A DNA stretch of 64,000 nt from Thuidium tamariscinum (taxonomy: Eukaryota > Streptophyta > Bryopsida > Hypnales > Thuidiaceae): assembly GCA_947034885.2 (NCBI GenBank), contig OX344749.2, positions 32,235,182-32,299,181 on the forward strand. Reading direction: 5' to 3'. Below are positions 1 through 64,000 of the stretch, one piece after another. The notes beneath the pieces are model-generated. The model made no database searches, was not told the DNA's origin, and saw only the letters and a program-made list of their open reading frames with translations. The translations under genes and the position numbers were made by a program. Position 1 is the stretch's first letter; every line of letters begins with the position of its first letter.

Positions 1-117
1 TTAGGACATATTCAGATAGAAGTTTCATTTTTATCGCTTTTTTTAATTTATAAATTGTGTGCAATGTGCATGACTGCATTTATATAATCTGGGAGCTCCT
101 GATCAATCAGGTGTCGA

Positions 118-234
118 GAAGGGAGTGTTATCGTGCTGCGAAATATAAGAACATGGTGGCCTCTTCGCCAGCCTCCTGCAAACGCATTGAGAGAGCACCA
201 GTTGTGCGGTCCAGGCTTACCTCGTGGCTTCTGG
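118..234 (+). CDS. candidate upstream exon of the QSOX gene
   Basis: One forward frame here reads ...WWPLRQPPANALREHQLC then GPGLPRGF. It resembles the stretch before the Erv core in QSOX proteins, where a Cys-Gly-x motif and Arg-Gly-Phe precede the CGLW sequence found in the next exon. An AG acceptor stands just upstream near 110. The phase does not join cleanly to the next exon with the only nearby GT donors, so the exon edge is uncertain and the match could be chance. Confidence 0.35.
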
Positions 235-822
235 GTTTGTCTAACCATAATTTTTTTCTGTATCCATCGAGAAATGGAAGCACTTGAATTTAAATGAAAG
301 CACTCGAATTTGTATGAATTCATCTAGCCAAGTCTGAAATCTCTGTCGTCTCCTCCTCATGTACCAAACTTTCTCATGAATGCGTGGCTCGTTCAGGAGA
401 TCTGTGATGGAGGTGGTCGCGGTTACAAGTGAGAAATTTTCTACTGGAATTTTATATATTCTGTTCAACATATTGCAGTCGATTGGAAACCCATCTATAA
501 GAGATATTCTAGAAAATCTAGCCGTGTTACAATAGGCGGGGTATACATTAGAAATTGCCTTTGATGGCATTACGATAATTGGCAGGGTAGTTTTTTCTAG
601 AATACTTTGGTGTGGGTTTTCTAGTAATGAACATTGCTTTATCGGTTAGCTTGAAATACTTCTTATTGATCATACCTTTAGAAAGTAGCTGAGTGGACAA
701 ATGGAAGCTGGTGGCACTATCCTTGTCTCTAACTCTTATGACATTCCTTCAACTAAATCTGCCCTCTGTACTGTCTCGCATGGCTCGTTGTCTTTTCTAA
801 TGTTCTGGTTGCCAATTTGCAG

Positions 823-1955
823 CTGTGGATTGTGGATGTTGCTTCATTCATTGACTGTCCAAGTGGAGGACTCGGAGGGCTCCTTTGCTGTATCAGCAAT
901 AAGTGCATTTGTGAAAGATTTCTACCAATGTGATCAATGTCGCGATCATTTCCTGAATGTATCCAGCAGGTTTGTTTTGTTACTCTTTCTGTTGATTGAC
1001 TTTATTCCGCGTTTTCTGATCCAAATATCAAGCACATGTACTTCAGAATTTTCAACTGTGGCATGACTGTTTCCAGAAATGCAGTAGATGCGTCATTGAC
1101 AAAGAAGGACGTCGTCTTATGGTTATGGAGGAGCCACAACAAGGTGCGCTTCTCTGCTTGTCAAATGCAACGTGCTTCTCTCACTAAGATAACGTCAATT
1201 TCGGTAGATGGCGGTATTCCATTCCTTCAGAACGCCTGTCCTAAAATTTAAATCAATACCAGTTCTAGATATTAGACTTTTTTATGTACATATATGTCAC
1301 AATTTTAACGAAATTGGTTTTAGACGCTCCAACTTATTAGTCCAATTAAAAAGAGTCCGATCTCGTATTGCAGGATTCCAATATTTTCTTTACTCGAAAA
1401 GGGGCATTATGTGTAAATGTAAGAGAGTTTGGGATACAGGTGCACCAACTAATGATATGGGAGTATTCTAAAATGGGATGTTTTGCCACATTTCAGGTCA
1501 CAGAGCTTGTTGCTCGAGAGGAATTCCAAGTGACAGGAAACTCAACGAGGAAGTTGTGGCCACTGGAAAAGGAATGCCCTGCATGCCGGGACAGCTCGGA
1601 TGATGTCCTTGGCTGGGACGAGGAGGCAGTGTACTATTACTTAATTGATTTCTACAGAGTTTTCTCTCAGGATGGTGAACTAGGAGAGGCAGATCGAATC
1701 TCTGAAATTGAAGAAGCTGTGGAAAAGTCAGTGGGTATGCCGTATTGGGCCGCTGGGAGCCTCGCCATTGCTTGCTGTGGATTCGGTTTTGCCAAATTCT
1801 ACCTGCGTGCGTTCACACAGAAATACAAGTACGCATTGATTTGCTTCACCCTTCTGTCGCCGATCTTCGCCTTAGTTTTCGCTTCAATTAACATGTTGCT
1901 TTTACAATTTATTAGAGATTCTAAGACGAACGTGACGTCTCAAATCGACCATTAA
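823..1955 (+). CDS. quiescin sulfhydryl oxidase (QSOX), C-terminal part
   Basis: QSOX enzymes make disulfide bonds in secretory-pathway proteins, passing electrons from a thioredoxin domain to an FAD-binding Erv/ALR domain and on to oxygen. Three exons are visible: 823-969, 1077-1143 and 1497-1955, all with GT..AG borders and compatible phases. They encode CGLWMLLHSLTV, the FYQCDQCRDHF segment with the Erv active-site CxxC, DVVLWLWRSHNKV (FAD-binding His/Asn region), then LWPLEKECPACR with the second CxxC and the WDEEAVYYYL helix. After the Erv domain comes a hydrophobic segment (PYWAAGSLAIACCGFGF), as in plant QSOX, then a second one (YALICFTLLSPIFALVFAS) that is not typical. The thioredoxin half lies left of the window. 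No frame damage is seen. Family call is firm; the exact upstream exon is not. Confidence 0.88.
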
Positions 1956-3003
1956 TTAGTGATGGAACTAGAACCGTGCTCAGTGGAATTCAAACTATGA
2001 CCATGTTTGGCCATTTTTTTGAACTGAAGTTGAACTTCGCTTTTGTGAATTCAGGCCTTTACCGCAACGCCCTTGAGGACAACTTATCAATGAAACATGT
2101 AGGCATCTGCGTGCAGCCAAAGCATTTTTGGGTGTGAAGATTGCAATTGCCATCTTACGAAATGATGTCGTACAGGTTTAGATTCTACTTGGCATCATGT
2201 TGTGAAATACCTCAGCAGGGTTGGCGTTTTTGCCAGCTTGATGGTATTGATTATTTAGAGGCTCCATGTTTGCACGCTGTTGCTCAGGAGAGCTTCCCTT
2301 GGTGGGTGACTGAGAGAGTTTAGACGAAATTCTGGGTTAGTCAGCAGTGTATTTCAGTGTGTAATCGAATATTTTTGCACTTAATTGTGTTGCAAAATGA
2401 ATTCTTCTCCCGGAACCGAATTAGATAACAAATGTGCAACCGGATCCCTGCAGTCTGTAATTGATAAATGCGGCTCCTCATGTGGCTGCCTCCAAATCTT
2501 TATGAAATTTATCGCTATGATAGCTTTTAAGTTGAGCGAGCAGATTCCCACGATTGACGGTATTTTCCACCATCAGACTCTAGATTTGAGTTCTCAAGGC
2601 CGCTTTGCACGTAGAGGTATTGCACAAAATTTCAGCTCCTTTTTGGCCTGGAGGCTGGCCTCAAGTAGTCATTATAATAAGATTACAGATGGGGCTGATT
2701 CTTCCGTATGTAAAGGTCTCAAGGCCAAGAAATTGGACCAATTCAAGAAAAAATTTTAAAAAAAAGAGAGATTGGCTGAAATTTCAGGACTGCTTTACAT
2801 CTAGAGGCTGGGCCAACCTCCCTTGAGGTTGATTGCACAAAATCCAACAAATCAGATTTGTTGAAAAAAATAATATTTTATGAAATAAGCTTTTTTAATT
2901 GAAATTTGAAATCAGCCCAAAGCCAAGAATTGGCCTCCCATTTTTGGTGCACCCAATTCAACAAGCTGGGGCCATGCTTGGGCCATGTCAAATCATGTCT
3001 TTT
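1956..3003. other. intergenic, no supported gene
   Basis: This is the region downstream of the QSOX stop. The short open frames at 2141-2323 and 2385-2759 show no recognisable domain. From about 2600 the sequence contains reshuffled GGCC-containing fragments (GGCCTGG, TTGGCC), which recur at 2900-3000 and 3240-3370 and look like old repeat debris. Confidence 0.5.
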
Positions 3004-3219
3004 CGCTAGTAGAAACCCCCGTTTAATGTGACAAGGCCTAATTTTTCTTGACGAATTTTGCTAGGCATCAAAAGTAACAACCTATGTTTTTATGTCAACA
3101 AAAACGTTCAGCACAACATCAATGTTGACATAAAAACACGGGTTATTACTTTTGATGCCTAGCAGAATTCGTCAAGAAAAATTAGGCCTTGTCATATTAA
3201 ACGGGGGTTTCTACTAGTG
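3004..3219. mobile_element. CACTA-ended foldback MITE, copy 1
   Basis: The 216-bp unit is almost all inverted repeat. The right end read inward is CACTAGTAGAAACCCCCGTT; the left end is the same with CGCTAG in place of CACTAG. The arms (about 85 nt each) meet around a short loop near 3100-3125. The CACTA start followed by AGAAA resembles En/Spm-type CACTA termini, so a deleted, non-coding CACTA derivative is likely. Confidence 0.75.
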
Positions 3220-3429
3220 TTTTAGAATAAAAAATTCAGATCATGAAAATGGCCTGGCTTCTTGGTGTAAAGGGGTTGGGGTTGATTTTAGCCTTTTAAC
3301 CAATCACAAGTAAGGATTATTGGCCTTTGATAAAGCAAATTGGCCCAACTTTTGAGTGTAAGGCAGCCCTCAATACATCCTTGGTCAAACCTTCAAAGTC
3401 ATTGGAGTGAGGGCCTTCTAAGTTTACAT

Positions 3430-3614
3430 CACTATAAGAAACCGATATGTTAGGTGATGAACCTAAATTTTTTTAAGTGAATTTTAGATGATATCCAATG
3501 CAACATTTAAATGTTTTTGTTGACATATAAATATGGAATTGTTGCATTGAACATCACCTAAAATCCATTTCAAAAAATTGAACTTATCACCTAAAATACA
3601 AGTTTCTTATAGTG
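3430..3614. mobile_element. CACTA-ended foldback MITE, copy 2
   Basis: This 185-bp foldback begins CACTATAAGAAAC and ends with its complement GTTTCTTATAGTG. Its arms contain the TAGGTGAT/ATCACCTA motif and AATGCAACA/TGTTGCATT. It is clearly related to the copy at 27752-27942, which shares the CACTATAAGAAAC end and the ATCCAATG..CACCTAAAAT interior. Confidence 0.75.
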
Positions 3615-4093
3615 CATGCTAGGTGGGTGACCAAATGCATTGTTACATTTGGGCCACATCTGATGGAGAAAACCACCCACCTAGTATGGGAAGCAAGGTC
3701 GTTGTTACTAGTATTCAGTTTGCTATGCGTGCATGGTAACCTTGGTTGGAATGATGGAAATAACAAATCCAATTGATCTATCTAGATGTACTTGGTCTTA
3801 TCTTGTTGTCCCTATCTTGTCCCTTTTCTGGTGAGACCAACTGTGGATGTAAGGTAGGAGGCTTGTAAAGCGAGCATTTAAGGACAAAGAAGCCTCTGCA
3901 GACAACAAGATGCAAGGAAACAATGAACTTTTGATTTTTGTGAACAACAAAGTGAAGAGCAATTGTAAGGAAATTGGCACAAGAATTTTCAGAGCCAACA
4001 TGAATAAATTGTGATTTTTAGAAGTTGAAGGCCATAGGTTACTATAATTGCACATAGGCCTCTATAACAATGAAGTGCAAAAAGCCTTTAATT

Positions 4094-4300
4094 CACTAGA
4101 AGAAAACTGTGTTTTTTTCAACATACCTACGTCAAGTGGATTATGTTGAAAACTGCGTTGTAAACGCAGTGAAAATGTTGAAAAACGTAGAATTTGCATT
4201 TTTCTGCATTTTCACTACGTTTACAATGCAATTTTCAACATAACCCACTTGACATAGGTATGTTGAACAAAACGCAGTTTTGGTGAATTTTCTTCTAGTG
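4094..4300. mobile_element. CACTA-ended foldback MITE, copy 3
   Basis: This 207-bp foldback starts CACTAGAAGAAAACTG and ends TTTTCTTCTAGTG. The arms pair over ACATACCTACGTCAAGTGG / CCACTTGACATAGGTATGT and around an inner GTAAACG/CGTTTAC hairpin. It has the same terminus class as the neighbours at 3004 and 3430, so three insertions fall within 1.3 kb. Confidence 0.75.
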
Positions 4301-5555
4301 ATTGGAAGGATTGAGTTCAAAAAATATAACGCACAATCATGTTCTAAAGGGTCAAATAAGTTGTAAAGCCATCTCCATGAGAAGGGAAGTTGAACCCTAT
4401 GCATGGGAGTCATGTACAAGAAAGACAGTGCTAGTCAAGCAAACTAAACTAAAAAAATGCTAGTAAATCTAGAGGACATCTATGAGAGGCTACAATCTTA
4501 GTGCTTGCCCATCCAAAAATGGAGCCATCTATATAAAAAGAGGGAGTATATAGAACCTGCCATGTCGCTGAGCCAGGATAAAATTTCAAAAAAAAAGTCG
4601 TCGGGCCCATGTTGATCCATTGAAGGTAACTATGTATAAATTTCAAAGTGCAGCCACCAAGAATTTTTAATTATTTTCTTTGTAAAAGCACAATTTACAC
4701 CAACAATGCAAAGATGAAGCAATCATACTATAGACTATAATTCTCTACTGAATACTTCAAAATGAAGCACATCAGAGCTCAAATGCCCAGTTCATAGATG
4801 CTGCTCGATTTTAAAACTTGTTCATAGTGTTTGTTTACCCTCCCTAAGGGCACCTATTACTACCCAGTCACATTTCAGGACTCTTACCATACCTTGGCTA
4901 TGATATTCCATTTCATTTGTTTCAAAAAAAAATCCATTCAATCTGTATTGTAGCTAATCCATTCTGAAACTGAAGCTCAATGAAAATTTTCATTTTTATT
5001 TTTTCAGAAAGGAAATCCCCTCTTGTATATGTTCTAAGATATTTTGAGTGTAGGAACATGAAACTATAGTACATTATTGAATAAATAGTGAAAAAAATTC
5101 ATATCAAATACAAATAAGTTTAAGACATCCAAAATTTTCACTAAATGTATATAGAATTTTTTAGAATAGATAGGGTGCCAACCAAATTTGTATGCCATTT
5201 TTAATTAGAAAATCAATGCACTATGGCGGTTTCAAACCTACAATAAAAATTGCAATAAAATTATAGTAAAATGGGTCACTAAATCCTTCAAATCCCTATA
5301 AAGTATCCCAATAATTAAATAATGTGCACAAGATAAAGTAGGTCACAACATTTTATTTGTTCAAGCATATTGCTACTAAAAGTTACAATTGCCTTGCAAT
5401 TGTCATTTGTAATTATTCACCATCATCATTGTGTGAATAGGTGAACTTTGCACTATTTATTGTGTATTCTCGAAATCATGATGTCCATATAAAACAATTG
5501 GCTCATCTATGATATCCTTCCTATCTTCTACATTCCTTTACCATACATGTAGGTC
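4301..5555. other. AT-rich intergenic, nothing recognised
   Basis: I see no coding signal, tandem array or clear inverted repeat here. The short reverse frames at 4141-4646 overlap the foldback element or have no domain and are discounted. Confidence 0.5.
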
Positions 5556-6278
5556 ATTGCAAGAAAGACCGACCAATTTATGTAGTGTTTTCCACAATAC
5601 TGCTGAAATTTTCGGGAGTACTATATAATTAGAAAAACAATTTTTTTAAAATGTGAAAAATATGTTTTATGTATATACCTCTATGAAGAAGGTACCCTAT
5701 GAAGGAAAAGTGTAGAAAAATTCTCTAAGTAGGAGAACTAGAAAAGTGCAAATTTTCATGAAAATGGGTACTTTGACATTTTAATTTGTGAAAAATAGGA
5801 AAAAGAATTTTAAAAAAAACTAAAAATTGGAAATTTGAGAGAATTTTATGATGAAGAGATTTCACCAAAAGAATGATCTCAAAACCATCTTAAATGTTCA
5901 AAAGTATGCGTGCAAGGGAGGCTTGTTTGCGCACATGTAGAGGAAAGAGAATAATGATTTTTGAGATTTCCTTTGGTAGAAACATGCCTACCTAGTATGG
6001 AAATAGGCCACAAAAATTTCAGCTTTAGATCATTAATTTTGGATGCTCCCCAATACTAAAAACCCCTAAACCGCAAAGTGTGACAAATTAGCTTAATTGA
6101 AATTTAATTATAAAATGATTTTTGAATTTTTTTGAAAAATAAAGAATTTGATTGTTGTCATATCAAAAATCTTTAATCAAAATTTCAAGTTAATATGGTT
6201 CATACTTTAAAAGTTATAATCAATAACAACTCCGACATTCAAAGTGTTACGCAAAATAGTACCGGTCTTTCTTGCAAT
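5556..6278. mobile_element. TTGCAAGAAA-ended element, copy 1
   Basis: A 723-bp AT-rich unit with terminal inverted repeats: ATTGCAAGAAAGACCG at the left and its complement CGGTCTTTCTTGCAAT at the right. Its interior (about 5880-6110) is clearly related to 35810-36010, inside the second copy at 34753-36174. ATGTAG occurs next to both ends and may be a remnant of a target duplication. No protein is encoded. Confidence 0.65.
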
Positions 6279-7122
6279 CACCCATGTAGATGAATGCTTG
6301 AAGTTATATTCCTTGTATAATATAGGAAGTTAGAGTCCAGATTAAGGTACCAAAAAGTCTCTATCTCCAATATAACTTGCATCACCTATGATGAGTTCAT
6401 GGACATCTACACTTTGATTCTCGATTGTTGGTCCATTCAATTGTCTTCCTATAATCACTTTTTTAATGAGATTCGACATTAATAAAATTTGAGAATCATG
6501 AATAGAGCTATAAATACAAACAAAAACATTTGTAAATCAAGACTCATGGTCTATAATAGCCTACATTATTATAGAGTATTGTCTTACATAGTGTAATTGG
6601 TCTTAGGAGACACACAACTAGTATCACATGCAAACTAGTATTTCTTACCATTTTGGATGTAGAAAGTAGAAAAATATAATATTTTCACAATGTACACTAG
6701 CTTAAAAATAATGTGACAAGTTTATTAAGGTTACATGCATTATAAAGCAATGTACCTTTATTTTTTCCTTTTGAAGGTAGACAAAATCATTATGAAATGT
6801 CAATTGTCTAATCATCATTTAGAATTGGTTTGGATATTCAATAATTTTGTATTACAGCATTAAGCTTTAAGTATCCAAGTGAAAGCATATGATTAAATAC
6901 TTATGTGTGCTATAAATTATTGTTCTTGTAATCTTTTTGATATTAATTTAGAAAGAGAATGAATTACTATCAAGAGTAGAAAATTAATATTATAGTCAAA
7001 TTTTATAATCTATTTCAAATTTATTAGTTCAAATCTATTTGAAGCAATATTACTTCAAAAAAATTTAAATAATTAATTTTCTTTTACCATTGGATATTCT
7101 TACATTATCTAATATCATAGAG
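6279..7122. other. AT-rich intergenic, nothing recognised
   Basis: No open frame, repeat array or inverted repeat that I can support. Confidence 0.5.
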
Positions 7123-7419
7123 CATTAGGAGGGATTTGAGGGCTCCAAAGGGCCGTTTCGGGACTGTTCCCGAAACTGGTCTGGGGAACGGCTGGTTGAT
7201 GTCAGGCCAGCATTTCTTAAAAAAATTCAAAAAAATAAAATTTGGGGTCTTGAAATATGATAAAAAGTCCAAAAAAAAATTCTCAAAAAAAGAAGTTAAT
7301 GGCGTGGCAATTGCTCAACCACGTAGAATTCCCTGCTAAACTGCGTTCTCGTGGCAGATAACACGATTTCGGGCTGTGGGAACTCGTAGGCTCCTAGAGC
7401 CCTCAAATCTCTCCTAATG
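7123..7419 (+). mobile_element. 300-bp MITE with CATTAGGAG termini, copy 1
   Basis: The unit begins CATTAGGAGGGATTTGAGGG and ends CCCTCAAATCTCTCCTAATG, giving inverted repeats of about 22 bp. The interior is GC-richer than its surroundings and carries a TTTCGGGACTGTTCCCGAAA palindrome just inside the left end. A second copy lies in opposite orientation at 33670-33977. A 67-codon open frame inside is not conserved in the other copy and is not coding. Superfamily unknown; no clear target duplication. Confidence 0.8.
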
Positions 7420-7990
7420 GTTACAAACCTCCCATAGCTTGTAACATCAACTTAGTATGAACTCTAAATGCAAATATTAAATATACCTAATAATAAGAAT
7501 GTTTTTACAAGGAGCTCAACTACCAAATCATAAAAAGAGATTATCTCCAAAATAAATCTCCTCACCCTTAAGCTCAATCTTATATAATTGAGACTATCAA
7601 TAAAGACTATTAATACTTAATTAAGAAAGTTTACGACTCTTTTCTACCTTGAGCTTTCTATCCTTAAATCTATCTAAATCCATCAACTAAAAGAAAAATC
7701 CTAGTTATAATCATTTAAATCATATCTTCTCTAAATCATCTTTTATCCAAATCTTGATCTTCTACTTGGAATTATTTAATCCCAGATTACAACTTACTTG
7801 TCTTTATTTGGAAGTTGTTAAATTTCACTACACTAGTTTTCAAATAGAGTTGTTTAACTTCACTATACAAATCCATTCTCGAGCCATACCTATCTTGAAA
7901 CAATCTCTACATATCAACTAGTATACATTACATCATGAATTAGCTCATTATCATTCATCATTGCATCCACATATAAAAGGTTATGACACA
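7420..7990. other. AT-rich intergenic, nothing recognised
   Basis: The region consists of T- and C-biased AT-rich sequence between the MITE and the tandem array. No gene seen. Confidence 0.5.
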
Positions 7991-8208
7991 ATCATCATAA
8001 ATTCTTTCATCTATTATTGCATTCATCCATAAAAATATGCTACAATCATCATAAATTCTTTCATCTATTATTGCATTCATCCATAAAAATATGCTACAAT
8101 CATCATAAATTCTTTCATCTATTATTGCATTCATCCATAAAAATATGCTACAATCATCATAAATTCTTTCATCTATTGTTGCATTCATCTACAAAGGTCA
8201 TGACTGAA
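7991..8208. repeat. 54-bp tandem repeat, about four copies
   Basis: The unit starts ATCATCATAAATTCTTTCAT and recurs at 7991, 8045, 8099 and 8153, so the period is exactly 54 bp; the copies are nearly identical and the last one is incomplete and diverged. Because 54 is a multiple of three and the unit lacks stops in one frame of each strand, both strands show artificially long repetitive open frames across it. Confidence 0.92.
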
Positions 8209-8683
8209 GGTATGAAGAAAGTTGCCAATTCCAAAGTAGTTGCCCCAACCATGAAGAATTGGGTTTACCAATTTGATCATCTAGTAAGGAGAGAAATCTA
8301 TATTTTTAGAAAAGACATTTTTTATTTTCCATTTCACTTCAAGATAATTGTTAAAAAGGCAAGAGATTTAATTATGTAATAATTGGTATACAATCGTAAT
8401 AATAAATTTAACAACAGTAGAAAATATTGAAAACTTAAAGACAAATTTTCAATTATTGTAGAAAATCTTACAATTTTCATTCAATATCCAAAAAACTGAT
8501 CTTCTTCCTTCATTTTCATTTTTTTCAAGATTAATTTAAATGTAATTCATCTTGTAATTGTAGATTTATTTTAAAAAATTTACTACTTTGAAATTAAAAG
8601 ATTTTTTGCCGACTTTGCTCATACAGTAAATTAAAGCAAGTTGTCGTCAAAGCAACGATAAAAACTCTTGAAATTCGAATTTC
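8209..8683. other. intergenic, nothing recognised
   Basis: AT-rich sequence between the tandem array and the next foldback. The open frame running out of the tandem array to 8379 has no recognisable domain. Confidence 0.45.
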
Positions 8684-8998
8684 ACAAAACATGGTAAAAA
8701 AATCACACTCTAAATTGAGTGTGGTTTTTTTTGCCACAGTTTTGTGTGGGTCGACTACACACATAATCAATGTTTTTGCAATTTTCCACTATAATTTTTT
8801 GAATTTTGGGGTGTGTGATATACCATTGGAAAGGTATTTCAACACCTTTCCTATGGTATATCACACACCCCAAAATTCAAAAAATTACAGTGGAAAATTG
8901 CAAAAGAAGGTGACTGTCCACTACGCATGCATGCACAAAAACGTGGCAAAGAAAACTGCACTTGATTTTGAATGTGGTTTTTTTTTACCATGTTTTGT
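8684..8998. mobile_element. 315-bp foldback element
   Basis: The ends are ACAAAACATGG and CCATGTTTTGT. The two arms match through AAAAAAATCACACTC, GCCAC..GTGGC and, at the centre, a strong hairpin in which TTGGGGTGTGTGATATACCA (from about 8812) pairs with its complement ending near 8872. Repeated TTTTTTGAATTTTGGGGTG blocks complete the arms. It contains no coding sequence. The family is not recognised. Confidence 0.7.
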
Positions 8999-9000
8999 TA

Positions 9001-9490
9001 GAGCATCCGCACGCTAGCTTGCTAAAGGCGGAAAAACACCAGTTGGGAGGGTCACAATGAAGAAAGTGCCCCATGTCAGGCTCGCTAAACGTGCAAAAGT
9101 GGCCAGGCTCTCCAAAATTTGAGAATGCCATGGTCAAATTGGGAATCTTGGGAGGGCACACTACATGATGCGGAACAATCTTCAAAGTATAAAGCCTTGA
9201 TTGGCTTTCTGCGTGGCAGAATTGGAATGCTTGAAGTTGATGCTAATTAATACACAAGTGAAGATACAAAGAACCATCAATGCTTTGTTCAATTTTAAAT
9301 CAATTTTGTTCAAACATTGTATTTGTGTTGTGGATAAACTAGATTTTAAATTAGTAGATTGCGTCTTGGCGTGTTGAAATTCTGCTCCAGCGATGGAGCA
9401 CAGCAAGAGAACACGGCCGTGGCTCACCAACTGAGCACGCCAAAGGTCAGTTTGGCGCCCCTGTTTGGCGTGCATGCCATGGGGATGCTC
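9001..9490. mobile_element. GAGCATCC-ended MITE
   Basis: The left end is GAGCATCCGCACGC and the right end is the imperfect complement GGCGTGCATGCCATGGGGATGCTC. GAGCATCnnCA termini are common among plant Mutator-like and hAT-like MITEs, so it is probably a non-autonomous element of about 490 bp. It abuts the foldback ending at 8998 and lies just upstream of the SUF4-like gene, so it may form part of that gene's upstream region. Confidence 0.5.
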
Positions 9491-9814
9491 TTATAGTGTT
9501 CGAAGGACTGAACAAAATCGCCCGCTTGCCACAAACTGAAACTCTGTTCACACAGGGGGACCAAATATAGAGATCCGGAGTGCAGAGCCGTGGTATCTAG
9601 GGTTTGGGGTGGCAGTTGAATCCGACGCTGCCTGCTGCTGGTTGTGGAGGGTTTGATTTGGGGTTTCGCAGACGCCGGTCGGCTTTACTTGCAGAGTTCT
9701 TTGAAGCTCTCTTTCTGGAGCCGAGGAGGAGTCGACGACCATCGCCACAATTGGCTGATTGCGAAAACAGACAGCTCAGACCCGAGCGCCTACGAGAGAA
9801 GGAAGGGTGACACC

Positions 9815-12800
9815 ATGGGGAAGAAGAAGAAGAAAGCCCCCAAGGTGTGGTGCTTCTACTGCGAGCGCGAGTTCGAGGACGAGAAGATCTTGATCCAGCA
9901 CCAGAAAGCCAAGCACTTCAAGTGCTATGTGTGCCACAAGAAGCTCTCGTCCGCCAGCGGCATGCTCATCCACGTGCTGCAAGTGCACAAAGAATCCGTC
10001 TCCAAGTGCGCTCGACAACCTCTCAATCACTCGGAATTGCGTTTCATTAGTAGTTACGGTCAGGGATACTTGGTCCGCTGCCTTGTTGTCCCTGCTCTGA
10101 TTGGCGTTCGATCGAAATCATTTTATCTCAGGAACTCTCGGGGGCGAATTTTTGGAATTAGATTGCGTACCAATGTCGTATGGTACTCAACCCTAATTAG
10201 GAGAAAACGTTGTGGACTTGTCTGGAGAGTTCAGACTTCGTCCTCTGTAAGCGTGATTGGTAGCCTGTGATACGGAGATTACGGAACGACTGATTGCAGA
10301 ATTCGAGAGTTTCCAATGTGCTGAGCTTAGAACTTGACGAAGTGTCTCTCATCTTGCAGTGTTAGTTGTTCGTTTTAGCTCGCTCCCTACATTTGTTGTT
10401 AGGGAGACTCCTCACAAGCAGCTCAGCTACTTTGTCTGCCTTGATTAAGAGCGGCGGGGAAGGGGCTATGATGATTTTAGGGCTAGAATGTATCCTCAGC
10501 CGCATTGCTTTCTTGCGACTTCTTGTTGTCTCTCGGTCCAGCTCGTTTTCAGTACAGTTCTGACTCTCAACACAATTGTGAGCACTATAGGTGTGGTATT
10601 GACGTGGTGTTCACTTGTGGGACCTGACCTATCCTTGGTGATGTGTAGGATACCTAATGCGAAGCCTGAAAGGGAAACGATGACTGATTTGGAAATATAT
10701 GGTATGGAGGGAATACCAGCTGACATCCTTGCAGCTCATGATGGGGATAACGATGGTACGTCCTTAAAGCGATCCACTCTTGTCGGCATGGTGTTGGTTT
10801 ATGTAGTTACTTTGGAATGTTGACATTGTAGCATGCAAATAACATGACCGGCAAGTGTTGGAAAGATTGTCTGGATTGATACCCGAGATCGTGGGACTTT
10901 GTCTTTATTTCAGTAAGATACGCGACCTTTCGTTGTCTGGACTTGTCGTCAGGTCGTGTGCACTCCTCCAATGCAGCGCTCCAGTATGTAGATCAGCTTC
11001 CTGTTTCTACGATTGCAACTCGGTGTTTTTGTTCCTGTATTTCTGTAGTGGTCTGTGAGGGACTAGATGCATCCTTCACTGGTTTCTGGACCATTTTGCG
11101 TGTCTACTGTTTCCTAGTTTAGCCGATTCCTATCCACTCCTCGTGTCCGTCGAGTTGAGAAGTTTTGCTTGCGACGTATCATGAATGCCCACATTACATT
11201 GCAAGCTTTTGGTTTGTGATGATCTTTGGGCATCGTCGATTCAGAATTTCCCTGAGGTTTGAGTGATGAATGGCGAGTTGTTGTTTGGAATTGCTTGGCA
11301 ATGTGCTACGTTGGGGCGTGGCATTGGAGAGTGTGTTAGTGCAAAGGTTGCAAATGGTAGTGCGTAGTTGTGTTGCAGTAGTTTTGTTTGAAGAGAGTGT
11401 CGTTGTTAATGTCGATTGGGAGATTCGGCTCACGCAGAGGATGAGAACCCATCAAAGGTTGCGAAGGTGGAGGTCCCTCCGTCCTTACCCTATGTGGGAG
11501 GCGGTATGATGGCCCCGAATGCTCTTGGTATGGCCCCACAACCAATGTATACTGCAATGCAGCCTATGTAAGTTATTCTTCGAACCCTTACAATGCGTTG
11601 CTTGTCTGTTTTTCCAGGTGTTAATGGATGCATGCTTACACGCAAGGTGCGTAGGTCATTCTTTGTCGAGTCTAGGTCTAGATAGGCGACATATCTTGCG
11701 TTCACCGGGTGCTGAGGTTTGGTGACCGTGAGTTGCTTGTTGTGGGGAAGTAAATGGGTATATTGTTGGCATAGATGGTGCATTAAATTCTGTTTGGCCA
11801 TCCTTGTGTGCAACATGCTGGAAGGATTTTTGTTGTGGCGTACAACTTGGTAGGGGTCTTGTACCTAGATTAGTTGGTGGAACGCTGTGATTTGAGTGGT
11901 GCAGCGAGATTTGTCGCTGGCTGACTGGTTGTCTGTTTGCAGGTATCGGGCATCGCCTGGATCGGGTCCAAGACCACCTCCGAACTGGCAGCCGCAACCT
12001 CCACCGCCTCCAGGATGGAGTGGTCCTGCGCCTGGACAAGCAGGTCCACCTCGCATGGGCCAGCCACCGCAGCCTCTTTTTCCTTTACAGGGCCAACGAC
12101 CTCCCCCTCCGCTGGGTCCTTCTCAACCTCCTTCTCAACCTCCGTCCCAACCTCTATTTCCTATTCGTCCTCCTCTGCCTCCAGGTTCGGCAACTCCTGC
12201 GCCTCGACCGTTGTTTCCTGTAGGTCAGCCCTCAAACGGACCTCCTCCTCCTCCGCCATACAGCTCGGCTGGGCCAGTTGTGAAGCCACCTCCGCCTAGT
12301 GGTGTTGGCAATCAATCCAGCTTGAGTGGAAGTCCTGGCATGTCACCTCCATTTCCACCGGCTGGAGGTTCCCCTGGGATGAGCAATAGTATGGGTGTGA
12401 ACTCTCGGTTGCCTCCGTTATCGAATGGAGGTGAGATTTGATGTCGTTTCTTGCTGCGTGATGCTCGTTTTTTATGTTACCCGTGACTGAAATCTGAGTG
12501 TGTTGGAGACGGTAGTGTGATGAGAAAACTTTTGTCGAATGGATCATGATTATGGAGGAAAGGGTACGTTGCTTATTTTAGATTCTACTTCTTGTGGATG
12601 GAGCCAGTGTCGCGTAAAGTTTAGGTGGATGATTGTCTTAGTATTGGCATTTCTTACTCTGTATCATATGTGCTGACACGTTTTGGCAATGACGTGCAGG
12701 TATGAGTGGGCCACCTCCCCCACCGTTGAGTAGCCACATGTACTCGTCGGGGCCGAATACCGGTGGTCCATCGATAGGACCCCCACCTGTTATTTCGAAC

Positions 12801-13319
12801 AGACCACCAGGGCCAGCTGGGGTTACGAACGAGGTTTATCTAGTTTGGGACGACGAGTTTTTGTCTATGGTAAGTTTTGTTCAATTCCTGATGCCAGTTG
12901 TAACTTGGAGTATTGTTGATGACGCACTGTTGTTGAGTTGTCTTGTTTTTTTCTGCACGCATATTCTGCCCTCTATGACATGGTTTCCTTGAGTTTTTCG
13001 TTTAGAGTTGATTTGTGCATGTTTCATCGAATTTTTTAGGTCCTCATAGTATGATCGCACTGTGAATCTGTTGCAGGAGGAGCGGAGGGTATCTTTGCGG
13101 AAGTATCAGGCTCACGACGAGACGATGCAAGTAAGCGAAAGGTCATAATCGGGGATTTCTTGATCGCGTGCTGTATCGTCTCGTATAAATTTAAGGTGGA
13201 GCTGGAGCTGTACTTCTAACATGTTTGTTTTCTGTGTACAGATGAGTTCTGTTGATGACGCAATTGATAGGAGAATCTTAGAAGGCAGGTTGGTAGGGCG
13301 AATGAGTTTTCATGTGTAA
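9815..13319 (+). CDS. SUF4/BuGZ-like C2H2 zinc-finger protein, copy A
   Basis: Seven exons: 9815-10005, 10649-10755, 11438-11567, 11943-12430, 12700-12869, 13077-13130, 13242-13319, all GT..AG and in phase, giving 405 aa. The N-terminus [20 protein letters not shown] starts two C2H2 fingers (C13, C16, H29, H34; C37, C40, H53, H58), the signature of Arabidopsis SUPPRESSOR OF FRIGIDA 4 and animal ZNF207/BuGZ. Next come [14 protein letters not shown], a long proline-rich low-complexity middle with repeated QPLFP motifs, [30 protein letters not shown], and a C-terminal [14 protein letters not shown] helix. SUF4 acts in the nucleus in transcription complexes; BuGZ relatives bind microtubules and Bub3. 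The start codon has an ACC ATGG context. An inverted paralogue lies at 60907-64000. Confidence 0.95.
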
Positions 13320-13610
13320 GTTTTTGCTTGTAAACGATTAATCCACACTTGGAGGCTGGAGAAGAGTTATTTGGTGGTGAGAGATGGTCAAGTAGTGAAT
13401 CCATGTGATGAGGCCAGCCATTATTCTTGGTCTGACGAAAGCAACGATATGCCACTGGAGCTTGCGCTCTGTTCAGCTGCTGGTGATTTCTGCACCAGTG
13501 TATTGAATCGACGGTGTATTTTATTTGGGGGAGACTTAGTTGCGAGGCAATGAATCTGGTTGTATGGTTGCTGAGCAAGAACGCTTTTTATCAGGCAAAT
13601 GTATGACTAT
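13320..13610 (+). other. 3' UTR of SUF4-like copy A
   Basis: The sequence after the stop aligns with the reverse complement of 60615-60906 (shared blocks include TTTTTATCAGGCAAATGT and GGTGTATTTTATTT). The duplicated block therefore extends through the transcript tail, but identity here is visibly lower than in the upstream introns. An open frame at 13371-13553 is not conserved in the paralogue. Confidence 0.65.
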
Positions 13611-15805
13611 TTATTTAAGACATGACTAAGTATTTTTGGCAGTGTTGGGAGTTGTGACTTACTGCAATTTTGCTGGTAGAGGCTCTGTTTGTTCATTTTT
13701 AAAAATGCCTTGTACAATGAAGTGCTTGTTTCCGTTTGTATTTGGGTACGTCTCGAAGCTGTCTCCTGTTTTGGAGTCACCTCGGGCTCCTCAAACGCAG
13801 CTTTATCGTCAAATTCAGTCTTATCTTAACCCCTCGATGCCCCTCAGGCTGAACCTCTATACCTGTGCAGCCGCAGATGACAGACTTGTAACAATGGAAA
13901 TCCCCGAGATGGCGGAGCAATACCAAAAAGATAATCCAGTACACGAAATAGTGAAATTAGGTCGCCTTTCCAATAAGGTTGCCTTACCCCCGTAAAGTAC
14001 TCTACAAGCCATCAAAGTTAACAAATAATAATACAAATACTTCGATTTGTATGCATGGAGGTTCATGAGTTCTAAAAACACCAATAACTAATTCAAAAGT
14101 ATTGCATTTTTTACTAAAACAATAAACATTTATAGTATGTAGCTTGTTAAGAAATTAGTGAGAGGCAATTTAATTTCACTATTTAGTGTACACTACAAAA
14201 CCTCAACAACTCAAGCACTAATTTCATTATTTAGTGTTCACTATAGAAACTCAACAATGGCTCAAGCACTTGGTCTAAGTACTTGATAAGACAAACATCG
14301 TGTGAATTATGATCTAGCTTGTATGATGAAAAGATCGAGTAAATGCTAGTGATCATATGAAAGTTTTGGCTATTAGATCTCTGCAACGAGTATGAATGAA
14401 ATCATTACTGACGGTGTTCACTAAGCACTTCATCAGGAAAATAGAAACGATTGCAATAGTATTGCAGTAGTCAGACTGCAATTACATTTGATTACATTAT
14501 TGCGACTTTATTGTTTCAATTGTACTGCACTAATGAAAAAGATTCTGCGTTTGCAATATTGTTTGCGTGAAATAATTGCAACAATTTAAAAAATAAAGTA
14601 TACAGTTGTTTAGGATAACAATTCTATTGCAATACTAAAATTATAAATAGCGTTTTTAATATTACATTGTTCTTGAATAGCTATTGCATTGTATTTAATT
14701 TCAATTTTGAATTGTAATTGAAGAAAAATTGCTTTTGAATTGCAACAGTTGTTTTATAAATCTGGTTTGTTGCAATACTGCTTTTATTTCTTTTGTTGTT
14801 ACATAAGTACTTGTGGGTTTATTGTTGTCGGTCCGTTTAGGAGTCAATTTTAGTTAGCAACTCACATTGCAAGCAATGCATTTTGATTAATCTTTACAGG
14901 GATGTACAAGCTATATACATTTGATAGGGTGGGCGATTTTTGAGCCCCATGCCATATTTTCTTTAGAAATTCACAATTAATTATACAAAGCTTCATAAAA
15001 TTTGAAATGACTAGAATTAGATGGCCATTCCACCTACAATATCTTTCAAGAAAAAATCATTAAAAAATATTTCAAGATGTTTCACCACCTGTAAATTTAG
15101 TTTCAGCCTTTGTATAGTTGGTTTCCAGACCTCCTGCCTTATAACCTTAATGATTTAAAATTTTCATTCTTTTCAGTTTGAATTTCTATTTCCATTTCAT
15201 AAAGATGTGAATTTAAATTTTGAGATTACAATTTTTTTCAAATTACTTAATTTTCAATCACTGCAATTGTTTTAAATAGAAGTGTTTTTCAATTTGAAGA
15301 AAGTGGTTAAATCCTAAGACCTCTAAGATTGAACTGCCACACTAATCTCATTATTTCATAAAATTGTTCTAAATATGAATCTAAAACTCCTAAAACAATA
15401 TCCTCCAAAAAAAATGTAAAAATTGAAGTCATAAATAAACCGTACAAGTTCCCTTTTTAAAGAACATCGATGGTTTAATTGCCCACAGAAATTAATATTG
15501 AACATAACTCCTTCCGACACAACCCAAATGGAATTACTCAGAAAATTTCATATAAATGAAGTTACTATCTATTTATAATAAACTTCTAATATTTTCTTTC
15601 AAAGGTTACTCAAGGCTCTTTTTATGGTCACAAATATAGAAAAAGGCTTCTTCTGCTATAATTTTTGCTCTTGGACACCAATTCAAATAAAAATGATATT
15701 TCATAACACTAAAGCGTTTTTTTCTCTTCACTACAAAATTAAGAAAATTTGGACATTTCCAAAGAATGCAAAAAATTGCACAATATCCATTTTGTCCTCC
15801 CAAAA
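13611..15805. other. intergenic with a TTGCAA-rich tract
   Basis: No gene was recognised. The open frame 13636-13995 has slightly higher GC but no domain. From about 14430 to 14800 the AT-rich sequence is crowded with TTGCAA, TTGCAAT and ATTGCAA words. A similar tract lies at 29395-29710. The remainder to 15805 is featureless AT-rich DNA. Confidence 0.45.
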
Positions 15806-16032
15806 CCCCTTGAAGAGATCACTCTTTTTTTTTTTCAAACTACATTAGTTATAAGATAGGGTCCATTTAATTCAAAGGAAAAAAATCTATATAATATGTA
15901 GGGCTACTATAGGACCTATGAAATGCTAAACTTTATATTAAATATAAATTAGACTATGTAAAAATATAATTTAGCATTAATTTTTTTCATAAGAACAAAA
16001 TTTACATAAGAACAAAATTTATAGTTCATTAA

Positions 16033-16969
16033 CCCCTAAAGGTTTTTGACTATATTTTCATCAAAACTGCTTCAAAACTATCATTTCTTAGATAACTACC
16101 AAATTTTAAGAAAAAAAGATTTTCAAACAAGAATAACCATACGATCTCTTAGAACATAGGTTTGAGAAGATGTGGAAAAAATTTCAGCAATTTTCGCCGT
16201 GAATATTGCAAGATATTAGTGTTTGAAGTGACAAAAATCATTTTTTTACCATTGCAAAAATCCGGGCAGTTGCACTTCAAAAGAGCAGATTTGTATAGAA
16301 AAATGTCCAAAATGATTGTAACTCTTTCGATTCATTCTTCAAGTGAGGTTGGCTACATGCTTTAAATTTTTCAGATCATTTGGAATTGTCCAATATATAG
16401 GAAAAAAATAATAAATACAAAGAAGTAGAAAATTAGCCAACATACCAAATTATTAACAATTTATTCATAGAGTTAAGAGAAGACAATTCCAATGGTTGTA
16501 ATGTTGTGTTAAACAATGTACACACAATTTATTTTTTTCAGAAACATTAAAAATTGAATTAAACAAAGAATTTCAAACTTTTTTTGTAGTGTAGAGATTC
16601 TATACCTAGCCGCAAACTACCTCAAACTTAAAATAGTCATAATTTTTTACTCATTAATCAAAAAGAAATGATTGAAAGCTTTCCACTCATATAGAAATCA
16701 AATAAACCAATTTCATACTGTAATTTTTTTTTAAATTCATTTTTTAAGAAGTTTTTTTTGGTCCCCTCGGTGCTTGTTGAAGAAAGAAAACAATCTATCA
16801 TGTCATAAATTTGTAACCATGTAATCTAAAATCTGAAAAATTGTTGGATCTTCAAGGTACTCCTTAGGCACATGTGAGAAAATTTCAAAGAAAAGAACAA
16901 AAACTACATCCTTAGTGAGCTACCCAAAATCGCTATACTGTCAAAAACAATAGTTTGGTCCTTTCTGGG
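16033..16969. repeat. possible TTAA-flanked element inside the Plavaka left arm
   Basis: TTAA-CCCCTAAAGGTTTTTGAC at 16029 and CCTTTCTGGG-TTAA at 16961-16973 bound about 940 bp. The right portion (16610-16969) is related to 52700-53091, which also ends in GGGGTTA. The two ends match only moderately, so this may be a decayed TTAA-type MITE or two unrelated ends. Confidence 0.4.
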
Positions 16970-18707
16970 TTAAACTTCAATCTTTGAAGCTATATATGTT
17001 ATACACAATCATATTGAATTCAATGTTTATACAATACTTTCAATAGAAATTTTAGAAGTATTTAGTATTAATCTTCCTCTTATTTTCTAAACCATAGTAT
17101 TTCGGAAGAAAACAAATTCAAATAGCCAATTCTAGATGCATTGTCCAATTCTTTAAAAAAATTTCAATCATATGTAAAATTTATGGAACAAGTAAGGCAA
17201 TGCCTAAAAGAACAATCAACCCATTTGCAATTATGGATTGAAAGTTCACAATGTCTACGGTGAAATTTTGATTTTATTTCTACAAAACAAGGGCAATGAA
17301 CTTCAAGCCTTTCTAGAGTACAATTTTGTAACTATTCCTCTATATATGATGTGAGGTTCATTCATGAAATTTTAAAAAACAAATACAAAATTCACATTAT
17401 TTTAATCAATCTACAATCAAAATATGTTAAATGCATTCATAGTACAATAGTCACTTTTTCGTCTTCTTTTGTGCAATGAAGAAATTTTTCATTTGAAATT
17501 CAAATTCAATACAATTAGGAAAAAAATTTAGAAAAGCCTCAAGAATTTGGACTTTATAGGTTACAAACTCATAGAAATAAAAATTAGAAGAAAATGTTTT
17601 TCTTGAAGTTGCTCCAATATGGTTAACAAAGTTCACTTTTCTTACAATGTGAATTGAGAACTAAATTCTCTTAGGATACTTGTATGCTATATTTTATTAG
17701 TTACATATATGCCAAATTTCAAAAATATAGGGTTGTTTCTGCAAAAAATGTACAAAACATGACCAAATTGCTTAGTCTACCTTGAAAATTTAGAAAAGCA
17801 TAACTTCCATTTGGATCCCCATTTGGATAAAATTATATTTCTCTTAAAGACATACATCTTCACATCTTCTGTCCAAAATTTTATTAATAAGTAATTACAA
17901 CCATATACATAGGAACCTACTTACATTTTTAATTTTTCATTCTATGAAAAATTTGCTTCAATAAGTCAAAAACTACCACTTCATCAATGTCACTTGAATT
18001 TAATTGATTGTTTTATGGTGTATATCTTGAACTTGTACGTGGTAGCTGGAAATAATTTTTTTTAAATAAAGGTAGACGGAGGAAAAAATTAAAACACCTA
18101 AATTTTAAATGTAAGATTGCTACACTTCATATTAGAGTTGCTTTCTTATCAGAGTACTCCAATTTCACAAAATTTATACATTGTCACAAACCCATACGTT
18201 CAAATACTCAAATGTCACAATTCTTAATGTGCCCTATAGTTCTTCACATCAATATTTCAAGTTCTATTCTCATAAAGTAATTTCAACTATTTCCTTCACA
18301 CTCAAAATCTTTCTATACATACCAGTCAATAAACTATTTAAGTTCTAATACGAATTCTTTGTGCATTACATGTGCATTACTATATTAATGACATATATGA
18401 CTCATACATATATGATGAGGAGATGTCTACATGACTCTAATTATCTTATTCAATCTCTACCTATTTATCAGTATGTTTATGTTAAAGACACTCTACATCT
18501 ACAACTTCCAATATAAATGCCTTATTCTTTTTTTTAAACTTCATCATCATAGATCTTTTCAAAATCTTCAACTAATAAGATCAATTGAGGAGTTCTAGAA
18601 ACCCTTTTTAAAAGTCATTGAATTAACTTATAGCCTCATTACAAATGCTTTTGTGGTTTGATATTATAGGATAGTCTTTGATGGCACCATTGGTTAAAAA
18701 AAAACCT

Positions 18708-21700
18708 TTAAAACTTATATCCATTTACGAAATATCGACCTACGCTCCTAAAATCTGGTACAATATGAATAGATTTCATTATCCTATGTATATCGATGAC
18801 CTCATATGATCCTTCAACATTTTCAAACCACTTCAATACTACACAATTCACTATATTATCAAATTCTATCTCTTCATACTTCTTCACCAAACATAATTCT
18901 TTGGTTTCATAAGTGTCTCCTACTACTTTCACATTGCACTTGAAAAGAAGGCGGAGTTGAGCATAACATGTCCTTTCCATTTCATTTTCTTCTTCCATTT
19001 TTATTGAAATGTTGCCAAACCACTCTTTAGCATGAAAACTTGATGTTGCACGTACATGTAAACGTTGGAGTTGCTTCAAACCTTAAGCTCTGACCTGGAC
19101 ATAGAGCTATAAATTTGAATAACCTGAAAGCATTTCAACATGATACTCAACATTTATATTTATACTCACATGAAATACCATTAAATGCGTGAAAATTATA
19201 ATGCAATAGTAAAACACCAAAGACAAGAGAGCACACACACACCTGACTTCCTATCATGTGATTCTGGTTTAAATAAGCTTCCAAACAAATCTTCAAATTT
19301 GTTTGGATGTCTTCTTGTGAAATTATTTTCACCATTTGTTGTTGTTGTTGGTTCCTTGAATGTGAAGATGGTCCTCCTGTAAGTGTGGGCAATTGAAGTC
19401 TATCTATATTCAAGTTTGTCAAAAAACCTACTAGAATGTGTTTTCCAATCTCTAAAGTATGCACAAACAACCATCCCTCCAATTTAAATTTTCTAGAAAG
19501 TTAAGGAAACATTTCACATTTATACATCCTCATGACAACTTCCTCGCGTGTTTACAATTAGGATTCAAAGTATTGCTAAAAACCTTCATATTACAATGAT
19601 TTCAAAACTATCTTTTCATGTACCTTGTCTAGTATTGCATTCTTCCCAATTGGATGAGAATAAGCTCCATCCCTCATTGCGTCCATTCTAAGAACTTCAA
19701 GTCTTCAGTTGTATTTTATAATATGATCAAGAAAATTCTTTCTATTGCTTATCCTATAACCTATTTTTACAATAGCTATGTAAAGATGCTCATACATATT
19801 TGTACTATATTCCACCAGAGCACCAGATCGTTTGATTGAAGTTGTGTAATGCTTCATATTATGAATTTTTTATCAAATTGAAGTTTGATTTTTGCCATAT
19901 TCCTAAATGTATTTTACATAGGTCAATAGTCCTGCAATACATATACATTTTTTTAATAGTGCTAGTATGTGGGATGACAATGTTAGAATGTAAGTCTCAA
20001 GCATGCATATTAGAAGATGTCATACAACTATTGTAGGTGCTCATAGTATAAACACCTACAACATAGGTCTCTATAATATAAATATACTAAAATTATAGAA
20101 AACTTTCTAAATGAAGACAATTTTGTAGTAGGTGTATAGTCTTCAAAGCTCATGGGCTAATACTTCTAAGCCCACATAATAGCAACCTTCTAAAATAAAC
20201 CAACCATTGCGATTTTTATGAAGAATACATGAAAATATATTTTGTATGTCTTTTTTCTATTATAAATAATAGTATATTCAACATCTACAATTTGAATTCT
20301 CAATCAAAACAAAATTTCATTATAAATATCTGGTCATTGATTGTTCCATGGATATGAACTTCTCTTCATCGAATTCTCTTTGACGACAAGATACCTCATA
20401 CCATTCCAAGAAGCTTACAATTGCTTGAACAAAAAAATTTGGCAGTAAACCTAGCAAACAAAACACAATAACCTACACATAAAATCATGTTCTCCTTAGA
20501 ATGTGATTTCAAAATAAAGTGAACTCGAGGCAAAATAAAATTTGTTGTTATTTAATTAAAAAAACTATTGACTTTACTTTAAATTAATGTAGGACACATA
20601 GTAACGACAAGATGCAAAGTACATTCAAATTGAAACTAATTCATTTACAACCAAATTCAACAATTTTGAATGTTTATAACAAAAAAGAATAATGCTCTCT
20701 ATCAATTATGTTTTTTCTCACCTGCATAACTGAACAATGCTCAAAAGTAGCAAAGTTTGCGTTTGATGTAAAATACCCTCCTCGTGATGAGCCAAACAAT
20801 CAAAAATGAAAGAATCTTCCTGATTCTTTTATTGCCATTATCCTCTCATCTAATTGTGATATTGGATTAGGATTTAGTTCTTTTGAGATCTCTTGTAGGA
20901 CATCCATCAATGTTTTGAAAACACCCAAATCCGCTTGATGTAAAACGTCTACATTGATGGCTCTATAAGGATTGCCAATTTCCGTCTCTCCTCCAGTAAA
21001 CCTCCAAAGTGTACACTGCTTTCCACAATAACCAATACCTATAACCTTGAGTCCTGAATTTTACTGAAATTTTTTTTCTACAGTTTAATATTTAATAAAC
21101 AAATAAATAGATAATTCCAAGAATTAAAAACTAAAACAAGAAACAAAACATTCTACACTTAATGACTAATATTCAATTTTCATATACACTCACCATTTCA
21201 AATTTTCAATATAAAATTTCAAAAAAACATCGCATCTTTTAATAATAAATATACCTCCACTGGATGCAACGAATATTGCTTTGATATGTTGTTTCGTTTA
21301 CTTGGAGGTGCTTCCATCATTTGGTTATAGATTATTTTCATTGTAGGCTCTATATGGTATTCATATGTTCTTTGTACATTCACCAATTCTTGAACTGGAC
21401 ACATGCACATACTACATGGAAATTGACACCTATTTGTTGTATAAGTGCAAGTCACCTGTTCATACATTGCAAACCCATCAATTGCATACCTCCTTCTAGC
21501 ACATTTCAGAAATTGGCATCATTACTACTATAGGATTTGATTCTTTATGTATTTCTTTTCAAACAATACATAAATATGTACATCATAGACAAACCAATTG
21601 AATTATTAGGATGGTAGATTTGTTAAACAAATCTACTAACTTCAAAAGTAATCATTATAGTTTGGTAATTGTTAGAAAACTATGACTTCTAACATACACT

Positions 21701-22817
21701 GCAAGTACTATGCATTTAGTCACATCAAATCGTACGTTCAATTCTTAATTCATTTGATGCCATATTATTAGTGAAAACCCTCCAATGTCACATCCTATAA
21801 ATAAGCATTCATGAGTATCTTACCAAACATGATTCTTCATGATCGCATACATAAGCATATAATCTTGGATACACTCTTTGTTCAATGCTGAATGGATCAA
21901 TCAACATTACTCTGCTATTAAAAAAAATGTAAACATTAAATTTTCATTTCAAATGAACCTAGTCAAGCACATGCCAAATTTTCTATTGTTTCTTCACTTG
22001 AGTGGTCTGTATTTCATAAAGTAAATAAATCATCAACAATTACAACTCTCACATTAATCAATGCTCTTAGTTTTAATTCACTTACTTGTAACTGCATTCC
22101 TTCAATGGTTTCAAGACATGGGCAAGACAATCTTAGAATGCTTGCATACGTTGTAGAGGTGTTGAGTTCACAACTTTGAAATTTGGCATCAATGCTAATA
22201 AACAATGGTCTCCTTCAACATGCCTATCTTCACATGCAATATTTGCAATTGTGAAGTAAATAGGATGTGCACTAATTTTTCCATCTTTAGATAATGTAGT
22301 TTTGTCACTGAAAAAAATTAGTGGAACTACTATGCCATCTCCATATTGTAAATTAACATGCTCCTGTTTTAAATATACATACATGCAATTAGGTTGACTT
22401 CAAATTGGTAACCAAAAATTCATCTACATTTAGAATTTGATTAATTTTTATTTAATATAGAACAACCTAGGTGACCAATGGAACACTAGAGACTGTATCA
22501 CATAAAAAAAAATACCTTCATTACATTCTAGTGTATAAGATGCTTGCTTGCATAAAATGCCACCAATCTCTTGTTGCAGGTGTTGAATACTCTTTTTTTT
22601 CTTGAGGATTGCAAATTTCAGGTCTTAATGCAAAATTGTTAGCAAATTTTGGAGAAGAAAACAATTCCTCCAAAGCAATTAATGGATTTCGATAGCGTAG
22701 AACAAGTTCACCAATATTTGTTTGCTCCCACCCATCTTCCTCACTATAAAAGCTTCTCTCAAATTTATCTATATCATAAGCAGATCTTAAGCAAATCATA
22801 AGCAGATCTTTGACCAT
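18708..22817 (-). pseudogene. Plavaka-type transposase relic (CACTA superfamily)
   Basis: Reading down the minus strand: 22521-22817 has WEQTNIGELVLRYRNPLIAL and TRDWWHFMQ. Then 22133-22384, after a good GT..AG intron, has IFFSDKTTLSKDGKISAHPI and YFTIANI. Then 21219-21467 has CQFPCSMCMCP and QYSLHPVE; 20803-21010 has GNPYRAINVDVLHQADLGVF; 20722-20795 has GGYFTSNANFATFEHCSVMQ; about 20360-20430 has FLEWYEVSCRQREFDEE; 19147-19482 and 18708-19079 carry the C-terminal part (YAQLRLLFKC, FENVEGSYEVIDI). The SDKT and D-LHQ-x3-GVF motifs and their order match fungal Plavaka transposases. A frameshift (HVLKPLKEC lies in another frame from 22133-22205) and a stop near 20802 show the gene is dead. The zinc-finger start is missing here but present in the palindrome next door. 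Confidence 0.8.
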
Positions 22818-23972
22818 TGAGATTGAAGATTTTCAATTCCATGAATAAAATGTTCACAATTTAGTATTTGGCTCATTTTTTACTTCTTCCTACTTACTTT
22901 TTGTTTCCTATATGTTGTACAATGCTTATATCTTGCAATGTTCACGATGGGAATTTCTAAAAAAATTTCCATGTGTTGACAAACCACCTTACTACAAGAT
23001 CCTACGGTTACACGAGTCAAAAATGTGTTTTGAAAAAAAAATTGAACTTGTATTAGAAATGGCAGTTTTTGAGCATTTTTGTTGAAAACATAGTCAAAAA
23101 CCTTTAGGGGTTAAGAGGTCCTTTGCACAAAGACGAAAAGACAAACTAAAATTCATCATAATCCATTGATGTGTACATTTTTAAACTAAAATTTAAAATA
23201 GCTCCCAATTATTCAAAACAATTTACACAAACATAAACTTCTATTTGTCAAAGCTAACTTATTAATTAAAATTTCTAGTATATGATGCTTTTACCTAAAG
23301 TAATTTATATATAATAAAGTGCTTAGCATTTCAAACACCCTATAGGAGTCCTACATATTATATATATTTTTTGGCTTTTGAATTAAATGGATCCTATCTT
23401 TTAACTCATGCAATTTAAAAAAAAATAATAATAATCTCCTATAGATGCAAATTGTAAGATGAAAGAAGTACATAAACTTATTATTCCACGACATCCTAGT
23501 TTATGAAATATATAGATTTGTTTCACTCTATCAAAAGTTGGACGTATTGAATTTGAACAAGACACATTATGTCTACATGTTCATTTGGTGGGAATTCTGT
23601 AAAAGAAGATCAACTGACCAAAGAAAGAATTCATGGTAGTAATTGAAACTAAATTGGTATTCATAGTTGGAGTGTGTCAAAATATACTTCACTTCTTGTT
23701 CATCATAACCTTAAGTAGTATTACAAACACTTCAATAGAATTAGTAGAAATAGCACTTCTCTCTAAACTTCTTTTACTTTTTAATTGCATTTTTATAATT
23801 TCTATTTATAGATATAACTAAAGAGCTCTTTTTCTCTAGGTGTATATATAACTTTAATTATTTTTTGTAGTCATTTTTCTTTACATGAAGTAAATTATTT
23901 TCTTAAGAGATATAGTAATTCTGATAGAATTTATTATTTCAATAACTTTTTTATATTTTTTGTTGTTATCAA

Positions 23973-24413
23973 TTGATAATAATGGATTCCTATCAATTCG
24001 TTTTATGTAGTAGTTCTTTTAGAACAAATAGAGCCTTGGCTACTCATAGAGCAACTTGTATAGGAAACAAGATTCCATGTGTAGAATCTTCTTCTAGAGG
24101 GAGGGGTACTCATAGAATAGAATATAGTGCAACACTAGACTACACTGATATGGCTGGACCAAGTGAATATATCGAACCACAAGATCCTCTACAATTTCAT
24201 TTTGATGACTTGAATTTTGACGATTATGATGATTGTATAGAGGAAGATTTTCTAAACCTACCTTTTTTGGAGGCACCTAGACATGAGTATAATTCAAATT
24301 TAAATCTAGTCCATTGGATTAGAACAATAAAAAAATCTTTAGGCTTATCTAATGTAGATATAGATAAATTATTCAAAGACGTTTTTGTTTCTACCAAATT
24401 TCAAGCTAGATGA
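23973..24413 (+). pseudogene. transposase N-terminus, left palindrome arm
   Basis: 146 codons starting MIIMDSYQF. A C..C-x12-H-x3/4-C-like zinc-finger segment (FVLCSSSFRTNRALATHRAT) is followed by an acidic stretch (FHFDDLNFDDYDDCIEEDF) and LVHWIRTIKKSLGLS, the order found at the start of Plavaka transposases. The frame stops just before AYDIDKFERSFYSEED, which continues in another frame. It is cut off by the palindrome centre, so it cannot make a transposase. An accessory or inhibitory truncated protein is conceivable but unproven. Confidence 0.6.
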
Positions 24414-24670
24414 TGTTTCTCTAAGATTTGCTTATGATATAGATAAATTTGAGAGAAGCTTTTATAGTGAGGAAGATAGGTGGGAGCAGACAAATATTGG
24501 TGAACTTGTTCTACGCTATCAAAATCCATTAAAACAATTCCTCCAAAGCAATTAGTGGATTTTGATAGCGTAGAACAAGTTCACCAATATTTGTCTGCTC
24601 CCACCTATCTTCCTCACTATAAAAGCTTCTCTCAAATTTATCTATATCATAAGCAAATCTTAGAGAAACA

Positions 24671-25111
24671 TCATCTAGCTTGAAATTTGGTAGAAACAAA
24701 AACGTCTTTGAATAATTTATCTATATCTACATTAGATAAGCCTAAAGATTTTTTTATTGTTCTAATCCAATGGACTAGATTTAAATTTGAATTATACTCA
24801 TGTCTAGGTGCCTCCAAAAAAGGTAGGTTTAGAAAATCTTCCTCTATACAATCATCATAATCGTCAAAATTCAAGTCATCAAAATGAAATTGTAGAGGAT
24901 CTTGTGGTTCGATATATTCACTTGGTCCAGCCATATCAGTGTAGTCTAGTGTTGCACTATATTCTATTCTATGAGTACCCCTCCCTCTAGAAGAAGATTC
25001 CACACATGGAATCTTGTTTCCTATACAAGTTGCTCTATGAGTAGCCAAGGCTCTATTTGTTCTAAAAGAACTACTACATAAAACGAATTGATAGGAATCC
25101 ATTATTATCAA
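24671..25111 (-). pseudogene. transposase N-terminus, right palindrome arm
   Basis: Identical at protein level to the left-arm frame (23973-24413), in opposite orientation. This copy has the same strand as the transposase relic at 18708-22817 and probably represents the original orientation. After a short frame break the sequence continues with IDKFERSFYSEEDRWEQTN and stops at the centre of symmetry. Confidence 0.6.
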
Positions 25112-25407
25112 TTGATAACAACAAAAAATATAAAAAAGTTATTGAAATAATAAATTCTATCAGAATTACTATATCTCTTAAGAAAATAATTTACTTCATG
25201 TAAAGAAAAATGACTACAAAAAATAATTAAAGTTATATATACACCTAGAGAAAAAGAGCTCTTTAGTTATATCTATAAATAGAAATTATAAAAATGCAAT
25301 TAAAAAGTAAAAGAAGTTTAGAGAGAAGTGCTATTTCTACTAATTCTATTGAAGTGTTTGTAATACTACTTAAGGTTATGATGAACAAGAAGTGAAGTAT
25401 ATTTTGA

Positions 25408-26604
25408 CACCCCGGGGAGATTACTCGCAATTTTTAGAAAACTATGTGAGTTAAAAGATTGGGTCTATTTAATTCAAAGGGGATAAATTTTATATATATG
25501 TAAAACTACTATAGGGTTCTTGAAATGTCACATATCCTATTATATATAAATTAGGCTATGTATAAACATCATTTATTAGGAATTTTTATTAATAAATTAG
25601 CCTTTACAAATAGGGTTCATATAAAAAGTTTGTAGTACAATGAGTATAGATGTAAACAAACTTTTTTAATTGAATGATAAAACTTACACAATTTAGTAAA
25701 TGTAAGGATATTTTTCAGAAGATTTGTTGTTATCATCAAATAATTCTAGCTTGTAAATACAAATCTTTCCTTAAGTATACCAATTATGTAACAGCATGTA
25801 AAAAACTATTGTTCCAAGACAAAAGAATTGAGCTGTAAATTTACAATGAGGTTGTACTATGGAGATTTATGTTCACACAAATTACCCATTAAGAAATTGG
25901 TGTAGAGTGTGCATCATTTGCATGGAATCTTCTCTATACTTTGATACTACAAACTCTAAATTTGCCTCAACTACTTGAATATATACTTATAAATGTTTAG
26001 AGTCATCTTCTATTTTTACTAGTGTTTAATAAACACTCTTTTATTTTTTGATCCTAAATTCAAAACCATTGTAAATGCATATGTAAAAATAAAATAGTCT
26101 CTATATTATAATAGAGGTCATATTCTTGGGTTAATCTACAATGTTTTTAGAATGTCAATTTCTCATGTTGTTCATATTATATTGCTAGTATTAGTGTTTT
26201 TCTTAGTTTTAGTATCATAATTATATTTAATGTTTCTATGATGTTTATTATTCACCATATTAGGTTGTTTAGAATACATGGCATAGAATTTAGAATATTT
26301 AAAACTATTGTTGCATTTTACATTTTTATTTGTCATTTGAAATTGTACTACAATACAAGTAGTGCATATATTAAGAAAATAGTGTATATGTAAGACACTA
26401 CTTTTATAGTGTGTTGTAAATGGATATGAAAAATTTAGACATATAAATTTTGTATATAAGATAGCCTAACTATAAAAACCAAATGATTGAATTTATATGT
26501 AAAAATAAGGTCATTTTAATTACTAAAATGAAGGTAAATAGCCCCATATTAAATACCCTCTTAACTCAGGTGTATGCTTAAAATTACAAGGAGTAATCTC
26601 CCTG
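25408..26604. mobile_element. 1.2-kb non-coding CAC-ended element
   Basis: Left end CACCCCGGGGAGATTACTCG; right end, read inward, CACTCCCAGGGAGATTACTC. After the left end comes the subterminal block GTTAAAAGATTGGGTCTATTTAATTC and so on to about 25680, related to both arms of the 15.8-23.5 kb element. It is therefore a non-autonomous relative of that CACTA/Plavaka element, with better-preserved termini. No coding sequence was seen. Its first bases overlap the outer end of the palindrome. Confidence 0.65.
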
Positions 26605-26715
26605 GGAGTGGATTTGACGCTTAGACACCCGTAGGAGTAGTTTTGCAAAAAGAGCTTGGTTGTGATCACTTAATTCCAAGGGTGGGAATGAAGCGCCCAC
26701 AATGCCCAATATCAT

Positions 26716-28276
26716 GTGTGTTCATGGGAGCATATAAGGCCTCAAATGCGCATAATCCCAAAGCGATTGATGCTGGGTTTGGATTTAGAGTGCTGTAAGA
26801 TGAAGCCGTTGGAGGAACACATGAAAGAGGCGATTTTAGAAGTTTTTGAGGTTCCACCAAATGACAGGGAACAACACAAAGCTTTTGACAGGGCATGGGT
26901 AAAAGAAATTAAGAAGAAAGTGCTCATGACCTTCAACAATCGTTGTGGTTGATTTTCTACAAGTGCACACAACGAACTGTGGAGGCTTTTGGGAGTCCCT
27001 AAACCCATAAATGCAAGTGAGCATGAGAAGCATGAGTGGATAAATAGCTTGAGGGATTTTGAAAATGGTATTTTATTGTTGAAAGTTAAGTTTCAATATT
27101 CCAAGTTTTTATATTCCCTTTGAGTTTCTAAATGGTCAATGGTCATTCCTTTCTGAATTCTTGAAATTATCATTGATGTATAGATATGTCCTGGAGGGTT
27201 GAAGGGGACGATCCATATGGAGCGGAGGCTTTATGTGGAGCAATTGGGCTTGTCAAATTTGGAAGAAACTACAACCACTCAGCACGTCTTTGATTACTAC
27301 CAGGACAACTAGCATGGTTTGCATATGTGGTAAGTTTTGCGTATGTGGTAAGTTTATAGTGTTATATGTTTTTTCCAGCAAATGCTTTAATGAAGTTGTC
27401 TTTAATCCAATTATTGACTAATAAATGTGCTCAGTTGGATTTGGCAACGCAAGGAGATTCCAATCTGAAACACAATGGAAACCATGAAATTGAAATTCAA
27501 CGATACGAAGAAGATATCATAAAGGAACGCGACAGAATTACAAAGATTGATTTGGTTTTGGAGGATGAAGCTGAAGGAGATGCAGATGATATATTTGGAC
27601 AAGAAGGAGATGAGGACTTTTGATTCTCTTTTGGTTACATGTGGATATGGTTGCACTTACTTTGGAAGGGAGAGTGTTTGTGTGGAGTGAAAGCATTGTG
27701 TAAGTTATGTTTTAAATATCATATGTGAAGGATTTTAAATAATGTGTTAACACTATAAGAAACTTGTGTTTTAGATGACAGATTTTAGGTGACATCCAAT
27801 GATGCAACCCATGTTTTTATGTCCAAACTAACGTCCGCCATAACATCAGTTATGGTGGACGTTAGTTTGGACATAAAAACACGGGTTGCATCATTGGATG
27901 TCACCTAAAATCTGTCATCTAAAACACAAGTTTCTTATAGTATAAACAAAAATTGTTTTGTTGATACCATGTATGCAATGTTGTTTGTATTCATTGAATT
28001 TATGGGAAGAACATGGTGTTCGGCATTCACATCCTGTACCTCAGAAACGGCAAGGAAATTCTTCGAGTACCATTTACAAAGATGAGCATGCTGCCCAGGC
28101 TTGAAAATTCAGAGGGTTGCCTAATGTCTTTGGAGGAACAAATGCAAAATATGTCTCTGCAATTCTACACCCAAGGCATGAAGGATCTTTCTTTGGATGA
28201 TGAAAAAGGTTGCTTCAGAGTGCAGCTAGCCTTTGGTTCTCAAAATGTGCCAGTGAAGGAAGTTAATAAAAGGTGA
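26716..28276 (+). pseudogene. unidentified coding remnant (exon-like frames)
   Basis: Three forward stretches look protein-like but match nothing I know: 26716-26952 (MKEAILEVFEVPPNDREQHK..), about 27183-27290 (GDDPYGAEALCGAIGLVKFG, then a stop), and 27366-27623 (ending acidic, EDEAEGDADDIFGQEGDEDF). A fourth, 28013-28276 (GIHILYLRNGKEILRVPF..), follows a foldback at 27752-27942. They could be exons of a low-expressed gene or a decayed element gene. Frame quality is modest and splice sites were not resolved. Confidence 0.25.
27752..27942. mobile_element. CACTA-ended foldback MITE, copy 4
   Basis: A foldback of about 190 bp beginning CACTATAAGAAACTTGTG. The right end is CACAAGTTTCTTATAGTA, one base off a perfect complement. 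The arms are long and nearly exact, including GACATCCAATGATGCAACCC and ACGTCCGCCATAAC/GTTATGGTGGACGT, so this copy looks younger than its relative at 3430-3614. Confidence 0.8.
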
Positions 28277-30791
28277 AGTCCCCAACATCTACATTTCATT
28301 TCTTACATCATTTCTCACAGTCTGTAATTATATGATATAGAGTATAATTTGTATATGTACCCTAAATATATACCCAACTTATTAAGCTCTTTGTGAAAGT
28401 AAATCGGAACTAACAAATTCATGTTCTATTTTAGTAGAATTCTTTTGCCGTTGAAAAAAACAACAACAATATGTGCCCCCGCTAGGCAAATGAAACTAAT
28501 GATTGCTGATTTGTTTGAACCTCAGTAGGCCCGACTCCATGGATGCACTTTGTGTGGCCGAGTGCTTTGCTGCAATGCAACCAACAAAACTGATTGATCT
28601 TCTTATAGTCTGGGGAACGGCCACAACTCAAGCAGTGTCTACAACTGTGTACTATGCAATCCAGGAACAGCTCCACAGGGAACTCCGAAAATTGGCTGAT
28701 GTAATATAGATGGACGAAAAATGCTGGAAATGTTGCAGAATGTCCCACTTGCGTTTCGTCTTCTTGATGACCAGTGCCTAGTTCCTATTATTACATTTTT
28801 CAGATTTTTTACAATCTTATTGGTGAGTGAAAGCATGTTCCAGCGTACCAAAGAGTAGTGGATTTGGATACCGTATGCAAAAGTTATTAACAGTGAAAGT
28901 GTGTTTGTGAAAGCGCCATCTACAGTCTGGGTACTTGACTGATTTTGAAAATGTATGCTGGTACACGACTGATCTGGTAGCTTAGGTGTACTTAGTGATA
29001 CATATGTTGTAGCTAATAGGAAGTATTTTTTCTTGTGTCTTTTTTTTCTTTCAATTTTCTATATATGTAGTTCTTTAGAACATGATTAGTACAAGCAATG
29101 TTTTTCTAGAAACAATTTCAATGTACAAATGTATTATAGTCCTCTTGTATATATGAGAGTATTTGCATCTATGGTTGTGAGACATTTGTATGTGTGAAAA
29201 TGTAGTCCTCTTTTATATATGAGAATATTTGGAAACTCTGATTGCAAGACATTTTTGTGTTAAAATGTAGCCCAGTCTTACATATGAAAATATTTGCAAT
29301 CTATGATTGGAAGACATTTGTTTGAGTTAAAATGTAGGCTAGTTTGACATATGATAATATTTGGGATCAATGATTGTAAGACATTTGGAGCCTCAGAAAA
29401 GTAAAATTCTGGAATAAGTAGGATGTTTTGCAATCCACTTGCAATATTGAAACAAAAAAAAGCAATAACAATACAGGTTTGAAATTTAAATTGCAACAGA
29501 TCTTTTGATTATTCAATTCAATAGAAAGTATTGATATTGAGTGTGTATAGCTGCAAACTATATAGCAATATTGTTTTTTAATTGCATCATTCTTGATATC
29601 TATAATTGCAAAAATTGTTGTTGCAAACTGCAACAATACTAGATTGTTAGGCAATTGCAAAACTATTGAAACAGTAGTGTAACAATCCTGTTGCAAATTC
29701 CTCATTTTCTCCCGATGTTGGAAGCTGATGGTTGTGTTCACATTGAAATCCTAAATGATGGCCATTGATTACTACACAAAATAGTGAAAGAATGAAAGTA
29801 GGTTGCTTTAGCCTTTTAGATTTAGCAAGCTTGTTTTGGTTAACTTAATTTGAATTTTGGAAATGATTCAAAACCAACTAATGGCCTACTTGTAAAGGTC
29901 TAGATGAAATAGGAGGGTATGGAAATTGTATATTTTGATGAGCCTATATAAAATGATTTTGAATGAATATTGACCCTACAAGAAGGAAATTTAAGTGAGT
30001 TCAGAAAGAATCTAAATCTTACAAAAAGTTCCATTTGTCTACAAATTCATGTGACCCCACCTCTAATGATTAACATAAAAAGTTCACATTCCTTATATGC
30101 TCCCAAATTGAGACATATTTGATCTTATTCACTGTAGCTTGTCTATGTCTCATAATACAAATGAGTCAAGAAAATGCATCTTAGACTCTAAAGGATTAAC
30201 TTCTAAGGTTGTAACTATTCTAGTTCATTTAGTCTAATTGGGGCCAAAGTTTGGACCTAAATAACTAGGCCAAATCCTCCATGCCTAGTTGAATGCATTG
30301 CTTTCCTTCTTGCTTGATATGTTGTTGCTTCCCGCACAACCTTGTAACCCATTTTCCTATTAATCATGTTGTGTGTGTTTTATTTTTAAAATTTTAAAAT
30401 TTTTCACTTGCAACCTTATTATTTGTGTAGGGACTTTAGATTTACATCCAAACTAAAGTAGACTTTGCTTTTGGCTCTACCATAGTTTTGGTGCTCATGC
30501 AATTGACCAATGCAATACAATCATGGCTCTACTAGGGATATTTATAAAAGAGGTCTTTCACTAGTACCTAGTCAAATTTAGTCACAACAACACCTAATAC
30601 TAACATTTGCTTGCACTTACAAGAAATTCAACTTAGTTGCAAGGAGTAAATACAAGTTACTCTATGACTTAGCATATTTTTGAATCCTTGTGGTTGTTGT
30701 GACTAGGAGCAAAAGCTAGCTACACACAATCAAAAGTAGTCATAAAACACCATCATGGAGAGGTTACTTTGTGTGTTTTAAAAACCATGTA
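28277..30791. other. intergenic, no supported gene
   Basis: Short frames at 28482-28851 on both strands show no domain. At about 29130-29370 there are four degenerate copies of a 60-bp motif with TATATGA(G/A)A(G/A)TATTTG and AAGACATTTG. A TTGCAA-rich tract lies at 29395-29710. The rest is AT-rich without structure. Confidence 0.45.
29130..29385. repeat. four degenerate copies of a ~60-bp tandem repeat
   Basis: The motif, roughly AATGTAG..C..TTNTATATGA, then AATATTTG, then GANTG.AAGACATTTG, recurs near 29146, 29206, 29270 and 29334 with a spacing of about 60 bp. Copies differ by several substitutions, so the array is old. Confidence 0.6.
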
Positions 30792-31005
30792 TCACTAGAA
30801 GAAACCCATGTTCTTTTTTACATGCCAAGATTTTTGGAACGGGTTTTTTTAATATCTACATTGACTTCTAGTTATTTTTAAGTTTTTCATGATGTTCATT
30901 GGATGTTATTTTTGACAAAAAATAGCTAGATGTGAATGTAGATATAAAAAATAATCTTTTCTAAAAAAATCTAGGGATGTAAGAAAAAAAAGGTTTCTTC
31001 TAATG
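30792..31005. mobile_element. CACTA-ended foldback MITE, copy 5
   Basis: A foldback of about 214 bp starting CACTAGAAGAAACCCATG, with right end GGTTTCTTCTAATG (one change from CTAGTG). The arms share ACATGCCAAGATTTTTGG-type sequence and AATATCTACATTGACTTCTAG with its complement. It is degenerate, so probably older. Confidence 0.65.
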
Positions 31006-31010
31006 TATGG

Positions 31011-31013
<3 letters not shown>

Positions 31014-31077
<64 letters not shown>
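31014..31077. repeat. (TA)n(GA)n microsatellite
   Basis: About 17 TA repeats run directly into about 14 GA repeats. The open reverse frame through here that reads as Leu-Ser and Tyr-Ile repeats is an artefact of the dinucleotides. Confidence 0.95.
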
Positions 31078-31080
<3 letters not shown>

Positions 31081-33195
31081 TTATTCTTCTAATATAAATT
31101 TTATAAAAAAAATTACAAAAAAAATTAGAAAACATTGGAATTAACAAATTCATTATAAGTAAGGAAGCAGCCTTCAAATCAAGGCGATTAAAAATTTTAA
31201 CATGTAATCAAAAAGCTAAGAATTTGGATTTAAATGACTCTAAGGTGGATGTTTGAAATTTTGTAGATGAATTCTAATAACTTTGAGTTTGTAGGATTAT
31301 AAACTTGCCTATTGCTCATGCTTTTTTCCCTCTTCTATTGATTTATATATATTTGTTTTGGTACAAGGTCTATAAAGTTGAAATTGATTTTCAATTCACA
31401 ATTGAAAATGAATTTTGGAGGTAAACTTGCTCCAGAAATATTTTTCAGGAATTTCAGTGAACTCCTTTGAAAGCTAAATGGAATTAACATGTAACCTAAT
31501 CTATTTTACGTATTCTAGATCTTTTTGAAATTAGTTATCCATTTTTGAAGTTGAAATTGCATTGTTAATTTGTTATGTCCTCAAATTCTTGAATTTTGGA
31601 TACACTCTCTATTTTATTTCTTAGATACATAGCTATAATCAACTTTGATGACACTCTATTCAAAAACATATAAGAATATGGTGAATTTCATGAATTAGGA
31701 ATGCTATTATGTGAACCTAAGAGTGTGAGCCTATAAGCCTAGAAGACTTCATACTTATGGAATAGGTGTATATATTATAGAAATTTTCTATAATTATATT
31801 CAAACTATATTATAAATATCTATATTATAGGTGTTTATGTCATAATCATGGTTGTTGTATATATATTTAAATGCATGCTCAAGGCTCACATGCTTGCATC
31901 TTCATACTCACTAGCATCATTGTTCCATCCATGTATTTGTTACACTTTTTTTCCTAACACTTTTGTTTTCTCTTTGCTTTTCAATTCAAGTTCTTTTTAA
32001 AGAATATAGCTAAAAAAAATCGGATTGACATTAGCAATATAAATAATAATATAATGCCATAATATAGGCCATTTTTTAAAATTAAGTAATTAAAGGGATA
32101 CTTTTATTTCTACATTATAGGTAAATAACCCCCCTAAAAAATACCCTAACATCACAAGTAATACCCCAAATATACATAAAGTGACCCCTCCATGGATACC
32201 ATTGTTGAAGACAACACTAGAGACAACAAAGACATGATAGTGGGATAATGATTAAACAATAACAACAAGTAACAATCAAGCAAGTCCTTCTCCATTTCAA
32301 GGTATTGAACTAATTGATTCACAATAGTATATAGGCATCATAGTATTACAATGCAATTTTTTTTTAAAACAGAAATGGATTCTCAAGCTATAGGTGATTG
32401 CGAGAAACAATTGTAGCATTTGTTACAATTTTATTTTTATCAAATTAACAATTTTTGTACTACTAGTCACTTTTAGTACTATTATGGACATTGAACATGA
32501 AATTTGAATGGTTGATTGGATTAAAAATCTTCTATTTTGACAACTTGTTATGTTCATCATTAGAAGGTTAGAATGGATGGCATAACTTAATTTGCCATCA
32601 AAAACAATTTACATTAATAGAGGAAAGGCTCTATGGGCCTCCAAGCAATACTATTGAGTCTTTTTATGTGCTCTGAAATAATATTTTCAGCCATAGGCTA
32701 CAATTTAAGCTAGAAAATGAGACTTTTATATTTATATTTTTTTAAATTAGAAAATGCACTTGAAAATTTTATTTTAAAAGTAGCCATTATTGCTAATTAA
32801 GAGCAAAGAGAGAAGATCAATGCTAAAACTAAAAAAATATTTTTAATTGAATATAAATATAGCACACTTTAGGCCAATGCAAAACACATTTGGAACATAT
32901 TTTGGAAAAAATTATTCTCCTACAAAGGTTTATTTCTATTAAAAGAGATAGTATACCAAATTTGACAATGTAATTCTTCAAAAAAAGTACTTGATAGTAT
33001 TGAAAACCACCAAAATTGTACTTGTGACATATATTCAAAATTATATTTTAACTAATGAGTTAATCTTGAAGAAATTGAAATAATTCAAGTACATTTTATC
33101 TTGCTAGAGAAAGCTTATTTCTAAATTTCATGTTCATTCAATCAATTTTGCAATACTTATGGCACAAAATAACTTCAACGATGAATGTGTGATGG
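31078..33195. other. AT-rich intergenic, nothing recognised
   Basis: No gene supported. Around 32040-32160 the sequence (GGTAAATAACCCCCCTAAAAAATACCC) weakly resembles 26520-26570 inside the 25408-26604 element and may be a fragment of the same family. Confidence 0.45.
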
Positions 33196-33262
33196 AAAAT
33201 AAGACAAGTGTTTCTTGCAATCAAGGGGTGAAAATAAGATAGGTGTTTCTTGCAATCACCCC
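33196..33262. repeat. duplicated TTTCTTGCAATCA end motif
   Basis: AAAATAAGA(C/T)A(A/G)GTGTTTCTTGCAATCA occurs twice, starting 35 bp apart (33196 and 33231). TTTCTTGCAAT is the right-end sequence of the TTGCAAGAAA element family (5556, 34753, 38952), so this is probably an element end duplicated in tandem. The partner end was not found. Confidence 0.5.
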
Positions 33263-33669
33263 TTGATTGCTACATCAACATTTGTGGTGTATTTAGTCAG
33301 CTTTGTCTTTGTATATAAATCATTACAAAGACATCTTTAGTTAACAACTTCAATTTATCTTGTTCCTACCCTCATGTCACTTGTATTCTAGAAAGTTCTT
33401 GTGTCTTTTCAAATATTTGTCTTACTTGCTAGAAACAGAGGGAGGTTGCAATAGTGGATGAAGAATTCTATTGTCCAATTTCATTTCAATCTTCAACGAT
33501 TTATCCCTTGTTGTATTAAAGAAAGATAGCATCTGGATTCACAAAAGTTTGTTCTTAGTAGCAAATTCTACAATATTCTTTAGCAAGGCCATGACAAATG
33601 ATAATTGTTTCTTAGGTGTGTCCAAGACTAATGCATGTATCTAGGTAGCTTCTTTACTAGCCAACCTTA

Positions 33670-33977
33670 CATTAGGAGAGATTTGAGGGCTCTAGGAGTC
33701 CGCGAGTTCCCACAGCCCGAAATCTTGTAATTTGCCGTAGGAACGCAGTTCAGCAAGGAATCCTACGTGGTTGAGCGACTGCCACGTCATTAACTTCTTC
33801 TTTTTTGAGTTTTTTTTTGGGAATTTTTTTCATATTTCAGGACCCACCCCCCCCCCATTTTTTTTTCATTTTTTCATTTTTTGAGAAATTCTGGCCGATA
33901 GCGGCTAGCCATTCTCCAAACCAGTTTCGGGAACAGTCGTGAAATAGCCCGTTGGAGCCCTCAAATCCCTCCTAATG
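33670..33977 (-). mobile_element. 300-bp MITE with CATTAGGAG termini, copy 2
   Basis: Reverse-complement copy of the MITE at 7123-7419: begins CATTAGGAGAGATTTGAGGG and ends CCCTCAAATCCCTCCTAATG. Matching internal blocks include CCTACGTGGTTGAGC, CCACGTCATTAACTTCTTCT and AACCAGTTTCGGGAACAGT. An internal C-run (33847-33856) is specific to this copy. Confidence 0.8.
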
Positions 33978-34752
33978 GCTATTCCTCTTTAACAAACTTC
34001 TTGCACTTCAATGAGTCAATGTTCAAAACATTGTTACCGACAAAGACATAAATAACAACTCCCTTGAAAATGAACTAAAGCACACTAATGAAGTCACAAA
34101 AAGTAATGAACAAGAAATCAAATGGAGAGCTCAACTACACCCAATCCACAACTACACTTGAAGTTGAATAAGGCATGACCATAAGTTCTCAATGGAAAAA
34201 CAAAAATTTCATAATTGAATTGTAACACATGTGACCAAAAAGGCAATCTAAGGCACTTAGACAACATGAAAAAAAATAATAGTCTAAAGAATCTAGTATG
34301 AGGCCTCCCCCCAAATGTGAAGCTTGACACCAAACCAAACTAAGGCACATACAACCACATAAAAAAAAATGGAACTTAATTTGAAACAAATTTGAATACA
34401 AATATGCACCCACGCCAATCTAAGTCATTCACTAAAGTAAACCAAAAGAATATTCAAAACTTATTTGATGCCATGCTGATGTGAACTTGCACCCCAAGCC
34501 AAATTGAAGCACTTATAGAAAAACATTAAAAAAAAATAAGGTAATCCCAATTGAACAACAAACTAATACACTTAAACAATAATGTAAAAAAAAATTGGTA
34601 ATCTGATTTGAGGCCGACTGATCCAAACTTTTATCTTCAAGCAAAATAATCTACACAACAATAAGAAGAAAAAATGGACTAGGCTCAAGCTCAACTTCGA
34701 CAATACAAAGTTAAAAACCTCAACATTAAGAACTTGCATTTACATGAGGATC
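33978..34752. other. intergenic, A-rich, nothing recognised
   Basis: Sequence is repetitive in character (CAAACTAAGGCACATA / AAATTGAAGCACTTA-like phrases recur roughly every 90 bp between 34160 and 34600), suggesting a very decayed tandem repeat. The reverse frames at 34118-34413 have no domain. Confidence 0.4.
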
Positions 34753-36174
34753 ATTGCAAGAAACACTGGTCTTATTTCATATGTCACAATTGAAGTGACA
34801 TTGTTGTTTCTTGCTATAATTTTTGAAGTATGAACTTTATAAAATAACTTTATATTTTAATTTTAATATAGCTAATTTATCACAATTAGCAGTTTTGGAG
34901 GTTTTACTATGTTAGGAGTCCCTAAATTTCATGATCTAGAGTTCAAAATTTCATGGTATATTTCTATAGTAGGGAATCATGTATCTACCAAAGTAAATTT
35001 GAAAACTTATTATTTTATGTCACTACAAGAGAAAGGGGTGTTTTAAGTATTGTCTTTTAAGTAAGGTTTTAAGTAAAAATTTACTAAAAAGACAGTCTTT
35101 TTAGTAAAATTTTACTTAAAACCTTACTTAAAAGACAATACTTAAAACACGTGATGTCTAGGACACTACTTAAAACACCCCTTTCTCTTGTAGTGTGTCT
35201 TCTACATGAGTACAACCAACACTTCTATTGTGTGCAATTTTTGAATATTGAAGATGGTTTTTAGATCATTTTTTTGGTGAAATCTTTTCATCATCAACTT
35301 TTTCAAAATGCACAAATTTTCTTTTTTTCAAAAAAAATTCTTTTCTTATTTTTTATAAATTAAAATATCAATTGCAAAGTGTCTATTTTCATGAGATTTT
35401 GCACTTTCCTAATTCACCTATTTATCAAAAGAATTTACACTTTCACTTCTTTGGATACCTTTTTCTTAAAGAAATAGACATTAAATATATTTTTCACATA
35501 TTTTTTTTAATTTCTATTTTTAAAATACTCCCAAAAAATCATGTATATTGTGGCTAAAGTGTAGACAAAATGCTCCATGATTCTTACAATAACCCATGAC
35601 CAATAGTTTCTACACTTGCCAAGCAACACAAAATTGATATGAAAGCATATAAAGAAAAAAAAATTAAAAATATACAAAAATAGGATGAAAATGAAAAAGA
35701 AATAAAAGAAACAAAAAAGAATTAGAAAAGAAATAAAGACTGACTTACAAATTGGCCATTTGGGAAGACTTTCTGGTGATGAGATTTGAACAAAAAAATG
35801 AGTTCAAAACCATTTCTAATGTTTCAAAGTGCGTGTATAAGGGAGGCCTACTTGCACAAATACAGAGGGTATAAAATAATGTATTTTTAGATTTCCTTTA
35901 ATAGAGACATGTGTGTCTACTAGAAAAATATACCACAAAATTTTTAGCTCAAAGCCATTAATTTAAACCCTCCAAATGTCATTGTGTGACAAATTAACAA
36001 AATTGACTTTTAAATATACAATGTTTTTTAAACTCTTAGAAAAAGTAAGGAATAGAATTATAAGCAAAATATCTCAAAACAAATTTTTCATTTTTTTTGC
36101 ATTTACTTCATAGCTCAAAAGTTATAGTGTTCCAAAATTGAAACGCAACAAAAGTGGTTGATGTTTTTTGCAAT
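34753..36174. mobile_element. TTGCAAGAAA-ended element, copy 2, with nested foldback
   Basis: The left end ATTGCAAGAAACACTGG and right end TTTTTTGCAAT bound about 1.4 kb. Its right part (35810-36010) matches 5880-6110 of copy 1. Its left part (34780-35010) resembles the inverted right part (AGCTAATTTATCACAATTAG, ACTTTATAAAATAA), so this copy is palindromic. A CACTA-ended foldback (35021-35195) has inserted into it and is therefore younger. Confidence 0.6.
35021..35195. mobile_element. CACTA-ended foldback MITE, copy 6
   Basis: Begins CACTACAAGAGAAAGGGGTG and ends CACCCCTTTCTCTTGTAGTG, a perfect 20-bp inverted terminus. The interior pairs over TTAAGTATTGTCTTTTAAGT and its complement. CACTACAAGA matches the textbook En/Spm terminus most closely of the six. 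Very well preserved; inserted in the element 34753-36174. Confidence 0.85.
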
Positions 36175-38951
36175 CACCCAATAGACATTTAGACAATGAC
36201 CAAAATCATGATGCAAGCACCAATAATTTAGAAAGTTATGTTTCTGAGACTGAGGTGCGTGACGTCTTCTATGTTAGAAGAAACACGGCCCATAGGATTG
36301 ATTTGGGAGTTGCAGCACAAGCCAGCAAATACTTCCCAATTCCATCAATGTTCTGTGAGGTTCCAAATGTGCACACTTTGAATTTGTCAAGGAGTTTGAG
36401 TTGTGGCGCCATTGCTCCACTCAAAGCATGAACCCCAATACTAAAAACCTTGAAGTAGTAAACAAAGTAAAAAAATGATATGAATAGTAGTACAACTCGG
36501 AGTGATTGATTACACAAACAAAAAGCAAGCAATGCGAATTAGTACTATGAAAATATAGAGCATCGCAAATAAGAAAGGATAAAAAATAAATTGTAATGCT
36601 TGTGAGGTTGCAACTTCCACAACTCCTTGTATATTTGCTTGGCTGTCTACTTGTTTCTCCACCAATGTTGTAGTGCCCCAATGTCTTGCAACCACCATTC
36701 TAGTTGCAGTCAATGCAGTATCAAAATTACAATTCTCAATTGCAAGGAGTGAAGAAGTGCCTCCAATTTTCAAAGAATGGTGCTTCCACATTCAAAAAAG
36801 ATAAGGTGGGAGTCAAGGAGGGAAATCATGGAAGAAAGGAACGAATTTCAAAATGAAGTGAGCATGATTGCAAATCACCTAATGGAACCTTCACTTAATG
36901 CCATGAGAAAAAATCTAAGGCAAGTAGAAGGCCTCCAAGATGCATGTAAATGTACAATTAGAAGAAAAATCAGTCCAAAAAGCAGTTAGGGAATCTGTAA
37001 GGTGAGCAGTCAGCTCATGTGCCCCATTAGATTTCGGATTTAAAAAATATTATTAAAAAATAAAATGAAATAAAAATTGAATTTTTTTTAATTCCCTGTA
37101 ATTGCACATTTCATTGTAGCTAAAAGGGTCTCTACTAGCCTCAGATTTTCTTTCATGCTATGATGAGTTTTTAATTCAAGGTGAATTAGGCAACCTAAAC
37201 ATGCTAAACACCTATAGAATCCCTACAAAACCATTGCTAAACATTTGGTACAAGAATAAAGACAACTTGCTAATCCTAAAAACTTGTAAGAGCTCTAGGA
37301 AGAAAAAGGCTTGCAAAATCAATGGTCAAGGTGTGGCCGCCTTTGCGATAGATGAACACCCTAGGTTGCACATTTGTGATTTATGTCACTCACAAATAAC
37401 AGATGATTGCAAATTGACAACTAGATGAATGTGCTCATTTGCAAGCTTGAAATGTACAAGTTGGCAAATTAGTTCAAATGTTGATTTTTCCTTGCAATTG
37501 GATTTTTGCTATGTAGATTTAATGCATAGATTTATTTTAATATATAAACCAAGAAAATATTATCCACTTTAGGAAACACTAATTCTAACATGCATTGAGA
37601 ATTTTGTTAGAAGCCCATGAATGTGTGGTTTCCTTGCCTATCTTATAATATATTTGTCGATAAATGTTGACTATCACCATATATATTTTTGCTTGAAGAT
37701 GAATTGAGCTTTGATGTTCTTCCATCTCAAAAGGATTAATGCATGGGACACATTTTGGAGACTCCACTTTCTAATGTTAACTTCCAAATGTTGATGACTA
37801 TTGTAGGTTGTGTAAAGCCTCTTCCAAGCTACCTTAATCCTATGAACCTTTGATCTTGTGTTATATTGTTGGTAGGTGTTCAAAAAAACCACTCAATACT
37901 AATTAAATTTGAGTAAGGTAACTACCCCCAATAATGTATAAATAAACAATCCATCATAGTTCCCATTATTATATTGAAATTATTTTTATGGAATCTCATG
38001 AGGAGTCAATTGTAGATATTGGATTCTTTGAAATGGTATTTTTTGGGACATAATATGAATAAAATATGAATGTTTAAAATGCTTTAAACAAGTGTTTCTA
38101 AAATCCACTCTAAACTCTCATGAATAGTGGCGGTATATTTTAGACAAGATTGCAAGAATATGTAGGGTTTGGTTTTAGAAAGGGATTGACTTTAACTTTT
38201 TAAGTATAGAAATCTTATCAAAACACCTTAGAAATTTGGAACTTAGACAATGCTACCATGAAGATTTTAGCTCAAGGTATAAACCCCTAAAGGACCTAAA
38301 GCCACTACATGACTTTTGCAACTACATTTGGAAAAAATTCAATATGCTAACATCACTAACAACTCATGAACAACAAATTGATAGCCTAGATGATTTTTTA
38401 CAATATATATTGAACTTTAAATTTTTAATAAATTTGAAAATTATTTTTTTCTTTTAATTTGATTATAGAAATGGCATAGGGACATACTAATCTATACCTT
38501 GAATGTGGTTGTTTAGTTTTTTTTTGTTTGAACATATTGTATAAAAGATATTGAATCTTACAATTTTATTGATGAGTTAAAATATGAAAAAAAAAAAAAT
38601 TATTTTTATTTTGGTTGTAGCAATAGCACAAGAGTGAAAGCATACTATACTAATAATGGTATTTAGTGATAGCAATAACAATTATGAAGCACAACACTAA
38701 AGTTCAACAATCCTGATAATGTTACCAACACTAAATGTCATATAGACACTAATTGTCAACTATTGAATATAGGTTTCTTACAAGTTTACATTTAGTGTTG
38801 CATATTATTTCATCAAATTGCAATTAAAAATATATAAAGTAAAGGGTGGTGAGTTCAACTCTAAATGCAAACCACTTGAAATTTAGAGTGAGTGTGGTAA
38901 AAGTTGAGGTAACACTATAAATAGCATTAACACTAAATACCATTCAAGGTG
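36175..38951. other. region with three weak coding-like frames
   Basis: Forward frames at 36168-36431, 36777-36989 and 37201-37428 have modest protein-like composition (for example a CDLCHSQITDDC cysteine pair in the last), but no family is recognised and splice links are not evident. On the reverse strand, 36421-36791 overlaps. These may be one decayed gene or chance. The rest to 38951 is AT-rich with no structure. Confidence 0.3.
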
Positions 38952-39730
38952 GTTGCAAGAAACACCTCACCCTTTTCATAGCGTTTTATTGGGACTACAT
39001 TTTTTCCACATAGTACTACCAGTACTACGAGTACTATCAATGTATTGTGCTTTTGACACGTGTACTAGAGTAAGGAGTTAATGTGGCCATTGAATGATAT
39101 TATCTTACATATTATATCATTTAAAAAGTTTGACAAGTGGGTGAATGTAGGATTAAAGTCAAATGTAGGAGTACTATGTCCACATAGCAGTATTTAGGAT
39201 CAGAAGACTACAGGTTTTTTTTCTGAAAATATAGTGATCCAATTTTAATTCATAAAAAATCACAAGTGATTTATTTATTTACTTTTTATTATGGCCATTT
39301 TTCCAAATCTCCTTATCATTACTTTCATCCAAAAAAATTAGAATCACAATACTTTTAGAATTTGTAAATGTGCGCACCATTGAGCTATATTATGTAGCAT
39401 ATACATCATCCAAAAATATTGGATTCCAAACCACATTCATAAGTTTACTAGGTGGAAGAACACACCACCAAAATATCAAGTCAAAAGCATTAATTTTGAT
39501 TACTATGAACATAGTGAATCCTTGTTCACCTAATGTGTGATGAGTGGACAAAATCAATTTTTAAATATAATTTTTTTTCCAAAATTAAAAAAAAATGGAA
39601 CCCTTAAGCATGAAGTTAGTTATATCTAATAAAAATTTCAAAGTCAAAGTTTTTTGGATAAAAAAATTATACTACAAGAGAAAAAGTCGTTTTCATTGTG
39701 ACAACAAATAGGACCAATGTTTCTTGCATT
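38952..39730. mobile_element. TTGCAAGAAA-ended element, copy 3
   Basis: GTTGCAAGAAACACCTCACC at the left and TGTTTCTTGCATT at the right bound about 780 bp. The interior has GATGAGTGGACAAAATCAAT and TCAAGTCAAAAGCATTAAT, resembling the other two copies near their right ends. Degenerate, so lower confidence. A CACTACAAGAGAAA-like fragment lies near 39672. Confidence 0.5.
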
Positions 39731-40449
39731 GACCCATCAAAGTTTTTTTTTCCATTTTTATAAAGTGCCAAAGTGAAAATATAAAATGTTATAGTGGTGC
39801 TTCAAATTTCAACATTCATCTGCATATTGAATAGAAACTATCACATTCATATATATCACATGTCTATAATTATGTTTTCATCCACAATTTGGCGAATTCA
39901 TCTGAGATTTCTTTCACAGTTTAAAGTTTTTTGATGATGAGCCTCACGCTTTTTTGCCATTTTCTGAACCAGATTATTTTTTCCTGGTGCAATCATCTGG
40001 CACCAGAAAGCTAAAAAAAACTGAAGCCCTGATACCATTAATAGTGTCGTATGGATGTAAATAGCTTCCGTCATCATTCCGTCATCACTTGTACTGCCTA
40101 AAATGAATCGGAAAAAACAACCCAGGCCACCAGTGTGAACAGGACACATTCCCCAAGAACTTCTTCGAGGTCGGTAATTCGGTATCTTCCGATGCAGGAA
40201 GCTGTGACGCAGTTTCCGATGACGCAGTTTCCAACCCACGAGAAATTTCAATGCTAAGCCTAGCTAACGTAGGACTCAGCAGACCAGAACGCATTAGGAA
40301 AATTATGAACCCAAGGAATGACCCCCGAGTTTTGGTAGTGCAAGCCTAAGGGCCAGCTTCCATGTGAGCCGGGCTGGTAGAAGTTTCCCGGGAGAGCTAC
40401 AGTGACAAGTGAGCGATGACACTTCTATGTGAACCCGGTGGCTGGGGAG

Positions 40450-40692
40450 ATGTCGAGTAAGAAGAGCACACGTAACGATTCCCTGAAATTCGATCGCTCT
40501 CCACCAATCCTGTCTTCCACTGATATTGGTGAAGCTGCTGCTCCTGCTTCTCTGCTCACCGAGGCCGGCAAGAGAATCGGCAGCTCTTGCTTGTCGTCTT
40601 GCGGCTTTCTTACCGGCCCGGCTCGCATGGAAGGTGGCCCTAATTCAAGTGGCCTAGATTGCCCTGTAGTCTTGTCCTTCAACTTGACTTGA
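40450..40692 (+). CDS. unidentified exon-like frame in GC-richer island
   Basis: From ATG at 40450 the frame reads MSSKKSTRNDSLKFDRSP.., serine-rich, 80 codons to a stop. Base composition (about half GC) contrasts with surrounding AT-rich DNA, as in the real genes of this window. I do not recognise the protein. The reverse strand is also open, so strand is a guess. It may be the first exon of the gene whose later exons lie at 42.4-43.4 kb. Confidence 0.25.
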   Translation: MSSKKSTRNDSLKFDRSPPILSSTDIGEAAAPASLLTEAGKRIGSSCLSSCGFLTGPARMEGGPNSSGLDCPVVLSFNLT

Positions 40693-42377
40693 AACATCAA
40701 TATCTTGTGTGATGTACATATTTGCTAGGACGTGTCAATCCAAAAAAAATATTGGGAAAAAGATACAACGCGTACTTCACAAGTTATAAAATATTTAATC
40801 ATGCTTCAAACTTCTCTTGTTGTACACAATGGATAGGCTCTTCAATTAAATAAAAGCTAGCATGGTACCACAAGTCACTTTCATGATGAAGTAGAGCAAC
40901 TCTCGGCCAATGGGAGTAGAATTTCATGTTCCAAAGCCATCATGATTGTTAGCATTCATCTTGAGTGGAAATAGGGGAATTGTCTTGGTGAATAAATATT
41001 GAAGTACAATTAAAGCAATTAATCGGGGTCTTGAGATTTCATTTTAAGGGGCACTCTTTGGGTTCATAATTTTCCTAATGCTATTGGTTGACCGTTCCAT
41101 CATCAACTTTGATGCATGTTTTTGAAAGGTAGGTGGTGATCGTAAGTGAACTCAGGGCACTGGTCATTTTGCGGCCATACATCTTCCATGAGCTTGGATG
41201 GAATTATCCACGTGGATGGAGGTTTTATTCCAGCACTGACGGACAGGCGTAGGTTTTTTTTTTAGGCATTTAAATGCCCAATTTCCTCAAAACAAATTGG
41301 GCAGCTTCAAGCCTATAGAAAAAAATGAGGGTAAATGTGACAAAAAATGCCAGACAGAAATAATAGCTCTCTGTACCATTGCCAATATGCTTCTAAAACC
41401 TCATTTCATCTATCATGCAAAGCCAAAATTCCATACAAAAATTCCATATTCAAAATTATATACTTAAAATTGGCCTCCTTCAATTCAAGCCCCCTTAATT
41501 AAGGAGCCAGTCAACTTAATACCTTCTTGAAAGGAAGGCCACATTACCATTTTCCCGAAAACCAAAAAAACACCCTGGACAGGCGGCACTCTTGGAGACG
41601 ATTGACTAATTCAAGGACATTCAATTGATGATCCTGCTGATAAACTACAGACAGTGATAATATTAACTTATAACTTTATAAGATCATTAGCACCATCTCT
41701 CGGGGAACGTCTTCAGTTAGTATTTATTGTGATGTTGAAGAGGATCTCGTGAGTGTTTTTAGGATCTTCCGGACAACTCTTGTACTGCACAAGGACTCAA
41801 GGTCGGGGACTTGTTGTAAGTTCGATCTTCCCTGAAATGCAGACTGCCACCCTTTCTTGTTTTGCAATTGGGGTCACTTCTTTCGATCATGCGTACGTAG
41901 TATCACTCGATCTGTTTTGCGTATTAACTAACTTTGACCGAGTTGACGTACGTACGTGGTGCTTACTAGATCTATTTGCTGGCAGAGCACAGAGTAATAC
42001 AGTGCTGGTCAATTGTGTGTTAGAATTTGGGGCACTGTGATCGATTTGTGTGTTCACAAGCTTAGTTAGAATTAGATTGTGAATGTTGATGGTGCCCTGT
42101 TTTGGCAGGCCAACTGAAAGAAGGCACTTTCATGTAGAGTACAGTACTTCAATCGCCTAACAATTTCCGAAATCCAGAATTGAAATGAGGTGCCCAAGAC
42201 AGGTTTTTTTTTAGTAGGACCGGTATCGATTTGAGCTTACTTACTACTGACAGTATAAATGTGCAGAACTTCTGCCCTTTTAATCGAAAATTACGGATTC
42301 AATGGAAATTGCCTTGCCTGGTATATTGCTGTGGCAGAGATCGGTTGTGTGATGTGAAGGAACGAGTGGAGGTACCA

Positions 42378-42690
42378 ATGGAGGAAGCTCTGAGCTCTGC
42401 CTCTCTGCCGTTCAGAAGAAGCGAGTTTTTGACATACATTTTGGAGACTCGGGTTCCTGAAGTTCATTTCGATGTTGACGATGATGTAGGCCTCACTAAC
42501 GCCACCTTGTCACCCCAATGCTGTGACCACAAGATTCCAGAATATCTGCAAACCTCGGAAGGGCGGGGTTCTGATAAGCCTGCCACGAAGGTTCTAGCAG
42601 ACGGTATGCCAATCAAGGGCAGTCGAACATACTCTCTCTCTGTCCGCCCTGAAATACTTACAGTCCAAATTGGAACTCATGTTTTTCAAG
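42378..42690 (+). CDS. unidentified exon, possible start of gene
   Basis: Starting at an ATG in ACCAATGG context, the frame reads MEEALSSASLPFRRSEFLTY.. with an acidic HFDVDDDVGL stretch and a C-terminal TYSLSVRPEILTVQIGTHVF. A fitting donor (CAAG|GTGG) follows at about 42690. No family recognised. Same strand and composition as 43040-43414, which is probably a later exon. Confidence 0.35.
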
Positions 42691-43039
42691 GTGGTTTTGA
42701 CCAAGTCATATGGAGGATTTTTTTCTGTCCAACTTTGTTGTAGCTACAATGAACACATGTAATATCCTTCATTGATTCTGGTGGTACAAAAATCCCACCC
42801 TAACTTCTAAATTTAAGCTTTTCACAATATGATCCACAAATGATTTCAACAACACTGCGAAAACTTCTTTTGGGGACGGAGGCAGCATGATACATATGAA
42901 AAGAATTGATTTAATTTCTACCTTTCTAGAATAGAGAAATCTTTCTCTCTTGAGCTCCGTTCTTCAGCAAACTTGACAATGTTTTCTGCACGTCCTGTAA
43001 TGGTTGCTAGGTCTGCACGGAGAGTCATCCACCAGGGCA

Positions 43040-43414
43040 GAAGGAAATTTTGGTGAGCCTGACGCTGCTGGTGCCAAAGAGCTTGTAACCCACTCACATT
43101 GCCTCGAGTTTTTGGTCCGAAATGGGCCATATTTTCGGATGAAAAATCTCGTTGACAAGGAGAGAATTTGCAGCATGTTACTCGACATGGCTGACAATGT
43201 GAAGGTGCTTCCACCAGGGAATGACCCGTTGCCGGGGAACATGTTGGACATGTCCCAGTGGAAGAATTCCTTGGGCGGACTCATGAACGAAATGAAGACC
43301 GTGGAAGAGAAGTGCTGTGCTTCAGTGATTGGGAACTCCGGGGTGTATGTGCTCACCACGTCACCATACTCGGCGTTTCTGAGAGCCCTGGCTGTGGAGA
43401 TTACTGAACGTTAA
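43040..43414 (+). CDS. unidentified terminal exon
   Basis: After a plausible acceptor (CATCCACCAG|GGCAG) the frame reads AEGNFGEPDAAGAKELVTHS.. CLEFLVRNGPYF.. ICSMLLDMADNVKVLPPG.. and FLRALAVEITER then stop. The helical, leucine-spaced character suggests a folded domain, but I cannot name it. Its last codon and stop come from a MITE inserted at 43409; the duplicate flank beyond the MITE would have given VEITE and a TGA stop, so only one residue was added. Confidence 0.4.
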   Translation, partial: EGNFGEPDAAGAKELVTHSHCLEFLVRNGPYFRMKNLVDKERICSMLLDMADNVKVLPPGNDPLPGNMLDMSQWKNSLGGLMNEMKTVEEKCCASVIGNSGVYVLTTSPYSAFLRALAVEITER

Positions 43415-43650
43415 ATCATACCATCAAAGGGGGGCGCAGCAGGGTAAATCTCATTTTACTAGGGGTTGACAAGGGTTTGGGTTTATAATTGTGTTGGGTT
43501 TTTTGGAACATTCACAGTCCCCCTGATTCTGAATCTGAACTCAGAATTTGAAAAAAATAAAAAATGTGAAAAAATAAAAAATTCAGCGTTTTCCTTGGGG
43601 TAAATCTAGCCTGCGGGGCCCACCTTCGATGGTATGATTTAACGCTGCAC
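43409..43650. mobile_element. MITE inserted at a stop codon, 15-bp flanking repeat
   Basis: Inverted ends CGTTAAATCATACCATC (left) and GATGGTATGATTTAACG (right, 43627-43643). The 15-bp sequence GTGGAGATTACTGAA occurs immediately before it (43394-43408) and again at 43651-43665, six or seven bases beyond the right inverted repeat. The interior is GC-rich at both ends (GGGGGGCGCAGCAGGG; GCCTGCGGGGCCCACC). Superfamily unclear. Confidence 0.75.
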
Positions 43651-43773
43651 GTGGAGATTACTGAATGAGGTTGCTGATCCAGGAGCTATATTGAATGATG
43701 ACAATAGTGAGATTTTCTGCTTTATTGAGGCCTTACAACACTTTGGATAGAAGTAGCTACACTATGTAACTTA

Positions 43774-43964
43774 CAGTAGAACCTCTCAAACTCAATGAGT
43801 CTCGGCCTGGTTTGACATATTGAATTACAGAGGTTTATATTCACTTAGAGAGGGTCAAATTTACTCACATCCTTTGTAAATTGGCTCAATCTGGGACCAA
43901 TTTGACACATTGAATTATAAAGGTTTATTGGCCTAAAGAGGGTTTAACAAGAGAAGTTCTACTG
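43774..43964. mobile_element. Emigrant/pogo-like MITE with TA duplication
   Basis: The left end CAGTAGAACCTCTC and right end GAAGTTCTACTG are flanked by TA on both sides. CAGTA(A/G)AACCTCT termini with a TA target are the known signature of plant Emigrant MITEs derived from pogo/Lemi1 (Tc1/mariner superfamily). Inside, TTTGACA(T/C)ATTGAATTA..AGGTTTAT occurs twice. Confidence 0.75.
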
Positions 43965-44336
43965 TACAATGCAATACAAGAGGCTTTGTCCTTGAAGCAC
44001 TACCTCACTTTTGAGAAAAAAAAGGTATTATTCAGTTGTCTCGATGGTATCTTCTATCATCACAAAACTTGTTTCCCTTTAGTCTGAAACAAATATAAAT
44101 TATCTTGTTTGTTTTTTCATTTCAAACTCTTCTAAGAACACTTGAGCTTTCTATTCACACACACAAATTGTAATTGATCATTCCATGTATGTCTATAGGA
44201 CATACATTCATCATCTTAGCTTCTCTACTCCCATATGTGGTACAACATTATTAACTCCTAAAAGATCAAAGTCTCTTAGGAGAAACAAAACATGAAACAC
44301 AGTTTTATGAACTCCATTTACAGTTGATTTCTTTAA

Positions 44337-44982
44337 CCCCTAAATGCCCAAGGTCTGTTTTGAGCTTCTTGAAATTTGCTCTAAGTTGATCAAAATGCCA
44401 ACATTTTCATAAGTTGTATCAAATTTTTTTGAATTGTAACCATACAAATTCAATTTAGACATGTTAGAGATTGCTTAGGAAAAGAAAACACAACAATATC
44501 ACTTACAAAGTGAAAGATTATAATGTTTGACCATGAGGGTGTTAAAATTGCAAAAGTGATGTGAAGTCTTTCTATCTTCTTTACGCAAGTCAAATCTGAA
44601 AAGTTGGTGACCAAAAAAATATGAGGTTAAAGGGCCTAACACACATAAATCCAATCAATTTATGGCTTTTCAAAATCTACTCTACAAATTTTGTAATTGA
44701 ATTTGAATGTGATTTTTTCTCCAAGATCTAGTGTATTTGAGGCTCATTTTCTAAAGCTCTCAACACTACAGAAAGTCAAGATTGCAATGGAAACCCTTGC
44801 ACAAAATCTTGAATAGGAAAATCACTATCATTCATTTACCATATCAGATTTCTGACACTAAAACTAGATTTCTAAAAGAACTTTTCAAAAATATAAACTA
44901 CTAGAAATAGCAACTTAATTAGGTTTTATTTAACTTCAAAGTTTTGCAAACACCAAATTTTGGTGCCTTGGGCATTTAGGGG
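44337..44982. mobile_element. TTAA-flanked (piggyBac-like) MITE
   Basis: The 17-bp perfect inverted ends CCCCTAAATGCCCAAGG / CCTTGGGCATTTAGGGG are flanked by TTAA on both sides (44333-44336, 44983-44986). A TTAA target and CCC-beginning termini are the hallmark of piggyBac elements. It contains no coding frame. The 646-bp interior matches, in reverse, the outer parts of 49881-51971, of which it is the version lacking the nested palindrome. Confidence 0.85.
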
Positions 44983-45421
44983 TTAAACTTTTTTTTTTTT
45001 GGATAGGATAACAAATGAACTTCTTAGAACTATTTTCCAAATTCCAATTGGTGTCTTCTTAGGAGCATTTTGCCACTAGAAATAAATATAGTCAAGCCTA
45101 AGAAGTCCAAATACAAAATCCTAATAAATTCAATTTTTTTTTAATGATAATTTTTTTCTATAGAATATATTCATAAATACTTGGACAAAAACTTTAATTC
45201 ATTTCATTTAGATTAGTGATTTGAAAGTTTTTAAGAATATTACTCTATAGGCAATAAAAGTATAGAAAATTTTTAAAAGTGAAAGTGAGAAACCTATTTT
45301 TTTTAAAACCATCAAAAAGATCAATTTTAAATACCAATTAATGAATTCGAAATCAATTTAGTCATTCAACTTTATCAATTACAAATGACCAGATAAGATG
45401 ATTGTACGCTAGTGTTTTTAA

Positions 45422-46392
45422 CCCCTAGAGGACCAGGTAGGTTCCTATAATCTAAATTTTTGTCATGATTTTAAGAGACTTATAATGGAGATCAAGAATT
45501 AGATTAGCTATCTAAAAATATAATTTTTATTCCAATTCATACCCAAGAGAAAAAATTAAACTACACTAAGTTCAAATGTTAAATCTTGGATAGGAAAAGA
45601 AAATCATAAAAATTCAAAATAATATTTTTATAATTTTGGTTAGGATAGAATTTCTTTATCTAAATGGAAAGATTACATTCTTTCTACTTTGATTAGTGGG
45701 AGATTTAATAAGCATCTTGTTTTGTAGGTAGTTAGAGCATCTTTCAAAAAAATAATGTATTAGATTGTTTCCAAATTCAATCTTTATATTTTTTCAAAAG
45801 AATAGGTTCCACATGGTTTTGTTTTCTTGCTAGAACAATCTCATCATTGTAATTAGTATGTTTCAAGTTCATCTTAGAACTATTCACAATTTAGATTTTC
45901 CTTCTATTTAATATGATGTTTTACTTTATAATTTTTTAAAGAATGAAAATCAATTGAGTACAATGGAATTTAATTTTAAATCACTTGTTTCCAAAAAATT
46001 TAATTAAGAAAATTCTAAAATCTAATCAAGCATAGTGCCAAAAAAATTGCACTATTCACTTTAAAGTTTAAACCCAAATATATAGCAACGTATAGGGTCA
46101 AAAGTTTTGAAGTATTCCACATATTTTCATACGAGCTAATTGATTTCCCCCTCTAATCATTTCATTTGTTTTTTAATTGATGATTGAATGGATGGAGGGG
46201 GAGCTACTCCTTGAATTGTTTTGTTGATTCTAGATAGCAATTGAAAGCTAAACTTGACTAATTTGCAACATTGCAAATTTGCAAGTGCAATAGAAAGATC
46301 ATTTTGGGACTAACAATTAAAGCCATCAAGAAGATCATTATGGAATGAAGGAAATATTATTTTTGAGTGAAAAAGTCTTTGGTCCTATAGGG
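45422..46392. mobile_element. TTAA-flanked (piggyBac-like) element
   Basis: TTAA-CCCCTAGAGGACC at 45418 and GGTCCTATAGGG-TTTAA ending at 46397 bound about 970 bp of AT-rich non-coding DNA. The ends differ by about one base in the first 13. Interior not obviously related to the 44337 element. Confidence 0.65.
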
Positions 46393-49300
46393 TTTAATAA
46401 GTGGTTCAATTATCACATTCAATACAACATACGATATCCTTGCTAGTGAAATTTAAGAAAAAAATTTAATCCCTAAAGTTCACTAGGATATTATTATAAA
46501 GTGAAATTCTTATAAATGATACACATTTCTATATTCTTCCAAAATATAATCATTTAAAAAAAAAAAGTGCCCAATTCAAAATTTATGAGACTCAAATATT
46601 TACAAGCAACTCAAGTATTGTGCTGATAGAGAAGGCAAGCAATTAAACAACTTGTAAAGTTTTTTTTATTAACTTTGAATACTTATATTTTGTAATCTAT
46701 AAAGCTAAATGGGTTGAAATTCTCTATACATTTTCATAGTAGTTTGAAAATCATATACAATTGAAAATGAAAAAATATTTTCATATTTCAATTATGCCTA
46801 TTTCACTAGAAAGTGAAAAGTTTTGGACTATTTTTCTTAATAATAGTCAAAGAACTTCATAAGCTAAATCCAAAACTACAATTGTCATTGAAAGTAATAT
46901 TACAAATGTTTAGTAACAAGGACGGAGAACTATGAAGGCCATGTATTTATTAACCCGTGAGTGTCTTGCCTAACCAAAAGTGTCTTCATGTAGTCTAGAA
47001 GTTCAATTTGAATGCTAGAATGTTTGCATTTGATGTTGGAATTTAATGAACCTTGTTGGAAAATCTATCATCTTTTATAGGTTGTATTAAAAGTAATTCA
47101 AATCAATCCAAGATGTATAATTGATTTTTGAAAGCTAGCCATTCGAAGTTCATAGATTCAATTTGAATTCACCAAATTGCATTTTCATGGCTGCAACTTT
47201 AGGGGCTTGTATCTCCTTCATCCAATGTTTATTTTCAATCAAATTTATTGCATTATGTTTTCCTTGAAGTCTAATTATTGTTCTAAAATATATATGTCAA
47301 TTTAAGTTATTTTGAATGTTTGGGAGAATCTCAAATTTTAGAAGCAAATTATCCCTTTCAAACCCTCTTTGAAATTTGCAAATAAATTTTGATTGGAGGC
47401 TTGAAATGTCAAATTGATTTTTGAAGATGAAACTTAATTTTCTTACCCATGGGTTTTTTAGTTCAAAGTTAAAAAAAATCATTCTACTATGAATTAATGA
47501 GGTTTGAAAATTTTCTTAGAGTATGTTTGACGGATTGCTTGATCAACACACAAAATTCCATTGTTTTTACAATCAACACAAATTACTTATCTTGTAGTGT
47601 AAGAAAAACCTCAAAACAATTGAGACCAAGCATATATCTATTAAAAGTATAAAAAAAATAAAATTTCAAGAAGAATATCACTCCATCTTCAAGAATTTGA
47701 AAATGCATTGACAATGGCCGCAATGTAATCCATACGGTTTGCCTCAGTTAAAGCATTAATGGGCCCTTCTAACTAATGTTGATGGCCACAACTCCCTTTG
47801 GTAGACCTAACCATCTAGTATTATTGCTTGTCATTGCCACTCTATGCAAGGCTACTTTGGTGGTCACGAAGGCCTAGCTTTTTCTTGTCGATGCTCTTGT
47901 AATGAAGCAAAACCCCAATGACAAAAGAAATTGGTCTAACAATTGAGATTAAAAAAAACTCAAATTTTGAACCTGGTTGATACTCTTCATTTTGAAACTC
48001 AAAAATCCCCCTCTAGTTTGACATATTGAACCCAAAATGATAGACTAAAAAGAATTACACCAAATCAATGAAACTCTTGAGTGGTTCATTCTTTTTTATA
48101 ATGTCAATGAAAACCTGTGACCTTGAAGCTTCTTCATGTGGCACATGCTAACTTTTCTACTACAATATTATAATCAAATTTATTCAAATTTCATAGAAAT
48201 ATATATTTTTATATTTCAATGCAATTTTAAATATAATTTTTTACATTTACAATGTGACAACGTACTACATTTACACGTGTTTGATCAAGGAAACTTTGTT
48301 CATTAAACTTCAAACCTAGTCGTAATGGTCACTAATTTTTATTTAGTAGAGGATGAATTCAACCTTATATTGTCATGCACATCTTGTAATACTTTTTTTT
48401 GCTTGTCATACAATTTTGCATTGCAATTTCTTTTCTTCAATCAACAACTTGGTATTGCCATACCCATAAAATTGAGGTTTACTCCAATAGCTGTCTCTCA
48501 ATTGCGTATCATATCTACAAATGAGTAACATGTCTATTAACAACATTGACATCAAGCCTTAGTGACTTCTTTCATGCTTTGTTCACTCTTCTTCATTTAG
48601 TGACAAAATGGATTACAAAAGGCTCTAATACTTTAAGAAGACTTTGAAATTGAGTACTCATTTGCAAGGTTGCAATCAAAGTAATTAGACTCATTCCAAA
48701 TCCCTAAGGAAAATTTTCCCACTTTTGTAATCCCTATTGCAAAAAATCTCAATGAAATTTTTAAAATTTTAAAATTACAAATAGTTCTATTTTTTTTAAG
48801 TGAAAGGGTAGTAAGAACTTTATTATCTTTAAAATTGCTAAAACCATGCTTCAAAAAGTGATCAATTCATTCAAGGAATGAGATTCTAACATTATTTCAA
48901 AAGGTGAATGGACTCAATAGATGTATTTTAAGGCCTCCAAAAGACTATTTTGGAGTTGTTCCTTGACATTGTTCCCTATGTTGTGCATTAGCTACTACTA
49001 GTTTGAATAGTCAAATTCTTAAAAAAAAATTAATTAAAAATATTTCAAAACCTATTTCAAAATTAAAATCCAAAAAATATTTGAAACATTTTTTCAAAAA
49101 GTGTTTAAAATTTTTTTTAAAATTTTTTTAAATATTCTTTCAAAAGGTATTTAAAATGTTTTTCCAATTTTTTTTGAAATAACTAAATAACTAATTAATA
49201 TTATCAAATATGGTAGTCTCTTGCCTACATCAAATTTCTTACATAACAAAGTTATAAGAGGTCCCACAATTCAAGAATTGTAGTCTTCTAGAGCCTCCAA

Positions 49301-49880
49301 AACATCTAATGTTTATTTTAGTTGGATTATACATTGGTTGGAAATTAGTCCAATAATAGAGCGTGGGATAAGAATGGAGTCAAGAGTGATTTTGGTTACC
49401 TTAGTCTTATGAGACTTCCTTTCCTATGTTTTTTCATACAACTTTAATAATTAGACAAACTCACGATTAACTTTAAACCTCTGTCTCTTATTCTATACCT
49501 TAAATACTTGAATTGATTGAAAAATTGACTCCAAATGTGTTCAATTAGTTTAAATTGGTGTAATGTATCTGATTGATAATTAATCACAATTATTTAATGG
49601 TAGACATAGAAAAATCACAAATTGAATCTTTGAGATGGGCTTACCCAATATGTAAATTATTGTTGAAAAAAGATTCTATCCTGACTTCCAAAATAGAACT
49701 TGCCACAACTATATCACTGATTATAATGGAATGATTAAAAGCTTCTCACATACCTATCTAACGAAAATAAATTGTATAACCATCAATTTTTTGGTTGTCT
49801 ACATTTGGACCCCCAAAAGGTAACATCTAAAAGTTATTCCAATATTTATTGGAGTTACATTGAACCAAACTTGACATCAA
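46393..49880. other. AT-rich intergenic with a single TTAACCC end
   Basis: No gene recognised in 3.5 kb. TTAACCCGTGAGTGTCTTGC at 46950 looks like the left end of another TTAA-type element without a detectable partner. At 49020-49180 there are AAATATTTT/TTTTAAAA runs, including TATTTAAAATGTTTTTCC-type repeats. Short frames at 47297, 48325 and 48633 have no domain. Confidence 0.45.
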
Positions 49881-51971
49881 CCCCTAAATGCTCAAGGCAC
49901 CAAATTGTGGTATAGACTATACTTTGAAGCTAAATAAGAACTAACCAATTTATTATTTTTAGTAGTTCATATTTTTGAAATCTGATTTTAGCTACAAAAT
50001 TCAATTTTTGAAATGATTGATTATTAGAAGAAAACCTTGTTGCTTTCAACAAAATCTACTTGATGTTTTTATTACTTGTAACATATAAACATTAATTCCA
50101 AAATTCTTAATCAATTAAGATTTTTCTATTCAAGATTTTGTACAATGGGGTCCCAATCAAAATGGCGTTTTGGGATCCATAGTGAAAACAATTTCAGCTT
50201 TGCCAACTTTGCTAGCCTCCTAAGAGCTCAAAAATTGATGTTCTACTATGGAATTTTCTTAACATCATTTGTAAGTTAATAACATGCACGCCAAATTTCA
50301 AGGCCAAAAAGTTTACAAAAACAAAGATATTCAAAATCTACCAACATATATAGCTCTGAAAAAAATTTCACTACTTTCAACTTTGACACCCTCCCAAGGA
50401 TTGAACTTTTGTTTTTGCCACAAAAAATTTGGAATAAAATAAAATTTATGTCTTGAATATGTGTGAAAAATTTCATGATTACGAAAATAATTAAAAAAAA
50501 GATATTTGAAATCTCCCATCATATGTAGTTTTGAGAAAATTTTCACAATTGCAAACTTTGACACCCTTCCAAGGGTTGAAAAATTGATTTCTTACTATGA
50601 ATCTTTTTTTGTGAAGTAATTTCTATGTTGATAATATTTGTTTCAAATTTCAAGTTCAAATGAATTACTAAAAGAAAGATATCCAAAATCTCCCAACATG
50701 TCTAGCTCTAAGAAAATTTTCTCTAAAGCCAACTTTGACACCATCCCAAGGGCTGAAAATTTGTGTATTTATCATGAAATTTTTGTCATGAAATCACCTC
50801 TATGTTGATAATATGTGTGCCAAATTTCAAATTCAAAAGACTTAACCAAAATAAGATATTCAAAATCTCCGAACATGTGTAGTTGTGAGGATGAGTTCTT
50901 ACATCGGTGTCAAACTTTGACCTACAAAATGACACTATACTAAGAGCTCAAAAACTCATCCTTACAACTACACATGTTGGGAGATTTTGGATATCTTTCT
51001 TTTAGTAATTCATTTGAACTTGAAATTTGAAACAAATATTATCAATATAGAAATTACTTCACAAAAAAAGATTCATAGTAAGAAATCAATTTTTCAACCC
51101 TTGGAAGGGTGTCAAAGTTTGCAATTGTGAAAATTTTCTCAAAACTACATATGATGGGAGATTTCAAATATCTTTTTTTTAATTATTTTCGTAATCATGA
51201 AATTTTTCACACATATTCAAGACATAAATTTTATTTTATTCCAAATTTTTTGTGGCAAAAACAAAAGTTCAATCCTTGGGAGGGTGTCAAAGTTGAAAGT
51301 AGTGAAATTTTTTTCACCGCTATATATGTTGGTAGATTTTGAATATCTTTGTTTTTGTAAACTTTTTGGCCTTGAAATTTGGCGTGCATGTTATTAACTT
51401 ACAAATGATGTTAAGAAAATTCCATAGTAGAACATCAATTTTTGAGCTCTTAGGAGGCTAGCAAAGTTGGCAAAGCTGAAATTGTTTTCACTATGGATCC
51501 CAAAATGCCATTTTGATTGAGACCCCACTATATAGTACAAGGGTGTTCATTGCAATCTTGACTTTACATAGTGTTGAGGGCTCTTGGAAATGACCCAATA
51601 ATACACTAGATCTTGGAAAAAAAATTCTAGAGTAGATTTTGAGAAGCTACAACTTCATTGGGGTTATGCATCAATTAGGCCTTTTAACCTCATATCTTTT
51701 TGGTGGCCAACTTTTAGATTTGACATGTGCAAAGAAGATTGAAAGACTTCAAATTACTTTTGCAATTTTAACACACTTGTGATCAAACATTATAATTTTT
51801 CAATCTATAAGTATTATCATGTTGTATTTCATTTCCTTATGTGATTTTTCACATTTGTATTTTGAATTTGTACAATTACAATTAAAATAAATTGATACAA
51901 TTTATCAAAATGTTGGCTTTTTGTAGAACAAACCCCTAGAAATTTAAAAATGGCCTTGCCACATTTAGGAC
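49881..51971. mobile_element. TTAA-type element carrying a nested foldback
   Basis: Left end TCAA-CCCCTAAATGCTCAAGGCACC and right end CCTTGCCACATTTAGGAC-TTAA. Its outer parts (49881-50139, 51541-51971) align in reverse with the 646-bp element at 44337-44982. The additional 1.4 kb between them is a separate insertion (50146-51534). Both ends carry several substitutions relative to the perfect ends at 44337. Confidence 0.75.
50146..51534. mobile_element. nested foldback element with ~175-bp mirrored tandem repeats
   Basis: Starts TGGGGTCCCAATCAAAATGG and ends with the complement (CCATTTTGATTGAGACCCCA) plus a few bases. GTACAA stands directly on both sides (50140-50145, 51535-51540), and the related element at 44797-44802 has a single GTGCAA (read in reverse) at that site, so this is an insertion with a 6-bp target duplication. 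Arms are almost identical from 50146/51528 to 50611/51062 (paired positions sum to about 101673). Each arm contains tandem units of about 175 bp marked by ACTTTGACACC (50380, 50555, 50732) and AGATAT..AAATCTCCCA; the left arm has one extra unit. Matching open frames in the arms simply reflect the repeats. Confidence 0.88.
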
Positions 51972-52679
51972 TTAAGAAATTAATGATTAGGAAATAGAAG
52001 ATAATTATTCAAAAACAAAGCACTAAGTTTGCCCCAACACTAAAATCAACATCATAGTATCCCAAGAAGTTCTTGAAATGAAGTACGTGCATTGCAAATA
52101 TCAAAATAACTAGTACCCATGTGCAATAGTCAAAACAAATGTAAAAAAATAAATTTCTAATTTCTAAATCATAAAAACTTTGAAATTCAATGTCTTCTTG
52201 GTCATAAATCCAAATGCCACAAAACAATGCCCATGCATCTCTCTTCATAAAGAGCTTTCCAATAGTACCAAGAATGTAACTAGACAACACATAGTTCAAG
52301 AGATCTCATTGGAACAAACAAACAAATAACATATCTTAAAGGTACGGATGGATATTATGATATTGTCAAAATAAATAAATTAGAAACTAAGGTCATTTAT
52401 ACTTTAAAGACTCAAAAACTTAATGAGACTAAGTGCCCATAATTAGAAAGTATAATAATAATCTGAGCTTGTTACAAATATTACTCTAATATAACTGAAA
52501 GCTAACTTGATACGATAAAAAACTGTTGTTTAACAGCCTCTATAATGTTCATACTGATGCCACAAAAGAAAAAGCAACCACACTGAACTGAAGAAGAAAC
52601 ACAATGATAAGAAACAAGAGATAGGCCTATGTATTTTCAAGTTGAGAGGCCAAAAACTACTTGAAGATTTAAGCCTTGC

Positions 52680-53091
52680 TTTGGAGATCTATATTTGTTT
52701 TCAACTTCAAAGATTATTTCAAAGTAAAAATTTTAAAATTGCCCATAAGCTTAAAAAACCCTCACAACTTTCATCTCATTAATCAAAATGAACTGATTCA
52801 TAGCTTTCCATCTATATGTACATCTTGGAAAACGAATTTCAATTTTTATTTATTTAAAAGTGATCTTTTGAGCTACCTACATTACCAAGGCTGTAAAAGA
52901 AACTACATATCATACAAGAACTTTTTAACCGTGCAATCAAAAGTTAAGAAAATTGTTGCACCCTAAAGCTACTCCTTGGCCACATATGCGAAAATTTCAA
53001 AGAAAAAATTGGAAACTTTGATCATAAATGGATGACAAAAACGCTATGTTGCCCAAAAAATGCTACTTGGTTCTTTAGGGGTTAGACAATA
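52680..53091. repeat. right half of a TTAA-type element
   Basis: Ends ...TGCTACTTGGTTCTTTAGGGG-TTAG at 53091. The interior matches 16610-16969 (TCATTAATCAAAA..GAACTGATT, AGCTACTCCTTGGCCACATA..GCGAAAATTTCAAAG). The left end was not found. Together with 16610 it defines a second TTAACCC-ended family. Confidence 0.55.
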
Positions 53092-53143
53092 CCAGTAAAA
53101 ACACTGACACAATCTAATATAATCTGATTATTAGTGCATTTAA

Positions 53144-53384
53144 CCCGGAAGTGTCACAATCCAAACAACTCTGAAGATGGGACCATTTTAAAAAAAGCAA
53201 CATAACTTGAATTTGAATTGATTATTGCATTCTTCACCATACATATCTATAGCCAACAACCTCATCATTCTAAACTCATTTCTTTTGGGAAAATCCACCA
53301 TTAGGATGCAAACATTATAAGGTTTGATGAACCTAGTCTCCCAGAATCAAAAATCTGAAAAACATCCCCTGTGACGTTCAAGGG
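53144..53384. mobile_element. TTAA-flanked (piggyBac-like) MITE, 241 bp
   Basis: TTAA-CCCGGAAGTGTCACA at the left and TGTGACGTTCAAGGG-TTAA at the right. The two ends match at 11-12 of 15 positions. Non-coding interior. It lies about 420 bp beyond the stop codon of the gar2-related gene, in its downstream flank. Confidence 0.75.
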
Positions 53385-53806
53385 TTAAAGGAAAAACTTT
53401 CAAACCCACGAAGTTCATGCATGACAAATTACCTTACGTGGGAGTCCAGCGAGCACCCGAGATCTGAGGGCAGTGTTCTAAAATGCTCATATGTTACCCA
53501 ATTGGGTAACTCATCGCTGACAATAGTTGTTCTTTTAACGCTCCAAACCACAGCATCTGCTCCAAACCTGTTGTACTAATATTCCATAAAAACTGTCGAT
53601 AGTAGGGTCAAGATGAATGACATCAGTGTTGTTCTCGCCTAGGAGAAAACAAATAGTAGATTGACACAAAACTCCACAAGGGAATCTTAGTATCCCTATA
53701 ATAAACTGTACACTTTTTATACTGCATAACATATAGGCGGTTGGGCTCTTAGATGTATGCGTTCAGTTTTCAGTTCATCTGAGCGTCATGACCAATTGCC
53801 CACTGA

Positions 53807-56800
53807 TCATGGGCTTGCCCACGCTTCTTTTAGCAACTGAAATCGCGAGGCTCCCAAACCTTCTTTCTTTTTCTTCTTCCCACTGCCATTTTCTGCACCA
53901 TACCTGGGTTTGTCCTGCAACAAAGATAGGGGGTTCTCGTATTCCTCCAACTCATCATCACTTGTGTAACCTTTTCGCAAGGCTGAAGAAGGACTTCTTC
54001 CCCACTGAGTAGAGTTTGCAGGTTCCCCAATCCATAGCTTCACAAAACTCGTAGGTGGTGGCGAATACACCACCGAAGGTACACAAGCCATGGCGATATC
54101 ATCTGGGCTAATATCATCCTCTCCAAACTTCCTTCGCTCGTTTGCTACCTGCCAAATTAAATGCAAATCAGCAACTACAGGGAGCGAGACTGGACGCAAG
54201 AATATTTAACTAAACCCAGTCTCTCAATTGATCATTTCAAATATTCTATTTCTGTAAACGTACTGTTTCAAGGTACTCCTAGTCAGATTCATGCTTACAG
54301 TTTAGTTGTCACCATTACAAACAGAACCAGAATGTCAAATGTGACACCCATTACACTAACTACTGCTCCATAAACATGAGACTCTACATACCTCGGTAGC
54401 AAGGGCGTTCAGAAGGCCTGGCGAAATGGGATCCGGGGAGAAGACATCCGGACCAAAGTTGGCCAACACTCGTCGTATTAGTGGTAAGTTGAGTCCTGGA
54501 CAAACCTGTCATAAAATTGTACAAATTCTGAATAACGTTGTACAAATTCTGCTGCGCTAGCAAGCTCAAACCGTAGCGATCATGCAATGGTCATGTTCGT
54601 CCACCTCTAATGAGCCTAGTTCTTTAAGAATTCAATTTTTTTTCCATATAGGCCTCATTCTTCTAGGATTAAAGAATAATATCTAAAAAATATGAATCAA
54701 CTTGGATTAGAAGCCAATTCTTAACTTTCTCACATTAATATTAGGAAAAAATGTTAGAGTTTTCAAACCCTACAACGAAAACAAAACGAGGTATCGTGGA
54801 GTGAATGGAGAGTGACATTGGGGAAATGCAAGGACAACCAAGAAATTCACTACAGAAATCACACGAGTACCTCTTTCCGGATCTCAGCATCAAGGAGGAT
54901 ATCCTTGGGAAGCATGAGCAAGTCTCCTGTAGCTTTAAGCAGATTGAACTGCACAGGTTCTTCATCGTCAGCATCATCCGGCAGAGACGACTTGAATTCA
55001 GCTGGCACGCGATCTTTGCAGCTGACAAGAGCAGACAACCACGTTGACCAGTTTACTACCTGTTCAAGGAAGCAGTTTAAAAGCTTTGTTAGACACCATA
55101 TCGACCAGTTACTAAACAGGGCCCATTTTCGAGGCCTCCACGAATCATAAAATCTTCTTGAAAAGTATTGTTACGCAGAACACATACCACATTCTTCAAA
55201 TGTGATCCAGCTCCAAAAGTAAGACTCCCAATAGGAATTGGAAGAACTGAAAGATCAGTTATTGGATCAGATAAAGGATCAGTAGGAGCATCATCTTCTG
55301 GATCGCGCAGGATTCCATTGAACATGGCTACATCGAGTCGAACAACACATTCTTCAATGACCTGCAAAAGAGTGCTTCCTGAGTTCAGCTTGGAAAGTTT
55401 CCAGTATGGTGAAACTAATACCAGAACACAGAAATCGAAAGCACTAGGGTGTCAAAATTTCCTGGTTGAAAATAAGCAAAAATTACCCCCAATAAGAGTC
55501 ACAGAAGAAATGCACGGAAACTCCAGTCCGACTAGGCAAATCCAAAAATTCCAGTACTCGCCACAGAGCACCCCCCAAACTTACCATTCTGTTTAATGCT
55601 GGTAAACAGCCACATTCTAACCCCTCCCCTTGAAGAGGACAAAGCCTCTTAACTGCATCTGTAAATGCCCTCTTCCAGATTTCCACGGAGATGTTACCTT
55701 GCCGGGTATCTCCTAACTTGCGGGTATTGTAATTCACTTTATCCTTTGCAAAATCTCTTGAATCGCCAGAAAATTTGCTCAAATCACCGTTTAGATCTGC
55801 AGAGCTGCCCTTTGCATTCGTGGTGGCTGATCCCCCAAGTTGCATTCGTGGAGTCATTGCCTGTGTACATAACCAAGCACAAATGAATCTGAAAGGAGGA
55901 GCATGTTGCCGGTCGTCCACAGAAAATATGTAGAAAAAGGTTGCCTTCTCCATTTAGCACCCAAATTGACCTTGGAAACATAGAGGTGAATTTTTTCGAC
56001 GAAAGGCATTTATTGCATACCTGCCACCAGACGGATTCCAGCACGCGTGCATGGAGCCACGACTCTATTCTGAAGAGTGTTGTCACAAACATCCCAATCG
56101 TTCGCCAGTCATTGCTTGCAACAGGTGGACTTAACAGGGAACTGACATCACTCTTTGACTTCCGTAGTTGCTGGGACCGAAAGGCCCTAGCTTGAAAGTC
56201 ATTGCCGAGGGAAGTATCAGCATCTACCTCTACGCCAGAACACCCTACATCACTATCCTCACAAGAATGGCTTATAGACTCTCGCAGAACAACCACATTC
56301 GACCACCAGTATGTCAATCTGCGCAGAAAAACAAAGACCTACCGTGAGAAAGAAAACTCCACTGTATCGTTTGCAAACATCGGGAGCGGAACAGTTGAGA
56401 GAGGGAGAAAGACCTAGGAACATCGCTCCCGCACGCCCGAGAAACCAGCACAAGCCCGGACACAATATTTTTAGCAATCGCCGCTCTCCTGTCGGGACTC
56501 CAGTTCTTGAACGCATACTTGTAAAACCTTGTAAGGCGCCGTGCAGGAGTGTGAACCTTATGCGCCGAGCTCCCATGCTCAGCCGCGACCGAATACAATG
56601 CAACCTCGATCAATGCAGCGTCCCGCAATTCCTCTTCCTTTCTTGCCAACTGCTGTTCTAATTGCAAAATTCTCTCTTCTCCTTTCTCTGCTTTCGACAG
56701 AGCTTTAGCTTCGGCTGCAGCTCTCCTCCACTGGTCAACTGTTTTTTTCTCCACGGTCGCAAGCTTGGCCCTAGCCTCGTTCAAAACGCTTCTAGAATCT

Positions 56801-57141
56801 ACTGCTATTTCAGGACTGGACTCCACATCTCTTGAGCCAAAAGACAGTTGATGCGTTAAGCTAACCGCGGAGGTAGAAACTCTCCTCCCTAGTACAGGAG
56901 GAGATGGGTTTCCGTTAGTTGTAGTCACGAAATTTTCCACGGTCGGCCGGGAGGGCACCACAGTAAGACCGGTCCTACTTCCATTGCCACCTTTTGATTT
57001 CGAGGCCTTCCTCCAAGCATACGCAGCTGCAGCAGCAGTTGCAGCAGATCTTATGGAGGATTTGTCACTACTGTGTGCAGTAGAATGACCTAGTAGGTGT
57101 AATCCTTGCGCTTTCTCCGACAATCTTGAAGAATCACTCAT
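53807..57141 (-). CDS. plant-specific gar2-related coiled-coil protein
   Basis: Seven coding exons on the minus strand: 56414-57141, 56021-56318, 55585-55860, 55188-55361, 54871-55059, 54392-54505, 53807-54148, all GT..AG and in phase, giving 706 aa. Residues 1-117 are low complexity with a poly-Ala run near 33-40. Residues about 120-178 form a coiled coil (AKLATVEKKTVDQWRRAAAE..). A conserved core follows (ALYSVAAEHGSSAHKVHTPA, SGLVLVSRACGSDVPRLTYW), then RIESWLHARVLESVWWQ near 326-342. The C-terminus is basic and ends SRFQLLKEAWASP. This matches a land-plant family annotated in Arabidopsis as nucleolar protein gar2-related (e.g. At2g42320). Biochemical role not established; the ESWLHARV segment faintly resembles DIL-type helices. 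No damage seen. Confidence 0.92.
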
Positions 57142-57163
57142 TGTCGCTCAATCAAGTGCTGTC

Positions 57164-58412
57164 CTGGGAGGTAACAGGATCACAATAGCTTAGCAAGCTA
57201 TGAACCAGTACTTCACTTAACAAAAAAAAAGCAAATCTCTCGCACTGAAATTATTTCCAACAATTTCACCTCGATCATGAAAAAAACTTGAACTCGAAGC
57301 CACAACTTGCAGAAACACAAGTCAATCAACTTTTTAATGGCTGGCTTTGAAACAATCTCTTTCCGTCTCCCTAAGAGAGTTTAGATAGAGAAATTGGCTA
57401 ATCTTTACTAATCACTTCGTCTGAAATCTCATTAACGGAATCAAAATCAAGGTACAAGTTGCGACAATAAGGAACATAAAAGTATGCAATGATAGCCAAC
57501 AATAGAGCAATGGAGACCTCTCAAGTAATCACCGCCCAATTGAGACTGTAATCAAAACAGTCTAGCATGCTTTAATTAAACAGGTAGTTTTTGTTTATCT
57601 TTATATAAATTCAAAAATGCTCGCACAACGAAATTATCCTCCAAAACCTTCACCTCGATCGAGAAGAATTCGATGCTTTATATTGCAGGAACACAAGCAA
57701 ATCAAATCAAATAATGGATGGCCGCAACGATATGTCGAGTCACCTAACAATGCTAAAAGAAAGAGTTTAGATGAAGAACTGACTAATCGTTACAATAAAA
57801 AATTAGATAATCTTTACTCGCTCTAAAAACTCACACAAGGAAACAAAAAGGTACAGGATGCAGCAAATGAAAAAATGCCACAGCAGACACAAAACCCCAT
57901 AAAATGTAGGCTGCTCGAGATATCGCTGCCAATTGAAACTCTCTGAGATTGACCTAGTACTGAACAAGAAAAATGGCTTAAATTGCAATTAGAAAGATGT
58001 CCGTCACTAGGTGATAAATCATACTTCGGTATTTAGAATGGCATTAATGATTGCCTGCAATAACACCTCGCTGTCTCCCGAAGAGAAAGTGTAGATGGAA
58101 AATTAGCTAATCATTACTAATCACTCGCTCTTAAACCTAACTCACAGAAATTAAAGCAAACGGTACAGTACTTAACAACAGAGAATGAATGAATGCCCCC
58201 AAACACCAAAAAACGAAACTCCTGAAGAGATCACGGCCAATTAAAACTCTCCATGAATGTCCATGCGAGCCGTGTTTAGAAAGACAGAAAATCTTTCAAT
58301 TGAGACCTCGTGAAGTCGTTCACTAGGCGGTGGATCATGTTAAGAATGCCGAGATCAGGAATGACAGAAAGAGAAACAGAGAGATAGAGTACAAGAAGGT
58401 TTCAGAACTTAC
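57164..58412 (-). other. probable 5' leader intron of the gar2-related gene
   Basis: On the minus strand a good donor (CTCC|GTAAGTTCTG) lies at 58412 and a good acceptor (TTACCTCCCAG|GACAGC) at 57164, 22 bases before the ATG. Upstream of the donor (58413 to about 58790) the minus strand is markedly C/T-rich, as plant leaders often are. A leader intron of about 1.25 kb is therefore likely, carrying the threefold repeat described separately. Transcript evidence is lacking. Confidence 0.55.
57230..58330. repeat. three decayed tandem copies (~320-390 bp) in the leader intron
   Basis: The phrase AGAGTTTAGAT..GAA..CTAATC.TTAC..A, then TCGCTCT.AAA, then GGTACA.G recurs at 57374, 57762 and 58085. 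Each copy is followed by AATGCC..CA and a CCAATTGA/GACTCTC block (57537, 57930, 58230), and copies 1 and 2 are preceded by AAATTAT.TCC..CCTTCACCTCGATC. Copies have diverged with indels. It does not encode protein. Confidence 0.7.
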
Positions 58413-58790
58413 GGAGCGTGAGGAGCAGTACATTGGCAGTGAAAATCTCGCGTTAGGCCGAATGAGATCGACGGCAGGGCGTCGAGTAGAAGAAAGATCG
58501 AGGGAATGCCGCTGCAGCTGCTGTAAGCGGAATGGAGGCAATGTAGAACGGGAGAAGGCACAGAAAAGCTTGCAATGTGAGAAGCGGCGAGTGACGAGCG
58601 ATCAGGCCAGGCGGTGCGCGAGAGAGAAGGGGGAGCGGCAGGTTTGGCAGAATAAACAGAGAGAACGGAGAAGGAGCAGCAGCTGTGAGGAGGGTAGGCA
58701 AGCAATGCGGGAACCCCAGAGAGCGAGACAGAGCGACTGAGAAAGGTAGGCCAGCAGGCAGCGGAGGGAAACAGCGCAGCCCCGAAAGAG
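58413..58790 (-). promoter_or_regulatory. C/T-rich leader/promoter stretch of the gar2-related gene
   Basis: The minus strand is strongly pyrimidine-rich (GA-rich on +) over almost 400 bp and higher in GC than neighbouring DNA. Open frames on both strands here (58330-58740 +; 58409-58801 -) are by-products of that bias. It probably contains the transcription start and 5' UTR exon. No TATA box was identified. Confidence 0.4.
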
Positions 58791-58799
58791 ACACATTTC

Positions 58800-60614
58800 A
58801 TCCGTTCTTCCCAGTGAAATCAAGTGTCCAGCACATTCATCCACAAACAAGGTTTTCAGGAAAAGTAAATTCTTTCAGGAATTTTTTATAACCTGGAGAT
58901 CTCTTGGTTGTTTTAATAGAGAAAAATAATCCATTCCCTATCCCCACTTCATTCAAGAATATTTAGAGGAATATTGCAATAAACTATCATTCCTTATCGG
59001 ATGTCCAAAAATTTTACCAAAAAAATATTAAAAAATTGAAAATCAACCCATATGCTTGGCCTATGGTATAAATAGTGAAATTTGTTATTTGCCATGGATG
59101 AAAATTGTAATTTAATATTTGGAATTGGAGATTTCAAAACAAGTAGGAGAAGTTGCAACATAGAAAAGAAACCATCTATTGGGAGACCCAAGCACATGTC
59201 TAAGCTACAATAATTCATCATTTTACCTTAATAAGGATTTCTTCCAAAAAGAACTTTTGTGGCACCTCATTGTTTTAGAATAGTAACATATTTTCTAATA
59301 CACTTGAAGGATTTTATTCATGTGGCTAATTACATTTCACTACTCCAAACAATTCAATTGGTGTAATTCTTGCTTTATATTTTAATTTTCAACTAAAACA
59401 AAATTTATTTTGAAAATTTAAAATGACTTTAGTACAAAGAAGGTACTCCCTTCTTTTCATATTTATCTACTGAAGAAACAATTGAAATGATTTTTAGTAG
59501 CTAAATGCAAAATGAAACAATTAGTATATCTTGCACTAATTGAATCAACTTCACTAGTAAAGCTCTAATTTTGTTGAAGACAAAGGCAAAGCTACGCTAA
59601 TTTATGGCTTATTATTAAGGGCACAAACCTAATATTACTACAAAATTAGTTGATTTTGAAAATCAATACAATATAGTAGTATTTCAACAAGAATTGATTT
59701 GAATGTATTCAAATAGTGTAACTATATAAACTAGTAGTATAATAACCTCTTTACAACAATGCATAAAAGTAGTCCTAGACCAAGTCTTATTTTGATCTTC
59801 AATTGACAAACAAAATCTCCTTAAATTCTACTATGTAATTCCTCAACCACCTTGCAAAACATCACTTCAAAAATCATTGGAATTGCTTTATAAGATTATT
59901 GGCTCATTTTTGTTTAATTGCTAAATTGCAATCACCAACACAATTGGACTTCCAACATATTTTATAAAGTACATATAATCTTGTCATTTTATGCATTCAT
60001 TGTGTCATTGTATGTCTATGCTTTGCTGAAAAGATTATGATTTGTATCACAATCCCAACATTTGAACACTTTCATGAGATCAAAACAAAAAGTGATATTC
60101 ATAAAAGTAAAAGCAACTTTATTAACTAAAATTGTTTTTTAAGAACACATAGAGCTTAGTACTCTTTACAAGAATTTCAAAATGGTCTGGTTTAATATGG
60201 CCAAATTTCACTGACTTCAAAAAAAAAATTTCTTCAATATACTCAAAATTTATGTTCCTCTCGCGTGTCATTGTATCTTGAATATCAAACCTTACTAAAA
60301 TATGTGAAGTAATAAGAATTGATACATTTGTAATAAAGAGTATCATTCAATTGTCTAACCGGAGTATTGCTAAAACCTATTTCCTAACATTCATTCAGTT
60401 TCGCACTTTTTTATTTTAATAATCATAAAACTACTCCATAGATCACAAGCATACATTGACTAGTCTGTAGCATTTACTTGAAATTGTCTCGTGGCTCACT
60501 CCACGATCACTTTCTTGATATTCCGGTGCAAGAAAATCAGAAGGCATTTGCCGAAGTCGATTTATTTGGTGGCATCTTTACAACACATTAAAGCGTCTTG
60601 CTTGTGAAGTTACA
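58800..60614. other. AT-rich intergenic, nothing recognised
   Basis: This region separates the gar2-related promoter from the 3' end of SUF4-like copy B. No repeats or genes were seen. Confidence 0.5.
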
Positions 60615-60906
60615 CATTTGCCTGATAAAAAGAGTCGTTGCTTCGCACTATTCCAACAAGATTCGTCGCCTCAAACAAATTCTACTCCCAAAATAAAATA
60701 CACCATGAATTCAATACAAGGGTGAAGAAATCACAGGCGACTGAATCAAGAGGTTCACGCTCCAGTGGCAAATCCAAGTCGTTCCTTCCGACAGATCACG
60801 GAGAACGACTGGCATCACGAGATGAAGACATTACTTTGCAAATGTCACCACCAAAAAAAGTCTTCTCCACCCTCCAAGGTATGAAAGATCGTGCGCAAGC
60901 AAAAGC
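60615..60906 (-). other. 3' UTR of SUF4-like copy B
   Basis: On the minus strand this aligns with 13320-13610 behind copy A. A 90-codon forward frame (60638-60910) runs antisense through it and into the last codons of copy B; it has no counterpart in copy A and is not a gene. Confidence 0.6.
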
Positions 60907-63900
60907 TTAAACATGAAAACTCATGCGCCCCGCCAACCTGCCTTCTAAAATTCTCTTATCAATTGCATCATCAACAGAACTCATCTGCACGCACAAAAAA
61001 ACCATGTTAAGATTACAGCATCCAATGTATCAAATCCGTCCTAAGTCCATCTTTCATGCAGAATATCAAGCACTACCAGATCCAGTGCGTGGATAACACT
61101 ACGACAAGGCCTTTCGCTTACCTGCATTGCCTCGTCGAAAGCCTGATACTTCTGCAAAGATGCCCTCCGCTCCTCCTGCAATAGATTCAAACGGTGAGAT
61201 GCTATGAGCAACTCACAATCACTAAGGGCAGTAGACCGACAAGTCAACTGTGAAAGTTTGGGACATCAATGATGCTGGAAACCCCCAAGCAGGCAGCAGG
61301 GGACAAACTGAACTTACCATGGACAAAAACTCGTCGTCCCAAACTAGATAAACCTCGTTCGTAACCCCAGCTGGCCCTGGTGGCCTGTTTGAAATAACAG
61401 GTGGGGGTCCTATCGATGGCCCACCGGTGTTGGGCCCCGACGAGTACATGTGGCTACTCAGCGGGGGGGGAGGTGGCCCACTCATACCTGCACGTCATTG
61501 CCAAAAAAATCAGAACTCAATATGCTACCCAATAGTACAGACCAAGCCACAGCGATACTAAGATTTTCATACACCTAACAAAGCACTTGCTCGATCCAGA
61601 GAACGCACGCTCTAAAGTAGTCCCAAGTATCCCAAACAGGCTATGACGGAATTTCTCCACACTAACGGAACCAAACAACCTACCAGAAAACAGAAACCAG
61701 AAATCACCGATAAATTTTTTTTACCTCCGTTCGGTACAGAAGGGGAAACCCGTGCGTTCACACCCACACTATTGCTCATCGCAGGGGAACCTCCAGCTGG
61801 TGGAAATGAAGGTGACATGCCAGGACTTCCACTCAAGCTTGATTGATTCCCGTCACCACTAGGCGGAGGTGGTTTCACAAGTGGCCCAGCCGAGCTGTAT
61901 GGCGGAGGAGGAGGTGGAGGAGGCCCGTTTGTGGGCTGACCTACAGGAAACAACGGTCGAAGCGCAGGGGTAGCTGAACCTGCAGGCAGAGGAGGGCGAA
62001 TAGGAAATAGAGGTTGGGAAGGAGGTCGAGAAGGACCCAGCGGAGGGGGAGGTCGTTGGCCCTGTATAGGAAAAAGAGGCTGCGGAGGCTGACCCATGCG
62101 AGGTGGACCTGCTTGTCCAGGCACAGGACCCCTCCACATATGCAGAGGGGAAGGTTGTGGCAGCCAGTTCGGAGGTGGTCGAGGACTCGATCCTGGCGAT
62201 GCTCGGTACCTGCAAACAGACAACCAGTCAGATGACTCCCACGTCCCCTATTCGAGAGCTCTCAAACCCTCACAAAGCTGGAAGACATCCTTGTACCATG
62301 ATCACGAAAATGAGGCAAATTAAGCCTGCTCGTAAGACAACCAATCAAGTGAATCCAAAAGATTCTCTGATCCTTGAGAAAACAATGCCGGAAAACTATA
62401 CCCAACACCAAAATGTTCACACCTAGAATCGGCAATGCGTGCAGAAGATATGTCGCCTATCTAGACCTAGACTCGACAAAGAATGACCTACGCACCTTGC
62501 GTGTAAGCATGCATCCATTAACACCTGGAAAAACAGACAAGCAACGCATTGTAAGGGTTCGAAGAATAACTTACATAGGCTGCATTGCAGTATACATTGG
62601 TTGTGGGGCCATACCAAGAGCATTCGGGGCCATCATACCGCCTCCCACATAGGGTAAGGACGGAGGGACCTCCACCTTCGCAACCTTTGATGGGTTCTCA
62701 TCCTCTGCGTGAGCCGAATCTCCCAATCGACATTAACAACGAAACTCTCTTCAAACAAAACTACTGCAACACAACTACGCACTACCATTTGCAACCTTTG
62801 CACTAACACACTCTCCAATGCCACGCCCCAACGTAGCACATTGCCAAGCAATTCCAAACAACAACTCGCCATTCATCACTCACACCTCAGGGAAATTCTG
62901 AATCGACGATGCCCAAAGATCATCACAAACCAAAAGCTTGCAATGTAATGTGGGCATTCATGATACGTCGCAAGCAAAACTTCTCAACACGACGACACGA
63001 GGAGTGGATAGGAATCGGCTAAACTAGGAAACAGTAGACACGGAAAATGGTCCAGAGGATGCTTCTAGTCCCTCACAGACCACTACCGAAATACAGGAAC
63101 AAAAACACCGAGTTGCAATCGTAGAAACAGGAAGCTGATCTACATACTGGAGCGCTGCATTGGAGGAGTGCACACGACCTGACGACAAGTCCAGACAACG
63201 AAAGGTCGCGTATCTTACTGAAATAAAGACAAGCTGGCATGATCTCGGGTATCAATCCAGACAATCTTTCCAACACTTGCCGGTCATGTTATTTGCATGC
63301 TACAATGTCAACATTCCAAAGTAACTACATAAACCAACACCATGCCGACAAGAGTGGATCGCTTGAAGGACGTACCATCGTTATCCCCATCATGAGCTGC
63401 AAGGATGTCAGCTGGTATTCCCTCCATACCATATATTTCCAAATCAGTCATCGTTTCCCTTTCAGGTTTCGCATTAGGTATCCTACACATCACCGACGAT
63501 AGGTCAGGTTCCACAAGTGAACACCACGTCAATACCACACCTATAGTGCTCACAATTGCGTTAAGAGACAGAACTGTACTGAAATCGAGCTGGACCGAGA
63601 GACAACAAGAAGTCGTGCAAACGCAAGAACGCACTGCGACCGAGGATACATTCTAGCCCTAAAATCATCTTGGCCCCTTCTCGCTGCTTTTAATCACGAC
63701 GTACAATGTAGCTGAGCTGCTTGTGAGGAGTCTCCCTAACAACAAATGAAGGGAGCGAGCTAAAACGAACAACTAACACTGCAAGATGAGAGACACTTCG
63801 TCAAGTTCCAACCTCAGCACGTTGGACACTCTCGAATTCTGCAATCAGTCGTTCCGTAATCTCCGTATCACAGGCTACCAATCACGCTCAGAGAGAACGA

Positions 63901-64000
63901 AGTCTAAACTCTCAAGACAAATACACGACGTTTCCTCCTAATTAGGGTTGAGTACCACACGACATTGGTACGCAGATTAATTCCAAGAACTCGCCCCCGC
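60907..64000 (-). CDS. SUF4/BuGZ-like protein, copy B (5' end outside window)
   Basis: Six exons on the minus strand: 63376-63482, 62575-62704, 61725-62209, 61318-61487, 61122-61175, 60907-60984, each matching an exon of copy A, with lengths 107, 130, 485 (A: 488), 170, 54, 78. The zinc-finger exon would fall near 64.1 kb, beyond the edge. The frame is intact: [16 protein letters not shown], proline-rich exon (one SQPP repeat fewer and a run of eight prolines instead of six), [46 protein letters not shown], and RRMSF-like end [10 protein letters not shown]. Introns 1, 2 and the start of intron 3 are nearly identical to copy A, whereas intron 5 is unrelated in length and sequence. Both copies look functional. 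Confidence 0.93.

Follow-up and report, generated by a model that had tools for sequence, protein, structure and literature searches.

How does a piece of transposase sequence come to face a nearly exact inverted copy of itself, and could such a structure act on its relatives? We studied this question at a palindrome lying within the window, by which we mean the whole 64-kb stretch of DNA that was analysed.

Geometry and proposed fold-back junction of the palindrome

The initial annotation had placed a palindrome at 23674-25410, and our repeat search of the window returned an inverted repeat with the same coordinates, made of two 859-nt arms that lie 19 nt apart (Table 1). The arm length of 868 bp given in that annotation needs correction, since 9 nt of it belong to the asymmetric centre. 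The repeat search scored the two arms as 100% identical, but aligning one arm to the window with BLAST gave 99.767% identity over 859 nt, and base-by-base comparison identified 2 mismatches in the 859 positions, both of them transitions. One mismatch lies beside the centre (24529 T vs C at 24555), where a single difference had been reported before, while the other, in mid-arm, had been overlooked (24083 A vs G at 25001, read on the arm strand); the latter is synonymous in the ORF (GTA/GTG). Judged from the sequence, an arm match of 859 nt cannot be due to chance.

If the arms diverged freely, they would be about 166,000 years old at 7e-9 substitutions per site per year, with a Poisson range of 20,000-600,000 years. 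The central values would be 291,000 years at 4e-9 and 90,000 years at 1.3e-8; these are general plant rates, and the ages should be read as orders of magnitude only. Probably, a transposon fragment was copied backwards beside itself, and quite recently.

Table 1. Coordinates of the palindrome and of neighbouring transposon features in the window
Feature	Position	Strand	Details and basis
Palindrome left arm	23674-24532	+	Inverted copy; ends at the 2-bp overlap with the right-arm-collinear sequence
Palindrome centre	24533-24551		19 nt, asymmetric; collinear with the right arm and the 22.7-kb copy
Palindrome right arm	24552-25410	-	Original side; collinear sequence extends to 24531
Fold-back junction	24529-24532		2-bp AA microhomology (24531-24532) and the mismatched base 24529; comparison with 22658-22799
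N-terminal ORF (146 aa), left arm	23973-24413	+	ORF list; mechanical TTG start
ORF with identical protein sequence, right arm	24671-25111	-	ORF list and protein comparison
Part of decayed Plavaka transposase gene	22136-22832	-	PF18759 match and BLAST relative of the arm
E1 left end repeat	15815-16219	+	Inverted BLAST matches to the right end
E1 right end repeat	22925-23439	-	Inverted BLAST matches and alignment
E2, short element of the E1 end family	~25408-26610		12-mer ends and end alignment; putative outer limits

A relative at 22.7 kb indicates which arm came first. BLAST and alignment showed that 22658-22799 and 24531-24674 share 94.4% identity across 144 alignment columns, including 2 one-base gaps close to the far end. 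The alignment to this relative covers the centre and continues over the inner ~120 nt of the right arm, whereas the left arm departs from it at 24531-24532. Because the relative is collinear with the centre and the right arm while the left arm diverges, the right arm came first and the left arm was copied from it in reverse. At the point of departure, two bases (AA) are common to the left arm and the collinear line. The mismatch beside the centre falls where the copy starts, and since the relative has the left-arm base there, the 24529/24555 change more likely occurred in the right arm.

An asymmetric centre collinear with one arm and an inverted 2-bp microhomology are features of fold-back duplication, and both are present here. 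We consider it likely, with some room for doubt, that a single fold-back event removed the 3′ part of a Plavaka-type copy and added an inverted duplicate of the 5′ part. In such an event, a broken or displaced 3′ end of the transposase sense strand, left by a presumed DNA break at ~24531, would have paired by 2 bp (AA/TT) with sequence ~20 nt upstream. Extension of the paired end back along its own template would then have duplicated the 5′ region as far out as 25409-25410, and there the new strand would have been joined to unrelated DNA.

A 2-bp microhomology is weak in itself, and the sequence here is AT-rich. Among the human inverted duplications described in PMC3907307, 13 of 21 sequenced junctions carried 2-8 bp of microhomology (7 of them 2 bp), and the simulation given there found at least 2 bp in 134 of 1,000 random spacers. 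In yeast, 'large-loop' fold-backs are defined in PMC7467729 as those with loops of at least 15 nt, and the median loop reported for cells with normal Mre11 and Sae2 is 36 nt. The palindrome resembles these human and yeast post-break fold-backs in having a single-copy central spacer, a short inverted microhomology, and one side that is collinear through the spacer. However, it is interstitial, its arm is shorter than 1 kb and its outer edge lies at an apparent transposon end, whereas theirs are of chromosome scale; the spacer also measures 19 nt here, compared with 766-70,466 bp in the human set as reported in PMC3907307.

Transposase content of the arms

Each arm carries a leader sequence and the N-terminal ORF. 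Beyond the right-arm ORF, a 63-aa stretch (24532-24720) continues the reading in a different frame. The reading-frame break falls at the same position in both arms, indicating that the copy from which they derive had probably been damaged beforehand; a missed intron could explain the break instead. The palindrome is two copies of a dead transposase fragment and has no complete coding capacity.

Neither the arm ORFs nor the 63-aa stretch matched any Pfam family up to E = 1. In the neighbouring sequence, PF18759 (Plavaka transposase) matched 22136-22399 (E 6e-10) and an exon-like piece at 22524-22832 (E 3.9e-06), both on the minus strand, and the other 7 of the 9 pieces in that scan, including two arm pieces, gave no match. 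Because the arm shares 94% DNA identity with this PF18759-bearing neighbour copy, we assign it to a Plavaka-type transposase fragment. That the arms hold a transposase N-terminus, as previously annotated, is thus supported through the neighbour copy and not by a profile match of the arms themselves. Beyond 24674, the remaining outer 736 nt have no BLAST relative in the 64-kb window and would be tied to the Plavaka element by continuity alone. The decayed Plavaka gene itself may span 18711-22832 on the minus strand, where the extent to 18711 is a guess.

Further searches of the arm protein returned 7 pattern matches in viral contigs and 85 in prokaryote genome contigs, none of which was confirmed in either set, and a single match among solved structures (E 0.59) that was of no use. 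NCBIfam gave no match for 4 proteins, and neither Rfam at gathering scores nor the tRNA scan found anything in the window.

A gene of Plavaka, a CMCT or CACTA-like transposon, in an apparent plant genome may be the more unusual part of this locus. Judged by title, the Plavaka papers among the matches listed concern mainly fungi, along with a green alga and a relative of animals, with no land plant among them, and none of the matches listed for literature joining Plavaka with non-seed plant names mentions Plavaka. Gene pieces near both ends of the window presumably resemble SUF4/BuGZ zinc-finger proteins of land plants. When ten gene pieces were scanned against Pfam, only 9620-10267 matched, with 4 matches (3 of them zinc fingers), all under the curated cut-offs.

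Outer edges and alternative origins

The outer edges do not look random. One base inside them, the palindrome starts with TGTC and ends with GACA (23675-25409). According to PMC12730594, fungal PlavakaA transposons have TGT..ACA termini and 2-bp target-site duplications. As a mark of an element end at 25409, TGT/ACA would be a weak one, consisting of three letters with a one-base shift allowed. We found no target-site duplication of 2-3 bp at the palindrome flanks, where the left side reads TG and the right side CC, and we therefore claim a Plavaka-derived fragment rather than an inserted Plavaka element. Compared with the Plavaka transposons described in fungi, the locus is alike in the PF18759 domain of the neighbour copy and possibly in TGT..ACA at the palindrome ends, and differs in its plant-like genome, its broken element and the lack of a visible target-site duplication.

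Two structures, E1 and E2, lie to the left and right of the palindrome. The left end of E2 adjoins the right edge of the palindrome or overlaps it by up to 3 nt. The ends of E2 carry the exact 12-mer GGGAGATTACTC at 25415-25426 and 26591-26602, in opposite orientations, and it occurs nowhere else in the window without a mismatch; when up to 2 mismatches were allowed, there were 6 matches against 2.89 expected, a number reached by 6 of 100 shuffles, and only the exact pair was used. BLAST showed that the E2 left end (25416-25613) is 76% like the E1 end at 23439-23241, in inverted orientation. The two ends of E1 match each other, also inverted, at 15815-15993/23438-23258 (78%) and 16029-16219/23114-22925 (72%). 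E1, at ~15.8-23.45 kb, brackets the decayed Plavaka gene and is presumably one element. The edge of the palindrome could be set equally well by the E2 end. That the copy stops at an apparent transposon end suggests that transposase cutting either made the break or ended the copying.

Further candidates for such ends were considered. A second arm-type end near 17964, the possible 3′ end of the decayed gene, was rejected, as local alignment placed it 141st with a 40-nt query, 387th with 60 nt and 702nd with 100 nt. No convincing further copy of the arm end was found in the window with the same query lengths: the best scores were 33, 41 and 51, compared with 30-32, 37-42 and 45-55 in five shuffles each. 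The 40-nt match at 29841-29980 on the minus strand lay just above the shuffles, but its extended alignment was gap-ridden and we discounted it. When up to 3 mismatches were allowed, the 13-mer end motif TGTCAAAATATAC had 75 matches in the window against 50.3 expected, and none of 100 shuffles reached 75; this excess perhaps reflects repeats or uneven composition, and the matches are too loose for placing ends. We also rejected the idea that the palindrome is the core of a larger, older inverted repeat (23241-23439/25416-25613), as both parts are members of a dispersed family of ends that is also found at 15815-15993. Likewise, an insertion of the palindrome into the terminal repeat of E2 was set aside: the left flank ends in GGAGTG, the reverse complement of the outer CACTCC of E2, but this is a match of six bases found post hoc among alternatives.

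The initial annotation had raised the possibility of a fold-back assembly artefact. According to PMC12870357, ~0.55-0.6% of nanopore genomic reads are fold-backs, which can confuse assembly, and whole-genome amplification is described in PMC6218980 as yielding artificial palindromes, so that a chimeric read or an amplification palindrome might have been built into the contig. A folded read, however, should mirror its own flank, and here the flanks differ beyond 23673 and 25411. Given these differing flanks, the two differences between the arms and the coincidence of the outer edge with an apparent transposon end, we regard an artefact as distinctly unlikely. It is also countered by a second, more diverged inverted duplication in the same window (98%, 50141-51532), and by the three PacBio sets of PMC12870357, which are given as being without systemic fold-backs, with virtually none in the PacBio HiFi set.

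The arms had also been proposed to be very young or kept identical by conversion, and this holds up in that 2 differences in 859 nt fit both alike. Close inverted-repeat arms can convert each other, identity alone does not favour youth over conversion, and the palindrome lies within an older outer inverted repeat of 74-78% identity, all of which would suit an old inverted repeat maintained by gene conversion. Yet the outer repeat is better explained by the dispersed end family with its third copy at 15.8 kb, and youth requires no extra process, so we find long-term conversion quite improbable. Another alternative is a mobile fold-back family, in which the palindrome would transpose as a unit with two 5′ ends. 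The PlavakaA-like TGT..ACA of 23675-25409 and the abrupt change of sequence at both edges speak for it, but the 2-bp target-site duplication is missing (TG/CC) and the 64 kb hold no second arm copy beyond the 22.7-kb fragment; we judge this account very unlikely. A single fold-back event in a Plavaka-type copy is the origin that we prefer.

Hairpin potential and comparison with Mu killer

Folding 23674-25410 as RNA gave a single hairpin (MFE -1445.6 kcal/mol) in which each of the 858 base pairs lies on the mirror axis. This predicted fold agrees with the long hairpin carrying the transposase N-terminus that had been suggested before. For 12 control segments of equal length from the window, the MFE ranged from -286.6 to -1040.0 kcal/mol; ten of them fell between -286.6 and -598.0, and the two lowest (-1040.0 and -1035.8 kcal/mol) span the other inverted repeat of the window, at 50-51.5 kb. 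Transcription from either flank, or from the leader in each arm, would yield a hairpin RNA of ~850 bp, which Dicer could cut into small RNAs corresponding to the 5′ region of the transposase. Plant-type Dicer enzymes are expected to process such hairpins. A promoter scan gave 18 sites against 14.3 expected, using bacterial models that are uninformative for this locus.

Mu killer is the classic case of hairpin-triggered transposon silencing. How small-RNA silencing of new transposons begins is an open question; the simplest trigger that has been proposed is a recently formed hairpin derived from the element. The palindrome would be a similar locus if it were transcribed and small RNAs from its hairpin kept Plavaka relatives silent. 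The Plavaka family is not known to be under such hairpin or small-RNA control, and the host would lie outside Plavaka's usual fungi.

Mu killer of maize, derived from MuDR, is described in PMC3440606 as a partial inverted mudrA duplication with two copies of the adjacent TIR. The likeness drawn in the initial annotation stands for the partial inverted transposase duplication with its 5′ sides outermost and for the inversion point inside the coding region, while TGT..ACA here is a possible sign of a TIR at both ends, which Mu killer has; by symmetry, the outer ends of the palindrome are alike in any case. The two loci also differ in superfamily (Plavaka/CMCT vs Mutator) and in arm length (0.86 kb vs TIR plus ~1.3 kb of mudrA per side), and the centre was sequenced here, whereas the authors of PMC3440606 report that they failed to amplify across it.

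By analogy with Mu killer (PMC3440606), an inverted transposase 5′ part whose 5′ side faces outward on either side would suit a silencer, as would the pairing of the predicted RNA over its whole length and the leader in each arm, from which convergent transcription could start. However, the sole relative in the window is decayed, leaving no intact target within 64 kb. Moreover, Mu killer plants gave short antisense transcripts from inside the locus, and read-through from a flanking gene was rejected as their source; the promoter of the antisense transcript is placed inside the locus, and the long hairpin is allowed as a possible contributor (PMC3440606). Overall, we consider a Mu killer-like role of the palindrome unlikely. 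That it is a newborn, self-contained silencer, in which a fold-back of the Plavaka 5′ end with a promoter in each arm is starting small-RNA control of the family, seems highly improbable. The locus is a clear structural candidate for a silencing trigger, with a fold-back junction that can be read to the base; otherwise it is an ordinary rearranged transposon fragment.

Other repeats in the window

The second inverted duplication (50141-51532) has 572-nt arms that are 98% complementary, lie 248 nt apart and are made of tandem units. Its right edge adjoins a repeat at 51535-51983, which pairs with 44324-44802. The presence of two inverted duplications within 64 kb is a hint that some process acts repeatedly at transposon ends. 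In addition, 5552-7419 and 33670-36053 share four matches of 69-81%, three inverted and one direct, and are perhaps the ends of larger transposons.

We also identified a gene that is inversely duplicated ~50 kb apart, at 10139-13608 and 60608-63999. Its successive blocks show 95%, 79% and 72% identity, which could reflect partial gene conversion or differing constraint. Finally, a short tandem repeat at 7951-8195 has offsets of ~110 and ~164 nt, which suggest a unit near 55 nt, and one frame is open throughout it and would encode a repeated 18-residue peptide.
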